DNA from: a virus
IMG/VR virus record: IMGVR_UViG_3300002835_000063
Coordinates: 1 to 64,000 of that record
DNA: 64,000 bases
Direction: 5' to 3' (one strand)
Part shown: positions 1 through 64,000 of the stretch, one piece after another
Position numbering within the stretch: position 1 is the first letter of the stretch
How the letters are laid out: each line of letters opens with the position of its first letter
Made by a program: the position numbers and the translations under genes
The notes under the pieces: model-generated
The model's input: the letters and a program-made list of their open reading frames with translations, nothing else
Databases searched by the model: none
What the model was told of the DNA's origin: nothing

Positions 1-332
1 AAGATTTCTTCGCAGCGTCTGTGCAATGTTTGCATCAACTGAACGTTTGCAACAGAAATGTTTTTATCAGCAAAGTTGTCAGTGATTTCCAACAAGCCTT
101 CAGCTTTTAGATTCTCGAGGTCATCCCGGCCAAACTTTTCAAGAGCGTGCAATCGCATCTCCGCCAGGTACCGGTAGTTCCAGTCTTCTTCAGAGTAGCT
201 GTTTGCTTCCGTGAAAAGTTCCTCCAGCTCATCCTGTGTGACAAAGTTTTTTAGTTTAAAAACGCGGGGCAAGATCTCCTCCGTCTCATACCCCAGCGAT
301 TGGATGTCCCCGAATGAAAGCTCCCCGGTCAT
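1..332 (-). CDS. Partial gene, possible 2OG-oxygenase N-terminus
   Basis: The reading frame opens with ATG at 332 and stays open for 110 codons to the left edge, so only the N-terminus is seen. It lies 8 nt downstream of the stop of the next gene and is co-transcribed with it. Residues about 25-38 (FKLKNFVTQDELEEL) resemble the opening helix of the oxygenases in this window, for example DDFMTEEEL in the gene at 53084. The catalytic half would be outside the window, so this is a weak guess. It could equally be an unrelated helical phage protein. Confidence 0.45.
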   Translation of the reverse strand, partial: MTGELSFGDIQSLGYETEEILPRVFKLKNFVTQDELEELFTEANSYSEEDWNYRYLAEMRLHALEKFGRDDLENLKAEGLLEITDNFADKNISVANVQLMQTLHRRCEEI

Positions 333-340
333 GGCGGTCC

Positions 341-634
341 TTACTCTAAACGCAGAGGCGCGGGCGGAGTGTACGGTGACTTGAACTCTGGTAAGTCCAG
401 GGGCTCAATCGGTTCAACAAGAGAATCGCTTAGCGTAGGTCCGTCGACCAAAGCGGTGTGACTATACACCAAACCAACTCTAAAAGCAAGCAGATCCGTT
501 AACAGGTGATGCGCTTCGTTTGCAAGAGCGGTTAGGCGGATGTGCTCAACGCGGTCCTTGCTGTTATTGATATCCGTTTTCAGGTGTTCATAGTGAGCGC
601 GGGCCGCTTCGACCAAGGCATCATAATCTCTCAT
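341..634 (-). CDS. Hypothetical helical protein, 97 aa
   Basis: Not recognised. The first 60 residues look helical and charged, and the tail is Pro-rich with acidic residues. It is packed 3 nt downstream of the small-terminase-like gene and 8 nt upstream of the edge gene, so it belongs to the same leftward operon. Confidence 0.65.
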   Translation of the reverse strand: MRDYDALVEAARAHYEHLKTDINNSKDRVEHIRLTALANEAHHLLTDLLAFRVGLVYSHTALVDGPTLSDSLVEPIEPLDLPEFKSPYTPPAPLRLE

Positions 635-637
635 CGG

Positions 638-1609
638 TTATTTATCTTCCTGGTTAACGAGCGCGGGCCGCTCTTCATCTTTTAATGATTCGTTAAAAGT
701 TTGAGTAGGTCCGTTGATCAAAGCAGATTCTGTCAAGGGGGACTTGACATCTTCGACCACAACCTCGGCGTCTATCACAGAGTTATCGGGCGCGAGCCGT
801 GCCGCGGCCTGTATAGCACCCGCCGCCAATCGGTCAAGCCGTTCAGCAATGATCTCCGCGGCGGGCCGAACTTCAACGTTAAGGTTAGAGTCAACTTCGT
901 AGCCGCCCCTAACCCCAGCTCGGTCGAGGATCTCGGTTGCGGCTTTTAGTTTGACCGGTTCGCTCTCAGCGTATTCCATGAGCTCTTCGAGTTTGTCAAC
1001 AGCGAAGGGCGCGGCTTGCATCAACTTTTCACGGGCGCGTTCGATGTCGTCGGAGGTCTTGTGTTTGAGATTGCGTAGGTGTATTCGGCACAGGCCGTCA
1101 TCCTTTGGTGCGCCAGACGCCCATAGCATGCAGCGGATTCCGTCGAACTTAACTTGGCGGCAGCGGTGAGGCAGGGCGGCAGGCTGGCGTTTGTCAGACG
1201 CCGGTCCACCGTTTTCTTGTTCCTTCAACCACTTACGAGTCGCGCCCAGAACCCAAGGTGGAACCAGGTAATCCGTTGACTCCTCGGCGATTAGATCCAG
1301 GCCGGTTAGGTAGTCTGAGTTATTGTCGGTTGGGTTAACCAAGATCGGGCGTTTTTCAGAAAGCGATTGGATCCGGCGCTCGCGGGTTGAATCGGCGGAC
1401 CTTACTTTGAGCAGGCCGCTCGAAGATCCGTCCTGGGTGTAAACGGTTTCCCAAATAAGCTTGGATCTTCTGAGGAGGGCGCGGTTCTGGAAGGTGTCCT
1501 CGCAAACGCCCCTATCGAGTTCTTCGATGCCAAGCTCGCTTAAATCGGCGCGTGCCGCTACTGGGAGGTCGATTACGAGGTCGGATAGGTTAATTGGGGT
1601 GTCGGCCAT
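638..1609 (-). CDS. Small-terminase-like DNA-binding protein
   Basis: 323 aa. The centre (about residues 200-270) has the pattern seen in actinophage small terminase subunits: a helix with VDKLEELMEYAES, then KLKAATEILDRAGVRGG, then an EV-rich strand and AAEIIAERLDRLAAG. Such proteins recognise packaging sites and hand DNA to the large terminase. A Cys/His cluster in the middle (HRCRQVKFDG, CMLW, CRIHL) may bind zinc. The large subunit is not in the window and would be expected to the left. Alternative: another phage DNA-binding protein. A copy of the dispersed GGGGCGTTTA motif lies directly upstream of the start codon (1612-1625). Confidence 0.5.
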   Translation of the reverse strand: MADTPINLSDLVIDLPVAARADLSELGIEELDRGVCEDTFQNRALLRRSKLIWETVYTQDGSSSGLLKVRSADSTRERRIQSLSEKRPILVNPTDNNSDYLTGLDLIAEESTDYLVPPWVLGATRKWLKEQENGGPASDKRQPAALPHRCRQVKFDGIRCMLWASGAPKDDGLCRIHLRNLKHKTSDDIERAREKLMQAAPFAVDKLEELMEYAESEPVKLKAATEILDRAGVRGGYEVDSNLNVEVRPAAEIIAERLDRLAAGAIQAAARLAPDNSVIDAEVVVEDVKSPLTESALINGPTQTFNESLKDEERPALVNQEDK

Positions 1610-1871
1610 GTTAAACGCCCCTAGCGTTAAAGGACGACCCTGCCAACTGGGGAGAGGACTGTGACAGGGCCGTCTCCGTCAATTGTAGGGTAAATTTGGC
1701 GAACCGAGTTGGGTAGACGCCGCTAATGTTACTTGACATGGCATCAATTGTACATTCGTGAAAAGTTGGTGATTATTTTTGGAAAGTTTTTTTGCGCGTG
1801 GAGAGGGAGAGCGCTCCTGTTTTGGACATTTATTAAGAACGACTCCACTTTCCCCCACTTTAAACCACTCA

Positions 1872-2111
1872 TTATGGCTTGCCGGAGAATCGTCCGTTGC
1901 TATCTCTTTTGATACCTTTAATCGCCATGAAGTATGAATTAACGCTTTTTAGAGTTTGTTGATTAACCCACACTGCAAAGGCCTCGTCTCGATCTACATA
2001 CCCGGCTTGAGGCATAAATAGTTTTCCAGACTCGATCCAGTTATAGACGGTCTTAACTGAAACCCCCAAATCGGTTGCAACTATTGGGATCTTTGTCCAG
2101 TTAGTTTTCAT
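1872..2111 (-). CDS. Small helix-turn-helix protein (excisionase/MerR-like)
   Basis: 79 aa. Residues 8-35 fit a winged-helix HTH_17-type DNA-binding fold: IPIVATDLGVSVKTVYNWI, then ESGKLF and a strand. Its start overlaps the end of the methyltransferase gene at 2101 by 11 nt, so the two are translated together. It could be a phage regulator or a recombination directionality factor; the sequence alone does not decide. Confidence 0.65.
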   Translation of the reverse strand: MKTNWTKIPIVATDLGVSVKTVYNWIESGKLFMPQAGYVDRDEAFAVWVNQQTLKSVNSYFMAIKGIKRDSNGRFSGKP

Positions 2112-2805
2112 GTTTATCCATATCTAAAATTCGAGCCTCGGTGATTCTGTATTGGTCTGGCGAGATGTCATTGTATACAACTTTTCGACCCAACCGGAGT
2201 GTTGCCACGGCAGCTGTTCCAGTTCCCCCAAATATATCTGCAACTGTATCCCCCTCCTTAGAAAACGCAAGTATAAATCTTTCGTAAAGTTCTTCGGGGA
2301 TAGTGCTTCCGGTAAACCCGATGGAGTCATATCTAGATAGGCTATGGGGATCCAAAGGTAGCTTGACCACATACTCCCTCTTGGCTGGATCGACATAGAA
2401 AGACTCTTTGTAGAAGTGGATTATGAGTCCCATCTTTTCGTAGTTCAAAGATTTTAAAAATTCAGTGGAGGAAAAGTCCCAGACAAAAATTTGACCAACG
2501 GTTAGGTCTGTCTGGCTTTCGACTAAGTTGCACAATCTTGGGACTATGTTATATTGATTTTGAAGCATCATGAATATTGATCCGTTAGGGGCCAGTGCTT
2601 CCCCCATTCGAAGAACAGAAACTAAAAGTCTGGCTAGGTAGTCATCTACAGATTCGACCTTGTTGATGTGATCTTCGGGATCTCCTCCATACTCGTCTAG
2701 GGCAGAGCCAAGATATGAAGGGTTCACAAAAAATAGATTGACGCTCTCAGGATCTAAAAATTTGTCAGTAGCATCTAAGCAATAAAGCTTTACGTCGTCT
2801 CTCAC
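2101..2805 (-). CDS. DNA N6/N4-methyltransferase-like protein, paralogue 1
   Basis: 234 aa. The order is catalytic motif first (FFVNPSY, residues about 26-32) and the SAM-binding motif near the C-terminus (VADIFGGTGTAAVA, then GRKVVYNDIS), which is the beta-class arrangement of site-specific DNA methyltransferases. The catalytic motif reads NPSY where the family has (D/N/S)PP(Y/F/W), so activity may be altered. It is clearly paralogous to 25025-25723: both have GGDP, a YL.RLL..V/FL.M stretch and the same C-terminus. No restriction endonuclease is nearby, so it is an orphan enzyme. Confidence 0.8.
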   Translation of the reverse strand: MRDDVKLYCLDATDKFLDPESVNLFFVNPSYLGSALDEYGGDPEDHINKVESVDDYLARLLVSVLRMGEALAPNGSIFMMLQNQYNIVPRLCNLVESQTDLTVGQIFVWDFSSTEFLKSLNYEKMGLIIHFYKESFYVDPAKREYVVKLPLDPHSLSRYDSIGFTGSTIPEELYERFILAFSKEGDTVADIFGGTGTAAVATLRLGRKVVYNDISPDQYRITEARILDMDKHEN

Positions 2806-2824
2806 TGATCTCCCTAAAAAGAAT

Positions 2825-2856
2825 ACCGCCCCAACACTTTACCATGTTGAGGCGGT
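2825..2856. terminator. Intergenic hairpin terminator
   Basis: A 12-bp stem (ACCGCCCCAACA paired with TGTTGAGGCGGT, one G-T pair) encloses an 8-nt loop. On the minus strand it is followed by ATTCTTTTT, so it can end transcripts arriving from the gene at 2986; on the plus strand it is followed by TTTT. Confidence 0.6.
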
Positions 2857-2880
2857 TTTCCTAACCCTAGCTTGGGTTAT

Positions 2881-2971
2881 TTTGTTTCCCTCTCCCGGAA
2901 ACAAACTTGGTCCTGCGATGTGTCCATTCTTTCGGCCCGTTCAAGACCTTCTTCCTAAAACACACCGCAGG
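2881..2971. other. Structured intergenic element with nested inverted repeats
   Basis: A perfect 9-bp stem, TTTGTTTCC/GGAAACAAA, occupies 2881-2905. A second pair of arms, CCTGCGATGTGT (2912-2923) and ACACACCGCAGG (2960-2971), can close a 60-nt domain with one mismatch. It lies just downstream of the glycosyltransferase stop codon. It could be a 3' RNA structure or a protein-binding site; I cannot assign a known RNA family. Confidence 0.4.
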
Positions 2972-2985
2972 GTAAAAACATTCTA

Positions 2986-4044
2986 CTACACGTTCCCTCG
3001 GAATGAGTACCACATTGAATTCCTTATCCTGTCTATCAAATCCGGGGCATATCTGTTGTGAGGTATGCCTACATATTCAAAGCCTAATGCATGGCTGACA
3101 ATTGAGTACTGACTGTGATAGGTCTGAGTTTGTACCTCGTCTTCCCCCAGGTTAGTAATTAGCGGAGTGACTAACTCAACAACGCTAGATTCTTCTGGCA
3201 TAAAGAACATATTGAGTAAACCAGAACTGGTAGAAGATGCCAAAACCGTTGCTTGGCTAATTGTCTCTATTTGATGTTTAAAATCAGTAAACTCTTTCTC
3301 TGGACAGATTATCTCAAAATCTGCGGTGTCCCTCAAAAAATTCTCTACTTTGTCTTCAAAGAAAATACGAGCGGCCAGTCCAGGGAAATCTATGTGTGGG
3401 TTGTCTTTAACCCCCAGATAATCCTCGATGCTAATAATCTGTCGGTCTTGGGTGGATCTTCTAGAGAGATATATTTTTTTATTGGTCGATGGTTTTATGT
3501 CTGGCAAAGACCTACAAAATTTTCGGACCCTTTTTATGTCTGATACATTAAAGAAAATTGAATCAAAGATTTGAATGTTTTTTGCTGGTATTAATAAAAT
3601 CTCTAACGGGCCTAAAGTTTTTTGATATTTTAACTTAATCAAATTTACCTGGCCGGTGGACTCTAGGGCATCAAGAAAATAATCAATTACTGTTGCACCC
3701 GTCCCCATTAAACTTTGGTCCCCCGTTGAATCAAGTTTTGATTTTGGTTGGACTACAAGATTTAGGCCTACCCAACCGGATCTTATTTCTATCTGCTTGG
3801 TAACTTCAGACAGTGTCTCTAGCATAAAGTGCCCCATCTGTCTGTAAAAAGGAATATAGACTTTAAGCTCGTCTGTCATCAATGGGGAGTCAGATTTAGG
3901 CACTAAATAAGAAAGATATTCTTTTGGGATTTTATCTTTATGCTCAAAAAATCCACCAAAATTTTGATCGAGGAAGAGGAGATAGCCCTCTTTTTGGATG
4001 GGAGGGTTATTGACCTCGGGAGTAAAAGACTGTAATAACGGCAC
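2986..4044 (-). CDS. GT61-like glycosyltransferase
   Basis: 352 aa, GTG start. The second half matches the glycosyltransferase family 61 (DUF563) layout: KKIYLSRRST at about 200, then an EN(F/L) helix, FEIICPE, a stretch of ISQATVLASSTSSGLLNMFFM and VVEL, and a final IPHN. Such enzymes transfer sugars to polysaccharides or proteins. The gene at 35218 has the same order of elements. It stands alone between two terminators, so it has its own transcript. The acceptor is unknown; phage fibre or host envelope are both possible. Confidence 0.65.
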   Translation of the reverse strand: MPLLQSFTPEVNNPPIQKEGYLLFLDQNFGGFFEHKDKIPKEYLSYLVPKSDSPLMTDELKVYIPFYRQMGHFMLETLSEVTKQIEIRSGWVGLNLVVQPKSKLDSTGDQSLMGTGATVIDYFLDALESTGQVNLIKLKYQKTLGPLEILLIPAKNIQIFDSIFFNVSDIKRVRKFCRSLPDIKPSTNKKIYLSRRSTQDRQIISIEDYLGVKDNPHIDFPGLAARIFFEDKVENFLRDTADFEIICPEKEFTDFKHQIETISQATVLASSTSSGLLNMFFMPEESSVVELVTPLITNLGEDEVQTQTYHSQYSIVSHALGFEYVGIPHNRYAPDLIDRIRNSMWYSFRGNV

Positions 4045-4068
4045 GGTTAGATTCTACCTAAATAAAAA

Positions 4069-4096
4069 CGGGACTGCAATTAAAATTGCAATCCCG
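4069..4096. terminator. Hairpin terminator between 4044 and 4111
   Basis: CGGGACTGCAATT pairs with AATTGCAATCCCG with one mismatch and a very short loop. It is flanked by ATTTT on the plus side and by TTTTTATT on the minus side, so it would end leftward transcripts leaving the holin-like gene. Confidence 0.6.
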
Positions 4097-4110
4097 ATTT
4101 TACTCTTGAT

Positions 4111-4398
4111 CTATTTCTTTTTTGCTGGCTTCTTTTTAGTGGCTTCGCTGGCAAGCTTCTTACCGACTTCAGCTGCTAATACTTCAGCCACTCTACCAAA
4201 AGCTGGATCTTTTTTATTGATCCAACGAAGTAGAGTTGGAATTGCAGATGCCCAGAGAGCGTTAGCTACAAGTAGCCACTCCCCTACACCAAACTCGACT
4301 GGAGAAACAATTCCCGATGTCTGTCCAACAATCACGATTGCTCCAATGGCCTGACCCAAAAGATTTCTTAGGTAAGACTCGAGTGCTGCTTTGTTCAC
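4111..4398 (-). CDS. Holin-like small membrane protein
   Basis: 95 aa. Two hydrophobic segments (about 12-30 and 40-58) are followed by SAIPTLLRWINKKDPAFGR, a pattern I associate with actinophage/r1t-type holins, then a Lys-rich tail. A holin would open the inner membrane for the endolysin. It overlaps the basic protein upstream by 4 nt. It is far from the endolysin gene at 12150, so holin is an inference from the fold only. Confidence 0.5.
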   Translation of the reverse strand: MNKAALESYLRNLLGQAIGAIVIVGQTSGIVSPVEFGVGEWLLVANALWASAIPTLLRWINKKDPAFGRVAEVLAAEVGKKLASEATKKKPAKKK

Positions 4399-4667
4399 TT
4401 TGAGGCCTTCTTCTTTGCAGAAGCCGGCTTCTTAGCTACTGGTTTCTTGGCCGCTGGCTTCTTTGGGGCAGCTGGCTTCTTCTTGTCACCTGAAGCAACC
4501 TTGCCAGTTCCGGCAGAAGTTTTCTTAGTTTCAATTCGAGACTTGTCAACTGCTAGCTGGGCACGGCGAACCTCTGCCGCCTCCTGAGCTAGAGCCAAAG
4601 TCAACTTCTCGCTGTAGGACCCAGTTACCGCCTTGCGGAACTTCTCCCATCCTGAGATTTTTGCCAT
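4395..4667 (-). CDS. Basic Lys/Ala/Pro-rich protein
   Basis: 90 aa. The N-terminal 45 residues form a helical region; the rest is a low-complexity tail of KKPA/PAKKP units like those of histone-H1-like and AlgP-like proteins. Such tails bind DNA or polyanions non-specifically. It is coupled to the holin-like gene (4-nt overlap), and that neighbour also ends in a KKKPAKKK tail. Function unknown. Confidence 0.6.
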   Translation of the reverse strand: MAKISGWEKFRKAVTGSYSEKLTLALAQEAAEVRRAQLAVDKSRIETKKTSAGTGKVASGDKKKPAAPKKPAAKKPVAKKPASAKKKASK

Positions 4668-4720
4668 AACTTATTTTTCCTAACGTTAGTTTTGGTAATT
4701 GCATCCTAGCACAGGTTTTG

Positions 4721-5296
4721 CTAGGAAGGTGTTGCTGTGTTGTCAACGACTAAAGTAAGGCCCTTAGCATTCCTCTTGGCATTTGCTTCGTCGCTGTCTG
4801 TATAGACTTCCCGACACTTTGCGCAATAGAGATAGTAGTACCCCTGATCTGGGTCTTTGCCATCTATTTTTGCTTCATAGAGTCGATATCCGTCTGAGTC
4901 GCACATAACTGGGAAGACTTTGGTCTCCTCCCCACAATCATCACATTTTAGATCTATGATCCATTTTGCATTTTGATTGAACTCGTCGGCTATAGCTTTT
5001 TGAGACAAGAATATTCCTCGGGTAAGGGCATGTTTTTCCCCCGAACCTAAAGTCCTGCTCAAAAAATATTTAGTGTTTGGTACTTCAATTACCGGGCGAG
5101 AGTGTTTACATGGACAATCAAACCTGGCTGGTCTGCATTCGATTCTTCCAGTGTCTTCACTTCGTTTGTGTCTAGACATCGAGTGCCCACAGATACAGAT
5201 ACGCTTGTCATTTTGTCTTGGGTCTTGAGCAATCGTTTTATCGAGTAGCTCGAGCTTCTCTTCACTGACATCAAACGCATCTAAAAATGAGGACAT
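4721..5296 (-). CDS. Cys-rich probable zinc-binding protein
   Basis: 191 aa from the ATG at 5296, chosen because it lies 1 nt past the stop of the upstream gene; a longer frame to 5371 would overlap that gene heavily. Two Cys clusters are visible: CICGHSMSRHK with a later CPCKH, and CDDCGEE with a later CAKC. Both look like zinc ribbons. No enzymatic motif is seen. Confidence 0.6.
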   Translation of the reverse strand: MSSFLDAFDVSEEKLELLDKTIAQDPRQNDKRICICGHSMSRHKRSEDTGRIECRPARFDCPCKHSRPVIEVPNTKYFLSRTLGSGEKHALTRGIFLSQKAIADEFNQNAKWIIDLKCDDCGEETKVFPVMCDSDGYRLYEAKIDGKDPDQGYYYLYCAKCREVYTDSDEANAKRNAKGLTLVVDNTATPS

Positions 5297-5297
5297 A

Positions 5298-5663
5298 CTA
5301 ACTCTTAAAGTAGGTAGGAGTTGAATCTGAACTTGTTTGACTAGAAGATGCTCCTGCTGGAGCTCCCGCAAAAATATTCATTTGAGCAGCTAGCTCCATG
5401 TAAATTGGATTTGAACTAGCAACTTGAGCAATCTTTGTGCCCTGATTTACTAGTAGTTCTTGGAGCTTTTCTGCAAACTCGGTTTCGGTTCCAGTCAAAA
5501 CTGATACCCAGTCTTCACCGTTGTGTATTGCAGGTGATCCCTCACCGTAGGTGATCACATATCCGTACTTCATTCCCATAATCTCAAATGGGTTTAGCAA
5601 GATGCCATCTGGATCCCGAACAATTCTGAATCCTCGCATCTGTCCTGCATTAGGTTTTAGCAT
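5298..5663 (-). CDS. Hypothetical protein, 121 aa
   Basis: Not recognised. Residues 10-60 look beta-rich (GFRIVRDPDGILLNPFEIMG), followed by a helix and a Ser/Ala-rich tail. Second gene of a three-gene leftward operon (6119 to 4721). Confidence 0.6.
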   Translation of the reverse strand: MLKPNAGQMRGFRIVRDPDGILLNPFEIMGMKYGYVITYGEGSPAIHNGEDWVSVLTGTETEFAEKLQELLVNQGTKIAQVASSNPIYMELAAQMNIFAGAPAGASSSQTSSDSTPTYFKS

Positions 5664-5678
5664 ATTTTCCTCTCGTGC

Positions 5679-6119
5679 TTAGCCTAGATATTCTAGTTGC
5701 TGTAGTCGCTCTTCCGGGACGTTATCCCAGATTGTTCCATCGTAGTGAAATAGCTCACCCCTGGAATTCTGATACCACCCTGCATTTGCAGTCTTTAGTG
5801 ATTCCATAAATCTTCCTTTGTTGTCTCTCATAAATTCTGGCCAACTGTCTTGGCTCTCGTACTTTCTCTTTAGGTCTTCGTAAATTGGACTTCCCATAAC
5901 CTCAACCTCGTAGTGAATGATTCTTGCACTGTAGTCATTTAGTAGCTCTTTGTCAACTTGTGGTGCCTGAAAAATAGTCTGCCCCGGATATCGATCCAAC
6001 AGCTCTTCCCGATCCTTCAGCGTAATCGTGTACTCCTCAAATGCCTCAAGCTCCTGGGCACTTGCTCCTGATTCAGTCAGGTATTCTTCTATCTCATTGA
6101 TGTAGTTTCTGATCCACAT
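5679..6119 (-). CDS. Hypothetical protein, 146 aa
   Basis: Not recognised. Acidic, mainly helical for 100 residues; the C-terminus has AGWYQNSRGELFHYDGTIWDNV, resembling a short WW-like or carbohydrate-facing beta hairpin. First gene of the leftward operon that begins at the AT-rich region. Confidence 0.6.
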   Translation of the reverse strand: MWIRNYINEIEEYLTESGASAQELEAFEEYTITLKDREELLDRYPGQTIFQAPQVDKELLNDYSARIIHYEVEVMGSPIYEDLKRKYESQDSWPEFMRDNKGRFMESLKTANAGWYQNSRGELFHYDGTIWDNVPEERLQQLEYLG

Positions 6120-6606
6120 ACCCTCACCCTAGCACCATTTGCAACCATACGCAATACATAAATCGCAACTAGTTTTTCTCTACGATCTGGGCCATAAAAA
6201 TCTCTCTATTTTATAATACATAATACACCATATTTTATATATAATTAGCGATTATTTTTTCTGTAAGGCCTAAGAGAAACTCTATACGCGTAGTACAAAA
6301 ACTTATTGCTAATTATATATTTAGTATTATTATATAATGTCATTATCAAAAAAATCTGTCAACTCGCATTTATCTTTGATAATAACTGCAATATTTTACT
6401 ATCAGAAATTCTTTTCCTCAATTTAAATTTTTTGATAATAAATATTAGAACTATTTTTCACCTTTTGCTCCCTAAGTTAGGCATTTTCCTGATAATGAAT
6501 AAATAATCAATAATCAATAATCAATAAAATCAATCTATAAAGAGCTCTAGATTTAACCACAAAATAGTCACCACTACAAAAATTGACTTGAATTGATTAT
6601 TGATTA
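6120..6606. other. AT-rich non-coding region with iteron-like repeats; candidate origin or control region
   Basis: About 490 nt between divergent genes with no credible gene, strikingly poorer in GC than the rest of the window. It holds an inverted repeat (ATATATAATTAGC at 6237-6249, complement at 6308-6320), several GATAATAA elements, tandem ATCAATA units around 6505-6535, and the inverse unit ATTGATTATTGATTATTG at 6592-6609. Such composition and repeats fit a replication origin or an operator region; which one is not decidable here. Confidence 0.5.
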
Positions 6607-6612
6607 TTGACC

Positions 6613-6618
6613 TACAAT
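6613..6618 (+). promoter_or_regulatory. -10-like TACAAT, leaderless start
   Basis: TACAAT lies 6 nt before the ATG at 6625, which has no Shine-Dalgarno sequence; transcription would begin at or next to the start codon. TTGATT units of the repeat region lie upstream at non-ideal spacing. Confidence 0.4.
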
Positions 6619-6624
6619 GTTTAC

Positions 6625-6867
6625 ATGTCAGCAGAACGATTGCCAGTTAGTACTCTTCCAGTTACGTTACGGCGTCTGGAACTTTGTACTTATGCAATCC
6701 AGGAGATCCACTCTCAACTGGAAGATCCCGAAGGACCGGATGACAAGGCTGACCTCATTCTTGCCACAGAGCGTCTAGTAGCCGAAACCGTTGACCTCTA
6801 CCAGACCGTTAGACTTTACGTCTGGGGCGAAGAGGAAGAAAGAGAAAAAGAAAGAGAAGCCGACTAG
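6625..6867 (+). CDS. Small acidic protein, 80 aa
   Basis: Not recognised. ATG at 6625 is preferred over the upstream TTG because of the -10-like box 6 nt before it. Helical, ending in a run of Glu/Arg (EEEEREKEREAD). It is convergent with the next gene and overlaps it by 4 nt. Confidence 0.55.
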   Translation: MSAERLPVSTLPVTLRRLELCTYAIQEIHSQLEDPEGPDDKADLILATERLVAETVDLYQTVRLYVWGEEEEREKEREAD

Positions 6868-7061
6868 CGGTTAAACCTTGGCGGATATAGAGCCTTTACT
6901 ATTCTTAGCCGGATCTCATCCTTTTCGGACTGGCTTTCAGCCTCGTCCAACATTCTCTCAATATCACGTTTGACAGTTTTAGCCATCCACATAATAAATA
7001 GTCCAAACACTGCCAGGCACACTGCCAAGAAAACTAGAGCTATTTGAAGGGCGTCTACCAT
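6864..7061 (-). CDS. Small single-pass membrane protein
   Basis: 65 aa. One transmembrane segment at about residues 5-27, then a charged cytoplasmic helix (RDIERMLDEAESQSEKDEIRLR). No family recognised. Codons 2-4 carry a copy of the dispersed GGGCGTCTA motif. Confidence 0.6.
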   Translation of the reverse strand: MVDALQIALVFLAVCLAVFGLFIMWMAKTVKRDIERMLDEAESQSEKDEIRLRIVKALYPPRFNR

Positions 7062-7100
7062 GATTTAATTATAGGTCGCCCAGCTAAGACTCAATTAGAA

Positions 7101-7274
7101 CTAAAGTTTGCCGTCTTGCATCCACTTGGCAAAAATGGCGTCTGAATCCTTGGCAACTTGCTTACCCTTCTTCCACTGACGAAACGCTACAAACACAACC
7201 AGCCAAAATTGAACGGTTAGTACTGCAAAGACTCCAGCTACAAAAGAGGCCCAGTCCCAGTTAATAACGATCAT
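7101..7274 (-). CDS. Small single-pass membrane protein, 57 aa
   Basis: Starts MIVINWDWASFVAGVF; a hydrophobic segment spans about residues 9-31, followed by RQWKKGK and a short soluble tail. Its ATG overlaps the stop of the upstream gene (ATGA), which supports translation. Confidence 0.6.
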   Translation of the reverse strand: MIVINWDWASFVAGVFAVLTVQFWLVVFVAFRQWKKGKQVAKDSDAIFAKWMQDGKL

Positions 7275-7654
7275 TTCTCTATCCTCCTACTTATTTTGTA
7301 CTTTTCTAAATCTACTACATCTTTACCAGTTGACTCATAGGTAAGACTGTCGTAACCGGCTTGGACATGGCCAAGACTGTCTACTGACAATTTGATGCCA
7401 GTGTACATTAAAACGGTCATTAAGTCAAGCGTTCCAATTTTTATGCCATACTCTCTGTAAAGATTTTTGGCAAGCATCTCGGCTCTTATCCTTTGGCAGA
7501 TTGCAGGATCTACTCCGGTGCTTTCCTTCTCCCGCTCCTGGAGATCCGCTATACGCTCCTCTAGCGTTCCCAAATCAAATTCAATTTCGTCAAAGGTTTC
7601 TTCAGGACCCAGCAAGCTCCCGAATTCATCGAATCCGTCTTCTTTATCTCTCAT
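7271..7654 (-). CDS. Hypothetical acidic protein, 127 aa
   Basis: Not recognised. The N-terminal half is strongly acidic and probably coiled (TLEERIADLQEREKEST). Coupled to the 57-aa membrane protein through an ATGA overlap. Confidence 0.6.
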   Translation of the reverse strand: MRDKEDGFDEFGSLLGPEETFDEIEFDLGTLEERIADLQEREKESTGVDPAICQRIRAEMLAKNLYREYGIKIGTLDLMTVLMYTGIKLSVDSLGHVQAGYDSLTYESTGKDVVDLEKYKISRRIEK

Positions 7655-7694
7655 GTTTATATCCTAGTAAAAAGTCAAGATCTCGTCAAACCCT

Positions 7695-7700
7695 TATAAT
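7695..7700 (+). promoter_or_regulatory. Candidate -10 box of the lysis/surface operon
   Basis: TATAAT 35 nt before the GTG at 7736. Only a weak -35 (AAGTCA) lies 17 nt upstream. An AGGAG ribosome site is at 7723-7727. Confidence 0.4.
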
Positions 7701-7735
7701 TTTAGAGGGGAGAGGCTAATTCCAGGAGCCTCCAA

Positions 7736-8062
7736 GTGCCATCTAAGACAGTTATAAACAAAACTGCCAAGAAAAATAATTCCAAGTTTCTATTGACAAT
7801 AGACATCTTTTGGCGTATAGTAGCCACCTTTATTGCCTCCGCCCTAGCAGTTATTGGAGCGGGCTCCATAATTGGTATCGATGTCTGGCTATCGGCTGCC
7901 CTCGGAGGTTTGCTTGCTGTAGCCAAGGTTGTAGAAAAACTTGCCCTCGCTTTCCTAGAGGACGGAAAGATTAGCCGCGCTGAAGTCAACATGATCTTCA
8001 GCCAAGTTGTCCGTCTAAAAGAAGCAGGGGACGATCAGAATGCGTCTAAGCCTAAGAAGTAG
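7736..8062 (+). CDS. Holin-like protein, paralogue of 37483
   Basis: 108 aa, GTG start 8 nt after AGGAG. Two membrane segments (about 25-46 and 50-72) are followed by a charged part with [14 protein letters not shown]. The same architecture and the same DGK(I/L)...E(V/I)N motif occur in the gene at 37483. It opens the operon that leads to the thermonuclease, and the endolysin lies 4 kb further on the same strand, so a lysis role is plausible. Confidence 0.6.
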
Positions 8063-10409
8063 AGTTTTCCTAAACACTTCTCTATCGGTAACCCTAGCGT
8101 TTTTCTTTCCGCTAGCGACTGCCACCATGTCTTTTGGAGATAATTCCCCCACTCTCCAACAAGCTCAAACGCAACTTGCTGCTGCCCAACAAGAACTTAC
8201 TGAAGCTCAAGCTGAACTAGCTTCTGCCAGCGCCGCAGTCGCCGCGGCCACTACAGCCAGAGATGCTGCTCAAGCAACTTACAGCCAAGCACTAGCGGCA
8301 TGGCAAGCAACTGAAGTTATTACTCCTGGCACTTCAAGCAGTCAAACCGTTAACGTTGTTCAGAACGGAACCTTTGATAGCACAGCTAATTGGACTAGCG
8401 TTGTTGCTAGCAATACTCCATATACAGGTGGCGCAAATCCTATTATCTACAATGGCAAGTTAAAAGGTTCCTACACCTCTGGCTACTACATTTACCAGTC
8501 CGGAACATTCCCGCAGCCAACTAACCAAGTGTCCTTTTCAGTTGATGTTTGGAACTATGACACTAACGATGGCAACAGAGTAAACAACCCTGACTACTAT
8601 CGAATTGAATTTAGAACCTACGCTGCCGACGGCACTCGCTTAAACTACTACAACCTTGAGTGGAACCAGTGGCACAACTATTGGATTACTAGAGGCGCTA
8701 GCTACACCTTGCCCCAGAACGCCGTTACTTGGGACATTGGCTTCAGAATGGCTGACGGTGGCTTCTGGGCAGGCGCTTTTGGCCCAGAGATGGATAACGT
8801 CCAGCTTCTTGCAACATATCAAACTTCGACTCCTCCTACCTACACCTATGGAGAGGCAGAAACAACAGCCAAGAACTCTGCATTCCAAGCACTACAGTCT
8901 GCTCAGGCAGCTTTAGATTCAGCTATTGTTACCCAGACCACAGCACAAAACAGAGTTAACGCAGCCCAAGCAGAGGTAACTAGGCTGACAGATTTGGTTG
9001 CAAGTTTAACTCCAACGCTAAATGCTCCAACTAATTTAACTGCCACTTTAACTGCCACCCACGTTGAACTTTCATGGAGTGCGCCAGTCTCTCACTCATC
9101 TGGAGTTCAAGTAGAGCGATATGCAATCATGTGGTCTACAACCAACTTCACGCAAAACGGTTGGGCATGGTCACACGACCAGACTTCTGTTTCAATTCCA
9201 CTAGAAATTTTAAATTCATACGGAGGACTTGGGAATACTTTTCAATTCAGAATTCGTTCTGATAACGACACTCAAGCTATCTACTCTCAATACTCAAACG
9301 TAGTTTCTGTTGCGACTCCAGCTCCTCCATGGTGGCAACTTGAATTTACCGAAGGACAGCAAGTATCACTTTCTGCTCCAGCAGGTTATAAGTTTGATTC
9401 ACCAATTGGATGGTACGGGTCTCCAACTGACCCAAACTGTGGTGCAACAGTTTCCCCAATATTAAATGGAATTATGAATGGTGCCACCACTGTCAGTTTT
9501 ACTGCAGACAATAATTTGTTTGGCGACCCTTGCGGAGGAGTTGTAAAAGTTTTACGACTCAGTACTCCAGTTACTTTGATTCCATCCCCGGAACCAACAC
9601 CTACTCCGACTCCAACGCCAGTAGAACCAACCCCCACACCAACCCCAACACCAACACCAAGTCCCGAACCCACACCAACTCCTGAGCCAACTCCAACACC
9701 TACTCCAACCCCCGAACCTTCTCCAACACCGACTCCCGAACCAACGCCTGAGCCGACTCCCGAGCCCTCACCCGAACCAACTGAACCTGAACCCACGCCC
9801 GAACCCGAGCCCTCGCCCGAGCCTGAACCAACGGATACTCCTGAGCCCACTCCAACTCCTCAGCCCGAACCCGAGCCGACCACTGAGCCCACTGATCAAC
9901 CAGAACCGTCCCCAGAACCAGAACCAAGCCCAGAGCCAACCCCAGTTGATCCTGAAGAACCGACTGAGCCAGAAGCACCGATAGAACTAGAAGAAGAAAT
10001 TTCATCAGAAAACATTGTTGCACTAGTTGAAGAACTTGTCAATATCGAACCTACCGAGCTAACCGAAGCTCAGGCAGAAGCAATTAAGGAAGCTGCCCTA
10101 GAAGTATTTGCAACAGCAGAACAAGGCTCCCCCGAGTACGAAGCAGCCCTAGACGCGTTACTAGTTGCAGCTCAACAAGATGACATCGTTCTCGATGAAG
10201 CCTTGGCCGCAGTCCCACTACTAGGTGACGTTGCAGGTGCAGCTGTAGAAGTATTCAACGCCTTAGGAAACGCGGGCGCTGATATGTCACCACAGGTTAG
10301 AGAGCAATCAGAAAAGGTTGTTATCGCCGCCGTCATCGTTGGCCAAGTTGCAATGACTGCAACCGCCGCCGCTACTAGCGCAGCAGCGTCTGCAGCAAGG
10401 AGACCATAA
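8040..10409 (+). CDS. Large secreted surface protein with coiled coil, FN3 and Pro/Thr/Glu-rich region
   Basis: 789 aa. Signal peptide at 1-30 ([18 protein letters not shown]). Residues 38-90 form an Ala/Gln-rich coiled coil; about 108-265 is a beta-sandwich-like domain with many aromatic residues; a second coiled coil spans about 272-325. An FN3 domain follows (about 331-425), then a beta domain. About 515-640 is a [12 protein letters not shown] repeat, and the C-terminus is helical and Ala-rich. The start overlaps the holin-like gene by 23 nt. It looks like a bacterial-type surface protein made by the infected cell or displayed on the virion. Function unknown. Confidence 0.65.
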
Positions 10410-10822
10410 TGTACGAATACCGAGTCAAGAAAGTTTTAGCGGTTATTGATGGAGACACTATTGATGTCGACATTGATCTAGGTTTTGACATCTCTATCAC
10501 TAAGCGCGTCCGTCTTGCGGGGATAGACACACCGGAGTCCCGCACAGCCGACAAATACGAAAAGTCCCTCGGCCTAGAGTCCAAGGCACTACTAAAGCAA
10601 AAGCTTGCGTCTGCACAAACAATTGTCATTCGCACAGAAAAACCTGACTCATCCGAGAAATACGGAAGAGTTTTGGGGTGGCTCTATCTAGACAACGATG
10701 AGACATCTTTTAACGAAACCATGATTGCCACTGGTTACGCATGGTCCTACCTGGGAGATACCAAAGTCAAAAACTTTGACGAACTAATTCAGAAAAGGAA
10801 AATAAATGGTTCACTTTCTTAA
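10409..10822 (+). CDS. Thermonuclease (SNase-like)
   Basis: 137 aa, starting within the stop of the preceding gene. The staphylococcal-nuclease fold is clear: VIDGDTIDVDID, then RVRLAGIDTPES, then EKYGRVLGWLY and a C-terminal helix. Putative catalytic residues are R35, E43 and R87, with D14, D16 and D40 for calcium. The family hydrolyses DNA and RNA phosphodiesters. No signal peptide, so it acts in the cytoplasm, perhaps on host DNA. Confidence 0.88.
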   Translation: MYEYRVKKVLAVIDGDTIDVDIDLGFDISITKRVRLAGIDTPESRTADKYEKSLGLESKALLKQKLASAQTIVIRTEKPDSSEKYGRVLGWLYLDNDETSFNETMIATGYAWSYLGDTKVKNFDELIQKRKINGSLS

Positions 10823-10994
10823 GTCACTATTTAAGGACATGATCGACCAGGCTTGGACCCTGCTCGGTATGTTTGTTGCCTGGGTTGTTCTGGAAGGTTC
10901 TGCCAAGGAAGTCGTTGGCATGCTTATCTGGATAACCTTAGGTGTATGGGTACTTACATTCCCGCTGCGTTACGAAAAGGAAGACAAGGAATAA
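10806..10994 (+). CDS. Small membrane protein, 62 aa
   Basis: Two hydrophobic stretches (about 16-30 and 36-52) and a charged end (RYEKEDKE). Overlaps the nuclease end by 17 nt. Unrecognised; its place after the nuclease and before a terminator suggests a small accessory lysis or membrane protein. Confidence 0.55.
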   Translation: MVHFLKSLFKDMIDQAWTLLGMFVAWVVLEGSAKEVVGMLIWITLGVWVLTFPLRYEKEDKE

Positions 10995-10997
10995 TCC

Positions 10998-11159
10998 TTG
11001 AACTTTATCAACCTTTCAAACGAGGAAAAGTTTGTATTGGCCGATATGGCTGCCTGCAAGCTCGAGAGAGCCCTCGGTAGAAAGTTGACTCCAGCAGAGT
11101 ATGAAAACTTTGTCTGGGAGTTTATTCAAGATTTATATAAACCTAAACTTGAAGATTAA
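10998..11159 (+). CDS. Hypothetical helical protein, 53 aa
   Basis: TTG start preceded by AAGGA at 7 nt. Sequence opens NFINLSNEEKFVLADMAACK and is all-helical. Last gene before the terminator at 11169. Confidence 0.55.
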   Translation: MNFINLSNEEKFVLADMAACKLERALGRKLTPAEYENFVWEFIQDLYKPKLED

Positions 11160-11168
11160 TAAACTAAG

Positions 11169-11196
11169 CCCCCGCCAAACCGGGGGTTTTGTTTTT
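11169..11196 (+). terminator. Rho-independent terminator
   Basis: CCCCCG/CGGGGG stem with a 6-nt loop, then TTTTGTTTTT. Ends the 7736-11159 operon. Confidence 0.85.
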
Positions 11197-11211
11197 GGTA
11201 GGATTTAGTTT

Positions 11212-12111
11212 ATGTCTAAAGTTTTAGTTACCGGCGGGGCCGGCTTCATTGGCTCAAACCTTGTAGATCGGCTTATCAATCTTGGTCACGAAGTGGTGGC
11301 AGTAGATAACGAATCTGCCACATCTAATTCTCAGTTTTACTGGAATCCAGAAGCAGAAAATCACAAATTAGATATAACTAATTTAGATTCAATCTCAGAT
11401 CTTTTTTGGGACGTTGACTATGTTTTTCATACAGCTGCCGAAGCTAGAATTCAACACTCTATAGAGAATCCCCTTTTAACTATAAATACAAACATTCTTG
11501 GAACGACTAATGTTTTACAAGCCTCTAGACTTGCAAATGTTAAAAGAGTTATTTACTCAATGACCTCATCAGTTTATGGAAACTCAAATCCCGCTCCTCA
11601 AGTAGAGACTCAGCCTCCAGACTGTCTAAATCCTTATTCCATATCCAAGTATGCAGGAGAACAGCTATGCAAGCTTTATTCAAATCTTTATGGACTAGAA
11701 ACCGCTAGTCTTAGATATTTTAATATTTATGGATATAGGGAACCGTCTAAGGGTCACTACGCTCCAGTTGTTTCAAAATTTATTAAACAACACAAAGCCG
11801 GACAGTTTTTAACTATTATTGGCGACGGAGAACAGCGCAGGGACTTCACACATATTGACGATGCCATAGATGCCAACATTCTTGCCATGACCTGCGAAAC
11901 CCCTCTTTACGGAGAAATATTCAACATAGGAGCTGGACGTAACTTTTCTATAAATGAGTTAGCTCAACTAATCTCTAGCAAATATGAATACCTACCCTTA
12001 CGCCCAGGAGAAGCCAGAGAAACTTTAGCCAACAACACAAAAGCCAAAGAGATCCTTGGTTGGACCCCTACCCGTAAACTAGAGGACTTTGTAGCTCAAT
12101 CATTATCTTAG
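11212..12111 (+). CDS. NAD-dependent sugar-nucleotide epimerase (SDR family)
   Basis: 299 aa. The extended SDR signature is complete: VTGGAGFIGSNL with G8/G11/G14 for NAD(P), a catalytic Ser near 119-120 and Y142xxxK146. It converts NDP-sugars, most like UDP-glucose/UDP-GlcNAc 4-epimerases; exact substrate unknown. It would feed the glycosyltransferases encoded elsewhere in the window. A TAGGAT hexamer 7 nt before the ATG suggests a leaderless start just after the previous terminator. Confidence 0.85.
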   Translation: MSKVLVTGGAGFIGSNLVDRLINLGHEVVAVDNESATSNSQFYWNPEAENHKLDITNLDSISDLFWDVDYVFHTAAEARIQHSIENPLLTINTNILGTTNVLQASRLANVKRVIYSMTSSVYGNSNPAPQVETQPPDCLNPYSISKYAGEQLCKLYSNLYGLETASLRYFNIYGYREPSKGHYAPVVSKFIKQHKAGQFLTIIGDGEQRRDFTHIDDAIDANILAMTCETPLYGEIFNIGAGRNFSINELAQLISSKYEYLPLRPGEARETLANNTKAKEILGWTPTRKLEDFVAQSLS

Positions 12112-12119
12112 CCTTCTAG

Positions 12120-12125
12120 TAAAAT
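12120..12125 (+). promoter_or_regulatory. Candidate promoter of the endolysin gene (TAAAAT)
   Basis: The context AGTAAAATTG precedes GAAAGGAC and the ATG at 12150. Very similar GTAAAAT boxes occur before 42855, 46099 and 57954, suggesting a shared late promoter. No consensus -35 is visible. Confidence 0.4.
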
Positions 12126-12149
12126 TGAAGTACCGAAAGGACTTTAATT

Positions 12150-13064
12150 ATGACTTGGTTGATGCCATTTCCTGAAAAGACAATCACTGGCGAGTACGGC
12201 ACTCTCTCTGCCTACCGTCGCAAGAACAAGATGCAGCCACACTCTGGCACCGACTGGGCACCTCCAGGTTCGAACAAAGGTAAGACTTTAATTCCTGCTA
12301 TCGCAGATGGAACTATCAAGCTTGTACAATGGAGCAAAGTGTTAGGCTGGGTCGTAGTTCAGACCGCCGCAGATAAAGACGGCAAGATTTGGTTTATCGG
12401 ATATTGCCACCTAGCCTGCAAAAAGTGCGGCATTAATTGCAAAGGCGCTCACGGACCAGAGATTGCGCTAAGCGTTAAAGTCGGCGACAAAGTAACAGCT
12501 GGTGATGTCACTCACGGCATGACGATCGGGAACACGGGCAATGCTTCAAGTGGGGCTCATTTGCATGCAACTCTTGGCAAGGCAGTTAAGGACGTCTTTG
12601 GTCCAACCACTTCAAAGTCCGATCTTAAGAAAGCAATCATCGCTAACAGCGGAGGCGCAGTTGCCCCAAAGGTTGACAAGAAGACTGCTAAAGCAATCAT
12701 CAAAGGCGAAGCTCCAAAGGCAGCAGAACCAGTTGCTACTGAAGTAAAGCCCTTAGTTGCCGATGAGTCGAAAGAACTAACTGTTGACGACTGGAAGAAG
12801 TTCCAAGAAATTCTAAAGCGCGATCACGGCTACACTGGCGCAATCGATGGCAACCCAGGAAAGCAAACTTGGATGGCCATTCAGCGCTCAGTTGCTTCCC
12901 ACGGATACTCAGGTCCAATTGATGGAGATCCTGGAACTAACAGCTATAAGGGCGTCCAAAAGCGCCTAGTTGCTCGCGCTGACTACGAAGGTCGTATTGA
13001 TGGCTCATGGGGGCCCCAGACTATTGCAGCCCTCCGTGGAGCAATCAACTCAAACAAGTATTAA
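12150..13064 (+). CDS. Endolysin: M23 metallopeptidase with peptidoglycan-binding repeats
   Basis: 304 aa. Residues 25-145 form a LytM/M23 zinc peptidase: H31 and D35 (HSGTDW), H87 and the HLH pair H137/H139 (SSGAHLHATLG). It cuts peptide cross-links in peptidoglycan. After a Lys/Ala/Pro linker, residues 215-300 hold three short peptidoglycan-binding repeats (GYTGAIDGNPG, GYSGPIDGDPG, YEGRIDGSWG). No signal peptide, so release depends on a holin. It is a single-gene transcript ending at the hairpin at 13088. Confidence 0.9.
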   Translation: MTWLMPFPEKTITGEYGTLSAYRRKNKMQPHSGTDWAPPGSNKGKTLIPAIADGTIKLVQWSKVLGWVVVQTAADKDGKIWFIGYCHLACKKCGINCKGAHGPEIALSVKVGDKVTAGDVTHGMTIGNTGNASSGAHLHATLGKAVKDVFGPTTSKSDLKKAIIANSGGAVAPKVDKKTAKAIIKGEAPKAAEPVATEVKPLVADESKELTVDDWKKFQEILKRDHGYTGAIDGNPGKQTWMAIQRSVASHGYSGPIDGDPGTNSYKGVQKRLVARADYEGRIDGSWGPQTIAALRGAINSNKY

Positions 13065-13087
13065 TCCCGACAAGGAATAAAGAGAAA

Positions 13088-13117
13088 CCCCCGACAAAAC
13101 ATCGGGGGCTTTTCTTA
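13088..13117. terminator. Bidirectional terminator
   Basis: CCCCCGA/TCGGGGG stem, 7-nt loop, then CTTTTCTTATTT. It separates the convergent endolysin gene and the FN3 gene. Confidence 0.85.
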
Positions 13118-13133
13118 TTTATCGTTTTGTCAT

Positions 13134-14264
13134 TTAGTTAGTTACAGCCAAAACTGCAGTAGCAACGTTGCTTGGGTTCCAAACTCCATTACCGCCAACA
13201 CTTCCACTTAGAACACATTGGCCTACAGTCTTGAAAATAACTTTTGGTCCAACTACCTCACATACTACTGGAGTAGTTGAAGTCACCACAGCCGGAATCT
13301 CGAAACCATTAGCTATAGACTTGCTGGTTGCATTGAAGTGCGCAAACCAGGGCAATCCAATTGGTCCCCAAGTTTTAAGTGAATAGCTTCTCATAAATCT
13401 AGAGAATCCAGCCCCTTGATCGAACTTAGTTGCTAGTTGAATGTTTAAGGTTGTAGCTGATGGATCTACAGTCGGGTAGGTGCTCGGATCAGCAACTACG
13501 CTTCCGCAGGTCCCAAGTTGAGTCTCACCAACGTTTGCGTCATAGATGCTCTCAAAGCAGGTAGTTGATGCAGTACCGCCACCAATTACTCGTGGAAGTA
13601 CGACGTTGGTTGCACCAGTGTTGGCATAAGTCCAGTACTGAGTCGAGTTACAGCCATAGGCATTACATGCAGCCACGTTAATGATGTACATAAATCCAGG
13701 ATCGACTGACAGCGAAGTAAAGGTGTCAGACAAAACAAGCTCGGCCTTAGTGGCGTTTATTGGATTGCCTCTGGTATCAGACTTCCAGTAAGTAACTTTG
13801 TAGCCATACAGCGGAGCACCGCCATTGTTAGGGCTTGGAATCCACGCTACGTCAACCTGAGTACTTGATACAACGCTAGAGGTAGCAATTAGAGGAGCTA
13901 CTGGAATTGATGCAGCAGAAACAGCATTAGACAGGACCGAGGTAGCAACTGGCACACCATTCTTTAGGGTTGCTACAGCAAACCTGTACTGCTGAGTAAA
14001 GCCCAAAGCCCTAGTCGAGAAGGTGCATTCTTTGGCAGCTGCTCTTAAAACTACACAAGTTTGCCCGCCCGGCTGAGCAGTCACTAAATAGCCAGTGACG
14101 CCAGAAACGTCACTAGGGGCCTTCCAGCCCACTTTGTAGCCCAGATCAACTCTGTAGTAGGCGCTGACATCTAGGGCCGCCTGAGAGCTTCCTAGGGCCG
14201 CTACAGGGCTAAATACGCCCATTGAAAGGGCTAAGGTAGTTAGAACTACCGCTGTCTTCTTCAT
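13134..14264 (-). CDS. Secreted protein with two fibronectin-III domains
   Basis: 376 aa. A signal peptide (1-24, cleavage near VAALG) leads to two FN3-like domains at about 33-120 and 124-225 (VDVAWIPSPNNGGAPLYGYKV). Then comes a Cys-containing beta domain of about 140 residues. It reads like a host-type surface or secreted protein rather than a core virion protein. It has its own strong promoter (14294-14322) and ends at a terminator, so it is an independent, possibly early or lysogeny-type, transcript. Confidence 0.7.
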   Translation of the reverse strand: MKKTAVVLTTLALSMGVFSPVAALGSSQAALDVSAYYRVDLGYKVGWKAPSDVSGVTGYLVTAQPGGQTCVVLRAAAKECTFSTRALGFTQQYRFAVATLKNGVPVATSVLSNAVSAASIPVAPLIATSSVVSSTQVDVAWIPSPNNGGAPLYGYKVTYWKSDTRGNPINATKAELVLSDTFTSLSVDPGFMYIINVAACNAYGCNSTQYWTYANTGATNVVLPRVIGGGTASTTCFESIYDANVGETQLGTCGSVVADPSTYPTVDPSATTLNIQLATKFDQGAGFSRFMRSYSLKTWGPIGLPWFAHFNATSKSIANGFEIPAVVTSTTPVVCEVVGPKVIFKTVGQCVLSGSVGGNGVWNPSNVATAVLAVTN

Positions 14265-14293
14265 TCTGTACCTTTCTAGTTCAGATACAGAAA

Positions 14294-14322
14294 AAGATAA
14301 TGGACTCTTTTTAGTTTGTCAA
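14294..14322 (-). promoter_or_regulatory. Sigma70-type promoter (TTGACA-17-TATCTT)
   Basis: Read on the minus strand: TTGACA at 14317-14322, a 17-nt spacer, TATCTT at 14294-14299, then a short leader with AGAAAGG before the ATG at 14264. The GGACTTGACAAACTAA context is nearly the same as at the protease promoter at 35166-35194. Confidence 0.8.
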
Positions 14323-14340
14323 GTCCAAATTAAAAGATTT

Positions 14341-14655
14341 TTAAAACCTGGGGGGCGGTGGAGGACCGTCTGGATCCTCATCTTCGTTTCTAGCCCGGTC
14401 TACCGCGTCATCTAGCAGCCTGGCAACGTTTTCTACGATGTCCTCGAAAGAGTCATTTATACGAACAATCTGCCTGTCTCGCATAAACATTTCAATCATT
14501 TCGGCTTTATACATAATCTTGACTAAAGTCTTTTGGTCCCTCTTGCTCAAGTTCTTAAGTAGTGGATTAGCAAGAATCATCATCTGTATTTCATAGAGGT
14601 GACGCTGTTTTTGGAGTTTTCTTAGCTGGCGCTCAGTGGCTCGAATGCTGCTCAT
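14341..14655 (-). CDS. Hypothetical helical protein, 104 aa
   Basis: Unrecognised. Basic helices (RATERQLRKLQKQRH) and an acidic, Pro-rich end. Overlaps the upstream gene by 23 nt. Confidence 0.55.
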   Translation of the reverse strand: MSSIRATERQLRKLQKQRHLYEIQMMILANPLLKNLSKRDQKTLVKIMYKAEMIEMFMRDRQIVRINDSFEDIVENVARLLDDAVDRARNEDEDPDGPPPPPRF

Positions 14656-14878
14656 ATTCCTCTATCTTTTCCATAACCCTATAGCAGGTTACATTAACTC
14701 GTACAGAATACCCTAGCCCATAAGGCTGAACATACAAAACCTCAGGGTTATTAGATGTTTCTACGTATTTAACCTTACCAGAAATGCACTCTGGATCTCC
14801 CCAAAACTTAGGGGAAGCAAAATGAACAAAGCTATCTACTAGCTCTGGAATTTGCTCCCTGTCTATAGGGGTTCCCAT
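14633..14878 (-). CDS. Hypothetical protein, 81 aa
   Basis: Unrecognised small beta-rich protein (GKVKYVETSNNPEVLYVQPYG). Part of the long leftward run of small genes. Confidence 0.55.
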   Translation of the reverse strand: MGTPIDREQIPELVDSFVHFASPKFWGDPECISGKVKYVETSNNPEVLYVQPYGLGYSVRVNVTCYRVMEKIEEYEQHSSH

Positions 14879-14886
14879 AAGATCCC

Positions 14887-15078
14887 CTAAAGATATTTTT
14901 TAGTGATTTTTGTTGAAAGCTCTGATACCCAGTCCTTAGTTGGACCCTCTAAATCTGAATTTTTTTCAACAGCCGAAGATAGTTCATGTAGAGCTTCTGC
15001 AATGCCAGCCTTAAAGCCCTCGTCCCATTTCTTTTGGTCCGCAGCCTGAGATGCGAACATAGGTGGATGATTAGTCAT
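14887..15078 (-). CDS. Hypothetical protein, 63 aa
   Basis: ATG at 15078 chosen because AGGAG lies 4 nt upstream; the longer frame would need a TTG. Helical; contains KKWDEGFKAGIAEALHEL, a motif resembling the GY.EG.. helices of neighbouring small phage proteins. Confidence 0.55.
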   Translation of the reverse strand: MTNHPPMFASQAADQKKWDEGFKAGIAEALHELSSAVEKNSDLEGPTKDWVSELSTKITKKYL

Positions 15079-15117
15079 AGCGCTCCTAAACAAACGTATG
15101 ACCAGTCTACCAGCGAG

Positions 15118-15297
15118 CTATTTCTCTGATTTTTCCCAGGGCAAAAACAGTAACCACTTACTGTCTTGATTAAAAACAAAGTATTTATTCTCAGGCTTGC
15201 TGTAGCTGATAATCTCGTGCTGCCTTAGCCATTCCAAAACTTCTTCGCGTCCCTCTTGACGAAGGCTTTCGTAAGAGACGTTTACTTTTCTGGCCAT
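15118..15297 (-). CDS. Hypothetical protein, 59 aa
   Basis: ATG at 15297 lies inside the end of the Nmad1 gene. Sequence MARKVNVSYESLRQEGREEV, then ENKYFVFNQDSKWLLFLPW. Unrecognised. Confidence 0.55.
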   Translation of the reverse strand: MARKVNVSYESLRQEGREEVLEWLRQHEIISYSKPENKYFVFNQDSKWLLFLPWEKSEK

Positions 15298-15569
15298 TCC
15301 CCGTCCAATACCATCATGGCAATAATGCTGTAGTTAGCTAGATCTAGAAAAGAGTCTTTTAGCGATTCGTTTTCTGGCGTGACTCCCGAATCGATGAGAT
15401 GGTTGATCCGTGAAACCTTGTCATGTATACGTACACGGAGACCATTAAGAGGACCACCGGGAGAGCGACTAATGTTAGTGGGACCGTAATCATTTTGTTT
15501 TTTGACCAAAACGTCTTCAGCGAATTGATAATGCTTGTGCGCGATTTTTCTGAACTCATCTAGATTCAT
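15282..15569 (-). CDS. Nucleotide-modification-associated domain 1 (Nmad1)-like protein
   Basis: 95 aa, the usual size of this family. Landmarks: KKQNDYGPTNIS at 23-34, GLRVRIHDKVSRINHLI at about 43-59, and NESLKDSFLDLANYSIIAM near 67-85. The family is linked by genome context to phage DNA base modification, but its biochemical role is not established. Together with two methyltransferases and a carbamoyltransferase it hints at modified nucleotides, though none is adjacent. Confidence 0.7.
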   Translation of the reverse strand: MNLDEFRKIAHKHYQFAEDVLVKKQNDYGPTNISRSPGGPLNGLRVRIHDKVSRINHLIDSGVTPENESLKDSFLDLANYSIIAMMVLDGEWPEK

Positions 15570-15834
15570 CTTTCCTCAATATTTCTTTTACTAAATCTTT
15601 TGGGCTTGTTTTTACTTCGCTGGGCAATGCCCCGTATTTGTAAAGCAACTTAAGCAGTAGCGTAGCATACAAAAGCTCGTCTAGAAAAGCGACCCCCGGA
15701 AACCAGTCAAAGGGATCTGGCAGAATAATTAGACCAATCAAACCAAGCGTTAAACTCTTAACCCACCACGGGGATCGCTTGTATTGAGCAATGTATGGTT
15801 TAGCTATTCTTTTCGTCCGCTGACCAAGAGTCAT
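15556..15834 (-). CDS. YkvA/DUF1232-like small membrane protein
   Basis: 92 aa from the ATG at 15834; the longer TTG form is less likely. The core LPDPFDWFPGVAFLDELLYATLL matches the DUF1232 signature (LPDxxDxxPxxGxxDD) between two hydrophobic segments. Role unknown. Overlaps both neighbours. Confidence 0.6.
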   Translation of the reverse strand: MTLGQRTKRIAKPYIAQYKRSPWWVKSLTLGLIGLIILPDPFDWFPGVAFLDELLYATLLLKLLYKYGALPSEVKTSPKDLVKEILRKDESR

Positions 15835-16297
15835 CGTCCCATACCCACCCTTGTTCAATCCACTCTACTTCAGCTCTTCCTTGTGCGCAGTCATAGCAAA
15901 TGTGCCAAAGCTTTTCGTCTCTGACAGCTCCTAAGTACATACCGCCAGCAGAAGCAACATTGTCTTCAAAATCTAAATGACGATTGCAAACGGCGCATTG
16001 AAACATTTTTTTGCTAGTGAAATCTAAATCGCCACTTTTATCCAATTCAACACGAAATGTTATGCCGTCATACTGAGACTCATACTCAATCAAAGCAGCA
16101 ATAGAGTAGCCGTCTGCATATGCTTCGTTATAAAGATCTTCTTCGTCTTTGGTGGCTATTCTAAAAGAAGTCTCGCCCTCAGCCGCATATGGAATAATTT
16201 CATCCCGCTTCAGCCAAAGCCATTCAACATAAACTTCTCCATCCAGCGGCTCGTAATGCTCAAACCTATAAAGAAATCTTTTTTCGGAGTCTTCCAT
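15800..16297 (-). CDS. Zinc-ribbon hypothetical protein, 165 aa
   Basis: CAVCNRH and HICYDCAQG (about residues 102-140) form a likely Cys4 zinc site; the rest is acidic and aromatic. No catalytic motif. Unrecognised actinophage-type accessory protein. Confidence 0.55.
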   Translation of the reverse strand: MEDSEKRFLYRFEHYEPLDGEVYVEWLWLKRDEIIPYAAEGETSFRIATKDEEDLYNEAYADGYSIAALIEYESQYDGITFRVELDKSGDLDFTSKKMFQCAVCNRHLDFEDNVASAGGMYLGAVRDEKLWHICYDCAQGRAEVEWIEQGWVWDDDSWSADEKNS

Positions 16298-16332
16298 ATC
16301 TACACACTAATACTTACCCACGTGGGCGTCTA

Positions 16333-16686
16333 CTAAAAAAGCTTTTCGTCTTTTTCGATGTAGCCAGGGTATTCTCTGCGGTCCCTAATAATTACGTCTG
16401 AAGCATGAAGATAGGTAGCAGCAACAATTCTTAAGCCGTCAACTTCTAGGGCACCAGGATCTTCCTCAGCCAAATACTTTGCAACCATCTTTGCGTCGCT
16501 AGCTTTGATCTGGAACTCCTCCCAGAAAACTTCCCTGGCGTGTCTAAATCCTTCGGCGTACCCAGTATTGAAAGAAGCTTTGCTGTCCTCTTCTAACGTA
16601 GCCGGATTAACCCTAGGCTTAGCTGGTTTTTCAAATAGGCCCTCTTCGTCAAAAGAGCTGCCACAACCGCAGTTTCCACCGCACAT
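16333..16686 (-). CDS. Hypothetical protein with Cys-rich N-terminus, 117 aa
   Basis: Opens MCGGNCGCGSSF, reminiscent of metal-binding or scaffold tails, followed by helices (GYAEGFRHAREVFWEEF). Unrecognised. Confidence 0.55.
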   Translation of the reverse strand: MCGGNCGCGSSFDEEGLFEKPAKPRVNPATLEEDSKASFNTGYAEGFRHAREVFWEEFQIKASDAKMVAKYLAEEDPGALEVDGLRIVAATYLHASDVIIRDRREYPGYIEKDEKLF

Positions 16687-16713
16687 AAATTCTCCTAAGT
16701 CTTTTTAACTATT

Positions 16714-16956
16714 CTAGCTAGCGTCTGAATCCATGTTTTTGAGCAGATGGATGCAGTATTCGAGGCCATCTTCCCACTCAAGATTTGGCTCAACTTTAAG
16801 GGCCCCCCGAGCGTCTGCTATTTCTTTCTTAAGAACGTCTATCAAAAGTTCCCTAAATTGTAGCTCCCCCTCCTTCATCACAACCTTTACTGCAAGCTTC
16901 GTTGCTTCATCTAGGTCCAAAACAATCTCCCGATCAAATTTGTCAAAATACGACAT
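16714..16956 (-). CDS. Hypothetical acidic protein, 80 aa
   Basis: Unrecognised. Alternating charged helix and strand pattern; ends DGLEYCIHLLKNMDSDAS. Its ATG overlaps the stop of the 31-aa gene upstream (TGATG). Confidence 0.55.
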   Translation of the reverse strand: MSYFDKFDREIVLDLDEATKLAVKVVMKEGELQFRELLIDVLKKEIADARGALKVEPNLEWEDGLEYCIHLLKNMDSDAS

Positions 16957-17051
16957 CAGTATATAAACCTGTCTTTATCGTTGTTTTTCTTTGGAAATAT
17001 AAAGTTTTTTACTTTCTTATACGCCTTCTCGAGGTAGTAAAGAATAATCAT
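16956..17051 (-). CDS. Micro-protein, 31 aa
   Basis: MIILYYLEKAYKKVKNFIF and a basic tail. Its ATG overlaps the stop of the carbamoyltransferase gene (TAATG) and its stop overlaps the next ATG (TGATG). That double coupling is the main reason to call it real. Confidence 0.45.
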   Translation of the reverse strand: MIILYYLEKAYKKVKNFIFPKKNNDKDRFIY

Positions 17052-18487
17052 TAGCTTATGATCTCCCTGCCATAATATTTGGTCCATTCTTTCACATCAC
17101 TAGCGTCGTTTATTATAGGCTGCCCTTTAATATTCAAACTAGTGTTTAATAGCACTGGTACACCGGTAAGGCTATACCACTTCTGTAATACCTGATATAG
17201 ACCGGGATGCTGCCGGGCAGTTACAGTCTGGACCCTGGCAGTTCCGTCGGCGTGGACCACACTAGGAATTAACTCTGGCTTAAGACATCTAGGCGTGTAC
17301 TGCATGTAAGGCGAAGTGTAGTTCATGTCAAACCACTCGCTAGCATGTTCCTCCATAACCACCGGAGCAAACGGTCTAAACAACTCCCGCTTCTTGATTA
17401 GGTTTACCTTGTCTTTAATATCAGGATCTCTCGGATCCGCCAAGATACTTCGGTTTCCCAATGCCCTCGGACCATACTCAGCTCTACCAGATGCTACTGG
17501 CGCTATCTTGTCGACAATAAGGGCGTTTAGTATTTTCTCTACTGGATAGTCTCCCCCAACCCCATGACCTAAGTACGGCCCCTGCCAATTCAAATGCTTG
17601 CCATACAAAGCTGCAGCAGCCCCTAAAGCCGACCCAGCGTCCCCTGGATTAGGCATGATCCAAACATTTTTAAATATGTTCCGCAGCAGGGTGTTAGCTT
17701 TGCTATTCAAAGCACAGCCGCCCATAAAGACTAGATTCTTTTTTCTAGTAATACTTTTTGCAAACCCCATGAATTCCATGAGACGATCCTCAAATACTTT
17801 TTGTACTGCAGCTGCTAAATCAAATCTAGCCTGACCTTCTACCGGCTCTTTCCAGTCAATAATGCCAGAGTGGAAGTTATATTTTTGACGATCAAAGACT
17901 GGAAAATATTGTCTGACTTTTTCATAATATCTATTGGCATCACCATAGGCTGCCATACCCATCATGATGTACTCTTCTTCATTTGGCTTAAGACCAATTA
18001 GTTTGGTGAAAGCAGAGTAAAAAAGACCGAAGCTAACTGGATATTTTTGCTCCCAGACTAGGTTAATCTTGTCGCCCTCCCCCACCCACACAGTGGAAGT
18101 CTGGAATTCTCCGATGGCGTCTAGCACGACAATAAGGGCGTCTGCCATGTTGGACGTGTAATACCCAGCAGCAGCATGAGACTGGTGGTGCTTAAAATCT
18201 TTTACTGGAATTCCCCTAAGCAATCGGCTCGACTTAAAGTATGGTTTTCCTCCCCCCAACCCACCATGCCTAGCAATCCTTAGCTTCTTTAGCCAGTAGT
18301 CCTCGTAGTAGGCAATCTTGTCGGGGGTCCCATAAGTAAGGGCATCTGCTATAAGAGCATCGTTAGTGAACCAGTCGTTCTTTTCTTTGCTGTAACGCTC
18401 GGCATGACCAGCAAATAGAACTTCGCCATTTTCAATAAGACAAACTGCAGCATCGTGCGTTGTCTCATTTATGCCAAGAATTTTCAT
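17051..18487 (-). CDS. Carbamoyltransferase (NodU/CmcH/TobZ family)
   Basis: 478 aa. The N-terminal TsaD/Kae1-like domain starts ILGINETTHDAAVCLIENG, with metal/ATP histidines in KHHQSHAAAGYY (H100, H101, H104). The C-terminal domain has YGPRALGNRSILADPRDP, RPFAPVVMEE and VLLNTSLNIKGQPI. Family members make carbamoyl-adenylate from carbamoyl phosphate and ATP and carbamoylate a hydroxyl of a sugar or antibiotic. The phage substrate could be a glycan, a nucleotide or a hydroxylated product of the oxygenases. Two copies of the dispersed motif lie within it. Confidence 0.9.
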   Translation of the reverse strand: MKILGINETTHDAAVCLIENGEVLFAGHAERYSKEKNDWFTNDALIADALTYGTPDKIAYYEDYWLKKLRIARHGGLGGGKPYFKSSRLLRGIPVKDFKHHQSHAAAGYYTSNMADALIVVLDAIGEFQTSTVWVGEGDKINLVWEQKYPVSFGLFYSAFTKLIGLKPNEEEYIMMGMAAYGDANRYYEKVRQYFPVFDRQKYNFHSGIIDWKEPVEGQARFDLAAAVQKVFEDRLMEFMGFAKSITRKKNLVFMGGCALNSKANTLLRNIFKNVWIMPNPGDAGSALGAAAALYGKHLNWQGPYLGHGVGGDYPVEKILNALIVDKIAPVASGRAEYGPRALGNRSILADPRDPDIKDKVNLIKKRELFRPFAPVVMEEHASEWFDMNYTSPYMQYTPRCLKPELIPSVVHADGTARVQTVTARQHPGLYQVLQKWYSLTGVPVLLNTSLNIKGQPIINDASDVKEWTKYYGREIIS

Positions 18488-18505
18488 TTTGGCTACTAAC
18501 TCAAG

Positions 18506-18700
18506 CTATTTAACTGGTCTGGCGTCAATGATGAAGTTGTACATGTACTTGGTTTCCATCATTGTTGTCGATTCAGCAATATCCCCTGACCCAAAAGTCT
18601 GGTGAAACTTTCTTAAAATCTTTAGAATTCGTTCCCGCTCAGTGGCTACACCTTTTTCAAATGCAGCCATTTCCTCTGGGGTTCCTTCAAACTTAGCCAT
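18506..18700 (-). CDS. Hypothetical protein, 64 aa
   Basis: ATG at 18700 has a strong AAGGAG 7 nt upstream, so it is preferred over the frame starting at 18736. MAAFEKGVATERERILKIL resembles MDEFERGVQAERKRIMEAL in the gene at 24485, so the two are probably paralogues. Function unknown. Confidence 0.65.
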   Translation of the reverse strand: MAKFEGTPEEMAAFEKGVATERERILKILRKFHQTFGSGDIAESTTMMETKYMYNFIIDARPVK

Positions 18701-18971
18701 TAAATATCTCCTTAACGCAGCACCCGTCGCACCCATGAACAGTATTTAAAGCAATATCGTCTGGGTCCGGATGTCCAACACCGTGAGGGCACATTCTTTC
18801 CATAATATGGCGATCTTGCCTCCACCTCTGAGGAAATCCTAACATATGATGATCAGAGGGGTTATGGAGAGTGCAGTAGTCATTCTTGCACTTATTACTT
18901 GCATGGACGTTTACAATTACATGATTGTAGTCATCTACCCAGGAATTTTTGCCAAGATATTTAGCGGACAT
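18693..18971 (-). CDS. Cys/His-rich protein, 92 aa
   Basis: ATG at 18971 overlaps the upstream stop (TAATG). Several Cys/His residues (CKNDYCTLHNPSDHH, CPHGVGHPDPDD, HGCDGCC) suggest zinc or metal binding. Similar small proteins are common in actinophages; function unknown. Confidence 0.65.
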   Translation of the reverse strand: MSAKYLGKNSWVDDYNHVIVNVHASNKCKNDYCTLHNPSDHHMLGFPQRWRQDRHIMERMCPHGVGHPDPDDIALNTVHGCDGCCVKEIFNG

Positions 18972-19249
18972 TATGCGCTGTGAAGCTCTCCCATAGTCCA
19001 AACAACTTCTTCATATCCATCTCGAGAGATGATTCTAAAGCGAGCGCCGTCTGGAATCTCTACGATAGCTAGAGTTGATCCGCCATCGCCACGGTTGTCT
19101 CCAGCCTCAAACGAAGCAATAAGACGCTCGTCAGCTCGGTTTACGTCTGACACCTTCATGTATGGAACAGTCTGCAGCTCCGGGAAAAGAGTCTTCTGAC
19201 GCTCAGACAAAGTAAACCCGTGCGAGCAGTGGTTAACTAATAGTTTCAT
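18971..19249 (-). CDS. Hypothetical protein, 92 aa
   Basis: Unrecognised. Beta-rich C-terminus (STLAIVEIPDGARFRIISRDG). Coupled to genes on both sides. Confidence 0.6.
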   Translation of the reverse strand: MKLLVNHCSHGFTLSERQKTLFPELQTVPYMKVSDVNRADERLIASFEAGDNRGDGGSTLAIVEIPDGARFRIISRDGYEEVVWTMGELHSA

Positions 19250-19398
19250 TTTTTCTCCTGTTTTTTAGCTTCTGCCACATAAAGCTTAGTGCTAATAGCA
19301 TCTGGCAATTTCCGAACTATTATATCCAAGTCGTTTTTGTTGTCGCTCTTCCAGAGAGGAGAATTCTCTTTTTTAGTGTAAACGATCCAAGTAGTCAC
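19246..19398 (-). CDS. Hypothetical protein, 50 aa
   Basis: GTG start with an upstream AGG; the stop overlaps the next ATG (ATGA). Begins TTWIVYTKKENSPLWKSDN. Unrecognised. Confidence 0.5.
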   Translation of the reverse strand: MTTWIVYTKKENSPLWKSDNKNDLDIIVRKLPDAISTKLYVAEAKKQEKK

Positions 19399-19403
19399 AG
19401 TGG

Positions 19404-19631
19404 TTACCTATTTAGTTTTAACTTTCCGCTTTTTAGGTCTGCTTCAATTAACGCCCAGAGTTCTGCTCCGTTAAGAGTATCTACCTTTTTCTTTTTTAGA
19501 ATGACATTAGGCCTATCGCAGTTCCTTGGATACAAAGCCTTGTGATAGTGATACTGACAAAGCCGCTTTGCTTTAATCTGTTTCTCGCAGCCATCAAACT
19601 CGCAATGGCCTTCTCTTGTCATTATTGGCAT
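19404..19631 (-). CDS. Small Cys/His zinc-finger-like protein, 75 aa
   Basis: CEFDGCEKQIKAKRLCQYHY has the C-x4-C-x8-C-x2-H spacing seen in small phage zinc-finger and HNH-associated proteins; no HNH catalytic part is present. GGAG lies upstream of the ATG at 19631. Confidence 0.65.
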   Translation of the reverse strand: MPIMTREGHCEFDGCEKQIKAKRLCQYHYHKALYPRNCDRPNVILKKKKVDTLNGAELWALIEADLKSGKLKLNR

Positions 19632-19973
19632 TTATTCTCCGTTACTGACATCCCTAAACCGGCTATTTGGAAATAACTCCCTCATTCTAGCCCTTCGCTT
19701 TTTGGCCACTTCAGGATCTTCAACGTAAGGTTCAATAGGGGCGTCTAAATCTTCGTACTCTTTCTCAATCCTCCGGCGAGCTCCTCCGATATCATCCCCG
19801 ATTTCTTCATGCAAATCTAAGTGTGACAAAGCTTCCCGGGGAGTTTTTAGAGAGGTAAACCCAAAAATCTCGTCCCCATCAGGTAGTGCCAAAGAGCAAC
19901 CACAGCACTCAATAAATCCACCCACGTGCTCGTAGATGTAAACATCCGAGCTGCCAAATCTCTCAAAACTCAT
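19632..19973 (-). CDS. Hypothetical protein, 113 aa
   Basis: Contains ECCGCSLALPDG and an H-x-D-x-H segment (SHLDLHEEIGDDI), similar to small actinophage proteins with a metal-binding look. An exact copy of the dispersed motif encodes LDAPIE. Confidence 0.6.
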   Translation of the reverse strand: MSFERFGSSDVYIYEHVGGFIECCGCSLALPDGDEIFGFTSLKTPREALSHLDLHEEIGDDIGGARRRIEKEYEDLDAPIEPYVEDPEVAKKRRARMRELFPNSRFRDVSNGE

Positions 19974-20122
19974 GCGGTTGCCTTTCTAATAACTTCCAAC
20001 ACTAACTGCTCGGCCATTTCCTCGCTAAACCCCTGGGCTATAAGCTGATTTCTCATACCGCCCATAATCTCACCATACTGAGTGACGGCGTCTATCATCT
20101 TTGAAATATCTTCTGGATTCAC
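19970..20122 (-). CDS. Hypothetical protein, 50 aa
   Basis: GTG start; encodes NPEDISKMIDAVTQYGEIMG and a helix. Its stop overlaps the ATG of the next gene (ATGA), supporting translation. Confidence 0.5.
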   Translation of the reverse strand: MNPEDISKMIDAVTQYGEIMGGMRNQLIAQGFSEEMAEQLVLEVIRKATA

Positions 20123-20124
20123 GT

Positions 20125-20433
20125 TTATCTCCTACTAAACACTACTTCAAAACCAAAGTCTTCAACAGTCTGTATTGCATCCTTTAGTCTGCCAACTTCT
20201 TTTTCAGCTACAGATACCCCGTACTCGTAGCCCTCTTGAAACTTTCTAAGAGCCCATCGATCTAGCTCAGGGCTGGTGCAACTTTGCACTTTATAACTGT
20301 AGACAGTCCCGCAGTCGCCGCACTGCCAATCTTCCTTATTCACTTTTGCTTTCTTTTTATTGTGCTGACGCTTTCTGTATTCACCAATTTTTATGGCCTC
20401 TTCAAGTTCATTAAAAGATTCGTGACGCTTCAT
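20125..20433 (-). CDS. Hypothetical protein with CxxC, 102 aa
   Basis: A basic N-terminal helix, WQCGDCGTVYSY near 36-47, then a long helix. Likely a small zinc knuckle protein. Its start overlaps the upstream stop (TAATG). Confidence 0.55.
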   Translation of the reverse strand: MKRHESFNELEEAIKIGEYRKRQHNKKKAKVNKEDWQCGDCGTVYSYKVQSCTSPELDRWALRKFQEGYEYGVSVAEKEVGRLKDAIQTVEDFGFEVVFSRR

Positions 20434-20672
20434 TACAGCTCTCCCCTAATTCTTTCAATTGTTAGCAGGTGTCTTTCAGTCAACGTCTCTTTACTGGCTA
20501 ATGCAAACCAAGCAGTTTTATCTATAAAACATTTTGGGCAAGTGCGGGGAGACACAATTCCCCAAGCACCCATCCTCGGCGGGAAGTCCCAGCCCCGACT
20601 GAACCCCTCCTCAGATGTCAGCTCAGCTTCGGTGTCGCACACCTCGCACCAGTGCAAAATTTTTTCACTCAT
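20433..20672 (-). CDS. Zinc-ribbon-like protein, 79 aa
   Basis: CEVC near the N-terminus and CPKC near residue 45 form a Cys4 ribbon pattern. Unrecognised. Confidence 0.55.
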   Translation of the reverse strand: MSEKILHWCEVCDTEAELTSEEGFSRGWDFPPRMGAWGIVSPRTCPKCFIDKTAWFALASKETLTERHLLTIERIRGEL

Positions 20673-20675
20673 TTA

Positions 20676-20828
20676 TTAGTAACTTCTTCCTACCCAAAAC
20701 GTATATACGTGCCTACCCCAAAAGAAGTCTACGCCTTTTCTTTTAGGGTGCCACTCAAAGCATATCCCGTAATGCTTCTCTACTGCAAATCGACTTGGGG
20801 GGTAATGTCTAAAATTTATGCGAAACAT
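20676..20828 (-). CDS. Hypothetical aromatic basic protein, 50 aa
   Basis: MFRINFRHYPPSRFAVEKHY, then WHPKRKGVDFFWGRHVYTFW. Unusually rich in Phe, Tyr, Trp, His and Arg. It fits the gap between two neighbours exactly. Confidence 0.5.
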   Translation of the reverse strand: MFRINFRHYPPSRFAVEKHYGICFEWHPKRKGVDFFWGRHVYTFWVGRSY

Positions 20829-20837
20829 AAATTTATT

Positions 20838-20966
20838 TTATCTATATTTTGCGCTAAATAGTTGATAGAACAATGCACCAATAACCAACATCACTGGCAG
20901 CATTCCAACTAATATCACAACTTGAACTACGGTCCAATCGATCTTTTTCCATAAATACTTAATCAT
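20838..20966 (-). CDS. Single-pass membrane micro-protein, 42 aa
   Basis: ATG at 20966 preceded by AGAGGAAG. A transmembrane segment covers about residues 14-34 and the ends are short and basic. Coupled to the next upstream gene (TAATG). Confidence 0.55.
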   Translation of the reverse strand: MIKYLWKKIDWTVVQVVILVGMLPVMLVIGALFYQLFSAKYR

Positions 20967-21073
20967 TACTTCCTCTTTCCCCATCTTTCAATCGCAAACC
21001 AAATACCTAAAATTGCAAAAGCAACATAGTAGGCCCAGGCAGATCCGAATAGTTCCCGCATAAGGGCGTCCAT
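20966..21073 (-). CDS. Single-pass membrane micro-protein, 35 aa
   Basis: MDALMRELFGSAWAYYVAFA, then a basic tail ERWGKRK. TAATG overlaps at both ends. The first codons carry the dispersed GGGCGTCCA motif. Confidence 0.5.
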   Translation of the reverse strand: MDALMRELFGSAWAYYVAFAILGIWFAIERWGKRK

Positions 21074-21240
21074 TATTTTTCGTCCCTGTCAGGAATCTCA
21101 TTGGTGATTTTGAAAAAAGCTAAATCGTTGGCTGCTTCTTTTGCTAGCTTTCCGCCCATGTCGGTTAGCATCTTTGCTACCTCGATCTTTGCAAAGATCT
21201 CAGCTAGCTGATCAGTGGAATATTTATTCTTCTTGTCCAT
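21073..21240 (-). CDS. Hypothetical helical protein, 55 aa
   Basis: MDKKNKYSTDQLAEIFAKIE and further helix; charged. The stop overlaps the next start (TAATG). Confidence 0.5.
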   Translation of the reverse strand: MDKKNKYSTDQLAEIFAKIEVAKMLTDMGGKLAKEAANDLAFFKITNEIPDRDEK

Positions 21241-21562
21241 CAGTCTCTACCATTTTCCTTATTAGGTGGATCGTCATTTTGGCGTCCTCCTCAGAATCTA
21301 GCAGGTTCTCCTCAAACTTGTCAAGTATTCCTAAAAATCTTTTTTCAGCCATCTTCTCTCCCAGTTCATACCAGGATTCTCCAGCTGCATCAGTAAGGGC
21401 GTCTATCGCATTAAGCGCCTCTTGCTTCTTAAGGATGGCCTTGGCAATGCTGACTTCAAAGATTTCCATATCCCCCTCCCCAAAGGTGGAAAACGAAGCC
21501 CCCCTAAAGCCCGAAGGCTCCTTCAAGGGATCTTCTACATACTCAAAGTCATTTAGTGCCAT
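21224..21562 (-). CDS. Hypothetical helical protein, 112 aa
   Basis: ATG at 21562 preferred over the GTG two codons upstream. Acidic helices throughout (AKAILKKQEALNAIDAL). Unrecognised; 20 nt downstream of the Rossmann-SGNH gene. Confidence 0.55.
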   Translation of the reverse strand: MALNDFEYVEDPLKEPSGFRGASFSTFGEGDMEIFEVSIAKAILKKQEALNAIDALTDAAGESWYELGEKMAEKRFLGILDKFEENLLDSEEDAKMTIHLIRKMVETDGQEE

Positions 21563-21582
21563 GCCCACAGCCTAGCACAGGT

Positions 21583-23067
21583 TTACCGGGATTTTGCTCT
21601 AGTAAATTCGTTATAAAAACTTTCGGCAGCATGCCTGTGCCAGTGAGCCCCAAAGTGGGGGTGGCCAAGAGCAGAGTCGGTACCTGCAAAATATTCATCA
21701 GGAAATTCTTTTTTAATTTCTGCATGGCACAAAGTTCCGCAGGTGCATTCAACCCCCGGATTAATGTGACTAGATAAGCACAGCTCAAAATCAGCATAGT
21801 TGTCAAAAAATATTTCTTTAATACTATTTTCTGATAGCTTAATTCTGGAATAGTCAAAATTGTGATCGTATAAATTAAAAAATTTCTCAAATCTTGTGTC
21901 TGGCTCAAGCTGAGAGTCTATAACTAATCCGTTAAATACAGGATCCCAAGTGGCCCAAAATAATTTTATGTCCGCTGCCCTACAGTATTGCTCTAAATAT
22001 CTAATGCTTTTCATTGCGTCATATATTGCTAAATCATCGGAAAAAACTTTTCTATAGTCATATGGAAGTTTAATTAATTTATTATTTTTTTCTTTTTCTA
22101 CTCCCAAATATACAGTTTGAAAAAATTTTTTATTCGATTCACTACTTTCTTTTTCTATATTTGTAGGAACTTTATTTTTGTTATTTAATTTTTCTGCATA
22201 AAACACACCATCTACCGGCACATAAAATCTTTTATAGTCAGGGAAAAGACAAAAAAGATACTCCGGGTTCCCATATGTTTCTACATATTTAAAAATAGAA
22301 TTTACTATTTGACCAGTAGAAGCACCAGACTTACCTATATTTGTATGATCTAAATTTAAAAGTTTGGCCACCTGAGTCGCCCAAATGTTTTCTATAGAGA
22401 CTCCCACTCCGTATGTTACCGAGCAGCCAGCAAATAATAGGGGGGTTTTTTCTAATTCTTTTTTTGATCTAAACCCGTTCGAATTATTTTCATATATTCT
22501 TTTTGGATCATCTTCAATAATTTTTTTTGAGTTGTATTCTGTCTCAGAATAAAAAGTTTTTCTTGCATTCAAAGTTAATTTGTAGTTACTTTTTTCACTA
22601 AACACCGAACTGTCTATTTGTTCTTTAATTTTTTCATTAAATTTTAATTTTCTGAGTTTAGTTATTCTATCTAAAATTGGCTCCATAAACTCATCAACAG
22701 AGTCTAAGCTTGAACATTTATATAAAACAAAATTATTATTTAAATTAAGTTGATCGTTAATTTCTTGCGAAAAGTCATCGTCTTTCTCCGAACAATCAAA
22801 AATAACATCGTGCCCCATATATCCACTTGAATTTAACCACTCGTGGTCGTCACCAATAGTTATGCTTAATTTTTCATTATTGAAATATTTATTGTTTATT
22901 TTCCAAAAGTTTTGGTTATTTAATTGAGCTTCTGGAAAGTCTTTTAACTTTTTTACATAGACTATGTGTATTCTTATGTCTTTCCCGTAGCCAGGTAGAC
23001 AAGTAAATTTGTCTACTACAGCTTTACCTATAGGACCATACCCAAATATACAAGCACTTAAAATCAT
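21583..23067 (-). CDS. Rossmann-like domain fused to an SGNH hydrolase
   Basis: 494 aa, distinctly AT-rich compared with its neighbours. Residues 5-21 (ACIFGYGPIGKAVVDKF) match a dinucleotide-binding G-x-G-x-x-G, as in homoserine-dehydrogenase-like N-termini. After a lysine-rich linker, residues 210-494 look like an SGNH/GDSL hydrolase: FAGCSVTYGVGV with nucleophile S216, the block with NIGKSGAS at about 243-250, and a final D464...GHPHFG for the Asp-His pair. SGNH enzymes remove acyl groups from sugars or lipids. Its upstream neighbours are two 2OG oxygenases. The fusion is unusual; the first domain may have lost dehydrogenase activity. Confidence 0.65.
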   Translation of the reverse strand: MILSACIFGYGPIGKAVVDKFTCLPGYGKDIRIHIVYVKKLKDFPEAQLNNQNFWKINNKYFNNEKLSITIGDDHEWLNSSGYMGHDVIFDCSEKDDDFSQEINDQLNLNNNFVLYKCSSLDSVDEFMEPILDRITKLRKLKFNEKIKEQIDSSVFSEKSNYKLTLNARKTFYSETEYNSKKIIEDDPKRIYENNSNGFRSKKELEKTPLLFAGCSVTYGVGVSIENIWATQVAKLLNLDHTNIGKSGASTGQIVNSIFKYVETYGNPEYLFCLFPDYKRFYVPVDGVFYAEKLNNKNKVPTNIEKESSESNKKFFQTVYLGVEKEKNNKLIKLPYDYRKVFSDDLAIYDAMKSIRYLEQYCRAADIKLFWATWDPVFNGLVIDSQLEPDTRFEKFFNLYDHNFDYSRIKLSENSIKEIFFDNYADFELCLSSHINPGVECTCGTLCHAEIKKEFPDEYFAGTDSALGHPHFGAHWHRHAAESFYNEFTRAKSR

Positions 23068-23069
23068 AA

Positions 23070-23690
23070 TTAATTTTTATCATTAACGTCAAAGAAATTA
23101 AATCCCGAGACATTTCCTTTATTTGCCCAAAATAAAACAATGTTTTTTCTATTTCCAGCTGTCACTTCGTGAACTCCATGCTGATGTTCGACGTCTCCTT
23201 TAAATAGCAACAAATCCCCGGCCCGAGGGGAATAAACAAAATTTAGTTCTGGAAAATATATATCTCCACCCTCAAAGTCTTGCCCTTGAGTATTTAAATA
23301 AATAAGGCCACTCCACTCCAGCTCTTGAGGAATTTCATTGTCGTGAATGGGGGTGCCATCTAATCTAGTTGCATCTGCATGTAATGGATTAAAAGCACCC
23401 GTCAAAAGATTTTGATAGTTTGCTTGACAAAGATCTAGCTCGCATCCAAAAACTTCTTCTGCATACTTTTTTGTTTGCTCAAACAAAGCCCCCAAATTTT
23501 TGTTTACTGGATCGTAGTCTCCAGGTATGACTCCAGTCTCTTCATTTATTTTTGACGCAGCTAAAGAGGACTCATACCCCAAAGCATTTATAATTTTGCC
23601 CTGCCCGGGGTAGCTGTGAAGATCTAAAAACTCTATATATTTTTTACAGTCTTCTTCACTTATGTAGCGTTCTTTAACTAGTACAGTCAT
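23070..23690 (-). CDS. 2OG-Fe(II) oxygenase (prolyl-4-hydroxylase-like)
   Basis: 206 aa. This superfamily uses Fe(II), O2 and 2-oxoglutarate to hydroxylate proteins or small molecules. The double-stranded beta-helix shows iron ligands H104xD106 (NPLHADATRL) and H171 (HQHGVHEV), and the 2OG-binding basic residue R181/K182. EGGDIYFPE at about 140-148 is the family's EGGELxF motif. It is a close paralogue of the next upstream gene (same ASKI..[ED]TGVIPG segment), so the pair arose by tandem duplication. Confidence 0.88.
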   Translation of the reverse strand: MTVLVKERYISEEDCKKYIEFLDLHSYPGQGKIINALGYESSLAASKINEETGVIPGDYDPVNKNLGALFEQTKKYAEEVFGCELDLCQANYQNLLTGAFNPLHADATRLDGTPIHDNEIPQELEWSGLIYLNTQGQDFEGGDIYFPELNFVYSPRAGDLLLFKGDVEHQHGVHEVTAGNRKNIVLFWANKGNVSGFNFFDVNDKN

Positions 23691-23694
23691 GCCA

Positions 23695-24315
23695 CTAAGT
23701 ATAATCTACGTCAAACCTATTACCATCTGACACATTGCCACGCTTTGCCCAGAAGAATACTAGGTTTTTTCTTTCGCCTTCCAACACTGTTCGAACTTCG
23801 TGCCTGTGCTCCATGTCACCACGGAAAATCACTAAGTCTCCGGCTTTAGGGAAATACTCTAAGTCTTGCTTTTCAAAGTAGAGAGTTCCCCCCTCAAAGT
23901 CTTTACCATTGGTATTCAGATACAAAAGACCGCTCCACTCGACTTCCTCGGGGGATCCGTCTTTAGCGAGAGGGCTGCCGTCATCTTTCGTGGTATCTGA
24001 GTGCATAGGATTTGAACTACCTTTAGGTAGCATTTGATAGTTTGCATTACATAAATCAAGCTCTTCCCCAAAAACATCTTCGGCTTTAGCTTTTATTTTT
24101 TCGAATAGTTCGCCTATTTCAAAGTTGATTTCATTTTGTTCCCCAGGTATTACACCGGTATCTTTGCCAATTTTAGAAGCAACTAGCGAGGACGGATAGC
24201 CTAAAGCATTCATAATTTGAGTACGTTCACTCAGTGTGGCCTTAGGCTCTAAAAAGCTAAGATATCTTTTGCAATCTTCTTCACTAATAAATTGTTCAAC
24301 TATTGTGATCGGCAT
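23695..24315 (-). CDS. 2OG-Fe(II) oxygenase, tandem paralogue
   Basis: 206 aa. Ligands H105xD107 (NPMHSDTTK) and H172, 2OG-binding R182. The full length aligns with 23070-23690 without gaps, and the two genes are 4 nt apart. A TAAAAT hexamer 6 nt before its ATG (24322-24327) may give a leaderless start for this three-gene unit, which ends with the SGNH fusion. Confidence 0.88.
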   Translation of the reverse strand: MPITIVEQFISEEDCKRYLSFLEPKATLSERTQIMNALGYPSSLVASKIGKDTGVIPGEQNEINFEIGELFEKIKAKAEDVFGEELDLCNANYQMLPKGSSNPMHSDTTKDDGSPLAKDGSPEEVEWSGLLYLNTNGKDFEGGTLYFEKQDLEYFPKAGDLVIFRGDMEHRHEVRTVLEGERKNLVFFWAKRGNVSDGNRFDVDYT

Positions 24316-24324
24316 AGTAAAATT

Positions 24325-24498
24325 TTACAGGTCTAGCTTATATACGACTCTACCGATAGCGTGCCAAGGAAAAAGCGACAGCCGATCAGAGTTGCCACCT
24401 ATATGCAGATACAGTCCCCAGGACGTTTCCTCTGCAATCATGCCCTCAAACACCATGCCATCAACCATCATTACTGATGCCCATTTATTCTTGTTCAT
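24325..24498 (-). CDS. Hypothetical protein, 57 aa
   Basis: MNKNKWASVMMVDGMVFEGM, then beta strands (WGLYLHIGGNSDRLSLFPWH). It resembles a small SH3-like or Sm-like barrel, without a recognisable family. Overlaps the upstream gene by 14 nt. Confidence 0.55.
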   Translation of the reverse strand: MNKNKWASVMMVDGMVFEGMIAEETSWGLYLHIGGNSDRLSLFPWHAIGRVVYKLDL

Positions 24499-24682
24499 TT
24501 AAATCACGTTCTTTCCAAAGTCTTTCAATTAATTCAGCCGTATCAAATCTTCTTACTGCTCTTGTATTGATCCCCGGTTGGGACGCCACTTGTACTATTT
24601 CTAGTCCTTCAGCTTTGTATCGGTGCAGCGCCTCCATGATTCGTTTGCGCTCAGCCTGAACTCCACGCTCAAACTCATCCAT
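24485..24682 (-). CDS. Hypothetical protein, 65 aa, paralogue of 18506
   Basis: ATG at 24682 is preceded by GGAGG and overlaps the upstream stop. MDEFERGVQAERKRIMEAL shares the FE.GV..ER.RI helix with the gene at 18506. The rest has INTRAVRRFDTAELIERLW. Function unknown. Confidence 0.6.
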   Translation of the reverse strand: MDEFERGVQAERKRIMEALHRYKAEGLEIVQVASQPGINTRAVRRFDTAELIERLWKERDLNEQE

Positions 24683-24833
24683 CTTCGCCTCCATGACACT
24701 TGCAAGCACACTTGTACCTAGGAATCCTAACTACACACGTATCATGATGTCCAGTGCTGCACCACCCAAACATCGCTGTTCGCTCTTCGTTTTCTTCAAC
24801 AATAGGGGCGTTTACTTTTTTGTCTTTAGCCAT
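24675..24833 (-). CDS. Small Cys/His-rich protein, 52 aa
   Basis: Opens MAKDKKVNAPIVEENEE; the second half (CSTGHHDTC, YKCACKCHGGEDG) is likely a zinc or metal knuckle. Codons 8-11 coincide with the dispersed motif (AATAGGGGCGTTTA on the plus strand). Confidence 0.55.
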   Translation of the reverse strand: MAKDKKVNAPIVEENEERTAMFGWCSTGHHDTCVVRIPRYKCACKCHGGEDG

Positions 24834-24834
24834 T

Positions 24835-25035
24835 TCAATCTTTTCCCCACTGGATGTTTAGCCACATCCGCTCGTGGAGGTAGTACAGCACAAAGTTGAT
24901 CACATTAGATATTAAAGTCAAAGATGCGGCAAATGTCAAGCTGCCAGTTAAAAAGTACCCAATTCCAAAAGTACTCACGATAGCCACAACCCGCCAAGTC
25001 AGCGACTTAGCCCAAGATCTTTTCTTACTTACCAT
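24835..25035 (-). CDS. DUF2061-like membrane protein
   Basis: 66 aa. KSLTWRVVAIVSTFGIGYFLTGS and the terminal LYYLHERMW match DUF2061: two transmembrane segments and a conserved YxHERxW end. The role of the family is unknown. Overlaps the methyltransferase gene by 11 nt. Confidence 0.75.
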   Translation of the reverse strand: MVSKKRSWAKSLTWRVVAIVSTFGIGYFLTGSLTFAASLTLISNVINFVLYYLHERMWLNIQWGKD

Positions 25036-25723
25036 CTTGCAAGTCTTTAATTCTTACTTGGGAAATAAGCAGCTTATCTTCAGAAACATCATTATAGACA
25101 AACTTCCTACCCAACTGCAAAGCAACCACCCCGACAGTCCCACATCCAGCAAAAATGTCTGCAACAACATCTCCCGGTTCGGAGTAGTTTTTTATCATTT
25201 CTCGATATACACCTTCCGGCGCAGCCCCGACTGTTGAATAGTTTGTGTGATAATCCTTAAGTTCTTCGGTAGCCTCTGACCACGAGTTAGTAAGAACAAA
25301 TGGTCCCTGCGGGCGATCCCCCGCGCTCCAAGGTTTTTTGGTAAAGTGTGCAAATAAAACAGTAGAGTTGCCGCCCATATCAAATTTAGATGAGTAGTCC
25401 CATAGTCTTATGCTTTGGAGTTGTAGTTTAGTTTTATCAAATATTTTTGGCAAAATCCCAAGGCCCAGCCTGGTATTCTCAAGAGCAATAAACATATGGC
25501 CGTCTTCTTTTAAAGCAGCTTCCATGTGAAGAAAAGAAAGCAGCAGTCTTTCTAGATATTGATCTAGGCTTTCGGCATTCTGCATTTGCTTGGTTGGATC
25601 ACCACCATTTAGCTCTAATTCAGTCATATAGTAGGGCGGATGGCCAATAAATAAATCTACAGAAGACTCCTCAAGAAATTTTTCTGAAGCATCTTTACAA
25701 TAAAAAGTTACACTGTTTTTCAT
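25025..25723 (-). CDS. DNA N6/N4-methyltransferase-like protein, paralogue 2
   Basis: 232 aa. Beta-class order, with the catalytic motif first (LFIGHPPYYM, about 24-33) and the SAM motif late (VADIFAGCGTVGVVALQLG, then KFVYNDVSEDKL). The canonical first residue (D/N/S) of the (D/N/S)PPY motif is His here. It is a diverged copy of the gene at 2101, which keeps Asn but changes the third position. No restriction gene accompanies it. Confidence 0.8.
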   Translation of the reverse strand: MKNSVTFYCKDASEKFLEESSVDLFIGHPPYYMTELELNGGDPTKQMQNAESLDQYLERLLLSFLHMEAALKEDGHMFIALENTRLGLGILPKIFDKTKLQLQSIRLWDYSSKFDMGGNSTVLFAHFTKKPWSAGDRPQGPFVLTNSWSEATEELKDYHTNYSTVGAAPEGVYREMIKNYSEPGDVVADIFAGCGTVGVVALQLGRKFVYNDVSEDKLLISQVRIKDLQDGK

Positions 25724-25737
25724 ATATTCACGCTATC

Positions 25738-26487
25738 TTATTTGCCAGTAAAATTTTTCCAAGGATAGTTACCGCCCGGATACATATCCATGTAGTAAAT
25801 ATTGCCAATTAAGAAAAATTCTTTTTTCACGGATTTAGGTCCCCCACCTAGTCTGTAGCCTAAGGTGTACAGCCCAGTTGTTTCGTATTTGCCAGAAAAT
25901 GCTGTTTTTAATGACATTGAATACACGGCGTCAGCATTGTAGGGGTGCAGCCACTTTCTTCCGGTTCTTCTTATAAAAGCCGTTCTAAAGAAAAAGCAGC
26001 TCGTGTCAATTAAAAATCCGGTCCCCCCTGAGTTCCAAATAGGCCAAAGACCTAGCGACTCACAATTATCATCTGTTACGTAGGTCCTATCTTTTTCGTA
26101 GATAGATCTCAATGAAAAAGCTAGTTCTAGATTTTCATTATTGTCAAGTTTGGCAGCCAGACTTGAAATATGATTTACTTCATACCAGTTGTCTTGATCT
26201 AAAAAAGCAATGTATTCGCTATTTACAAGCGCAGGTACAGCCGAGTAAACCCTATGTCCATTCCAACCATTGGCTCCAGTGTTGTATGGGAGCACCATAA
26301 CAGTTGGATTCGTTCCAGACCTTTCAACCATTTCAATAACCTTAGGCAAAAACTCCTGACCATCGACAACTACTAAGTGATCGATTGGCCCATCGTAGTC
26401 TTGGTTTTCTACACTAATAAGGGCGTCTACTAATTCTGGTGCGCCGGTTGTAGGAGTTATCACGGTAACGCTTCTACCTAAGCTCAT
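25738..26487 (-). CDS. GT2-like glycosyltransferase
   Basis: 249 aa. GT-A fold: VTVITPTTGAPELVDALISV at 8-27, DHLVVVDGQ, then YIAFLDQDNWYEVNHI around 92-107 with the D-x-D-like metal site. It transfers a sugar from a nucleotide donor; acceptor unknown. Third of three successive glycosyltransferases (27938 to 25738). Confidence 0.82.
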   Translation of the reverse strand: MSLGRSVTVITPTTGAPELVDALISVENQDYDGPIDHLVVVDGQEFLPKVIEMVERSGTNPTVMVLPYNTGANGWNGHRVYSAVPALVNSEYIAFLDQDNWYEVNHISSLAAKLDNNENLELAFSLRSIYEKDRTYVTDDNCESLGLWPIWNSGGTGFLIDTSCFFFRTAFIRRTGRKWLHPYNADAVYSMSLKTAFSGKYETTGLYTLGYRLGGGPKSVKKEFFLIGNIYYMDMYPGGNYPWKNFTGK

Positions 26488-27142
26488 AGATAATCTCCTT
26501 GTGGTGCTTCACTTTAATTCTGGTGTCCAAGTAAATAGTAAACCCATTACGCCTTGCATTCATGCAGAACGAATAGTCCTCACCAATGTTCAAATCAAAA
26601 TCCAAGTGCGCCCACCTAATTCTCTCCATCAAGAACCACGGCCTGTCACACCTCTCAAACACACCACTCTTCATTGCCACAAAGCCGAATCCGACGCCGA
26701 ATACTTCAACAATAGGGGCGTCTATCAAAATGAAGTCTTGCTCTCGCACAACGGTTGGCTGACCAATCCCGTCAAACATTGCAACTGCCACGCGTCCATC
26801 TGGTGCAGTTTGGTACATGCCACCGACAATGTCTAGCTCGTGCTCCCACAGTGCTTTGAACTGCTCGATGCCCCAGCTGATGTCAGAATCAATCCAGATG
26901 ACTTTGTCATAGGTAAACTGCCCGCTGCCAAGCTCTCGCGTTTCCCAGTTTGGATTGTAGGCGTCCAGCGCAGTCAACTCTCTGGTTGTAGATATCAACG
27001 ACCCAGACTTGTTTAGCCACTTGTAAGTCAGTCCCTGCTCGCCTAGCCAGCGCAAAGTTTCGACAAGGCTAGTTACATACCCCTGGTGCAGCTCTTTACC
27101 AGGCGTAGCGATCACTACGTTGTAGTGCGGCTTATCGCTCAT
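26474..27142 (-). CDS. GT-A type glycosyltransferase-like protein
   Basis: 222 aa from the ATG at 27142, which overlaps the upstream stop; an extended frame to 27223 runs into the upstream gene. Features: NVVIATPGKELHQGYVTSL, TYDKVIWIDSDISW with a DSD metal motif at about residues 85-87, and an acidic region EDYSFCMNARRNGF near the end. Coupled to both neighbouring glycosyltransferase genes. Confidence 0.75.
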   Translation of the reverse strand: MSDKPHYNVVIATPGKELHQGYVTSLVETLRWLGEQGLTYKWLNKSGSLISTTRELTALDAYNPNWETRELGSGQFTYDKVIWIDSDISWGIEQFKALWEHELDIVGGMYQTAPDGRVAVAMFDGIGQPTVVREQDFILIDAPIVEVFGVGFGFVAMKSGVFERCDRPWFLMERIRWAHLDFDLNIGEDYSFCMNARRNGFTIYLDTRIKVKHHKEIIYELR

Positions 27143-27938
27143 GATACATTCTCCACAACTGCTTCCATTTGCTGTCCTGAGTTCCTGACAGCCATGGTTT
27201 GCTCTTACCAGCAAAGTGTACAACCACAGGGTCTAATACCGGAAGAGATTTATAAATATTAGCTAAATAGTTAAAATTAATGCTCAGCGCTGACCAGTTA
27301 TTTTTAAAGACAACATTAAAGACATCCTGGTCTGCGTACCCAAGCCAATCATCAAAGTTCATAGAAACATCCATCAAAACGTCTTCTATGTTGTTTTCCC
27401 TGAAATAGTCCAGGTTAATCACCATGACCCCGCTATTGAAGATTGACGTATCCCTAAATGTCTCGTTTTCTGGAAAGCTTAGTTGGATCTCAGGGAACGC
27501 AGCAATAGGGGCGTCTCCTAACTTGTAATCAAGCAGCGGCTGGATATCTCTGGCAATTATGCAGTCAACGTCTATGTAAACGGCTTTTCGATAATCCACG
27601 CACACGCTGCCGACAAAGTATCGATATAGAGATGTTCCGGTGTATTGCTTATTTTTATACATCTTGCCCACAAAGCCGCTTTCCTCGTGCGGGCGAACAT
27701 TCTCGGGATAGGTAAACTCAACGTCTAGATTGGGGAAAACAAAGTCAGCAGCCCTGTAGTGAATGTCTTCTGGAGACAAGACAAAGACCTTTAGCTTGTT
27801 AGCTCCGCTATAGTTGGCGCTCACGCTCTTTAATAGCGTCTTGGCGTAGTCAACAAAATAGACATCCGTTGAGATAACCAAGCAAGTGTCTTTAGTTGGG
27901 ACGCAAGTTACGCAGTCTTTTTGTTTAATCCTCGGCAT
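27132..27938 (-). CDS. GT8-like glycosyltransferase
   Basis: 268 aa. Family 8 hallmarks: AVYIDVDCIIARDIQPL with D123xD125, IFNSGVMVINLDYFREN, YADQDVFNVVF and the final VVHFAGKSKPW. LgtC/glycogenin-type enzymes use UDP-glucose or UDP-galactose with retention. It overlaps the small protein upstream and the GT-A gene downstream, forming one operon. Confidence 0.88.
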   Translation of the reverse strand: MPRIKQKDCVTCVPTKDTCLVISTDVYFVDYAKTLLKSVSANYSGANKLKVFVLSPEDIHYRAADFVFPNLDVEFTYPENVRPHEESGFVGKMYKNKQYTGTSLYRYFVGSVCVDYRKAVYIDVDCIIARDIQPLLDYKLGDAPIAAFPEIQLSFPENETFRDTSIFNSGVMVINLDYFRENNIEDVLMDVSMNFDDWLGYADQDVFNVVFKNNWSALSINFNYLANIYKSLPVLDPVVVHFAGKSKPWLSGTQDSKWKQLWRMYHER

Positions 27939-28272
27939 CTTCTAGCTCAGCCTTTTTAGCCTTCATCTTTGCTTTGTGCTCTGCAGCAAGGTTCCCAACA
28001 GTTTGATTTTTGTAGTGCACCCGCTTAATTCGATCAAGCTTAAAGCTTCGCCACTGTTCGGCTCCCTTGGGGCCGCCCCAGACATCAATCCATTCTGCAC
28101 CGTTAGTGTTTTTAACAAATCTAATAAATCGGTAGCGCCCACGCTCCCCGATGATTTTTAATTCGGTTCCAGGAGTAATGTTGCGGCCATGGACCTGGAT
28201 TTCAGTTTTATATTCCCACTCAGCGTTTGGCCGAGGTATTAGAGGCTCTGACGCCTTGTTTTTTCTCCCCAC
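27925..28272 (-). CDS. Conserved small actinophage protein, 115 aa
   Basis: Beta-rich core with GRNITPGTELKIIGERG, then EWIDVWGGPKGAEQWRSF, a layout common in small actinophage proteins of unknown function. The tail is a Lys/Ala helix. Overlaps the metallopeptidase-like gene by 53 nt. Confidence 0.6.
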   Translation of the reverse strand: MGRKNKASEPLIPRPNAEWEYKTEIQVHGRNITPGTELKIIGERGRYRFIRFVKNTNGAEWIDVWGGPKGAEQWRSFKLDRIKRVHYKNQTVGNLAAEHKAKMKAKKAELEDAED

Positions 28273-28624
28273 TAGGTTCCTCTTCTAGTCGCAACCACTC
28301 GACAACCTCAGGATTGTCTTTAATAAACGATAGCATAGGTGCTTCCCAAATACCAATAAAGTGGTGTTCCCACACATCATAAGGATCTTTACCGTCGGGC
28401 GTCTTTTGGCCGCTGCCATAAACCATCCCAATGGCGTGAATGATTTCGTGGAGCAGCGTCTGTTGTTTTTTAGTGAATGCAATATTGGCGTCCAGTACTA
28501 TCAAGTTGCCCTGGTCTAGCGTGTAGCCATAAGAGTTGTCATTGAGGGTTCCGTCTTTTTTGACGTTGCGTTCCTCAATGTGAAAAACCTGGGCGCCTAT
28601 GCGGACTTTTTTGGGGACAGACAT
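28220..28624 (-). CDS. HExxH metallopeptidase-like protein
   Basis: 134 aa. H59-E60-x-x-H63 in QTLLHEIIHAIGMVYG is a zinc-protease motif; the preceding strand (LIVLDANIAFTKKQQ) matches the ImmA/IrrE or SprT-like layout of small phage metallopeptidases. Target unknown; ImmA-like proteins cleave repressors. A TAACAT hexamer 6 nt before the ATG suggests a leaderless start heading the glycosyltransferase operon. Confidence 0.65.
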   Translation of the reverse strand: MSVPKKVRIGAQVFHIEERNVKKDGTLNDNSYGYTLDQGNLIVLDANIAFTKKQQTLLHEIIHAIGMVYGSGQKTPDGKDPYDVWEHHFIGIWEAPMLSFIKDNPEVVEWLRLEEEPSGEKKQGVRASNTSAKR

Positions 28625-28642
28625 GGCTCTATGTTATCTGAT

Positions 28643-29551
28643 TTAGCCGGATAGTAGTAGTACGGCATTTAGGGCAAATGCCACAGCCCTATTTTGGTCG
28701 TCTAAGTGCAGGGCAGGGGTTCCGGCAATCATAAGCCCGGCCAGTCTTTTGGCGTCATATTTAGTCAAACCAAAGGTTTCTAGCATTTGATTAAAAGCAC
28801 TCTGGGAGCGAGTTGACCAGTCATGCCCGATCACACGAAGCCCGTACCCACTATCAGACCTAGTCAGCTCATAGTAGCCCTCAATAATTTTGTCATACCA
28901 GCTGTAGGAGCTCTGACAAAGTTTGGCAATATCGTATGCCCTCGGGCCGTAAATTGATGGCCCATCAAATCCACCCCGAGGGTCAATAAGTTTTATGGTT
29001 TGCAAATCTTTACTAATCATAATGTTCGAGAAGCAGAAATCACCATGAAGCACGGCTATTTCCGGGGGCGTCTTAAATAATACGCCAGAGTTTTCAATTA
29101 ATAAGCTACCCAAACTTCTGTGCTTTTTGCCATTTAATATGCATCCCTCAAAGAATATGTTCTTAAGTTCTTTATTTTCTATTTCGTATATTCGATCAAG
29201 TGCTTTTTTAATAAATAACCTATAAAGAGTGGCATAGTCAGTCTTCTGCCCAGTTTCATTAAACTTACAATAAACTTCATTTATTGAAAAAAAGATCTGC
29301 GCCCAATCCTTAGCTGAAAGTTCTTTACTGTTTACTAGTTCAGTTAAAGGTAGGAGGTCTAGATATTCCATTTCATACCAAGAAAAGTTTTCTGAATATC
29401 TGTAAAGCCTAGGCATGAGCTTTTTAATTTGATCAGGAGAGTTAACGTAGAATAGAATCTCGCCTTCAAGCTTGTCTATTTTAGTGGAAGACTTTCTTAC
29501 AACTTCACGCTCTAAGTCAATATCAATAGTGTTAAAGTTCCTAGGCTTCAT
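28643..29551 (-). CDS. Aminoglycoside-phosphotransferase-like kinase
   Basis: 302 aa from the ATG at 29551 (GAGG upstream). The APH/choline-kinase catalytic loop is clear: VLHGDFCFSNIMIS with D171 and N176, then IKLIDPRGGF with D190 for magnesium. Such kinases phosphorylate small hydroxylated molecules or sugars, often in capsule pathways. With the two nucleotidyltransferases at 36275 and 37005 it could build an activated sugar or polyol. Overlaps the recombinase gene by 11 nt. Confidence 0.72.
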   Translation of the reverse strand: MKPRNFNTIDIDLEREVVRKSSTKIDKLEGEILFYVNSPDQIKKLMPRLYRYSENFSWYEMEYLDLLPLTELVNSKELSAKDWAQIFFSINEVYCKFNETGQKTDYATLYRLFIKKALDRIYEIENKELKNIFFEGCILNGKKHRSLGSLLIENSGVLFKTPPEIAVLHGDFCFSNIMISKDLQTIKLIDPRGGFDGPSIYGPRAYDIAKLCQSSYSWYDKIIEGYYELTRSDSGYGLRVIGHDWSTRSQSAFNQMLETFGLTKYDAKRLAGLMIAGTPALHLDDQNRAVAFALNAVLLLSG

Positions 29552-30224
29552 TTGTAGGTGCCTCGACAATAGTGGCGTCTACTATGTTTTTAACACTCGA
29601 AGCGTACCAGCTGCCCCCACGGGCGGAAGGAATTCCCTGTTGGTTTAAACTATCTGCAATTGATTGATATGAGTGACCAAGACTTCTTTTAATTTTTATT
29701 TGTTCCGCCACTGCCGGCGAAATTATTTGCTTAGGGCCAATGTCCTTACCCCAAACCACCCCTTGCTCCCGTCGGTCCTTGTGAATGTCCTTGGCTCGCT
29801 CGGCAATTATGCCTCGCTCCATCTCAGCCAGTGCCGACATAATCGTGACTACAAACCGACCCTGATATGTAGATGTATCAAGATTCAGGTCCAGCATGAT
29901 CAGACGCCAACCATTACGACCAGCTCGATCCACAATGTCCAGGAAGTCCTTGGTTGACCTAGCCAACCTATCAATCCTGGTTACAATCAGCGCTCCCGCT
30001 TTTTCTTCGTCTAACTGATGGAGGGCGTCTATTAACTTTGGTCGGCCCGAAACATTCTTGCCGGAGCGGCCCTCTTCCAGCATTACTTCCCACTCAGTAA
30101 AGCCATACATTTGCGCAGCTTGGATTAGTTGGCGTTCCTGCGCTCCTAGTGACACACCGTCATCAACCTGCATCTGCGTTGACACACGAGCGTATAAAAG
30201 TGCTTTACCAGTAGGGGCGTCCAT
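29541..30224 (-). CDS. Serine recombinase (resolvase/invertase family)
   Basis: 227 aa. The N-terminal catalytic domain has R13 and nucleophile S15 (YARVSTQMQ), LIVTRIDRLARSTKDF and a long helix E with LAEMERGIIAERAKD. A short C-terminal helix-turn-helix follows (SYQSIADSLNQQGIPSARGGSW). Size and layout fit a resolvase or DNA invertase rather than a large serine integrase. Possible roles are multimer resolution or fibre-gene inversion. Three near-copies of the dispersed GGCGTCTA motif lie in this gene: at the start, in the middle and at the end. Confidence 0.88.
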   Translation of the reverse strand: MDAPTGKALLYARVSTQMQVDDGVSLGAQERQLIQAAQMYGFTEWEVMLEEGRSGKNVSGRPKLIDALHQLDEEKAGALIVTRIDRLARSTKDFLDIVDRAGRNGWRLIMLDLNLDTSTYQGRFVVTIMSALAEMERGIIAERAKDIHKDRREQGVVWGKDIGPKQIISPAVAEQIKIKRSLGHSYQSIADSLNQQGIPSARGGSWYASSVKNIVDATIVEAPTNEA

Positions 30225-30808
30225 TAAAATCTATCCGAATCATCTTCCATAGGCGGCATGTAGAACTCATCAAATCTAGTTTTTAAGTGTATTTCTGAAT
30301 ACCAAAGTACAAGCTCTAATTTATTTCCAGAAATTACTTCAGATACTCCCACCTCATTAGATTCATCTACTCCATACATAAGCAAGTCGCCTGCCCCCAA
30401 TTTAATGGTGTCTCCGGTGTTAGTAAAAGTAGTAGTTCCACCTTCATAATCGTCATTTAGTCCAAGTATTGCAATTTTTCTGTCAATCTTATGGACCTGG
30501 GCATCCCTACTGGTGTCGCGTTCTACGGTTGGCATAATTTTAGAGCCGGTGACTAATTCTCTAAAAAAGAATTTAACCGACTCCAAAACTCCCCCCGATC
30601 TATTTTTATCAAAATAATTAAGGGAAACTCTAAAGATTTTTTCAATATAGCCCCCATCAGACCAACTGTCTGGCCTATTCCCCAGTGGGTAGGAGCCAAT
30701 TCCATCCACAAAAGACGCTAAAATTAAAGCCTTTTTAGCATATAGCTCTAAAGATTTAGCCTCTTCTTTAGACAAGAATTCTCGTACCAAAATGTATTTT
30801 TGGGTCAT
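30224..30808 (-). CDS. Degenerate 2OG-oxygenase-like protein without iron ligands
   Basis: 194 aa. The fold is recognisable (LGLNDDYEGGTTTF, IKLGAGDLLMYG, SEVISGNKLELVLWY), but the expected HxD reads as part of ERDTSRD and the distal His position reads NEVGVSEV, where active paralogues have an H (IHGVTEI). The 2OG-binding Lys is kept. It probably cannot hold iron and may be a regulatory or binding protein. Its stop overlaps the recombinase start (TAATG). Confidence 0.72.
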   Translation of the reverse strand: MTQKYILVREFLSKEEAKSLELYAKKALILASFVDGIGSYPLGNRPDSWSDGGYIEKIFRVSLNYFDKNRSGGVLESVKFFFRELVTGSKIMPTVERDTSRDAQVHKIDRKIAILGLNDDYEGGTTTFTNTGDTIKLGAGDLLMYGVDESNEVGVSEVISGNKLELVLWYSEIHLKTRFDEFYMPPMEDDSDRF

Positions 30809-30850
30809 CCCATTAGTTTAATTGATAAATCTAATTCACTAATCGGCTGA

Positions 30851-30856
30851 TAGAAT
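30851..30856 (+). promoter_or_regulatory. -10-like TAGAAT, leaderless start
   Basis: TAGAAT ends 7 nt before the ATG at 30864 and no Shine-Dalgarno sequence is present. It lies between divergent oxygenase genes. Confidence 0.4.
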
Positions 30857-30863
30857 ATCAAAT

Positions 30864-31448
30864 ATGACCGAAAAAGCCTTGCCCTACCATTTAGTCAAAA
30901 ATGCTTTGACTCCAGAGCAGTGCGAAGCATATGTTAAGTGGATTGACAAATATGCAACTAGCGATAAGTTTCGTCCGGGCTACAGGCTTATTTCTGTAGA
31001 ACATGATCAATGGCACAACGAAGAGATTCCCTTTCTAGACCCCATTAAAAAAGTTTTTACTAAGGCTCAAAACTATTTCCTCGATAACTATGAGATTGAG
31101 CACACTTTTGATATGAAACGCTTTTTTGGAAACATTATGGAAACAGGCACCGAAAATCCAGCACACGACGACGATGGAGACTACTATCCAGACAAACCAG
31201 AAGTTGAAAAGCACTATTCAGGAATTTTGATGCTTAATAGTGATTACGAAGGCGGGGAGCTGTACTTTGAGCACCACAACCTTCAAGTCAAGCTAGAAGC
31301 AGGGGACGTCATTATGTTTAGGGGAAACGCTGAAAACCTACACGGTGTCAGACCAATAACTAGCGGTCGTCGTATAAATTTCATTTTTTTCTTTAGGGAC
31401 TACATTCCAAATAACCGACTCCAGGAGGAGCAAAGTGCCCAACATTAA
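30864..31448 (+). CDS. 2OG-Fe(II) oxygenase
   Basis: 194 aa. Ligands H101xD103 (NPAHDDDGDY), H160 (NLHGVRPI), 2OG-binding R169/R170. LNSDYEGGELYFEHH precedes the second half. Overlaps the next oxygenase gene by 14 nt, forming a two-gene rightward unit. Confidence 0.88.
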   Translation: MTEKALPYHLVKNALTPEQCEAYVKWIDKYATSDKFRPGYRLISVEHDQWHNEEIPFLDPIKKVFTKAQNYFLDNYEIEHTFDMKRFFGNIMETGTENPAHDDDGDYYPDKPEVEKHYSGILMLNSDYEGGELYFEHHNLQVKLEAGDVIMFRGNAENLHGVRPITSGRRINFIFFFRDYIPNNRLQEEQSAQH

Positions 31449-32013
31449 CGAGCAACTTGTAACTGTCATAGAGGGCTTTATAACTAAAGAAGAAGCCGAA
31501 ACACTTAAAGAGGAAATTCTGTCAAGGTGCGGTCCGGACCCTCGCGACAACTACAGAACTTACGGGATCGACAGTTTCGAGATGTTGACGAGAGACAAAG
31601 GATTCCCCTGGGATGCCAACGACACTTTAAGACAGGTAGGGCTTTATGCCTATAACTTCTTCAAAAAGCACTATGACCTAGACGAAAGTTTTATATTAGA
31701 TAGAGCTTTCGGAAACATCATGGATAAAGGCGCATATCTCGACTCGCACATGGACTTTTCTTACAGTGCAGAGCATGCTCACGATCCCAACAAGAAGACT
31801 TTTGTTTGCGGCCTTTTCCTAAATGATGACTATGACGGTGGCAATTTTACCTTCTACGAAGGAGACCTAATCTCTTTTAAACCCCGCCAAGGAACCATCG
31901 TTCTATTTAACGGGCACTCTACTCGCCACGGAGTGCAAGAAATTTTAGAAAACACCCGAGTAAATGTTTTATATATGTTTTATTACACAGACCCAGAATT
32001 AGTTACTGATTAA
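31435..32013 (+). CDS. 2OG-Fe(II) oxygenase
   Basis: 192 aa, GTG start. Ligands H105xD107 (LDSHMDFSYS), H165 (STRHGVQEI), R175 for 2OG. The family motif is LNDDYDGGNFTFYEG. It differs from the others in its compact N-terminus. Convergent with the cupin gene, overlapping it by 11 nt. Confidence 0.86.
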   Translation: MPNINEQLVTVIEGFITKEEAETLKEEILSRCGPDPRDNYRTYGIDSFEMLTRDKGFPWDANDTLRQVGLYAYNFFKKHYDLDESFILDRAFGNIMDKGAYLDSHMDFSYSAEHAHDPNKKTFVCGLFLNDDYDGGNFTFYEGDLISFKPRQGTIVLFNGHSTRHGVQEILENTRVNVLYMFYYTDPELVTD

Positions 32014-32638
32014 ATTTAGCTAAGTCTTCTGAAGTATGACAAGAACATGAAGCAGTGGACAGGTCTACTTTGTATGTGAAAGACATGGCGGTTCTTGGCC
32101 TAGGCGTGTCCACGGAGTGCAGCACACCGTGAGGCACAAATAAAAGATCTCCCTCTTCAACGAATATAACTTCGTTGGGATCAGAGTTTACGGCTAGCCC
32201 ATCCAGATCCACGTCATCAGGCATATTGTGCCAAACCTTCCAGGTCGAGCTGCCTTTAGTCTGCCAATAAAAAGAGTGCCTAGGATCCGAGTGAATATTA
32301 ATTGGAATCTCGTTGGCTATAAAGTTAACAAAAGTGACTGTGTATAGCGGATCTGAATCTGTAAAAGACTTTAGGGTTTTTACTACCTCTTCAGATTCCG
32401 GAAAGTAGTCAGTGCCAGCATCCCTAACCATAAAGTAGTAATTTTCTCTAATGTTTATGCCACGCACCGAGTACTCTTTATCGTCGTACTTTAAGTACGG
32501 ATCGTAGCTTTCATCCCAGTACTTGTCGTGGGCGTGATCTATAAACCGCTCCCAAGCTGGCGTATTTGGAAAAGCATTTTTCCAAAGAAGTACTCTGGTA
32601 TCAAGGATTGCTCGATTTACGGACTCTTTTGTAAACAT
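32003..32638 (-). CDS. JmjC/cupin-like 2OG oxygenase
   Basis: 211 aa. H116xD118 (INIHSDPRHSFYWQTKG) and H174 (VPHGVLHSVDTP), with EEGDLLFVPHG between, match the cupin-8/JmjC-like hydroxylases that modify proteins or tRNA. The K in TKGSSTWKVW could bind 2OG. It belongs to a different branch from the prolyl-hydroxylase-like genes around it. A TAGAAT box 6 nt before the ATG suggests its own leaderless transcript. Confidence 0.72.
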   Translation of the reverse strand: MFTKESVNRAILDTRVLLWKNAFPNTPAWERFIDHAHDKYWDESYDPYLKYDDKEYSVRGINIRENYYFMVRDAGTDYFPESEEVVKTLKSFTDSDPLYTVTFVNFIANEIPINIHSDPRHSFYWQTKGSSTWKVWHNMPDDVDLDGLAVNSDPNEVIFVEEGDLLFVPHGVLHSVDTPRPRTAMSFTYKVDLSTASCSCHTSEDLAKFNQ

Positions 32639-32644
32639 ATTAAA

Positions 32645-32650
32645 ATTCTA
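32645..32650 (-). promoter_or_regulatory. -10-like TAGAAT, leaderless start
   Basis: Minus-strand TAGAAT ends 6 nt before the ATG at 32638; no ribosome-binding site is seen. Confidence 0.35.
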
Positions 32651-32686
32651 ACAGCCCCCAGCTAATACGCTGATATTAGGCCGAAT

Positions 32687-33142
32687 TTACGTCACAGACT
32701 TAAAACAGTCTGCACACACAGTTCCAGTTACATTTATGTTAGCTATTGGAACATTGAACAGGTGAAATTCTTCCGTGTATTTACCACAAGAATCGCAAGA
32801 TTTGTCGTTTTTTGGTATTTCGGTAAGAATAGCGCTCATAAAGCAAGAACGGCACATAGCTCGATCCGGCATGGGCAGGGCCCCAAACCATACGGTCGCA
32901 GAGTCAAAACTTAGGTGTTGACAAAGTTTAGGAGCAAGCTGTTTAGACCCTGGATATCTAAGAGAGTCTAAAATTTTCCACTTAGAAAATATGGGGCTAA
33001 GAAGCAAATTAGAAACGTCAACAGAGCCGGATTCAATGTGCCTAGTTGCCGCTGAGTCCATTATGTGCCTAGATAGATTTGCATTTTCTTCCGTGGCACC
33101 AGCAAATTGATCGCGTAGGTGGATTTCCCTAATGTTGTCCAT
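32687..33142 (-). CDS. Zinc-ribbon-like hypothetical protein, 151 aa
   Basis: The C-terminal half has CRSC, CDSC and CADC pairs (about 96-148), a probable double zinc ribbon. The N-terminal half is helical and unrecognised. Co-transcribed with the gene at 33150. Confidence 0.6.
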   Translation of the reverse strand: MDNIREIHLRDQFAGATEENANLSRHIMDSAATRHIESGSVDVSNLLLSPIFSKWKILDSLRYPGSKQLAPKLCQHLSFDSATVWFGALPMPDRAMCRSCFMSAILTEIPKNDKSCDSCGKYTEEFHLFNVPIANINVTGTVCADCFKSVT

Positions 33143-33149
33143 ATTTTCC

Positions 33150-33674
33150 CTATCTAGTTTCGTGATTGTTTAAAAGTTCGTATAATTTTTCTTTTACCTC
33201 AAACGGTCTGTCCGGAAAATATGCAAAAGTAACTAAAAAGTCGCCTTTATGAAATTTGGTACATAAAAAGTAAATCTCCCCGCCCTCAGAAATTAGTGGC
33301 AGATATGACGTATCGCCCCTAGCGTAAAGACCTAAAAGCTTTTCTCCAGGCTCATCAAAACTTCTAATGTGCTCATAAAAAGCATGGATCGGATGCAACC
33401 AGTAAATTGGATCCATGTCTGTATTATCAACATCAAAATCCATATAGTCCAGTCTTGTAGTAAGCACCCAGTGAGAAGTCTCTATAGCTTTAGGGTTAAT
33501 TCGATCAGCTTTTCTAGCCTCGATCATGGCCGCCTGGGCCTCTGCCAGACCAGCAGCAGTAAATGGGACATGAACCGCGTCGCCCATTTGAAAAACTAAT
33601 TCTTGATATTTATAGTAGGTAGATTCGGCAGATTGAATTACTAGCCGCTGTACAACAGATGACGATGAAACCAC
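33150..33674 (-). CDS. Hypothetical protein, 174 aa
   Basis: GTG start with AAGGAG at good spacing. A C-terminal part has strands and an acidic centre (DYMDFDVDNTDMDPIYWLHP). Not recognised. It has a well-formed promoter at 33733-33761. Confidence 0.6.
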   Translation of the reverse strand: MVSSSSVVQRLVIQSAESTYYKYQELVFQMGDAVHVPFTAAGLAEAQAAMIEARKADRINPKAIETSHWVLTTRLDYMDFDVDNTDMDPIYWLHPIHAFYEHIRSFDEPGEKLLGLYARGDTSYLPLISEGGEIYFLCTKFHKGDFLVTFAYFPDRPFEVKEKLYELLNNHETR

Positions 33675-33732
33675 TTTGTGCTCCTTAGTGAGTTAATTAT
33701 TTAGTTAGATCCCGTGCTCGGGGATTACATTC

Positions 33733-33761
33733 AGTATACAGCTAATTCATTCTGACTGCAA
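33733..33761 (-). promoter_or_regulatory. Sigma70-type promoter (TTGCAG-17-TATACT)
   Basis: On the minus strand TTGCAG (33756-33761) and TATACT (33733-33738) are 17 nt apart and lie 58 nt before the GTG at 33674. Confidence 0.7.
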
Positions 33762-33868
33762 CCAAATTTCATACAATCTTAGGTCTAAGTTTGTATGACG
33801 TTATTGCACGTAGCGTTATGTACATTATCCAGCAAAATCAAGGTGTTCAATCTGCTATATTTAGTACC

Positions 33869-35158
33869 TTATCTAGAAGGAAAATACTTCACAGTGCCAA
33901 TCTCTACCTCAGATCCATTTACAATCGCCACTATTCGATAGACGGCAACTGCACCCGGTTTGTCTGAAATAGTCATATTGTTTGTTCCTACGGAGACAGA
34001 AGCAAATTGTCTCCATCCAGGTCTTATAGATCCAGTTTTGTAGATTAAGTAGGAAGTCGCACCTGGAATAGAGTTCCAGCTCAGGATCCCAAAGAATGAT
34101 CCAGAGCCCGCTTGAACGACGCTAACTGCCTCGGGAAGCTGAATTTGTTCTGGAACAGGAGACGAAATCGGAGCTGGATCGGGGGCAGGAGCTACGCTAA
34201 AAGACTTTTCTACATTTACTAGATAGTTATTAGAAAAACTGCTGTTTTTTACTATCCCGGGCTCTCCCAAAGAAAGCAAAGTTGGTAGGGCATCTTTAGC
34301 GCTTAAAACTTTGTTACTAGATACATAGGTGGCTATAGCTCCAGCCACAAACGGACTTGCAGCAGAGGTCCCACTTCTGGACGCTGGAAGGCTAAAGTTT
34401 GCAGAATTAGCCGAGCTTATTCGAACCCCCGGCGCAAAAACATCTACGCAAGAGCCCCAATTCGAAAAAGATGCTCTAGTGTCCGATTCATCGATTGCCC
34501 CAACAGCAATTACGCCGGGCGCACTGGCGGGAGAGAAAGTACAAGCATCAACATTTGAATTGCCCGCAGCAGCCACTACTACAAGACCAGCATCTATAAG
34601 TCTTGCTACTGCAGCATTTGCTTGATCGCTTTTTGTTCCGCCCAAACTCATGTTCACTATTCCAACAGTGCCAGCCGGATGAGCGGAAAGAATCCAGTTA
34701 ATTCCTGCTAGCAAGCTGCTAGTGTTACCCTGACCAGAACAGTTAAGAACCCTAACCGGAACCACCGAGGCCGCCTTAGCCACACCATAAGTTGTCCCAG
34801 CAACGACACCAGCAACGTGAGTTCCATGTCCGTTACAGTCACTCTGCGAAAGATTTTGATTAAATGCGTCAAACCCTTGAAGCACTCTTCCGGCTAGTTC
34901 GGGGTGATTAGCATCTACGCCAGTATCTACGATATAAATTCGGATTGATTTTCCGTCACCCACATATTCGTATTTACCGTCTTTAATGCCGTCTATCCGG
35001 TCAAGCCCCCACCCAGCAGGGGTTTGGTACCCCATTGTTCTAAAAATGGTTTCTTTAAATCGACGCCCCGCTGCCTCAGCCGGTACCACCGCCGCGGTCC
35101 CTAAAACAAGAGATACGGCAAAAGCTAAAACTGCTGGCCACTTTTTATAAACAGTCAT
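33869..35158 (-). CDS. Secreted subtilisin-like serine protease (S8)
   Basis: 429 aa from the ATG at 35158. That start sits 7 nt after the -10 box, so the longer frame from 35182 is not transcribed. A signal peptide (about 1-30, ending PAEAA) precedes the catalytic domain: D78 (IYIVDTGVD), H111 (CNGHGTHVAG), N200 (AAGN) and S265 (SGTSAASPF). The order and sequence resemble the proteinase-K/aqualysin group, but the usual inhibitor-I9 propeptide is missing or very short. An FN3-like C-terminal domain spans about 345-425. The infected cell would secrete it; the purpose is unknown. Confidence 0.9.
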   Translation of the reverse strand: MTVYKKWPAVLAFAVSLVLGTAAVVPAEAAGRRFKETIFRTMGYQTPAGWGLDRIDGIKDGKYEYVGDGKSIRIYIVDTGVDANHPELAGRVLQGFDAFNQNLSQSDCNGHGTHVAGVVAGTTYGVAKAASVVPVRVLNCSGQGNTSSLLAGINWILSAHPAGTVGIVNMSLGGTKSDQANAAVARLIDAGLVVVAAAGNSNVDACTFSPASAPGVIAVGAIDESDTRASFSNWGSCVDVFAPGVRISSANSANFSLPASRSGTSAASPFVAGAIATYVSSNKVLSAKDALPTLLSLGEPGIVKNSSFSNNYLVNVEKSFSVAPAPDPAPISSPVPEQIQLPEAVSVVQAGSGSFFGILSWNSIPGATSYLIYKTGSIRPGWRQFASVSVGTNNMTISDKPGAVAVYRIVAIVNGSEVEIGTVKYFPSR

Positions 35159-35165
35159 GCCACAT

Positions 35166-35194
35166 AAAGTAGCAAAGATCAATTAGTTTGTCAA
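35166..35194 (-). promoter_or_regulatory. Strong promoter of the protease gene (TTGACA-17-TACTTT)
   Basis: TTGACA at 35189-35194, TACTTT at 35166-35171, spacer exactly 17 nt. The start codon follows 7 nt later, so the mRNA is leaderless. The GACTTGACAAACTAA block also occurs at 14317-14322. Confidence 0.8.
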
Positions 35195-35217
35195 GTCCCG
35201 GGAAGCCTATTTATTGA

Positions 35218-36192
35218 TCAATCTAAAAGACCCCTTAATGAGCTATTGTCAACAAACTTTCTTAGAATGTCGACAGCTGTCTCATTGTGTGGCATCACTA
35301 TATAGGTGTGATGTTTTACATATGACATAGCAATATACTCCATATGATAAGACCTAGTCTCTTCTTTAGAGACTCCAGGTATGTATCCTGGTTTGATCTG
35401 TGTAGCTAGCTCAACTACAGTTTGACCATTTTGCATAAACATGTGATTTGTAAGGCCCCCGCCAGAAAGCCCGATTAAAACCCTTACATCCCTAAAATAG
35501 GACATCTGTTCTTGTATGTTAGAAAAATCTTCTGGCGAGACTATCTCATAGCCGTGACTTTTAAAAAAATTTTCTAAAATATATTCATCGTCAATTCTTT
35601 TATCGAGAGTGATTAGTTCACCGTCTTTGCGATAATATTTTTTTTCTGTTTTGCTTCTACTTACATACACTTTTCTATTGGGCGATTTTTCTTCGTCTAC
35701 TACTCCTACAGTGTATTCTATAAACTCCAAAGAGTCTCTCATTGATTGAAGCGTCCCCCGGAAACTTTCAACAATAAAAAAATTATTTATATGCAAACAA
35801 CTGTCATAAGGAACAAAAGTATATTCAATTTTTTTCATTGTTAAATATTTTGATATTGCTGTTTTCATTCCGGCATACTCTGGCTCAAATATGACAGCCA
35901 ACATTCCAGGGTATTTTTTGGCGTATTCAACAATTGAAGGAATATCTTGTTGGATATTGTGAGAAATAGCCTTACTGGCTGTGCTAATTAAATATTTTCT
36001 TTGATCGCTAAGAATAGAAATAATTTTATAAGTCTCAGGGGACTCGGGGGGACTATCAGAGATGTTGTAATAATTAAATCTATGGGGGTTTTCAACTGGA
36101 TCTTTGCCGTATTTTATGGTCACATATTCATTAGAAGTGGAGTTATAAGTTTCAATTAATCGGGGCCCCCACTCTGCAGGCACAACTAACAC
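35218..36192 (-). CDS. GT61-like glycosyltransferase
   Basis: 324 aa, GTG start with GGAG 7 nt upstream; AT-rich. Landmarks: RKVYVSRSKTEKKYYR near 173, ENFFKSHGYEIVSPEDFS, VRVLIGLSGGGLTNHMFMQNG and VVELATQ, then an IVMPHN end. This is the same order as in the gene at 2986. A single gene with its own start signals next to two divergent nucleotidyltransferase genes. Confidence 0.68.
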   Translation of the reverse strand: MLVVPAEWGPRLIETYNSTSNEYVTIKYGKDPVENPHRFNYYNISDSPPESPETYKIISILSDQRKYLISTASKAISHNIQQDIPSIVEYAKKYPGMLAVIFEPEYAGMKTAISKYLTMKKIEYTFVPYDSCLHINNFFIVESFRGTLQSMRDSLEFIEYTVGVVDEEKSPNRKVYVSRSKTEKKYYRKDGELITLDKRIDDEYILENFFKSHGYEIVSPEDFSNIQEQMSYFRDVRVLIGLSGGGLTNHMFMQNGQTVVELATQIKPGYIPGVSKEETRSYHMEYIAMSYVKHHTYIVMPHNETAVDILRKFVDNSSLRGLLD

Positions 36193-36261
36193 AATAAATC
36201 TCCAATGAATAGAATTTAATTTAGTACTATAATACTATGTTTTACTTTATTTTTAATAAGT

Positions 36262-36267
36262 TAGTAT
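36262..36267 (+). promoter_or_regulatory. -10-like TAGTAT, leaderless start
   Basis: TAGTAT ends 7 nt before the ATG at 36275; the region is AT-rich and lacks a ribosome site. Confidence 0.35.
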
Positions 36268-36274
36268 TAAAACT

Positions 36275-37024
36275 ATGACTATAACCATAATTCCCGCAGC
36301 AGGCGACAGCCTAAGATTTAAAAACCTTGGCTACTCAATCCCAAAACCTTCAATAGTAGTGGCCAACAATCCAATAATTTATTGGTCTCTCCTGGGCAGC
36401 AAAAAATCTATTAAATCAGATAAAACAGTAATTGTAGCAAAAAATTTAGATGTAGAAATTATATCTAAATCAATTTTTTTATCGAACAAAAAGTTAAATC
36501 TAAAAAATTTAAAAATTGTTGCTATAAATGAATCAACTAGCGGACCCGCCGAAACCGTTGCACAATGTTTAATTAATTTAGGGCCTGAACTAGACAGAAC
36601 CTCGCCAATATATTGTTTAGACTCCGATATGTTTTTATTGTTTGACAACAAAAAAGTTTTTTGGGATCTTGAAAAAGAATGCTATATTGTAGCTGGAGAG
36701 TCTAATCACCCCGAGCATTGTTATTTAGACACAAACAAAAATAAAGTTATTTCAATTTCTGAAAAAAAGAAAATTTCTAACTTAGCAATAGTTGGTTGTT
36801 ACATATTTAAGTCTGCTGATACATATTTAAATTTATATGAAAAAGCAAAACAAAATTTAAAAAAAGACAAAGAATTTTATATTTCAGATGTAGTAAAAGA
36901 GTCAGTAGTTAGAAATACTTGCGGCCACATACTGGCCGACACATATCTATCTTTGGGCACCCCCGCCGAAGTAGGCATATCTGAGCCGTACCTTAAAAAT
37001 TTATTTAATTCTGACTGTTTTTAA
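36275..37024 (+). CDS. Sugar nucleotidyltransferase-like protein
   Basis: 249 aa, very AT-rich. IIPAAGDSLRFKNLGY and PKPSIVV match the nucleotide-binding loop and PKP of NTP_transferase enzymes that make NDP-sugars from sugar phosphates. YCLDSDMFLLF near 113-123 gives the acidic metal site. A late segment (ISDVVKESVV) fits the acceptor half. It converges with the cytidylyltransferase gene and overlaps it by 20 nt. Exact sugar unknown. Confidence 0.7.
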   Translation: MTITIIPAAGDSLRFKNLGYSIPKPSIVVANNPIIYWSLLGSKKSIKSDKTVIVAKNLDVEIISKSIFLSNKKLNLKNLKIVAINESTSGPAETVAQCLINLGPELDRTSPIYCLDSDMFLLFDNKKVFWDLEKECYIVAGESNHPEHCYLDTNKNKVISISEKKKISNLAIVGCYIFKSADTYLNLYEKAKQNLKKDKEFYISDVVKESVVRNTCGHILADTYLSLGTPAEVGISEPYLKNLFNSDCF

Positions 37025-37427
37025 TTCTTTCAATTAACTCTGTCGAAGAAAAATCGTGTGATCTTTGGTTATAATATATTTCTATACCACCAGATAAACA
37101 ATAATCTTTTCCAGTAAAATCTTTTCCTTTGTAGTCTTCCCCAATAATTCGAATATCAATTGGCAAAGCTTTTATAAGATCAAGTAAGTCTTTTTCTGTT
37201 TCATATACAATTATTTCATCAACATATGAGACCGCCTTTAGTTGTATTTGCCTTTCAACAATAGATTGCATTGGTTTGCGCTTACTGGGGCGATCAAGAT
37301 TTGGATTGGTCTGTAGGGCAACTATTAAATAGTCGCAAACTGATCTTGCTTCTTTTAGCATTAAAATATGCCCGGCATGCAAAAGATCAAAGGCTGACGC
37401 AGTAAATCCAATTTTTAATGTTTTCAC
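37005..37427 (-). CDS. Cytidylyltransferase-like protein (TagD/GCT family)
   Basis: 140 aa, the size of glycerol-3-phosphate cytidylyltransferase. The nucleotide-binding H17-A-G-H20 in FDLLHAGHILML and the later IIGEDYKGKDF are typical. Such enzymes activate glycerol phosphate, ribitol phosphate or heptose phosphate with CTP or ATP. Paired with 36275 it points to a phage-encoded activated sugar or polyol. Confidence 0.82.
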   Translation of the reverse strand: MKTLKIGFTASAFDLLHAGHILMLKEARSVCDYLIVALQTNPNLDRPSKRKPMQSIVERQIQLKAVSYVDEIIVYETEKDLLDLIKALPIDIRIIGEDYKGKDFTGKDYCLSGGIEIYYNQRSHDFSSTELIERIKNSQN

Positions 37428-37438
37428 AGAAAAATAAT

Positions 37439-37469
37439 AGTCCCTACTAACAATAGATTAGTAGGGACT
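37439..37469. terminator. Strong bidirectional terminator
   Basis: A perfect 12-bp stem AGTCCCTACTAA/TTAGTAGGGACT with a 7-nt loop, T-rich on both sides. It ends leftward transcripts from the holin-like gene. Confidence 0.85.
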
Positions 37470-37482
37470 TTTATTTTGGTTA

Positions 37483-37770
37483 TTAAGCAGACTTGTTCTC
37501 GTTTTCAGAGACAGCTGCCTCGGCTTCTGGGTCCTGGTCTGGATAAGCGGCACCACCAAAGGCAGTGTTAATCTCATCTATGTCTAGCTTTCCGTCCAGC
37601 ATGTAAGCACGGGACAGGTTCTCTGCCACGTCCATTACGCCGATGAATGCAGCAACAGCTGCAGACTGCCAGAGCTCTACTCCAGCAATAGAGCCACCAG
37701 CAAAGGTTCCGCTAATGCGGAGGATGATTAGTGCTGCGGTTCTACGGAATACTTCAGCGAATATCCCCAT
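37483..37770 (-). CDS. Holin-like protein, paralogue of 7736
   Basis: 95 aa. Two hydrophobic segments (about 12-33 and 38-55), then a charged helix with DGKLDIDEINTAF, the same architecture and DGK...EIN motif as 7736-8062. AGGAG precedes the ATG. It is a single gene before a strong terminator. Two such paralogues could act as holin and antiholin; that is inference. Confidence 0.58.
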   Translation of the reverse strand: MGIFAEVFRRTAALIILRISGTFAGGSIAGVELWQSAAVAAFIGVMDVAENLSRAYMLDGKLDIDEINTAFGGAAYPDQDPEAEAAVSENENKSA

Positions 37771-37826
37771 GGGTTCTCCTAGGTTTTGGGTTACGTAACT
37801 CGCCTCTCTCCCTAGGTACTTCTAGT

Positions 37827-38156
37827 TTACCTGATACTAGGCCCTCGGTGTTTTACTGGATATCTACGATAATTGCGCTTTCTAATGAGCTTTCGTTCAT
37901 GTTCTGTTGTTCCGCCCCAAACCCCAAGCTCGTTATTTTTTAGGGCATACTCCAAACACTCGCGAATTAGTGGACATTCTTGGCATACTTTTTTGGCCGA
38001 TTCTAGGTTTTGGTATTTGGCTGTAACCATTCCAAATCCCATGTCTATATCCATGGGAAAAAATATTTCGGGATCTGTTTGAGCACAAGCTGGATCGTCT
38101 TTTAAAACAAAAAGTGGGACGGTAATGCTTCTGGTAAGACGATTCTTTTGTGTCAT
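37827..38156 (-). CDS. whiB: WhiB-family transcription factor
   Basis: 109 aa. Four Cys ligands for a 4Fe-4S cluster (C24, C58, C61, C67) and the GVWGGTTEHER turn followed by a basic tail are the complete WhiB signature. The family is restricted to Actinobacteria and their phages and modulates sigma-factor-dependent transcription. It is the best single host marker in the window. Confidence 0.95.
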   Translation of the reverse strand: MTQKNRLTRSITVPLFVLKDDPACAQTDPEIFFPMDIDMGFGMVTAKYQNLESAKKVCQECPLIRECLEYALKNNELGVWGGTTEHERKLIRKRNYRRYPVKHRGPSIR

Positions 38157-38160
38157 TCAG

Positions 38161-38340
38161 TTATCCTCTGTTTGCGTTAAACCCCGTCCCTTTAAACGTA
38201 ATGGACGGAGCACTAAATTTACGTATCAGTTTAGTGCCACAGTCTGGTTTTGTGCAAATCGTACGGCGAGGATTTTCTGACATATTTCGAGTTTCTTCGT
38301 ACTCGTGGCCCCGCTCGCAAACATAAAGATAAGTTGGCAT
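38161..38340 (-). CDS. FmdB-like zinc-ribbon protein, 59 aa
   Basis: MPTYLYVCERGHEYEETR, CTKPDC, then KFSAPSITFKGTGF: the pattern of the putative regulatory FmdB family. The usual CxxCG knuckle has changed to C-x4-H and C-x4-C. It lies between WhiB and the AdoMet-decarboxylase-like gene. Confidence 0.7.
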   Translation of the reverse strand: MPTYLYVCERGHEYEETRNMSENPRRTICTKPDCGTKLIRKFSAPSITFKGTGFNANRG

Positions 38341-38349
38341 AAATTTATC

Positions 38350-38733
38350 CTAATTTGATGAATCTAAAAGCTCAAAGCCATTTTCTCTGTCTAAGTACTG
38401 CCACTGAATTTTTGTAATACCAAAAGTTTCAGCTAAGTGATCTAAAACTTTTAGATGATCAAGTTCACCGCATGTGTAGAGATCAAACTGAATAATCATT
38501 GGATCACGCTTTTCCCAAATGTGAAAAGCAATGTGTGACGTTTCAACTGAGATTGCAGCAGTTACACCTTCATTTCCTGGCATATCTACATACTTAGAAA
38601 TAGGACCAGCGGCAACTTTCATATCAATAAAGTCGACAAGGTCTTTCATCCAGACTTTTGCTTCTTCCTCGGTCTGGATTGGACGAGTAATTTCTGCCCT
38701 AACCATTAGGTGTAGGTGCTTGAGTTCTTTCAT
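38350..38733 (-). CDS. S-adenosylmethionine-decarboxylase-like protein
   Basis: 127 aa from the ATG at 38733, which has AGGAG upstream; the longer frame overlaps nrdF. SVETSHIAFHIWEKRDP and IQFDLYTCGEL correspond to the bacterial SpeD core, where the proenzyme cleaves before a Ser to form pyruvoyl. The residue before that Ser is Thr rather than Glu, so processing may differ. Decarboxylated AdoMet feeds spermidine synthesis, useful for DNA packing. It follows the RNR operon by 26 nt and is probably co-transcribed. Confidence 0.78.
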   Translation of the reverse strand: MKELKHLHLMVRAEITRPIQTEEEAKVWMKDLVDFIDMKVAAGPISKYVDMPGNEGVTAAISVETSHIAFHIWEKRDPMIIQFDLYTCGELDHLKVLDHLAETFGITKIQWQYLDRENGFELLDSSN

Positions 38734-38758
38734 GGGCTCTCCTAACCAGTAAATGTTA

Positions 38759-41804
<3,046 letters not shown>

Positions 41805-41832
<28 letters not shown>

Positions 41833-42221
41833 AGTAGATCTAGCCTCTCTTTTACTTGTTCTACGTCGTCTGGTGTTCCTGTAATTTCTACACGATACAG
41901 CAAAGGAACGCCAGTTTTTGCTGAAATCATCTCGGCGGCTTTACAGTAGTGCTCTCCAAAATTGGTGTTACCAGTTCCGACAACACCACGTAACAAATCC
42001 CTATTAGGTTTAAAGTTAAGAAACTTTCTAACCTGTTTAGGTACTGTGTGATTATCGTTCCCGCCGCCGTAGGTGGGAACAATTAGCACATATGGCTTGT
42101 AGGCCATAAATTGCCCTTCGCCCTCCCATCGAATTGGAATCCGACGAGCAGGCAATCCTAACTTCTCAACAAACCGATGGGTATTGTTTGAGACGTTGGA
42201 AAAATAAATAATTTCATACAC
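41805..42221 (-). CDS. nrdI: NrdI flavodoxin
   Basis: 138 aa. [19 protein letters not shown] at the start binds FMN; VPTYGGG and [17 protein letters not shown] follow. It supplies oxidant to assemble the manganese cofactor of NrdF. 1 nt after nrdH. Confidence 0.93.
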
Positions 42222-42222
42222 T

Positions 42223-42441
42223 TTATGAAAGTGTAGCTAGTTTGTCTGGCCTAAAGCCACTCCAGTGATCATCTCCGGCCACAACTACGGGCGCAGCCGT
42301 GTATCCGAGCTCTCTAACCATAGCCAAAGCTTCTTGATCAGCACTTAAATCAATTTCTTGATATTGAATTTCATTTTTGGTCAACAACCTCTTAGTGCTA
42401 TCGCATTGAACGCAGGCTGGAAGAGTGTATACAGTGACCAT
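42223..42441 (-). CDS. nrdH: NrdH glutaredoxin-like redoxin
   Basis: 72 aa. [15 protein letters not shown] carries the CxxC redox site, and [21 protein letters not shown] is the NrdH end. It reduces the large subunit between turnovers. Preceded by GAAAGG. Confidence 0.93.
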
Positions 42442-42544
42442 TTTTGAAATGCCTTTCAGTGGTAGAGACGGAAAATCCTGACGAAAACATTATCCGCCAG
42501 GACGATTGGATAACTAGTATAGAACAAAATCTAGTGATTGATTT

Positions 42545-42772
42545 TTATTCTGAATCTAATAGTAGTGCTTCCATAATATTTTTGCAAGTTGGACATACTG
42601 GAAATTTTTTAGGATCTCTGGAAGGAACAAAAAGTTTTCCGCAGATCGCTAAAACTGTTTTACCAGTTACATACCCCTCAGTGACAGACACAGCGTCAGC
42701 ATAATGAGCGTATCTAGGCTCGCCGGAATCGGTCACTAAATCTTCGGTTTTTTCTTCGGTATGTACAGACAT
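42545..42772 (-). CDS. DUF3039-like protein
   Basis: 75 aa. HYADAVSVTEGYVTGKTVLAICG, then VPSRDPKKFPVCPTCK matches the actinobacterial DUF3039 family: a Cys4 knuckle with a conserved P-S-R-D-P. Function unknown. TATACT lies 6 nt before the ATG, a leaderless arrangement. Confidence 0.78.
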   Translation of the reverse strand: MSVHTEEKTEDLVTDSGEPRYAHYADAVSVTEGYVTGKTVLAICGKLFVPSRDPKKFPVCPTCKNIMEALLLDSE

Positions 42773-42778
42773 ACTACA

Positions 42779-42784
42779 AGTATA
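42779..42784 (-). promoter_or_regulatory. -10-like TATACT, leaderless start
   Basis: Minus-strand TATACT ends 6 nt before the ATG at 42772; no ribosome site. Confidence 0.4.
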
Positions 42785-42854
42785 CCTTCCACATCACTAA
42801 AGCTTAGATACGGTAAAATAAGACTAATCTGACTCTCCCGCCGAAAGACTGTAA

Positions 42855-43217
42855 ATGAGCGCCCCAGCCGGTTTATATAACATAGTGGCCGATCAAGGCT
42901 CAACGCTTTCGCGCATTATTTATTACAAAGATCCAGCTAAGAAGCCAATCAAATTTAATGGATATACAGCCCGTATGCAAGTCAGACCATCTGTAGATAG
43001 CTCTAACGTAATTTTGGAACTTACTACCGAAAACGGCGGTATCGAACTTGGCGCAACAGACGGAAGTATTTCTTTGTACGTAGAAGACACAACCATGATT
43101 ACGATTCCCGAAGGAATCTATGTTTACGATTTAGAGCTCATTGCCCCGTCAGCCAATTTGTTTGTGTACAAAATTCTTCAAGGCAACTTTGCAGTTAGGT
43201 CGGAGGTAACCAGATAA
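42855..43217 (+). CDS. Tail/baseplate module protein, paralogue of 57954
   Basis: 120 aa, all-beta. It shares DQGST, GY(T/S)ARMQVR, G..YVYD(L/I)E and the final LQG.F.VR.EVT with 57954-58331, and resembles N-terminal baseplate/fibre attachment domains of phages. Both copies come directly before a collagen-like fibre gene, so each probably anchors or precedes a fibre. A TAAAAT box lies at 42814-42819. Confidence 0.65.
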   Translation: MSAPAGLYNIVADQGSTLSRIIYYKDPAKKPIKFNGYTARMQVRPSVDSSNVILELTTENGGIELGATDGSISLYVEDTTMITIPEGIYVYDLELIAPSANLFVYKILQGNFAVRSEVTR

Positions 43218-43924
43218 TGGCAGGATACACAGTTAGTTCGGTTACTTCAGGTAAGTACGCAAGACAAATTTCTGTTGCAGCCTCTGGTCCACAAGGAGCT
43301 CAGGGCCCAACAGGTCCGGCAGGCTCGGCTGGAGCAACAGGCCCCACAGGCCCCACGGGAGCTCAAGGATCCGCGGGGGCTGGCCTCAGTGCTACTTACA
43401 AATTTAATAATACTACTTCTGCTTCTAACCCAGGCGGCGGCTATTTAGCATTCAATGCTTCCGATCTTTCCTCTGCTACCAGGCTGTATATTTCAACTAC
43501 CGACTCTTCGTTAGATGCGCAAACAGGACTGTTGTCTGCTATGACTCAGTCTACTAACACTTACAAATCAATTATTACAGTCCAGTCAACCACTAATCAA
43601 AGAAATTTTATTAGGTTTTACGTCAGATCTGTGACCGACGAGTCGGGCTGGAAAAACTTTTTGCTGGTTCACTTAGATGGAACGGTTACGTCTTTTACAT
43701 ACAACCAAGCCCTTTCTTTGTTGGTTGCACCCATTGGTGATGCTGGCACTATAGCCAATTTTGAGGACCTAAATGACGTAGACTTTAACACTCCGTTAGA
43801 TGGAGATGTCGTAGTTTACGACCAAGCAAATTCTATGTGGACCAATGTCGCTTCTAGTCAGCTAAACATATCGGGTCAAAATATTTCAGGTACAATTGAG
43901 GGGGGAAGCGCCAATACCTTTTAG
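43217..43924 (+). CDS. Short collagen-like fibre protein
   Basis: 235 aa. A short Gly-X-Y stretch ([16 protein letters not shown], about 29-56) is followed by a beta domain of about 110 residues and a tail ending IEGGSANTF. The start overlaps the previous stop. It is the shortest of four collagen-like genes here. Likely a trimeric virion fibre. Confidence 0.75.
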   Translation: MAGYTVSSVTSGKYARQISVAASGPQGAQGPTGPAGSAGATGPTGPTGAQGSAGAGLSATYKFNNTTSASNPGGGYLAFNASDLSSATRLYISTTDSSLDAQTGLLSAMTQSTNTYKSIITVQSTTNQRNFIRFYVRSVTDESGWKNFLLVHLDGTVTSFTYNQALSLLVAPIGDAGTIANFEDLNDVDFNTPLDGDVVVYDQANSMWTNVASSQLNISGQNISGTIEGGSANTF

Positions 43925-43943
43925 TTGAGGATAGAGCAAAAAT

Positions 43944-44306
43944 ATGGCAGTACAAATACAACTCAGGAACGACACGGCCGCTAACTGGACGTCTGTAAAT
44001 CCAACGCTCGCCCAAGGTGAGGTTGGCATCGAGCGCGACACCGGCCTCATGAAGATTGGCGACGGAGCTACCGACTGGGATAATCTTGTTTATTCATCTA
44101 TAGACACCACACAAGTTTCTTACACGCATACTCAAAGCGCTGTAAGTAATAACTGGGTAATAGCTCATAACTTGGGATATTACCCAAATATTCAAATCTT
44201 CGACTCTGGAGACAACATGGTCGAGGGCAACGTAACACACTCAAACAATGTTTCCTTGACGGTCACCTTTTCGGCGGGCCTGACCGGAACAGCTTACCTC
44301 TCCTAG
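43944..44306 (+). CDS. Small fibre protein with Mtd-like N-terminal domain
   Basis: 120 aa. VQIQLRNDTAANWTSVNPTLAQGEVGIERDTG matches the phage tropism-determinant N-terminal motif (QLRxxTxxxWxxxNPxLAxGExGxExDT) found on fibres; the rest is an Ig-like strand set. It shares that N-terminus with the 740-aa gene at 46346. Confidence 0.75.
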   Translation: MAVQIQLRNDTAANWTSVNPTLAQGEVGIERDTGLMKIGDGATDWDNLVYSSIDTTQVSYTHTQSAVSNNWVIAHNLGYYPNIQIFDSGDNMVEGNVTHSNNVSLTVTFSAGLTGTAYLS

Positions 44307-44320
44307 AAAGAAAAACCTAA

Positions 44321-46063
44321 ATGGCAAAGCAATTCCTGACAGGTCTGAACCTAAATAAGAACGAGCTGCTCAATGCCAGGATTCAAAACCTGACAACTGC
44401 TCCAGCGTCGCCCGTCTCCGGTCAGATCTACTACAACTCAACAGAGGGAACCCTCTATTACTACAACGGCACGAGCTGGCTAGCTCTTGCTCAGGGTGGT
44501 GACGTAAGCGGCGCAATTAACAACGCGATTGCTAACGCAACTACCGACGACATCGACGAAGGTGCTAATAATCTCTATTACACCACCTCTCGTGCTCAAG
44601 AAGATGCAGCTAGTCTTCTAACTAGTGCAACCCTATCTAACATCACAATTACAGGTAATGCTGTAACTGGACTAACCATCACCGCCGAAAACGGTGTAGA
44701 TGATGCCACCACTGATGACCTAGACGAGGGCACCACAAACAAGTACTTCACTGACCTCCGTGCTCAGGAAGCCGCAGCTAACCTTCTAACCAGTGCTACT
44801 CAGACCAACATCAGCATTACTGGTAATGCTATTGCCGGTCTTACAATCACTGCAGAAAATGGTGTAGCCGACTCTACCACTGATGACCTAGTAGAAGGTT
44901 CAAACAACCTCTACTACACCGATGCAAGAGCACGTGATGCTGTAAGCGCTGGAGATAACTCCCTTACTTACAACGCAGTATCTGGTGCATTCACTGCCAA
45001 CACCTCAACCCTTGCAACGGTTTCTTATGTAGACCAAGAAATCTCTGATGTAAACAACACCATTGATGCACTGACTACTTCTGACATCGCCGAGGGAACT
45101 AATGAGTACTTTACTCAAGACCGTGCTCGTCAGTCAATTAGCGCCGGAGACAACTCTCTTACTTACAACGCAGTATCTGGTGTTCTAACTGCCAACACTT
45201 CAACCCTTGCAACTGTAAGCTACGTTAACTCGGTTGTTGAAGGTCTTCACATTCACGCATCTGCTGTGGCTGCAACCACCGGAAACATTAGCATCTCTAA
45301 TGACCTAGAAGTCGGAGATGTTATTGACGGCGTTACCCTTGCTTCAGGCGACCGTGTTCTTGTCAAGAACCAGAACACCGCGTCTGAAAATGGTATTTAC
45401 GTAGTTCAGCCATCTGGTGCAGCTATTCGCGCAGCTGACTTTGACCAGCCAGCAGAGGTTGACGGTGGTGACTTTATCTTCGTAACCGGAGGTACCATCA
45501 ATGACAACACTGGTTGGGTACAGACATCTACCGGTGTAGTAACAATTGGAACTGACCCAATTTACTTCACTCAGTTCTCTGGTTCAGGCACTTTCACCGC
45601 AGGTAATGGTCTAACTCTAGACGGAACCCAGTTCAACGTAGGTGGCACTGCAGATCGCATTACCGTAACTGCTGACGCTGTTGACATTTCTGCCAGCTAC
45701 GTCGGTCAAAGCTCAATTACCACGGTTGGAACTATTAGTACTGGTACATGGCAAGGCAACACGGTTGCTATTGCTTATGGTGGTACTGGTGCAACCACCG
45801 CTGCAGGTGCTCGCTCAAACCTTGGTGCAACTACCAAATATGCAGCTAGCAACACTCTTTTAGAGCCAACTAGCAACGTAGTTACTTGGGCCATTACTCA
45901 CAACCTAAACACCTCGGACGTGTCTGTTCAGATTCGTGACCTAGGCACCAACGCCGAGGTATTTGTAGACGTGGCAATCACCAACGCAAATACCGTAACC
46001 CTATCGTGGAACTCTTCTGCCAACGTAGCTGCTGACAGCTACCGAGCAGTAGTGGTCGGATAA
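44321..46063 (+). CDS. Long tail fibre protein
   Basis: 580 aa. An N-terminal APASPVSGQIYYNSTEGTLYYYNGTSW domain of short-fibre type is followed by repeats built on DD(I/L)(D/V)EG..N.YYT..RAQ and ISAGDNSLTYNAVSG. An ASENGIYVVQ module and a C-terminal beta domain (LLEPTSNVVTWAITHNL) resembling part of the 120-aa gene at 43944 complete it. Typical modular siphophage/myophage fibre. Confidence 0.8.
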   Translation: MAKQFLTGLNLNKNELLNARIQNLTTAPASPVSGQIYYNSTEGTLYYYNGTSWLALAQGGDVSGAINNAIANATTDDIDEGANNLYYTTSRAQEDAASLLTSATLSNITITGNAVTGLTITAENGVDDATTDDLDEGTTNKYFTDLRAQEAAANLLTSATQTNISITGNAIAGLTITAENGVADSTTDDLVEGSNNLYYTDARARDAVSAGDNSLTYNAVSGAFTANTSTLATVSYVDQEISDVNNTIDALTTSDIAEGTNEYFTQDRARQSISAGDNSLTYNAVSGVLTANTSTLATVSYVNSVVEGLHIHASAVAATTGNISISNDLEVGDVIDGVTLASGDRVLVKNQNTASENGIYVVQPSGAAIRAADFDQPAEVDGGDFIFVTGGTINDNTGWVQTSTGVVTIGTDPIYFTQFSGSGTFTAGNGLTLDGTQFNVGGTADRITVTADAVDISASYVGQSSITTVGTISTGTWQGNTVAIAYGGTGATTAAGARSNLGATTKYAASNTLLEPTSNVVTWAITHNLNTSDVSVQIRDLGTNAEVFVDVAITNANTVTLSWNSSANVAADSYRAVVVG

Positions 46064-46098
46064 TTACAGTAAAATAGAACGAAAGAAAGAGGTCACCG

Positions 46099-46326
46099 GT
46101 GTCTATTAAGTTTTTAGCGCCAATTAACGTAGTCCAAGGAACTTCATTCCCTGTGACGGCATACACCGGTGACCTTTTCTTTCGATCAGACTTAGGATCC
46201 ATGTATACCTACGACGGGAACGCGTGGGTCTCAATGACAGCAGCAGACGTCACTAACGTGGATGGCGGAAACGCATCAAGCTCATACAACATTAATTACG
46301 ACGGTGGCGGACCGTCTACTTTTTAG
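46099..46326 (+). CDS. Small fibre-associated protein, 75 aa
   Basis: GTG start with AGAGG upstream. Contains PVTAYTGDLFFRSDLGSMYTYDG, the short-fibre TGDLxFR..LG..Y.Y.G module, and ends GGGPSTF like the end of 43217-43924 (GGSANTF). A TAAAAT box is at 46070-46075. Confidence 0.6.
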   Translation: MSIKFLAPINVVQGTSFPVTAYTGDLFFRSDLGSMYTYDGNAWVSMTAADVTNVDGGNASSSYNINYDGGGPSTF

Positions 46327-46345
46327 GATATAAGGAAATAAGACA

Positions 46346-48568
46346 ATGGCAGTCAGAATTCAGTTTAGGCGCGGAACAGCCGCAGAGTGGGTAGCCGCCA
46401 ATCCGACGCTGGCAGTAGGAGAGCTTGGTCACGAGACCGATACCGGCCAGTTTAAGATCGGTAACGGATCAGCCGACTGGGCAAACCTTGTCTACTCTTC
46501 TGTGAGTGAATCATATGTCGATAATGCTATTGCAAATATAATTGACCTTGCTCCAGCAACTCTTGACACTCTAAATGAGCTAGCAGCAGCACTCGGGGAC
46601 GACCCAGACTTTTTTAATACCGTTGCCAACAATCTAACCGCCCACATCTCAGACACAAGCGTTCACGGGATAGAAAATACTTTAGAACTTGCAACTAGTA
46701 CTGATGTAGCAAACATTTTGGGACAACACTCAGGATCAACAGTTAACGTTCATGGAATTGCAAATACTGCTGAACTAGTACTAAATTCACAACTAGCAGA
46801 CTACACCACTACCGCCAATTTAGTCAATACTTATGCTACTATTGCATCTCTAGCAGACTATGCAACCACAGCAAACGCAGTTTTAACCACTCCAAGTATC
46901 AATGACGCTACTATCAATAATGTTTCTGTAGTTGGAACTGTTACTCTGCCAGATACCACTTCTATTGGAGGTGTTAGTGCTACTGAAATATCATATTTAA
47001 ACAATGTAAGTTCTAGTATTCAAAATCAGCTAAACGATAAAGCACCAACTGACAATGCAATTTTCACTGGAAATATTTCTCTGCCAGCGACAACATCTAT
47101 TGGAGATGTAAGCGCCACCGAAATTGGATATCTAGACAACGTAAGTTCAAATATTCAGGTTCAGTTGGATGCTAAGGCCCCAACAGCTAATGCTAGCTTC
47201 ACCGGATCTATTGCCTTGCCAGCTACTACATCTATTGGAGACATTAGCTCTGCTGAAATTGGATATCTAGATAACGTAAGTTCCAATATTCAAGCTCAGT
47301 TGGATGCCAAGCTTTCCACTTCTTCAGCTGCTAGCATTTACGCCCCACTATCTGACCCAACATTTATTAGCACTGTTACCCTGCCAGCTAATACTACGAT
47401 TGGTTTAGTTACCGGTACAGAAATCGGATATTTAGATAACGTAACTTCTAATATTCAGACTCAGCTGGATGCAAAGGCCCCGACAGCCAACCCCACCTTT
47501 ACAGGCACCGTTTCTGGTATTACAGCAACAATGGTTGGACTTGGAAGCGTTGACAATACCGCTGATTTAGACAAGCCAATTTCTAACGCAACTCAGAGTG
47601 CTCTTGATGCCAAGCTAAGCCTAAGCGGCGGAACAATGACTGGCAAGATTACTCTTGACGGAGATCCATCACAGGCACTGCACGCTGCTACTAAGCAGTA
47701 TGTAGACAATCTTGCAGCCGGTCTCCACATCCACGAGGCCGCTCACGCAGCGACTACCGACACACTGGCAAACTTAATAGCTTCAACTGTTACATATGAC
47801 AATGGAACTGATGGAGTTGGAGCTACCCTAAGCTTGGGAGCAAACCTAACTACACTTGATGGCCACACACTAAACAATGGTGACAGAATTTTGGTTAAGA
47901 ACCAAGCAAACGCTGCTCACAACGGTATTTATGTTCGCACTTCGGCCACCCTACTAACCAGAGCTGATGACTTCAACAGCGCCGCCGAGATTGCTGGTGG
48001 AGATCTAGTATTCGTAGAAAATGGAACTCTCTACAACAGCACTGCCTGGGTAGTCGAGAACGAAGTAAGTACTGTAGGAACTGATGACATTCTTTGGGCT
48101 CAGTTCTCTGGAGCTGGAACGGTTACTGCTGGAACCAATATTCAGGTAGACGGTCTTCAAGTTTCGGTAATTTCTAACCCAACTTTTGCAAACGTTGTAA
48201 CGGCAAGCAGCGGTGTTGCTTTCTCAGATGGAACTCAGACCAAACAGGGTGTCCCCTCAATAACGGTAATTAGCCCTAAGAGTGGTTCCTACACCTTAGC
48301 AAGCTTAGACGAGCGCGACACAATCATTGAGATCAGCAATACAAGTGCTACCACACTCACTATTCCACTTGATTCGACCCTAAACTTCCCGGTTGGAACC
48401 ACATTGGACATCATCCAAACCAACACCGGGCAAGTGACCATAGCTGGCGAGGGTGGAGTAACCGTAAACGCCACCCCAGGCCTAAAACTAAGGGCCCGCT
48501 GGTCATCTGCTACACTATTAAAGCGAGCAGCAAACACTTGGCTGGTATACGGCGACCTGAGCGCTTAA
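46346..48568 (+). CDS. Large repetitive tail fibre protein
   Basis: 740 aa. An Mtd-like N-terminal domain (1-50) is followed by about 300 residues of shaft built from repeated SLPATTSIGDVSATEIGYLDNVSS units. A repeated AHNGIYVRTSATLLTR module near 530 and a C-terminal beta domain follow. The shaft repeats (LPATTSIG) are typical of phage triple-stranded beta fibres. Confidence 0.82.
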   Translation: MAVRIQFRRGTAAEWVAANPTLAVGELGHETDTGQFKIGNGSADWANLVYSSVSESYVDNAIANIIDLAPATLDTLNELAAALGDDPDFFNTVANNLTAHISDTSVHGIENTLELATSTDVANILGQHSGSTVNVHGIANTAELVLNSQLADYTTTANLVNTYATIASLADYATTANAVLTTPSINDATINNVSVVGTVTLPDTTSIGGVSATEISYLNNVSSSIQNQLNDKAPTDNAIFTGNISLPATTSIGDVSATEIGYLDNVSSNIQVQLDAKAPTANASFTGSIALPATTSIGDISSAEIGYLDNVSSNIQAQLDAKLSTSSAASIYAPLSDPTFISTVTLPANTTIGLVTGTEIGYLDNVTSNIQTQLDAKAPTANPTFTGTVSGITATMVGLGSVDNTADLDKPISNATQSALDAKLSLSGGTMTGKITLDGDPSQALHAATKQYVDNLAAGLHIHEAAHAATTDTLANLIASTVTYDNGTDGVGATLSLGANLTTLDGHTLNNGDRILVKNQANAAHNGIYVRTSATLLTRADDFNSAAEIAGGDLVFVENGTLYNSTAWVVENEVSTVGTDDILWAQFSGAGTVTAGTNIQVDGLQVSVISNPTFANVVTASSGVAFSDGTQTKQGVPSITVISPKSGSYTLASLDERDTIIEISNTSATTLTIPLDSTLNFPVGTTLDIIQTNTGQVTIAGEGGVTVNATPGLKLRARWSSATLLKRAANTWLVYGDLSA

Positions 48569-48583
48569 TTAGGAGAGAATTAA

Positions 48584-49960
48584 ATGAGCAAGAGAGCTGG
48601 AAGAAAGTCTCAGGCTTCTAATGACTTTTTAGAGCCAAAAGCCCCGATTAACGTATCTGCTACGGACGTTGGAACTGCCCGTGCCTACAATGATGGCGCT
48701 GCTAGCGTTTCTTTCGAGTTACCAGGAGACTCGCCAGCCGCTACTTCTTATGAAGTTAAAGCATATAAAAATGGAACCACTCTCGACACTACCGCAACTG
48801 GAACAACGGGGGCAAGCTCTCCTATCACAGTTGGCGGGCTAGATTCTGCCACTGGATATACTTTTACAGTATCTGCAACTAACGCTGCTGGCACATCGGC
48901 AGATTCAGCCGCATCTGCTTCTGTAACCATTACAACCGTCCCACAGGCTCCGCAAAGCCCATCAGCCACTTCTACAACTGCTAATCAAGACATCATCTCT
49001 TGGTCAAACGGTGCTAATGGTGGGAAAGCCATAACTAGCACATATTTTGTGTCAAGTGACCAGACCACAAATCCAGGCAACGTAACCATGACCACCAACC
49101 CATGGACTGAGCCAGAAAACGGTGGTTCAACGCAGAACTATACTCTGTATCACGTAAACGATAATGGAACCTCAGCAGGCGCTTCTACCGCTAACGTAAC
49201 TACGATTGCACCATTCTTCCCACCATTCTTCCCACCGTTCTTCCCATTCTTCCCGCCTTTCTTCCCGTTCTTCCCACCGTTCTTCCCACCGTTCTTCCCA
49301 CCATTCTTCCCACCATTCTTCCCGTTCTTCCCACCTTTCTTCCCACCGTTCTTCCCGCCATTCTTCCCACCATTCTTCCCACCGTTCTTCCCACCGATGT
49401 TCCCATTCTTCCCACCGTTCTTCCCACCGTTCTTCCCACCGATGTTCCCATTCTTCCCACCGTTCTTCCCACCTAGATTCCTATGTATTGAAGAAAACAC
49501 AATGATCTTGACACCTAGAGGAGAGATCGCGGCTAAGGATCTTCGAGCAGGAGATACGGTATTGTCAATAGCAATTAATGAGATTGGCAATAACTCTGTT
49601 ACCCCAATTGAATTCACTGTTGGTGCAACTTTGACGAGCACATCGCAGCTAGTCGAGACAAAGATTGTTGGAATTCTAGAGACCGTAAAGACCGGAATAA
49701 CTTACTTCAACGGTAGGTCAGAGGCCAGATATTCTAGCCAGCAGCCACTGTTTGTTAAGTCTGATGGAGAATTCCAGGTAAAGATTGTTTCTAACATTAA
49801 GCTTGGAGATGCTCTCCTGCTGATTAATCCAGATGGAACATACACCGAAGAAGAGGTAACCGAAATTACTCTAGTTTCGGAGCCGGCCAATGTATTCCAA
49901 TTCTCCTGCGAGCCATATCACTGGTTTATAGCTGGTGGCTACTTGGCCCACAATAAGTAA
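48584..49960 (+). CDS. FN3 adhesin with Phe-Pro repeat and C-terminal Hint (intein-like) domain
   Basis: 458 aa. Two FN3 domains at about 21-115 and 120-208 lead to a low-complexity FFPP repeat (211-297), then a Hint domain (301-458). The Hint part begins with C301 (CIEENTMILTPRGEIAAKDLRAG) and ends with H456-N457-K458 (YLAHNK), as in inteins and bacterial intein-like domains that cleave at Asn. The usual block-B His is Gln here (SSQQPLFV), so processing may be slow or partial. The domain would release or modify the FFPP stalk. It ends at a terminator. Confidence 0.82.
   Translation: MSKRAGRKSQASNDFLEPKAPINVSATDVGTARAYNDGAASVSFELPGDSPAATSYEVKAYKNGTTLDTTATGTTGASSPITVGGLDSATGYTFTVSATNAAGTSADSAASASVTITTVPQAPQSPSATSTTANQDIISWSNGANGGKAITSTYFVSSDQTTNPGNVTMTTNPWTEPENGGSTQNYTLYHVNDNGTSAGASTANVTTIAPFFPPFFPPFFPFFPPFFPFFPPFFPPFFPPFFPPFFPFFPPFFPPFFPPFFPPFFPPFFPPMFPFFPPFFPPFFPPMFPFFPPFFPPRFLCIEENTMILTPRGEIAAKDLRAGDTVLSIAINEIGNNSVTPIEFTVGATLTSTSQLVETKIVGILETVKTGITYFNGRSEARYSSQQPLFVKSDGEFQVKIVSNIKLGDALLLINPDGTYTEEEVTEITLVSEPANVFQFSCEPYHWFIAGGYLAHNK
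49214..49474 (+). repeat. 12-bp tandem repeat encoding Phe-Phe-Pro-Pro
   Basis: The unit TTCTTCCCACCG recurs with small changes (FFPF, MFPF) for 87 codons, always in frame. The same unit reappears at 63159-63218 in another fibre gene. Confidence 0.9.
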
Positions 49961-49979
49961 AAGCAGTACTACTAAACTA

Positions 49980-50017
49980 CCCCCCTTATGATTAGTAAGG
50001 GGGGGTGTTTATTTTTT
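49980..50017 (+). terminator. Rho-independent terminator after the Hint gene
   Basis: CCCCCCTTA/TAAGGGGGG stem with a 7-nt loop, then TGTTTATTTTTT. It separates the first fibre block from the oxygenase cluster. Confidence 0.88.
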
Positions 50018-50066
50018 AACTTTAATCACTATAATTGAATAGAGTGGTTTAACAGAAAGAATTTAT

Positions 50067-50801
50067 ATGAATACTTGGTTCACAAAAGACAGATCAGAGA
50101 CTGACTCTAATCGAATGCCCCCAAGACCACTGGGCCAAAAAATACAAGTATTAAACCCTGCCTTAGGGATAAATGTATATCGTGGCGCAATAACAAAAGA
50201 AGAGGGCAGGGCTTGCGTAGACATTTTAGAGTCAACCTTAAATGGCCAAACTCAATACAAATGGAGTGATGCTCAAGTTACAAATTCTTCAAAGGCTAAC
50301 CTAGAAGCAAGAAATGCCAAAGATTTTAAATTTAATTCGACTGGCCTAGGGCCAAAAAATGAAGAAAATGAAAAATTATATGAAATGCACGAAAAAATTT
50401 TTAGGGCAGTAAAAGCATGTGTAGATGATTATGGTTATTACTGGGGCGTTGGGATAATGTCATATGAGGCTTTTAACTTTGTTAAGTATGAAGGAGCCGG
50501 GACCCACTTTAAAATTCACGCAGATCATGGCCCAACATATGTAACTACGGTGTCTATTGTCGTGTATCTCAACGATGATTATGAGGGGGGAGAACTTTGG
50601 TTTCCCCGATTTGATTTAACCCTAAAACCACAAGCTGGAGATATAGCAGTTTTTCCGTCAACATACATCTACGAACACGCTTCGCAGGACATGATTAGTG
50701 GGACTAAGTATTCTGTTGTCATTATGAGCGACTATAATGACAGAGATAATGTAAACCAAAGAGTGCCTCAAACCATTCAAAATTATCAACTTAAGTACTA
50801 G
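50067..50801 (+). CDS. 2OG-Fe(II) oxygenase, cluster gene 1
   Basis: 244 aa. Ligands H151xD153 (FKIHADHGPT) and H204 (IYEHASQDM), 2OG-binding K214, and YLNDDYEGGELWF at 167-179. RBS AGAAAGAA; a TATAAT box lies about 35 nt upstream. First gene of a cluster that runs without real gaps to 57889. It is most like cluster gene 2, which also has an H..H/D..G tail. Confidence 0.9.
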   Translation: MNTWFTKDRSETDSNRMPPRPLGQKIQVLNPALGINVYRGAITKEEGRACVDILESTLNGQTQYKWSDAQVTNSSKANLEARNAKDFKFNSTGLGPKNEENEKLYEMHEKIFRAVKACVDDYGYYWGVGIMSYEAFNFVKYEGAGTHFKIHADHGPTYVTTVSIVVYLNDDYEGGELWFPRFDLTLKPQAGDIAVFPSTYIYEHASQDMISGTKYSVVIMSDYNDRDNVNQRVPQTIQNYQLKY

Positions 50802-50812
50802 AAAGAGCCAAA

Positions 50813-51583
50813 GTGTCAGAACAGATCAACAAAACCGAAGAAGAAGTACGCCTAGAGGCAGAACAAAAAAGTAAAGAAGAGCAAAAAAATATACACGAGC
50901 GGCTAGTAAATTGGTACAAAATTGACGAGGTGACTTGGAGTTCAGCAGAAGAAATTGTTCCTGGCAGCGGCATTTGGGTATACCATGATGTTTTGCCCGC
51001 CGAGATGAATATAATTTCTCGGTTAGAAGAAGTTTTAGATAATCCAGAAAATAACTATCAGTACCAAGAAGCAATGGTCGGATATGCAATGAAAATCCCG
51101 GAGTACCGAGACTGCGTAGATTTTAAATACAAAGAGAATGACTTTGACAATGATCAGTCAGAGTGGGGTGACAAGCTTCGACAGTTGGCAAAAGATACAA
51201 AGTATAGACAGCTACAGGTAGTAAAAGATTACACAAGAAGATATAACATCGGCGAACTTCGTTACTGGGAAGCAACCAACTATGTTCGCTATGGAGTTGG
51301 CCAACACTTCCAGGAACATCACGATCACGGGTACTCCTACAACTGTGTAGTTTCTTTGGTTGCGTACCCAAATGACGACTACGAAGGCGGTGAGCTTTAT
51401 TTCAGATTACAAAACATAACTGCTAAAGCCCGCGCTGGCGATGTTTTTATTTTTCCCTCTAATTTTATGTACCCACACAGGGCAATGCCAGTTAAGTCTG
51501 GAGTTAAATACTCTATGGTTACTATGCTTGATTACTCAGAAAAACTACACAATCCAGAATTTTTTAAGGAGCTAGAGAACTAG
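50813..51583 (+). CDS. 2OG-Fe(II) oxygenase, cluster gene 2
   Basis: 256 aa, GTG start. Ligands H169xD171 (FQEHHDHGYS) and H222 (YPHRAMPV), 2OG-binding K232; NDDYEGGELYF at 187-197. An acidic/Lys-rich helix of about 30 residues precedes the fold. Its stop overlaps the GTG of the next gene. Confidence 0.9.
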   Translation: MSEQINKTEEEVRLEAEQKSKEEQKNIHERLVNWYKIDEVTWSSAEEIVPGSGIWVYHDVLPAEMNIISRLEEVLDNPENNYQYQEAMVGYAMKIPEYRDCVDFKYKENDFDNDQSEWGDKLRQLAKDTKYRQLQVVKDYTRRYNIGELRYWEATNYVRYGVGQHFQEHHDHGYSYNCVVSLVAYPNDDYEGGELYFRLQNITAKARAGDVFIFPSNFMYPHRAMPVKSGVKYSMVTMLDYSEKLHNPEFFKELEN

Positions 51584-52329
51584 TGTCAATAGTTTCGATA
51601 CAAAAGCTTTTTAAAGAGGGAGACGTTGCAAATATTGAGCAACTTCCAGCCCGTAGAGACTGGATGGATCAAACTCAGGACAAACATGCCTACATGTGTT
51701 TTCCCTTAAATCTAACAAACAGGCTTGGTTGGTCAATATCTTTTCCGGAGGATATTTCTTTTATTTGGGACGGAGTAACAGATACTTCTCCAGATCATGT
51801 AAAAATTTTAAAAGGAGAAAAATTTGTTCACCCAACTAGGGGAAATGCAACAATTAGTTTTTTAACTGGTTTAAAGTTCACAACAGACCAAAATACTTCT
51901 ATATTGGCAATGCCAGTACCCAACTTGTTTATCAGGGGGGCGCAGTGCTACACAACTCTGATGAGCACCTCTTTTTATATACACATGCTTCCACTGGCCT
52001 GGAGAATTACTGAACCAAACATAGAAATAGAAATACCAGCCGGAACCCCCGTAGCTTCAATTTTGCCAATCTCTTTAACAAATCTAGAGAACGACTACGA
52101 ACTTCAAATTACCGAGGACCTGCCAGACGGATCCTACTGGGAAGAAGTTAGAAAGTATGGCGATGCAACCATAATTAAAAATGGCGCGGGCGACTGGTCA
52201 AAAATGTATAGAGATGCCCTAGACTATAACGGAAATTCTGTTGGCTCTCATGAAACTAAATCAATAAAATTAAAAACTGTAGTATGCCCGGCTACAGGAA
52301 AAAACTATGAAATAGAGGAAACTATTTAA
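51583..52329 (+). CDS. Unrecognised beta-rich protein, pair member A
   Basis: 248 aa, GTG start overlapping the oxygenase stop. Landmarks: AYMCFPLNLTNRLGWSISFPED near 36-57, SFYIHMLPLAWRITEPNIE and IPAGTPVASILPISL. The downstream gene has the same order (AWWADWAVELPEG..., LPAGTPYAQILPF), so they are paralogues. I recall a DUF6065 family with a similar layout but cannot confirm it. No 2OG motif is present. Its place inside the oxygenase cluster suggests a shared task. Confidence 0.6.
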   Translation: MSIVSIQKLFKEGDVANIEQLPARRDWMDQTQDKHAYMCFPLNLTNRLGWSISFPEDISFIWDGVTDTSPDHVKILKGEKFVHPTRGNATISFLTGLKFTTDQNTSILAMPVPNLFIRGAQCYTTLMSTSFYIHMLPLAWRITEPNIEIEIPAGTPVASILPISLTNLENDYELQITEDLPDGSYWEEVRKYGDATIIKNGAGDWSKMYRDALDYNGNSVGSHETKSIKLKTVVCPATGKNYEIEETI

Positions 52330-53069
52330 TGGAAACTAAAAAAATTAAGTTTGTAGTAAATAGACCTTGGTTAAGTAAAGAAAGTAGTTCTCTGCCAAAA
52401 CCAACAATAAAAACTATTCCAGATTGGTACAGAGAGGGGGATCGATATGCAAAACATCCAGTAACTGGAGAGTACTGGAAAGATCCGCAGAATGGCGGAA
52501 AAATTCCAACTTGGAAAGCTTGCCCATCGGTATATGACATCATGGGCTCTGGCTATGTTTACAGGACTCCCTGCGACATTGAATTTAAAGAAAATATTTA
52601 CGGACAAATAGAAGCCAAAGTTTTAGACGAAAAAAATAAAGACTTTTTGCAACTTAGAACGCCCATGCCAGGATTTAAAGCTCCAATGGGATACCACGAT
52701 GTTCATTTTGCGTGGTGGGCTGATTGGGCGGTCGAATTGCCCGAGGGGTATAGTGCACTTTACTCCCAGCCGTTTAATAGATTTGAACTGCCGTTTATTA
52801 CAACTAGTGGAATTATTGATAACGACAAAGTCCATTTGCCGGGGACAATGCCATTTTTTGTTGTAAAAGGATTCCAAGGAGTTCTACCAGCAGGAACTCC
52901 GTATGCTCAGATCTTGCCATTTTTAAGAGAGCACTGGGAATCTGAAATTGTAGATTCCATAGGTTACGAAAAAATGGTACAAAAAAATATGGACAACAGC
53001 CAAAAATACAGGGTCCCAGACGGCGGGGTTTACCAAAAAGATGTCTGGGAACGAAGAAAATACGAATAA
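52329..53069 (+). CDS. Unrecognised beta-rich protein, pair member B
   Basis: 246 aa, ATG within the previous stop (TAATG). Starts IKFVVNRPWLSKESSSLPKP, then IPDWYREGDRY and WKACPSVYDIM, resembling phage proteins that follow oxygenases; VLPAGTPYAQILPFLREHWE near the end matches member A. No catalytic motif is recognised. Confidence 0.6.
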   Translation: METKKIKFVVNRPWLSKESSSLPKPTIKTIPDWYREGDRYAKHPVTGEYWKDPQNGGKIPTWKACPSVYDIMGSGYVYRTPCDIEFKENIYGQIEAKVLDEKNKDFLQLRTPMPGFKAPMGYHDVHFAWWADWAVELPEGYSALYSQPFNRFELPFITTSGIIDNDKVHLPGTMPFFVVKGFQGVLPAGTPYAQILPFLREHWESEIVDSIGYEKMVQKNMDNSQKYRVPDGGVYQKDVWERRKYE

Positions 53070-53083
53070 GATAAACTAGACCC

Positions 53084-53767
53084 ATGAGAAACGACTACAC
53101 AAATAACAACATTACTCCATATATGTCAATAACCCCTTCAGGATTTTTTGGCGATTCTGCAGAAAATATTGTTGCTATTGACGACTTTATGACCGAAGAA
53201 GAATTAACCTATCTAAACAATTTTGCTAGGAAAAATACCATGTGGGACGCAACCGAGACTCACTATAACGAAGATGGTACAGTGATTTATGACTCTTCTT
53301 ACTGGGATCATCGAGTTGCAACGGCTCCCATATTAAAAGAAGCTGATATAAAAGTAGTTGAACTAATATCTGATATGCAAGATAGATTAAAGAAAAAAGT
53401 TGATACTTTTTTCGCAGTGGATGCTCATCCCACAAGCCCGGCGCTAGTTAGGTGGCTACCCGGACAAAGACAGCAACCGCACGCAGATAAAGAACTACAT
53501 GAGGGCGAGGGCAGGGGGAAGCCAAATGACTTCCCATACTATGACATAGCTGGCCTTTTTTATATAAACGATGACTATGAGGGAGGAGAGCTATATTTCC
53601 CTAACCAAGGTATTCAATTTAAACCAAAAGCCGGATCAGCTTACTTTTTTCCAGGAGACATGAATTATATCCACGGAGTCACAGAAATCAAGTCTGGAAT
53701 TAGATATGTTTGCCCATTTTTCTGGACAATAAAAGAGCACACTGGCAACCACAAACCAAATTTATAG
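53084..53767 (+). CDS. 2OG-Fe(II) oxygenase, cluster gene 3
   Basis: 227 aa. Ligands H133xD135 (QQPHADKELHE) and H197 (NYIHGVTEI), R207 for 2OG; NDDYEGGELYFPNQ at 162-175. The charged loop after HxD (HEGEGRGKPNDF) resembles that of prolyl-4-hydroxylases. It starts 14 nt after pair member B. Confidence 0.9.
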   Translation: MRNDYTNNNITPYMSITPSGFFGDSAENIVAIDDFMTEEELTYLNNFARKNTMWDATETHYNEDGTVIYDSSYWDHRVATAPILKEADIKVVELISDMQDRLKKKVDTFFAVDAHPTSPALVRWLPGQRQQPHADKELHEGEGRGKPNDFPYYDIAGLFYINDDYEGGELYFPNQGIQFKPKAGSAYFFPGDMNYIHGVTEIKSGIRYVCPFFWTIKEHTGNHKPNL

Positions 53768-53798
53768 TAGAATTATCATCAACAAGCAAGGATCTAAA

Positions 53799-54578
53799 AT
53801 GCATTTAGCCCAGAAACTACACGAAGAAGTTTATCTATACGAGGATGTAATTAGTGATCCCAAAAAACTTATTGATTTAATTGAAGAATTAGATGAAGAC
53901 GAAACTGTCCAAAGCGTAATTCCAGAATGGGGCTTTTGGTTTTCAAACAGCCGTGACGGTCACAGTTTCGGCAGTAAAAAAGATTTTAATCCAGAAGCCT
54001 TAGATCAACTAGACTCATCTAGAAAAGAAGATGTTGAGTTTATAGTAAAAGAAATTCAGAGTGGTGTAAAAAATGTTGCAGAATCCTACTACAAAGATAG
54101 AGGACTAGAGGGTCAACCACAAATATCTCCGTTTGTTGGAATTATGAAGTACCGCCCAGGCTGCGAAATGGGCGCACACTTTGACGCTCAGGCCGGAGAT
54201 AGAAGTTTAAAGTATTCGATTGTGATGTATTTAAATGACGACTATGAGGGCGGAGAGATCTCCTTTATTATTAGACCATATGATTTAAGAAACCCAAAAA
54301 ATTTCCACCTTCAACCATCAACCGATGCTGACGACCCCAAAAATAAAGATCTCACAGACTTTACGCTAAAACCAAAAGCTGGATCAGCATTAATTTTTCC
54401 CTCTACTCATCCGTATAAGCACCAAGTTCACATAATTAAGGGTGGAGATAAGTATATTTTCCCTGGTTTTGTTTTTCAAGATGATTTTGATCCAAATGAT
54501 CCAGCTTCTAGAGAAAAATACAATGCCGGATCTCTATACGAAAAGCCAACCGAAGACGTTTATTTCGACGAAGACTAA
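53799..54578 (+). CDS. 2OG-Fe(II) oxygenase, cluster gene 4
   Basis: 259 aa. Ligands H127xD129 (MGAHFDAQAG) and H208 (PYKHQVHII), K218; YLNDDYEGGEISF at 144-156. A 35-residue insert between the EGGE strand and the KPKAGS strand (YDLRNPKNFHLQPSTDADDP) distinguishes it. AAGGAT precedes the ATG. Confidence 0.9.
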   Translation: MHLAQKLHEEVYLYEDVISDPKKLIDLIEELDEDETVQSVIPEWGFWFSNSRDGHSFGSKKDFNPEALDQLDSSRKEDVEFIVKEIQSGVKNVAESYYKDRGLEGQPQISPFVGIMKYRPGCEMGAHFDAQAGDRSLKYSIVMYLNDDYEGGEISFIIRPYDLRNPKNFHLQPSTDADDPKNKDLTDFTLKPKAGSALIFPSTHPYKHQVHIIKGGDKYIFPGFVFQDDFDPNDPASREKYNAGSLYEKPTEDVYFDED

Positions 54579-54582
54579 TAAA

Positions 54583-55197
54583 ATGTATGAGGCCATTTCG
54601 CCAAAAGTTCTATACTTTAAAAATTTTTATAAAGACACAGAAAAGTTTTTAGAGGCTATAGAAAGCTCCCCACCCTGGGAACCATGGAATTCTCGGGGTG
54701 GCCAAAATATTTTTACTTACGGAGTATTAAAAACATTTCATACCCAAGAATACAAACAAATAGCAGATATTAATCAAAAAAATTCTAGTAAATTTATTAT
54801 TAATGCCATGAAAAAAATAAATTTAGTCTGCGGATCAGAGTATTTAAAACATTTTCAATGCTCGGACAATGAATTAAGTAGATTAAAAAAGTCCATTTTA
54901 ACGGATAAAATAATTATTGGCGTAAAAAAATATTTTGAGGGGGGGACCACCCTAGGCCCACACCCAGACGCGGACCTACAATCATCAAAAGATGAAATAA
55001 GCATAACTTTTTATCCAAACGATAATTATGAGGGCGGAGAATTAAATTTTCCCGATTTGGGGCTAACAATTAAACCAGAGGCCGGAAGTGTGGTCATATA
55101 CCCATCAAAATATTTACATGAATCTTTCCCCGTTCCCACGGGAGAAAAGTTGGTGTCTAATCACGTATACATTGGACTGGAAAAAATATGGAAATAA
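54583..55197 (+). CDS. 2OG-Fe(II) oxygenase, cluster gene 5
   Basis: 204 aa from the ATG at 54583, 4 nt after the previous stop; a longer frame from 54442 would overlap the upstream gene and is rejected. Ligands H127xD129 (LGPHPDADLQ) and H179 (KYLHESFPV), K189; PNDNYEGGELNF at 145-156. AT-rich with many Lys codons. Confidence 0.85.
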   Translation: MYEAISPKVLYFKNFYKDTEKFLEAIESSPPWEPWNSRGGQNIFTYGVLKTFHTQEYKQIADINQKNSSKFIINAMKKINLVCGSEYLKHFQCSDNELSRLKKSILTDKIIIGVKKYFEGGTTLGPHPDADLQSSKDEISITFYPNDNYEGGELNFPDLGLTIKPEAGSVVIYPSKYLHESFPVPTGEKLVSNHVYIGLEKIWK

Positions 55198-55844
55198 AAT
55201 ATGAAATACCTTACGAGAATATTGTTTATTTTCCAGAAATTGTTCCGGACGTAGATAACATAATTTCTTCAATAGAGTCCACAAATAGTCTAGCTATAAC
55301 TAAATGGGAAATTTGGAATGCTTATGGAGAATCAGACGGGGATCCATATGGCGAAGTAAAATACATGAGCAAACATCTTTTAGATGCAGAGACTAACCAA
55401 AAAACTGTAGAAACCTCAAAATATATAATTTCTACGCTAATAAGTTCAATGTCATTAGCAGCCGAAACTTACGCAAAAATATATAACATTGATTCTAACC
55501 TTTTGCAGTATGCAATTGATGCATTAAATATGCCTGGCACAAAATATGGAATAAACAAATATTTTGAGAATCAATACATGGGACCACACGTTGACTGGAA
55601 TGAGTACAACTCCGACATTACTTATACCATTGTTGTTTACTTGAACGATGATTACGAAGGCGGGGAGCTATTTTTTGTGGATCCGGACATAAACATAAAA
55701 ATAAAACCTAAAAAGGGAAGCATAGTAATGTTTCCATCTGTCCTGCCATATCTGCATCAATCCTGTGAGATTACTAAGGGAAGAAAAATGCTGATAACTC
55801 ATCACTGGAAAAATGATTCACTATCAAGAAACAGGACTTACTAA
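55188..55844 (+). CDS. 2OG-Fe(II) oxygenase, cluster gene 6
   Basis: 218 aa, overlapping the previous gene by 10 nt. Ligands H134xD136 (MGPHVDWNEY) and H190 (PYLHQSCEI), R199/K200; YLNDDYEGGELFFVDPD at 151-167. Confidence 0.88.
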   Translation: MEIKYEIPYENIVYFPEIVPDVDNIISSIESTNSLAITKWEIWNAYGESDGDPYGEVKYMSKHLLDAETNQKTVETSKYIISTLISSMSLAAETYAKIYNIDSNLLQYAIDALNMPGTKYGINKYFENQYMGPHVDWNEYNSDITYTIVVYLNDDYEGGELFFVDPDINIKIKPKKGSIVMFPSVLPYLHQSCEITKGRKMLITHHWKNDSLSRNRTY

Positions 55845-56698
55845 TGTCAATTAATGTAAATCTTATTGAAGTTTTTTCTAAAGAAGATCTCTATTCTAGA
55901 CTAAACGAAATTTTAGATGTTCAAACTAAAAATTCCATTGTTGGGATTAGAGGAGTTAGGCTTACTGAAGAAGAGCAGCTACAGCTAGCCAGAGATCTCG
56001 GAGACATAGCTGGCTGGTTCCCAAACAACACCGACAAATTTAATCACAAATATATTGAAAATCACTCTGCCAACCCATCGGTGGGAGCCTCTTCAAATAA
56101 CGAATTAATTTTAAGCTGGCACCTAGAGCGCGTCGATTATGACGAATATCTTTTGTTGGTGGCTGGCGTTTGGAACATGAGACTTTTTAATTGTGATCCA
56201 GAATCGGGTAAAACATATTTTATAGATTCCAGAAAAGTGTTCCAAAAAATTTACAATGAAGATGAAAAGAATTTTTTGCGAGGCTGCAAAGCCTACTGGA
56301 CAGAACAAACGCCAAGCGGCAATACACGCACTAATTATGTAAAGATTGTTCAGCCCCATTGGAAGACCGAAGAAGAACAAATTAGAGTTGAGCTACACCA
56401 TATGGCTGCAATTAAATTGTACAAAATAAACGATAATGACCCAACTTCAGAAGAAGCGGCCGCCTTTGAGTCATTAATGAAAAGATTTTCTCAAGAAATA
56501 GCAAACAACGAAGATTTAAGAATAATTCACAAATGGAAAGAGGGAGACATCCTCATTCCAGATCTTTTCTCTCTAGCGCACGCCGTCACGGGCGGATTTG
56601 ACCCCAAAGACAGAGAGTTTACCGGATACTGGTGCTATACGGCGTCTCCCTCTAGTGTTGGAGAAGACAATGTCCCGCCATCTTGGAGGGGTGAATAA
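55844..56698 (+). CDS. TauD/TfdA-like 2OG dioxygenase
   Basis: 284 aa, ATG overlapping the previous stop. Iron ligands H93-L-E95 (LSWHLERVDY) and H246 (DLFSLAHAVTGG), with R257 (DPKDREFTGYW) for 2OG. The order fits the taurine-dioxygenase family, which acts on small molecules, unlike the prolyl-hydroxylase-like genes around it. Glu instead of Asp in HxD/E is tolerated in this family. Confidence 0.75.
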   Translation: MSINVNLIEVFSKEDLYSRLNEILDVQTKNSIVGIRGVRLTEEEQLQLARDLGDIAGWFPNNTDKFNHKYIENHSANPSVGASSNNELILSWHLERVDYDEYLLLVAGVWNMRLFNCDPESGKTYFIDSRKVFQKIYNEDEKNFLRGCKAYWTEQTPSGNTRTNYVKIVQPHWKTEEEQIRVELHHMAAIKLYKINDNDPTSEEAAAFESLMKRFSQEIANNEDLRIIHKWKEGDILIPDLFSLAHAVTGGFDPKDREFTGYWCYTASPSSVGEDNVPPSWRGE

Positions 56699-56700
56699 GC

Positions 56701-57171
56701 TTGAACGATTTAAATCCAACAAATGAAGTATATGTAAATCAATACAAAGAAGCTGTAAAACAAAATAAAGCAAATTCTTATATGCTCACTATTGCCAGAG
56801 ACGGCGAATCACCAGTCAGGTCAATTTATTTTTATGATAATGCAGTAGACGCCACTATTGGATATGAAGCATACCAAGACTGGGGATTTGCTAAAGACTA
56901 TCTAACGGTGGAGCTATATGAGCCAACTGGAAGGGTTCACAGCAAAGTTTTGCGCAGGCCTCGCGGTGGAGAGTGCACTTTTGAGCGGGCACAGTACTAC
57001 CAAATTTCTGACATAATAAACGCCGTTAAGCCAAAAGTAGACGAGGAAGCATTCAACTACCTAGCCTACGAGTTTGCTAAGCTATTCTCGAAGGACAACC
57101 AAAGGTTTAATCCAGAGCGATTTTTAGAGACGCTGGGATATACAGGAGAAATAAATGACAGATCTGTCTAA
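56701..57171 (+). CDS. Hypothetical protein, 156 aa
   Basis: TTG start with GGAGGGG upstream. Helical and mixed, with YMLTIARDGESPVRSIYFYDN and KVLRRPRGGEC. Unrecognised. It sits between the TauD-like and last oxygenase genes and overlaps the latter by 17 nt. A reverse-oriented dispersed motif codes for NAVDATIG (56846-56859). Confidence 0.55.
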   Translation: MNDLNPTNEVYVNQYKEAVKQNKANSYMLTIARDGESPVRSIYFYDNAVDATIGYEAYQDWGFAKDYLTVELYEPTGRVHSKVLRRPRGGECTFERAQYYQISDIINAVKPKVDEEAFNYLAYEFAKLFSKDNQRFNPERFLETLGYTGEINDRSV

Positions 57172-57889
57172 GATCGAGACTACCCCGACAGAGTTTGGCG
57201 ATAAGGGATTTATCAAAGAAGATATTGTTTTTTACAATAATTTTCTAACCCAAGAAGAGTGTGAGACCCTGGTTAGAGTATTCGAGGACGAAGAGCAACC
57301 CTGGAGCATGTCAGCTTTTTTTGAGTCGTACGGCATGAGTATTATGCCAGAAGACCCGATTTTAGAGCGATACGGGTTACCTAGAGATTACTTTGGGAAA
57401 CTAGCAGATAGGCTACATAAGGTAGTAGAAGATGCCCACGAGCGTCCAGTAAAATCAGTTTCGTCTCATGCCCAGAAGTGGCAAATAGGGGCGTTTGCTC
57501 CATTTCATTCAGACAACACCGACATGGATGGAAACCCGTCTGCCTGGGAGAAAAGCAAACTTGTCTGCCTCTTGTACATAAATGACGACTATGAGGGCGG
57601 AGAGCTAGACTTTAGGGATCACGATATCTCGATCAAACCGGTGGCGGGCCAGTTAATTACTTTCCCCGGCGGATTTAATAACATCCACCAAGTGTTGCCA
57701 GTGAGGGGCTCTACGAGACATACCATTGGAGCTTTCTGGGATTATGCCGAATCGGTCTACTCCGAAGAGCGCATGAAGCAATGGGAAGATGAAATCCAAA
57801 AGGTCCGAGAAGAGCAAAAAGTCATGCAGGACGAGTGGAAAGAAATGGTTGCCAAGGGGGTCCACCCCACGGATCCGGGCGCTCAATAG
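57155..57889 (+). CDS. 2OG-Fe(II) oxygenase, cluster gene 7
   Basis: 244 aa. Ligands H118xD120 (FAPFHSDNTD) and H178 (NNIHQVLPV), R188; YINDDYEGGELDFRD at 141-155. A C-terminal coiled extension (EERMKQWEDEIQKVREEQ, residues 203-235) is unique among the set and may mediate multimerisation. Last gene before the collagen-like fibres. Confidence 0.9.
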   Translation: MTDLSKIETTPTEFGDKGFIKEDIVFYNNFLTQEECETLVRVFEDEEQPWSMSAFFESYGMSIMPEDPILERYGLPRDYFGKLADRLHKVVEDAHERPVKSVSSHAQKWQIGAFAPFHSDNTDMDGNPSAWEKSKLVCLLYINDDYEGGELDFRDHDISIKPVAGQLITFPGGFNNIHQVLPVRGSTRHTIGAFWDYAESVYSEERMKQWEDEIQKVREEQKVMQDEWKEMVAKGVHPTDPGAQ

Positions 57890-57909
57890 TCAATTTAGCC
57901 AAACTGCGG

Positions 57910-57915
57910 TAAAAT
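57910..57915 (+). promoter_or_regulatory. Candidate promoter of the second fibre block (TAAAAT)
   Basis: GCGGTAAAATTG 39 nt before the ATG at 57954. It resembles ACGGTAAAATAA before 42855, the paralogous first fibre-block gene. Confidence 0.4.
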
Positions 57916-57953
57916 TGTAAGGACTAGTCTAATCCCCTGTTAGGACTTTCCGC

Positions 57954-58331
57954 ATGAGTCATTTGCGTGGCAATATCCATGATCTAATCACAGATCAGGG
58001 ATCTACTGTACACCAGGTATTTACTATCAAAAACTCGGCTCGTCGGATAATCCCCCTAACCGGGTATTCGGCTCGTATGCAAGTCAGACGTTGGGACGTG
58101 GAAACCAGGGATCCCGTCCTAACAACTATCGCTGAATATACAACTGCAAACGGATATCTAACCGTCAACGGTGCCGCGGGAACCGTGACTCTTCTTATTC
58201 CGCCCGCCGATATGGCAGCATACGAGCCAGGTTCTTATGTTTACGACATCGAGGTCGAGACAGCAAATGCTGGAGATACCACTCGGATCATCCAGGGAAA
58301 ATTTATTGTGAGAGCTGAGGTAACCAAGTAG
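57954..58331 (+). CDS. Tail/baseplate module protein, paralogue of 42855
   Basis: 125 aa. Same beta fold and landmarks as 42855-43217 ([31 protein letters not shown]). Its TAG stop overlaps the GTG of the large collagen-like gene, as with its paralogue, so the pair module-plus-collagen fibre occurs twice. Confidence 0.65.
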
Positions 58332-60742
58332 TGGTACTCTCTGACAATTTTGCATATGTAGACGTTAAAGGTCCTGGACCTCAAGGACCTGCAGGACCAA
58401 CAGGACCTGCAGGACCAGCAGGTGGACCAACTGGACCCACAGGTGTCACGGGACCGACAGGTGCAACGGGACCATCTGTTACAGGTCCAACAGGTCCTAC
58501 TGGACCTACTGGAAACTTAGGTCCTACGGGCCCAACAGGTCCTCAGGGTATTGCAGGTTTGTCAGTCACCGGTGCAACTGGTGCAACTGGAGCAACTGGT
58601 GCAGCCGGTGCTACAGGACCAACTGGAGCACAGGGTATTGCAGGTTTATCAATTACTGGACCAACTGGTGCTGCAGGCGTTGCAGGTCCAACAGGACCAA
58701 CCGGTGCAACTGGTGCAGCAGGTTCTGATGGACTAAGCATTACTGGACCAACTGGACCAACTGGTGCTGCAGGCGTTGCAGGTCCAACAGGACCTACTGG
58801 GTCGCAAGGTATTGCTGGTTTATCAATTACTGGACCTACCGGTGCGCAAGGAAACGTGGGCCCAACTGGTGCAACAGGACCTACTGGGTCGCAAGGTATT
58901 GCTGGTTTATCAATTACTGGACCTACCGGTGCTCTTGGTCCCACTGGTCCCACTGGCCCTACGGGCCCAACTGGCGCAGACAGCATGGTTACAGGTCCGA
59001 CTGGTCCTACAGGACCCACAGGTCCTACCGGAGCAACTGGAGCAACTGGTGCAGACAGCATGGTTACAGGTCCGACTGGTCCTACAGGACCCACAGGTCC
59101 TACCGGAGCAACTGGAGCAACTGGTGCAGACAGCATGGTTACAGGTCCGACTGGTCCAACCGGTGCAACTGGACCTCAAGGAATATCACTAGAGCTAATT
59201 GGATCAGTAGAGAATATAATTGATCTACCGCCCAGTGCAAATATTAACGAAGCATATATTGTCCAAGCCGATGGAAATCTTTATGTGTGGGACGGCGCTC
59301 AATGGGTAGATGTTGGCCAAATTGTTGGACCCATTGGACCGACTGGCCCAACTGGCCCAACGGGAGCAACTGGACCTCAGGGCAATCAGGGCATCCAAGG
59401 TGTTCAAGGCGACACCGGACCCATTGGACCGACAGGCGCAACTGGCCCAGAAGGAAATTATTATGTTGGAGATAATCCTCCACTAACTCCTACAGAGGGC
59501 GATGGTTGGTTCAACACTTCTACAACAAAATTCTTTATTTACTACGACAATTTTTGGATTGAAGTTGCCACCACCGAGCGAGGCCCAACTGGAGCGACTG
59601 GAGATACAGGGCCAGCTGGACCAACAGGTTCCACCGGAGCGACTGGAGATACGGGACCTCAAGGTATTCAGGGTGTAACTGGACCTACCGGAGCGACTGG
59701 AGATACGGGACCTCAAGGTATTCAGGGTGTAACTGGACCTACCGGAGCGACTGGAGATACGGGAGCTACGGGCCCTACCGGAGCGACTGGAGATACGGGA
59801 GCTACGGGCCCTACCGGAGCTGATGCACTGTGGAATTTCACTGGACCATATCAAATAGGGTCTTCTTATGCAGTGGGCGATGTTGCTACCTATGGTGGAC
59901 AGACTTGGTATCGCATAGACGCAAATGGTGGAAACACCGGAGACACCCCATCAGAGGGAACATTCTGGACATTGATAGCGCAAGCAGGAGCTATCGGCGA
60001 CACAGGCCCTACTGGAGCGACTGGAGACACTGGACCTCAAGGTATTCAGGGTGTAACTGGACCTACCGGAGCGACTGGAGACACTGGACCCCAAGGGCCA
60101 ACTGGACCAACGGGTGACACAGGCCCGACGGGCCCGACGGGATTGGGTATTCCACTGGGTGGCGACACCGGTCAAATTTTGGCAAAAGACTCTCCAGCCG
60201 ATGGCGACTATGTTTGGGTTGACAACTATGCTGATTGGACTGCTGTTGTTAAGCACGAAGTTAGAGCAGAGCAAGTATTAACAAAAGGTCAAGCTGTCTA
60301 TGTTAGCTCTTCTGATGGCACCAACATGCGAGTCTCTAAATCGTCTAATGCTACAGAATCAGCATCAAGCAAAACCCTGGGAATTATTGCTCAGAATTTG
60401 GCAGTAAACGGTCAAGGCTTCGTAATAACAGAGGGCCTTCTAGCTGGTCTAAACACATCGACCGCTACAACTGGAGATCCAATTTGGCTTGGAACTGATG
60501 GAAACTTAATTTTTGGCTTAGCAAACAAGCCATCAGCTCCAGCTCATTTAGTTTATTTAGGTGTCGTAACTAGAGTAAATCTTAACAATGGTGAGATATT
60601 TGTTAAGGTTCAAAATGGATTTGAACTGCAAGAACTTCACAATGTAAAAATTAACGGCATCCAAGGCGGCGATATTTTGTCTTACAATGCAATTAGCCAG
60701 CTTTGGGAAAATATTCATGTTGTTGACGGAGGTACGCCATAA
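58331..60742 (+). CDS. Large collagen-like tail fibre with CBM-like module
   Basis: 803 aa, GTG start. Two blocks of Gly-X-Y triplets, mostly Gly-Pro-Thr and Gly-Ala-Thr, fill about residues 14-285 and 333-500. They are interrupted by a beta-hairpin module ([20 protein letters not shown]) and a [20 protein letters not shown] module. At about 500-550, [20 protein letters not shown] with a Trp end resembles a family 5/12 carbohydrate-binding module. The last 200 residues form a globular C-terminal tip. Bacterial collagens of this type are trimeric and often glycosylated on Thr. Confidence 0.85.
58976..59200 (+). repeat. 75-bp tandem repeat in collagen-like gene
   Basis: Near-identical units begin at 58976, 59051 and 59126 (each starts GCAGACAGCATGGTTACAGG or a close variant). 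Further tandem units of 54 bp start at 59641 and 59695. The high identity suggests recent copy-number change. Confidence 0.85.
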
Positions 60743-61542
60743 TGGCTATTGATTTTCCAAATAGTCCGTCTATAGGACAACAAGTTTCTGCAAATGGCAC
60801 CATCTGGGAGTGGGATGGAATTGCTTGGGTTGTAATTGGGACACCTGTTTCCATTGGCCCAACTGGACCAATCGGGCCAACTGGACCGCAAGGCAGCCAA
60901 GGAATTACTGGTCCAACAGGAAGCACTGGTCCAACAGGCGCTGACAGCACAGTACCGGGACCAACCGGACCAACTGGACCCCAAGGAGATACGGGTCCAA
61001 CAGGCATTCAAGGAAACGTGGGTCCTACCGGACCACAGGGAATTCAAGGCCCAACCGGAGCAGTTGGTTCCCAGGGTGTGCAGGGTGCAACAGGTCCAAC
61101 TGGACATCAAGGTGATACAGGACCAACTGGCGCAACAGGAGACACTGGACCTCAAGGAAACATCGGAGACACAGGGCCTGCAGGACCGACTGGAGCAACT
61201 GGAGACACAGGGCCTGCAGGACCGACTGGAGCAACTGGTGCAACTGGTGCAACTGGACCTACAGGAGCAGATGGAACATTCTTAGTTTCAAGCTCAGTGC
61301 CGCCAACCCCCACCGAGGGTCAAATTTGGTTTAATTCAGTTGAAGGTAAATTATTAATTTTCTATGACGGTTTTTGGGTAGAAACAATTGTCGGTGAGGT
61401 TGGAGCGACAGGACCAACCGGTCCAGCGGGGAGCTCTACTTTGTATACTCCAACAACACCATTAGATTGGGTCACCACCCCAAATACTATCTCTGAAGCA
61501 TTAGATCAACTTGCTAGTAGAATAAAAGCACTAGAACCGTAG
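60742..61542 (+). CDS. Collagen-like tail fibre
   Basis: 266 aa, ATG within the previous stop. An N-terminal short-fibre module ([22 protein letters not shown]) is followed by about 140 residues of GPTGPQG/GATGDTG triplets, a [23 protein letters not shown] hairpin module and a C-terminal helix ([17 protein letters not shown]) that could nucleate trimerisation. Confidence 0.82.
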
Positions 61543-61553
61543 GATAAACATAA

Positions 61554-62735
61554 ATGGCTATTTTAAATTTTCCCGACAATCCGTTGGTAGGGGATACTTT
61601 TGAAGCATCCTCTCAGGGGGGTATTTTTGCTAATAGTACTTCAACTTGGACTTGGACTGGAACCTACTGGGAGGCAGAATCTACCGAACTAATCGTCGGT
61701 CCCACGGGCCCTACAGGGGCTACCGGAGCAACTGGGCCCCAGGGTACAAGTATTAACTTTAAAGGTTCTGTAAATACTTTTAACGATTTACCACTAAGTA
61801 ATAACATTGTAAACGATGCCTACATAAATCACGAAGACGGGGATCTCTATGTTTGGGATGGAAGCGTTTGGGACAGTGTCGGTCAAATCGTTGGCCCCCA
61901 GGGAGCCACTGGACCCACTGGAGCGACTGGTCCTCAGGGCATACAAGGAGCTACAGGTGATCAGGGACAGCAGGGACCCACTGGACCAACCGGGCCCCAA
62001 GGAACTCCAGGACTAGTTGGACCGACTGGTGCAACTGGTGCGCCTGGATTAGATGGTCTTTCCGGTCAATCAGGTTTAGATGGTGCTACTGGACCCACTG
62101 GTCCCACCGGAGCCACTGGTCCTCAAGGAGATGTTGGACCCACCGGCCCCCAGGGATTGCAGGGACAGACCGGATATACCGGTCCCACCGGAGCCACTGG
62201 CGACACCGGTCCCATCGGCCCAACTGGTGCTGCAGGTACAAACGGATTAAATGGAGATACGGGCCCCACCGGTGCAACAGGGGCAACCGGCCCAACCGGC
62301 CCACAAGGTACAAACATTAATTTTATTGCAACAGTAGCCACAGTAGCAAACTTGCCAGGTTCAGCAAATCAGAATGATGCATATATCGTTGAAGCTGATG
62401 GTGATTTGTATGTTTGGGACTCCCTAAATACCGAGTGGGATAACGTTGGACAAATTGTTGGTCCTCAGGGTCCTACTGGTGCCACAGGGCCGACTGGAGC
62501 TACGGGCAACACGGGAAGCTATACAGTATCAGCCCCTCTTTCATTAGTCGGTAGCAACATCAGCATTCAGAGTAATCCAACGTTTACCGGAAATGTTTCA
62601 GCTACTTCATTCACCGGAAACTTAATTGGAACAGCTGACAATTCATTAAAAATTGAAGGCAGAAAAATTTATGTTCAGAGTTCTGCACCAACTTCCGGCA
62701 TGTCAAATGGCGACATTTGGATTGACATTCCGTAA
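61554..62735 (+). CDS. Collagen-like tail fibre with two hairpin modules
   Basis: 393 aa. An N-terminal [12 protein letters not shown] module, then three Gly-X-Y blocks separated by two copies of a 40-residue module ending DLYVWD...VGQIVGP. The C-terminal tip includes [17 protein letters not shown] and [13 protein letters not shown]. The same module occurs in the 803-aa fibre, so segments have been shuffled among the three genes. Confidence 0.82.
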
Positions 62736-62753
62736 AAATACCGAGGACTAATA

Positions 62754-63632
62754 ATGGCATCATATGCGGGAGACGGGGCCTTTAGCCTAAGAAATACTGT
62801 ACGGTTGTATGTACAGATAGAAACAACTTTGGTGGCTGGGGGAACTGAACTTTATATTACAGCCTACGCTCAAAGAGACCCCGGTGAAACTAGAACTCCA
62901 AATAGTTCTATTGCAACTAAATCCTACAGCGTGCCAGGAGGAAGAAGCGGCGGAGCGACAGGATCTCTTTTAGAGTCTGGATCAGCCAACTGGACTTATA
63001 ACTGGGCAACGGGAGATCCACAAATTGTTTGGAGCGGATTTTTTAGGTATATACAATTTGGACCAGGATCTGTTACCGTAAATATAGGTGCCCAGGGGGG
63101 AGGAGTAATTGGCACTGCTTCAGTTAACGTAAATGTACCCTTATTTTCTGCACCGCCATTCTTCCCACCGTTCTTCCCACCTTTCTTCCCGCCATTCTTC
63201 CCACCGTTCTTCCCACCGTCGCCGTACTGGGTAACAAATACTTTAACTTCTAGTACAGCTATAGAGGGTCAGGCATACTCCAGCACCTTCTCGGCCGTTC
63301 ACGTAAATAGTTATGCGCTATTTAGTGGAAGTTTGCCATCAGGAATTTCAATCAACTCGAGCACCGGAGTTTTATCTGGAACACCGGCCCAAGGATCAGC
63401 TGGAACTTATAATTTTGTAATTAGTGCGTCTGGGGACGGCGGAACTATTTACACTGGAACACTTACTTTAACTGTGGCCGATGATGGCGGAAAAGTAAGA
63501 GTTTATAATTCAAGCACAGGACAGTGGGAGGAAGCAACGGTTTATGTATATAACTCGGCTACTTCTCAGTGGGTTCAGTCAGATTTGTATGTTTACAATA
63601 GCAGCACTGGAACTTGGGTAAAAAGCGTTTAG
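62754..63632 (+). CDS. Fibre/adhesin with FFPP repeat and Ig-like domain
   Basis: 292 aa. A beta domain of about 130 residues is followed by a short FFPP repeat (136-155, the same unit as in the Hint protein), a putative Ig domain (about 160-242: SGSLPSGISINSSTGVLSGTP is the He_PIG signature), and three C-terminal repeats of VYNSSTGQW. No Hint domain here. Probably the tip protein of the second fibre block. Confidence 0.75.
   Translation: MASYAGDGAFSLRNTVRLYVQIETTLVAGGTELYITAYAQRDPGETRTPNSSIATKSYSVPGGRSGGATGSLLESGSANWTYNWATGDPQIVWSGFFRYIQFGPGSVTVNIGAQGGGVIGTASVNVNVPLFSAPPFFPPFFPPFFPPFFPPFFPPSPYWVTNTLTSSTAIEGQAYSSTFSAVHVNSYALFSGSLPSGISINSSTGVLSGTPAQGSAGTYNFVISASGDGGTIYTGTLTLTVADDGGKVRVYNSSTGQWEEATVYVYNSATSQWVQSDLYVYNSSTGTWVKSV
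63159..63218 (+). repeat. FFPP-encoding repeat, second copy
   Basis: Five units of TTCTTCCCACCG-type sequence in frame, matching 49214-49474. Confidence 0.88.
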
Positions 63633-63994
63633 CTAGCTGCTCGTTTTTTTCGAAGAGGCTTTTTAATTGGTTCGATAACTGGATCTTGAATTGGTTTATA
63701 GACAACGCTTGCCGGGGCGCCCTGAGCACTGTGTAGGCCCATTGTAAGATCTTTAATTAGTTCAATTTCAGTAGAAACTTTTACAACGTGCTTTTCAATG
63801 TTGTTTACTCGATCGGCTAGCGAGCTCCCACCGTTTTCCCATAGCTGATGCTCGACACGATCTAATCTATCTGATATAGTTCTGCCCTGAGCATCAGCCC
63901 CCAAAACATCGCCAATTTTTTTGGCGGTTCTATATATCCCTATAACTGCTGCAACTAAGACAGCAAACGCACTTATTGCAGCCGACACGGCCAT
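63629..63994 (-). CDS. DUF2746-like membrane-anchored coiled-coil protein
   Basis: 121 aa. A membrane segment at about 5-20, then GRTISDRLDRVEHQLWENGGSSLADRVNNIEKHV, a pattern of the mycobacteriophage DUF2746 family, and a basic tail (KKPLRKKRAAS). It converges with the last fibre gene and overlaps it by 4 nt. Role unknown; minor tail or lysis accessory are possible. Confidence 0.65.
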   Translation of the reverse strand: MAVSAAISAFAVLVAAVIGIYRTAKKIGDVLGADAQGRTISDRLDRVEHQLWENGGSSLADRVNNIEKHVVKVSTEIELIKDLTMGLHSAQGAPASVVYKPIQDPVIEPIKKPLRKKRAAS

Positions 63995-64000
63995 TATTAG

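Follow-up and report, generated by a model that had tools for sequence, protein, structure and literature searches.

A Hint domain as an exchangeable C-terminal tip of FN3-FFPP fibre-like proteins in an uncultured phage group

Reports of bacterial intein-like (BIL) domains in variable proteins go back to 2003, with no clear biological role assigned to them; type A reportedly dates from Amitai 2003. Hedgehog uses the N-terminal step alone. Phage fibres commonly end in a self-cleaving S74 domain. According to the review PMC7765530, BIL domains occupy hypervariable regions of proteins that are not themselves conserved, and known type A domains have a C-terminal His-Asn without a +1 nucleophile and carry out chiefly cleavage (PMC4031507). 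Natural loss of the block-B His is described for the Tko CDC21-1 intein, which uses a compensating Lys (PMC4031507). The BIL/Hint kind of domain is known and so are, in annotation, C-terminal Hint domains on virion proteins. The Hint protein of phage NCTB is annotated as 'putative phage tail protein, contains intein domain', and uncultured Caudovirales proteins in BFVD are named 'Fibronectin type III' or 'Hint domain containing protein'. Our literature searches found neither 'Hint domain', bacteriophage and fibronectin together nor a function for the C-terminal Hints of virion proteins, and yielded no usable virion proteome of a phage with a C-terminal Hint; the texts consulted on Hint domain, phage and tail fiber concerned inteins in terminase and other enzymes or reported absence. 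What appears to be undescribed is a tip cassette that is traded among FN3-FFPP fibres, is probably self-processing and has three active-site versions.

The stretch of DNA analysed here (64,000 nt, hereafter the window) is part of the 108,880-base virus record IMGVR_UViG_3300002835_000063. The ORF under study was open throughout, and its features and neighbours are collected in Table 1. Both a Pfam fn3 match and the (FFPP)n array were present, in keeping with the FN3-FFPP part named in the original prediction; for the second beta-sandwich region, a Pfam match of its own was not found. Seven residues of the N-terminal motif (K3, G6, S9, N13, D14, L16 and P18) were invariant among 15 relatives, and this motif is the probable virion attachment end.

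Table 1 Positions of the fibre-like gene, its parts and its neighbours in the window
Feature	Position	Strand	Basis or remark
Upstream tail-fibre-like gene, Mtd_N domain	46346..48568	+	C-terminal-domain homologue joined to FFPP-Hint in L109
RBS GGAG	48570-48579		Upstream of ORF 48584-49960; read from sequence
Fibre-like protein gene, FN3 domains + (FFPP)n stalk + C-terminal Hint tip	48584..49960	+	458 aa
Conserved N-terminal motif MSKRAGRKSQASNDFLEP	48584..48637	+	Alignment of relatives
Fibronectin type III domain, residues 34-111	48683..48916	+	Pfam fn3 E 1.7e-7; pLDDT about 87-97
Second beta-sandwich region, FN3-like, about residues 122-195	48947..49168	+	AlphaFold secondary structure, mostly high pLDDT
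(FFPP)n stalk, 12-bp tandem repeat, 23 copies	49209..49473	+	TRF
C-terminal Hint (bacterial intein-like) domain, residues 301-458	49484..49957	+	Profile and fold evidence
Cys301, N-terminal nucleophile; predicted scissile bond L300-C301	49484..49486	+	Alignment of 35 non-redundant tips
Block B S384-S385-Q386-Q387 (inteins: TxxH), B:10 His replaced by Gln387	49733..49744	+	Alignment of tips
Block G H456-N457-K458, then stop; +1 Lys not a splicing nucleophile	49949..49957	+	
Terminator-like hairpin (49980-50004) and T-rich tail	49980..50013	+	Weak; shuffled background about equally dense
2OG-Fe(II) oxygenase, prolyl 4-hydroxylase-like, starts conserved downstream cluster	50067..50801	+	
Second 2OG-Fe(II) oxygenase	50813..51583	+	

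Single-sequence evidence for the Hint domain was weak, because the Pfam scores of the region (PT-HINT 22.5, Intein_splicing 21.4 and Hint_2 20.0 bits) all lay under the cut-offs. A test profile made from six Hint tips, each at most about 44% identical to the window tip, scored 145 bits against it (E 1.8e-43; best score among 2000 shuffles, 11 bits), and the family profile matched the solved BIL domain 2lwy (E 6e-13). The AlphaFold model of the domain had a pLDDT of 93, and its best PDB matches in Foldseek were BIL2, 2lwy, inteins and hedgehog (E 2e-7 to 4e-6). Intein blocks A, B, F and G were recognisable within the fold, with the F:13 His retained (H446, 'YHWF') and the B:7 Thr replaced by Ser. 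On the strength of profiles and the predicted structure, the assignment of the C-terminal domain to a genuine Hint fold is secure.

Reading, profile and fold thus agreed with the original prediction of a 158-residue Hint domain that is opened by C301 and closed by H456-N457-K458, with a single residue past the Asn, while the proposed likeness to bacterial intein-like and hedgehog-type domains was borne out by Foldseek and the family profile. It was also correct that Gln (Q387 at B:10) replaces the block-B His, and that the domain is not a splicing intein between two exteins, Asn457 being trailed by Lys458 alone. The same feature led us to reject an intein with two exteins and Cys, Ser or Thr at +1. 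A class 3 intein acting through a block F Cys was likewise rejected: C442 is off F:4, where a hand alignment to DnaB-type inteins places Q439, and Cys1 is present.

Type A BIL domains, which gave the top fold and profile matches, are the closest known class. The window tip is like them (2lwy; Tetrahymena BUBL1 BIL2, 6tmm/6y75) in its Hint fold, Cys1, His-Asn and lack of a nucleophilic +1 residue, and it likewise lies in the variable part, here the tip cassette, of a non-conserved protein. Unlike them, it forms the C-terminal end of a phage fibre as a swappable cassette, most of its relatives have 1-3 residues past the Asn, and the TxxH of block B reads S384-S-Q-Q387, His being found at B:10 in 15 of 35 relatives. 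Sister tips of a second subfamily (subfamily B) share with type B BIL domains and the hedgehog Hog domain a retained Cys1 and a lost intein C-terminal motif; the window tip differs from these in keeping His-Asn and in having neither the B:10 His nor a sterol-recognition region. An adduct-recognition region after the Hint, as in Hog, is absent, the protein ending at K458. By these motifs, the likeness of the window tip is to type A BIL domains and that of the second subfamily to type B.

Hint domains likewise end virion or tail-fibre proteins in phage NCTB and in Alexandravirus-type jumbo phages (Erwinia, Dickeya, Yersinia), and those read had Cys1 and a short tail after His-Asn. They differ from the window tip in sequence (23-28% identity), in their stalk, collagen-like in those read rather than FN3-FFPP, and in keeping the B:10 His. 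A single tail cluster of NCTB (L006:6960-14219) contains three Hint domain genes, including a 153-aa Hint-like ORF that stands free and has no Cys1. The earlier description of a self-processing domain on a fibre as unusual held in part: C-terminal Hints also occur on NCTB- and Alexandravirus-type virion proteins, and S74 is common. Peptidase_S74 domains (endosialidase-type autocleaving chaperones) resemble the window tip as C-terminal self-processing fibre cassettes, one of them found after FFPP in L063, but their fold and chemistry are unrelated to Hint, and at E up to 1 the window protein had no match to the S74 profile. The Tko CDC21-1 intein has also lost the block-B His, but it is a true intein with exteins. 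Polymorphic toxins with PT-HINT likewise combine a constant N-terminus with recombining C-terminal cassettes and Hint domains, whereas in the window protein the Hint is the last domain, followed by a single residue and no toxin.

An IMG/VR search with residues 1-210 alone, leaving out the Hint, gave 444 loci, of which the best 80 were retrieved; a second, broader N-terminal alignment gave 462 IMG/VR loci, again with the best 80 retrieved. No cultured phage with the N-terminus of the window protein was found at E 1e-3 among 50,697 records, and the best 77 loci from bacterial genomes resembled generic FN3 proteins in the alignment overview. The phage that carries the fibre protein belongs to an uncultured group. 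The locus of the N-terminal orthologues was fixed, with a tail-fibre gene upstream and a 2OG-Fe(II)/DUF6065 cluster downstream at most loci examined, whichever tip was present. In L109, a homologue of the C-terminal domain of the upstream fibre, FFPP and Hint form a single chain. The adjoining tail-fibre genes and this fusion chain fit the fibre context originally proposed, and from gene neighbours and the one fusion we infer that the protein is located in the virion. RVT_1 was not found in the 108,880-base record, which is possibly incomplete, and tip variation driven by a DGR was rejected, the record being without a reverse transcriptase.

After removal of duplicates, 101 complete proteins with the shared N-terminus were classed by their C-terminus. 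Five kinds were distinguished: Hint with HN (22), Cys1 Hint without HN (10), Ser1 Hint (8, all with terminal Asp), Cys-rich (25) and short (36); the split does not reflect how often each kind occurs in nature, since hits were ranked by their similarity to chosen seeds and many contigs are fragmentary. One protein classed as short (L108) has a tail of ~165 residues, which may be a still more divergent Hint. On the N-terminal tree, which was made quickly and has many unsupported branches, the five kinds needed 30-31 changes, compared with a minimum of 4 and about 55 for shuffled labels; tips are therefore partly inherited and often exchanged. For the Hint-with-HN class, the starred branches of the tree alone force at least 8 changes.

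The nearest N-terminal relative of the window protein (L214, 77% identical) has a short acidic tail in place of the Hint, and DNA homology between the two runs to 49440, inside the FFPP array, and is back from 50225. L003 shares 49327-53730 of the window, comprising array, Hint and downstream genes, with an N-terminal half that is merely 41% identical. L182 and L152 share 91.7% identity as far as the array's end, and their alignment begins again 24 nt downstream of the L182 stop codon. In most other pairs compared, homology ended within, or slightly past, the FFPP array. Since homology breaks in or near the array and then returns beyond it, tips are exchanged as cassettes, of which the gap in synonymous divergence between L086 and L264 (0.06 in FN3 versus 0.41 in the tip) is a further sign. 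By comparison of alleles, these breakpoints showed that C-terminal cassettes are exchanged by recombination around the FFPP array, and this exchange, absent from the original prediction, is the best-supported part of the whole picture.

The slot was also occupied by other kinds of tip. Short Cys-rich tips, such as CSGCIRSYCWQACPSCCGSCGC, fill it in L018, L070, L095, L159, L170, L199 and L210, and look like small disulfide-rich binding modules. The short tails that follow the stalk in L138, L142, L190, L214, L167 and L118 have the common patterns SIDxRE(L) or SSxRFKHSI, and might be S74-like end remnants. Two FN3 relatives (L207 and L209) carry FGVFGF-type repeats where the FFPP array would be. 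Some phages have two Hint tips of subfamily B (L163:785-3034, L117:7945-10629), borne by the FN3 protein and by a larger one whose N-terminus differs.

Active-site residues were surveyed in 35 non-redundant tips (<80% identity to one another). The N-terminal nucleophile position held Cys in 29, Ser in five and Lys in one, the exception being the free-standing NCTB ORF. B:7 was Ser or Thr in 34/35 and B:10 was Gln in 16, His in 15 and Glu in three, while the end residue (n = 34) was Asn in 20 and Asp in five. Three sets recurred, namely Cys1 with His-Asn (the window type), Cys1 with B:10 Gln or Glu without His-Asn, and Ser1 with B:10 His and terminal Asp; Cys1 tips without an HN end numbered 11 non-redundant (one truncated at a contig end) and Ser1 tips with terminal Asp five. 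By its distribution, Gln at B:10 is a family (clade) trait rather than the mark of a special reaction in the window protein, and the suggestion that it redirects the reaction found no support so far, given that 16 of the 35 tips share it.

Tip dN/dS was 0.04-0.45 in the pairs compared, indicating purifying selection on the tip, and in several pairs it was below that of the FN3 part (0.04 vs 0.14, 0.08 vs 0.24). Taken together, the codon and alignment data showed that constraint acts on the tip and on its nucleophile. Retention of Cys/Ser1 in 34/35 tips together with repeated loss of the terminal Asn accords with N-terminal chemistry, and the best explanation of the conserved tip function is, by prediction, an N-terminal acyl shift. 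The residue preceding Cys1 was variable, and in L205 and L109 it was Pro, which usually hinders the first Hint step. Of the sequence features, this Pro speaks most strongly against activity in some members.

We propose to read the window protein as an allele of a phage fibre built in modules, in which the conserved N-terminus would attach to the virion and the FN3 domains and the (FFPP)n array would form the shaft. The C-terminal end is a slot whose cassette is exchanged by recombination around the array, and the window cassette is a Hint domain of the bacterial intein-like type. Most likely, Cys301 would attack the L300-C301 bond and so produce a thioester at the stalk end, which would then be hydrolysed or captured by another nucleophile, with the tip released or exchanged after assembly. 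Cyclisation of Asn457 would remove at most Lys458, and this step would be optional because sister subfamilies have lost the Asn yet keep Cys/Ser1. The pattern suggests a fibre that cuts or links itself at the stalk-tip junction, and we give self-processing there, with predicted cleavage and a released or replaced tip, slightly better than an even chance. Counting against it, the most conserved intein residue, the block-B His, is Gln in the window, and the known natural active intein without this His depends on a compensating Lys (PMC4031507). Tip exchange is compatible with a plain receptor-binding role as well.

The Hint fold could be a structural or receptor-binding tip only, swapped like other receptor-binding tips, with self-processing lost or irrelevant, a reading that we regard as unlikely. 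Sister tips in this slot that lack the terminal Asn have stayed open; among them, the Cys1 tips without HN for which dN/dS was computed are constrained. The slot also accommodates unrelated small Cys-rich and short tips, and the block-B His is gone in about half of the tips. Such a role sits less well with Cys or Ser at the nucleophile position in all three subfamilies (34/35), and the Ser1 group retains the block-B His and terminal Asp, a catalysis-compatible set. A tip that is slower than FN3 in several pairs is also unlike a diversifying receptor binder.

Somewhat less credible is a removable intramolecular chaperone or cap, which would release itself after folding or trimerisation of the fibre in the manner of Peptidase_S74, and which overlaps with the self-processing that we prefer. 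A genuine Peptidase_S74 does occupy the post-FFPP slot of L063 (E 3.7e-11), but it is the single S74 example and belongs to a protein with a different N-terminus. As 36/101 relatives end in the FFPP stalk or a short tail, a processed product would resemble a natural allele; these tipless relatives, however, evidently fold without a Hint, and there was no sign of Hint folding coupled to trimerisation.

Transfer of the stalk by the Hint to an acceptor (another virion protein, an amine or thiol on the host surface, or a small molecule), as in hedgehog, again overlaps with self-processing and seems improbable to us. The conserved Cys/Ser1 with a dispensable Asn is the hedgehog/BIL-B pattern, and the thioester would lie at the exposed end of the fibre, but loci with a Hint showed no partner gene of their own, nor any acceptor or adduct-recognition domain, and known BIL domains give mostly cleavage products (PMC4031507). 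More doubtful again is a thioester that covalently docks the phage fibre to the host surface or another virion protein, as an intein-type ligation on a traded cassette. Cross-linking to another virion protein or to the host, as originally suggested, is not supported so far. A partner gene specific to loci with a Hint was rejected, as the 2OG/DUF6065 cluster accompanies every tip type. A decayed intein or sequence artefact, which the sub-threshold Pfam scores might recall, has a negligible probability, being refuted by the family evidence of profile and fold, dozens of relatives and purifying selection.

A BIL-type domain is here a traded, constrained tip of phage fibres. A single slot offers three natural active-site versions (Cys/Asn, Cys/none and Ser/Asp), with tipless alleles as natural controls, so that the purpose of BIL domains becomes directly testable. 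If cleavage is true, the tips would represent a second self-processing chemistry for phage fibre ends, unrelated to S74, and a compact natural collection of Hints without the block-B His.

The best solved relatives of the first downstream oxygenase were prolyl 4-hydroxylases, and the prolines of the stalk may be hydroxylated by the downstream oxygenases. 2OG genes lay downstream at 78/78 FN3-FFPP loci with enough flank, compared with 5/11 FFPP-less loci (Fisher 8e-7). On the N-terminal tree, this association came down to 2-5 independent pairs only, and the link between FFPP and prolyl hydroxylase is therefore just a lead and not established. Collagen-like proteins were also seen in the same phage: 43217-43924 gave a Pfam match below the cut-off, and collagen triple-helix repeats (Pfam E 6e-50) occur in the 803-aa product of 58331-60742.

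Follow-up and report, generated by a model that had tools for sequence, protein, structure and literature searches.

What would a phage gain from a tightly packed run of prolyl 4-hydroxylase-like (P4H-like) 2-oxoglutarate (2OG) oxygenases placed among its fibre genes, and on which protein would these enzymes act? The locus that raises this question lies in a stretch of 64,000 bases (the window), which corresponds to bases 1-64000 of a source record of 108,880 bases. Two WhiB genes in the window suggest an actinobacterial host for this phage. As detailed below, we consider that the enzymes probably act on a neighbouring protein with FFPP repeats and not mainly on the collagen-like proteins encoded after them, since a fixed enzyme set stands beside such an FFPP protein in many uncultured phages.

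Gene content of the locus

Upstream of the enzyme genes, the window carries an Mtd_N-type gene and other fibre-region genes, which are followed by the FFPP protein with its Fn3 domain. From there the locus reads as follows.

48584..49960, + strand: FFPP-repeat protein, the proposed substrate (Fn3, FFPP array, Hint-like C-terminus)
49980..50004, + strand: terminator-like hairpin after the FFPP gene and ahead of the enzyme unit (10-bp stem, T-rich tail)
50067..50801, + strand: core enzyme A, P4H-like 2OG oxygenase (PF13640; H151, D153, H204, K214)
50813..51583, + strand: core enzyme B, P4H-like 2OG oxygenase (PF13640; H169, D171, H222, K232)
51583..52329, + strand: DUF6065 protein with a predicted dUTPase-like (beta-clip) fold (PF19541, 3.4e-25)
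52329..53069, + strand: phrog_7084 protein, divergent DUF6065 relative (phrog_7084, E 1.6e-30)
53084..53767, + strand: core enzyme C, P4H-like 2OG oxygenase (PF13640; H133, D135, H197, R207)
53799..54578, + strand: accessory P4H-like enzyme D (PF13640)
54583..55197, + strand: accessory P4H-like enzyme E (PF13640; start probably at this ATG, the listed ORF beginning at GTG 54442)
55188..55844, + strand: accessory P4H-like enzyme F (PF13640, 2.8e-14)
55844..56698, + strand: TauD-like 2OG oxygenase (PF02668, 1.5e-16; H93, E95, H246, R257)
56701..57171, + strand: small ORF of 156 aa, no family (accompanies the accessory set in several related loci)
57155..57889, + strand: accessory P4H-like enzyme G (PF13640)
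57954..58331, + strand: small fibre-region protein ahead of the collagen genes (relatives at collagen-bearing loci)
58331-60742, 60742-61542 and 61554-62735, + strand: three collagen-like proteins, optional neighbours (PF01391)
62754..63632, + strand: second FFPP protein (He_PIG domain)

A first-pass annotation had counted twelve P4H-like ORFs in the window, eleven of them with an HxD...H...K/R set, together with a JmjC/cupin-like gene, and our searches returned the same inventory, the latter gene (JmjC_2/cupin-like) being located at 32003. A PF13640 score above the cut-off, with HxD...H and the basic residue, was found in eleven of the twelve ORFs, including that at 31435; the exception, at 30224, had neither a PF13640 match nor HxD. 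A family search of the other 45 kb of the record found no further P4H-like ORF. The region 50067-57889 had also been described as one packed unit of seven P4H-like genes and a TauD-like gene. Indeed, its genes overlap or are separated by short gaps, but the DUF6065 gene, the phrog_7084 gene and the 156-aa ORF, which has no Pfam match, had been overlooked. Of the hairpins of this region, the one proposed as a terminator ranks best, but matches of this kind are as frequent in shuffled sequences. PF01391 matches confirmed that all three proteins encoded after the unit are collagen-like. As for the fifth P4H-like enzyme of the unit (enzyme E), ATG 54583 is more probably the start than GTG 54442; a relative of enzyme E in another locus (L012) likewise starts right after D.

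The oxygenases and their companion proteins

The P4H-like paralogues of the window share mostly 20-30% pairwise identity and are thus old; for the same reason, we rejected recent tandem duplication as their origin. The His/Asp/His residues were conserved in all representatives of enzyme A (39/39, with Lys in 38/39), enzyme B (56/56), enzyme C (69/69, with Arg in 68/69), enzyme F (34/34) and enzyme G (57/57, with Arg in 56/57), while the second His was not resolved in the alignment of the enzyme D group. Also, the TauD-like protein belongs to PF02668, and its catalytic residues were invariant in 11 of 11 representatives. The fourth active-site residue is Lys in A, B, D, E and F and Arg in C and G; Lys occupies this position also in the P4H of Bacillus anthracis. 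Among the P4H-like paralogues, enzyme A was the one modelled, and its AF2 model (pLDDT 84.7) takes a P4H-type fold: all 50 of the listed PDB matches were prolyl hydroxylases, including PHD2, anthrax P4H, algal P4H, Pseudomonas P4H and vCPH of PBCV-1. When the sequence profiles of A and B were compared with the PDB, anthrax P4H came first and was followed by LH3 and then by P3H1 or PiuC.

Between enzymes B and C lie two proteins from homologous genes (hhalign, 3e-7), DUF6065 and phrog_7084, the latter having distant relatives in haloarchaeal viruses. The AF2 model of the DUF6065 protein (pLDDT 89) was matched by Foldseek to dUTPases with a target-normalised TM of about 0.5-0.76, and a dUTPase fold is accordingly predicted for it from the model. 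The fold would be common to DUF6065 and the dUTPases, but DUF6065 is larger and its profile gave no dUTPase match when searched against PDB sequences. In the literature searched, we found no relevant description of DUF6065.

A Phe/Pro-repeat protein beside the module

The protein encoded at 48584 had been annotated at first pass as an FFPP-Hint fibre. An Fn3 domain (Pfam fn3, 1.7e-7) was found in it and the FFPP array (at about residues 211-297) was borne out, but the Hint-like C-terminus, which begins with CIEENT and ends with HNK, scored below the Pfam cut-offs (PT-HINT, 18.4 vs 27.7 bits; Hint_2, 18.1 vs 28.4 bits). With a profile built here, a Hint-like domain was found in 60 of the 207 repeat proteins that were complete. 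The Pro codons of the FFPP array are a synonymous mix of CCA, CCG and CCT, as is expected if the protein repeat is under selection. In related loci, furthermore, the same type of protein occurs in the same place with variant FFxPPG arrays such as FFAPPGFFAPPG; the FFxPPG unit includes Pro-Pro-Gly, which is the classical motif for P4H.

The FFPP repeat was not found described for phages in the literature searched. Among 50,697 phage records, a search of isolated phages for the FFPP protein returned only one Hint-like match (phage NCTB), and that for DUF6065 returned none, so that the module was not detected in any isolate. A search of cellular genomes for FFPP hit only metagenome-assembled contigs, one of which (L344) carries the module and another (L335) relatives of P4H, DUF6065 and TauD.

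In viral contigs, 328 relatives were obtained with enzyme B as the query, and 80 loci were kept; the order recurring in the loci listed is the FFPP protein, A, B, DUF6065, phrog_7084 and C, followed by a variable number of P4H-like genes, and several of these loci continue directly into apparent structural genes, their flanks being free of collagen. The first-pass annotation had held that modification of fibres should be doubted if phages carried the same enzymes with neither collagen-like nor FFPP proteins. When modules with at least 5 kb of upstream DNA were collected with DUF6065 as the anchor (n = 43 among the matches listed), an FF-PP repeat protein was present in 43 of 43, namely FFPP in 30 and FFxPPG in 13; with enzyme B as the anchor, it was present in 34 of the 35 loci with enough upstream DNA, and the one exception, L066, carries an FPP array that is short and degenerate. 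Thirteen modules had seemed to lack a repeat protein, but all of them turned out to have FFxPPG repeats and were rejected as exceptions. On a FastTree tree of DUF6065 with 149 tips, the repeat type switches at least six times.

The association was also seen from the side of the repeat. Viral contigs were scanned in reverse for DNA that encodes FFPPFFPPFFPP, and at least 120 stretches were obtained; most of the FFPP ORFs had P4H genes downstream, the gene order taking several forms and the N-termini of the FFPP protein differing. The FFxPPG scan was made as a prediction after the variant had turned up in the DUF6065-anchored loci, and GPT-collagen and PTPT repeats (the latter as a proline-rich control) served as control scans. 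Among the matches listed, which possibly include related phages, and with a P4H profile made from window proteins, a P4H gene was found downstream, at a distance of up to 4 kb, in 53/64 loci with FFPP and 65/70 with FFxPPG, vs 9/53 with GPT-collagen and 5/57 with PTPT repeats. After removal of redundancy, the proportions were 48/58 for FFPP, 40/43 for FFxPPG and 8/51 for collagen, and the Fisher p values for FF-PP repeat loci against controls ranged from 3.6e-13 to 1.6e-23. A P4H gene lay upstream in only 1/44 and 0/57 cases of the repeat-anchored scans. No P4H gene was found within 4 kb in 11 of 64 FFPP and 5 of 70 FFxPPG loci; in two of these FFPP loci (L102 and L110), a DUF6065/7084 gene is present. 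A TauD scan of viral contigs recovered no relative by that route, and yet TauD relatives do occur beside enzyme B in related loci. In the viral contigs, therefore, an FFPP-type protein is the constant partner of the module, whose content stays constant while gene order and the N-termini of the FFPP protein vary.

Alternatively, the enzymes might modify EF-Tu or other host proteins, or else small molecules or nucleic acids, and lie near the fibre genes by chance of gene order. The model of enzyme A matches a Pseudomonas P4H-EF-Tu complex as well as anthrax P4H, a reported modifier of EF-Tu; also, the module includes a protein with a predicted dUTPase fold, one cyanophage 2OG oxygenase sits among replication genes, and a role in DNA repair has been proposed for cyanophage 2OG oxygenases (PMC9146016). 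The module is nonetheless strictly downstream of FF-PP proteins across rearranged gene orders, and the sequence profile of DUF6065 finds no dUTPase; we hence regard targets of this kind as improbable.

Collagen-like proteins as possible partners

Three collagen genes directly follow the cluster in the window, and the nearest PDB profile matches of A and B include the collagen-modifying enzymes LH3 and P3H1. It would thus be conceivable that the collagen-like fibres are the main target, through Pro at the X position or through Lys/Thr, and that the FFPP neighbour is incidental. As had been noted at first pass, the collagen triplets carry Pro at X: among the 252 triplets of the window collagens, Pro is at X in 114 and at Y in at most 4, and the X-Pro-Gly sites of the canonical collagen P4H system are hence nearly absent from them. 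The co-occurrence of collagen-like genes and P4H-like enzymes, which had been put forward as a check, was not borne out either; P4H genes were no commoner near GPT-collagen than near PTPT repeats (9/53 vs 5/57, p 0.26), and no regular genomic link between collagen genes and P4H was found. On the basis of these control scans, collagen as the main partner was rejected as a general rule.

We also searched for PF01391 in 21 large records bearing the module or the repeat (that of the window and 20 others), any of which may be fragments, and no match was found in 8 of the 20 others (G004-G008, G011, G018 and G020). A module gene stands beside the repeat protein in seven of these eight: A, B, DUF6065, phrog_7084 and C in L061 and L088, the same five in a different order in L093, C, B and DUF6065 in L119 and L113, B in L137, and two 7084/DUF6065-type genes with a weak relative of A, and no P4H within 4 kb, in L110. 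The eighth, G011 (L097; a record of 81 kb), was left out of the module cases because the stretch compared extends only 2 bases beyond the FFPP ORF and contains no core enzyme. Collagen as the main target is therefore unlikely in our view.

Collagen may nevertheless matter for the later genes of the unit. Loci with collagen downstream have on average 8.05 P4H genes vs 5.5 in those without, and relatives of the small protein at 57954 were found in 20/20 of the former and 0/16 of the latter. At the thresholds used, which were set on window proteins, the accessory set of D, E, F, the TauD-like gene, the small ORF and G was present in 11 of the 20 collagen-bearing loci and in 0 of the 16 others. 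A second role on collagen would be consistent with this distribution, though the comparison is confounded by relatedness. A system of two tiers could then be envisaged, in which the core enzymes A, B and C, an invariant set that goes with FF-PP proteins, act on the FF-PP repeat, while D to G and the TauD-like enzyme serve collagen or other segments of the fibres. This possibility overlaps our preferred explanation and is its stronger form; with phylogeny as a confounder and the substrates of the accessory enzymes putative, we hold it to be plausible but rather less than even in probability.

Proposed modification of the repeat protein

The first-pass annotation had proposed that the phage hydroxylates its own fibre proteins. 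Modification of its own fibres is supported by the position of the enzymes strictly downstream of fibre-region genes, by their conserved catalytic residues and by their resemblance to protein prolyl/lysyl hydroxylases; the part that did not hold is collagen as the main substrate, and it is the FFPP protein, offered there as an alternative, that the neighbourhood comparisons favour. We therefore propose, as the explanation that we find reasonably probable, that the module serves the post-translational modification of a Phe/Pro-repeat protein of the tail-fibre region, the Pro-Pro units of which would be hydroxylated by A, B and C. In the substrate, an Fn3-like part at the N-terminus would precede a long FFPP array (FFxPPG in relatives), which is often followed by a Hint-like domain. 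With Fe(II) and 2-oxoglutarate bound, the core oxygenases would hydroxylate the prolines of the repeated Pro-Pro, probably differing in position or stage, and the very hydrophobic array may thereby become stiffer and more polar before or during virion assembly. The DUF6065 and phrog_7084 proteins might be binding or assembly partners of A, B and C, and the later P4H-like genes with the TauD-like gene could be lineage-specific additions for other segments, possibly including the collagen-like fibres.

Neighbourhood is not proof of a substrate, and association is not activity. Furthermore, three core enzymes and two proteins of the dUTPase-fold type for one repeat are more than proline hydroxylation alone explains. 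A fuller version of the proposal, to which we would give slightly less than an even chance, is that undescribed and widespread uncultured phages mature a Phe/Pro-repeat fibre by means of several position-specific prolyl hydroxylases with dedicated dUTPase-fold partners.

P4H-like genes are common but poorly explained accessory genes of phages, and one set of them now gains a specific, testable candidate substrate. As this set is tied to fibres, it is possibly tied to host recognition as well. The FFPP/FFxPPG repeat and the two related families, one with a predicted dUTPase-like fold, also merit annotation.

Comparison with known systems

The abundance of P4H-like genes in viruses has been recognised, and their use was called cryptic in a survey of the Baltic Sea (PMC9301287); many phage proteins, mostly annotated as 2OG-Fe(II) oxygenases, structurally resemble human EGLN3 (PMC12774648). 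In a paper on phage-borne collagen of E. coli, on the other hand, the prolyl hydroxylases needed for collagen were stated to be absent from bacteria and viruses (PMC3368898). The 2OG-Fe(II) oxygenases of cyanophages (phrog_61) belong to the same broad family and also occur in many copies per genome, with nine in S-SZBM1 (PMC9146016), and some lie beside structural genes as here (in S-H9-1); they differ, however, in their low identity and in being scattered or placed among replication genes. The P4H of Bacillus anthracis (3itq, 5hv0) comes first among the sequence-profile matches of A and B but is a bacterial enzyme and not a fibre-linked cluster of a phage.

The vCPH of PBCV-1 (PDB 5c5t) is a virus-encoded protein with the P4H fold and turned up in the PDB matches to the model of enzyme A, whereas PBCV-1 is a virus of eukaryotic algae and the present case is a multi-enzyme set in tailed phages linked to FF-PP proteins. 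Eriksson reportedly found in 1999 that the PBCV-1 P4H acts on proline-rich peptides. PBCV-1 has an active viral P4H, and an unpublished analysis to which PMC7019647 refers detected no hydroxyproline in its purified particles; this is a point against hydroxylation of the FF-PP repeat. Hydroxylation of Pro in a repeat structural protein is exemplified by the Chlamydomonas P4H with (Ser-Pro)5 (3gze), which is also among the fold matches of A; the plant and algal enzymes, whose substrates are proline-rich wall proteins, belong to a eukaryotic secretory system and act on other repeats, and the likeness is one of analogy only. If the fuller version of our proposal is true, the phage module would be a viral counterpart of the maturation of collagen or extensin, acting on a type of repeat new to those systems.

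Additional genes in the window and at L009

A second FFPP protein with a He_PIG domain is located after the collagens, and a P4H-like ORF on the minus strand adjoins two intact P4H-like genes (30864 and 31435).

62754-63632, plus strand: second FFPP protein
30224-30808, minus strand: P4H-like ORF
25738-29569, minus strand: glycosyltransferase-like, kinase-like and resolvase-like ORFs, named by reading the sequences only
37830-38156, minus strand: WhiB gene
L009:9138-9608, minus strand: WhiB gene

Neither HxD upon motif reading nor any match in the Pfam search was found in this P4H-like ORF, which is possibly an inactive paralogue. The ORFs at 25738-29569 lie close to the second P4H-like group. 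Because of the two WhiB genes, furthermore, an actinobacterial host is suggested.

Repeat proteins and distant relatives in other loci

At the loci L434, L482, L508 and L514, no P4H was found within 4 kb downstream of the FFxPP-array proteins, the C-termini of which are Cys-rich. Also, the FFPP protein in L102 and L110 is followed by two genes of the phrog_7084/DUF6065 type, with no P4H within 4 kb of it.

Distant relatives of phrog_7084 are carried by haloarchaeal viruses (Halorubrum phage HF2, L212:6001-6657); that in HF2 has no annotated fibre adjoining and a ribonucleotide reductase gene nearby. In Synechococcus phage S-CAM3, the predicted fold of A0A1D8KKM2 resembles DUF6065.
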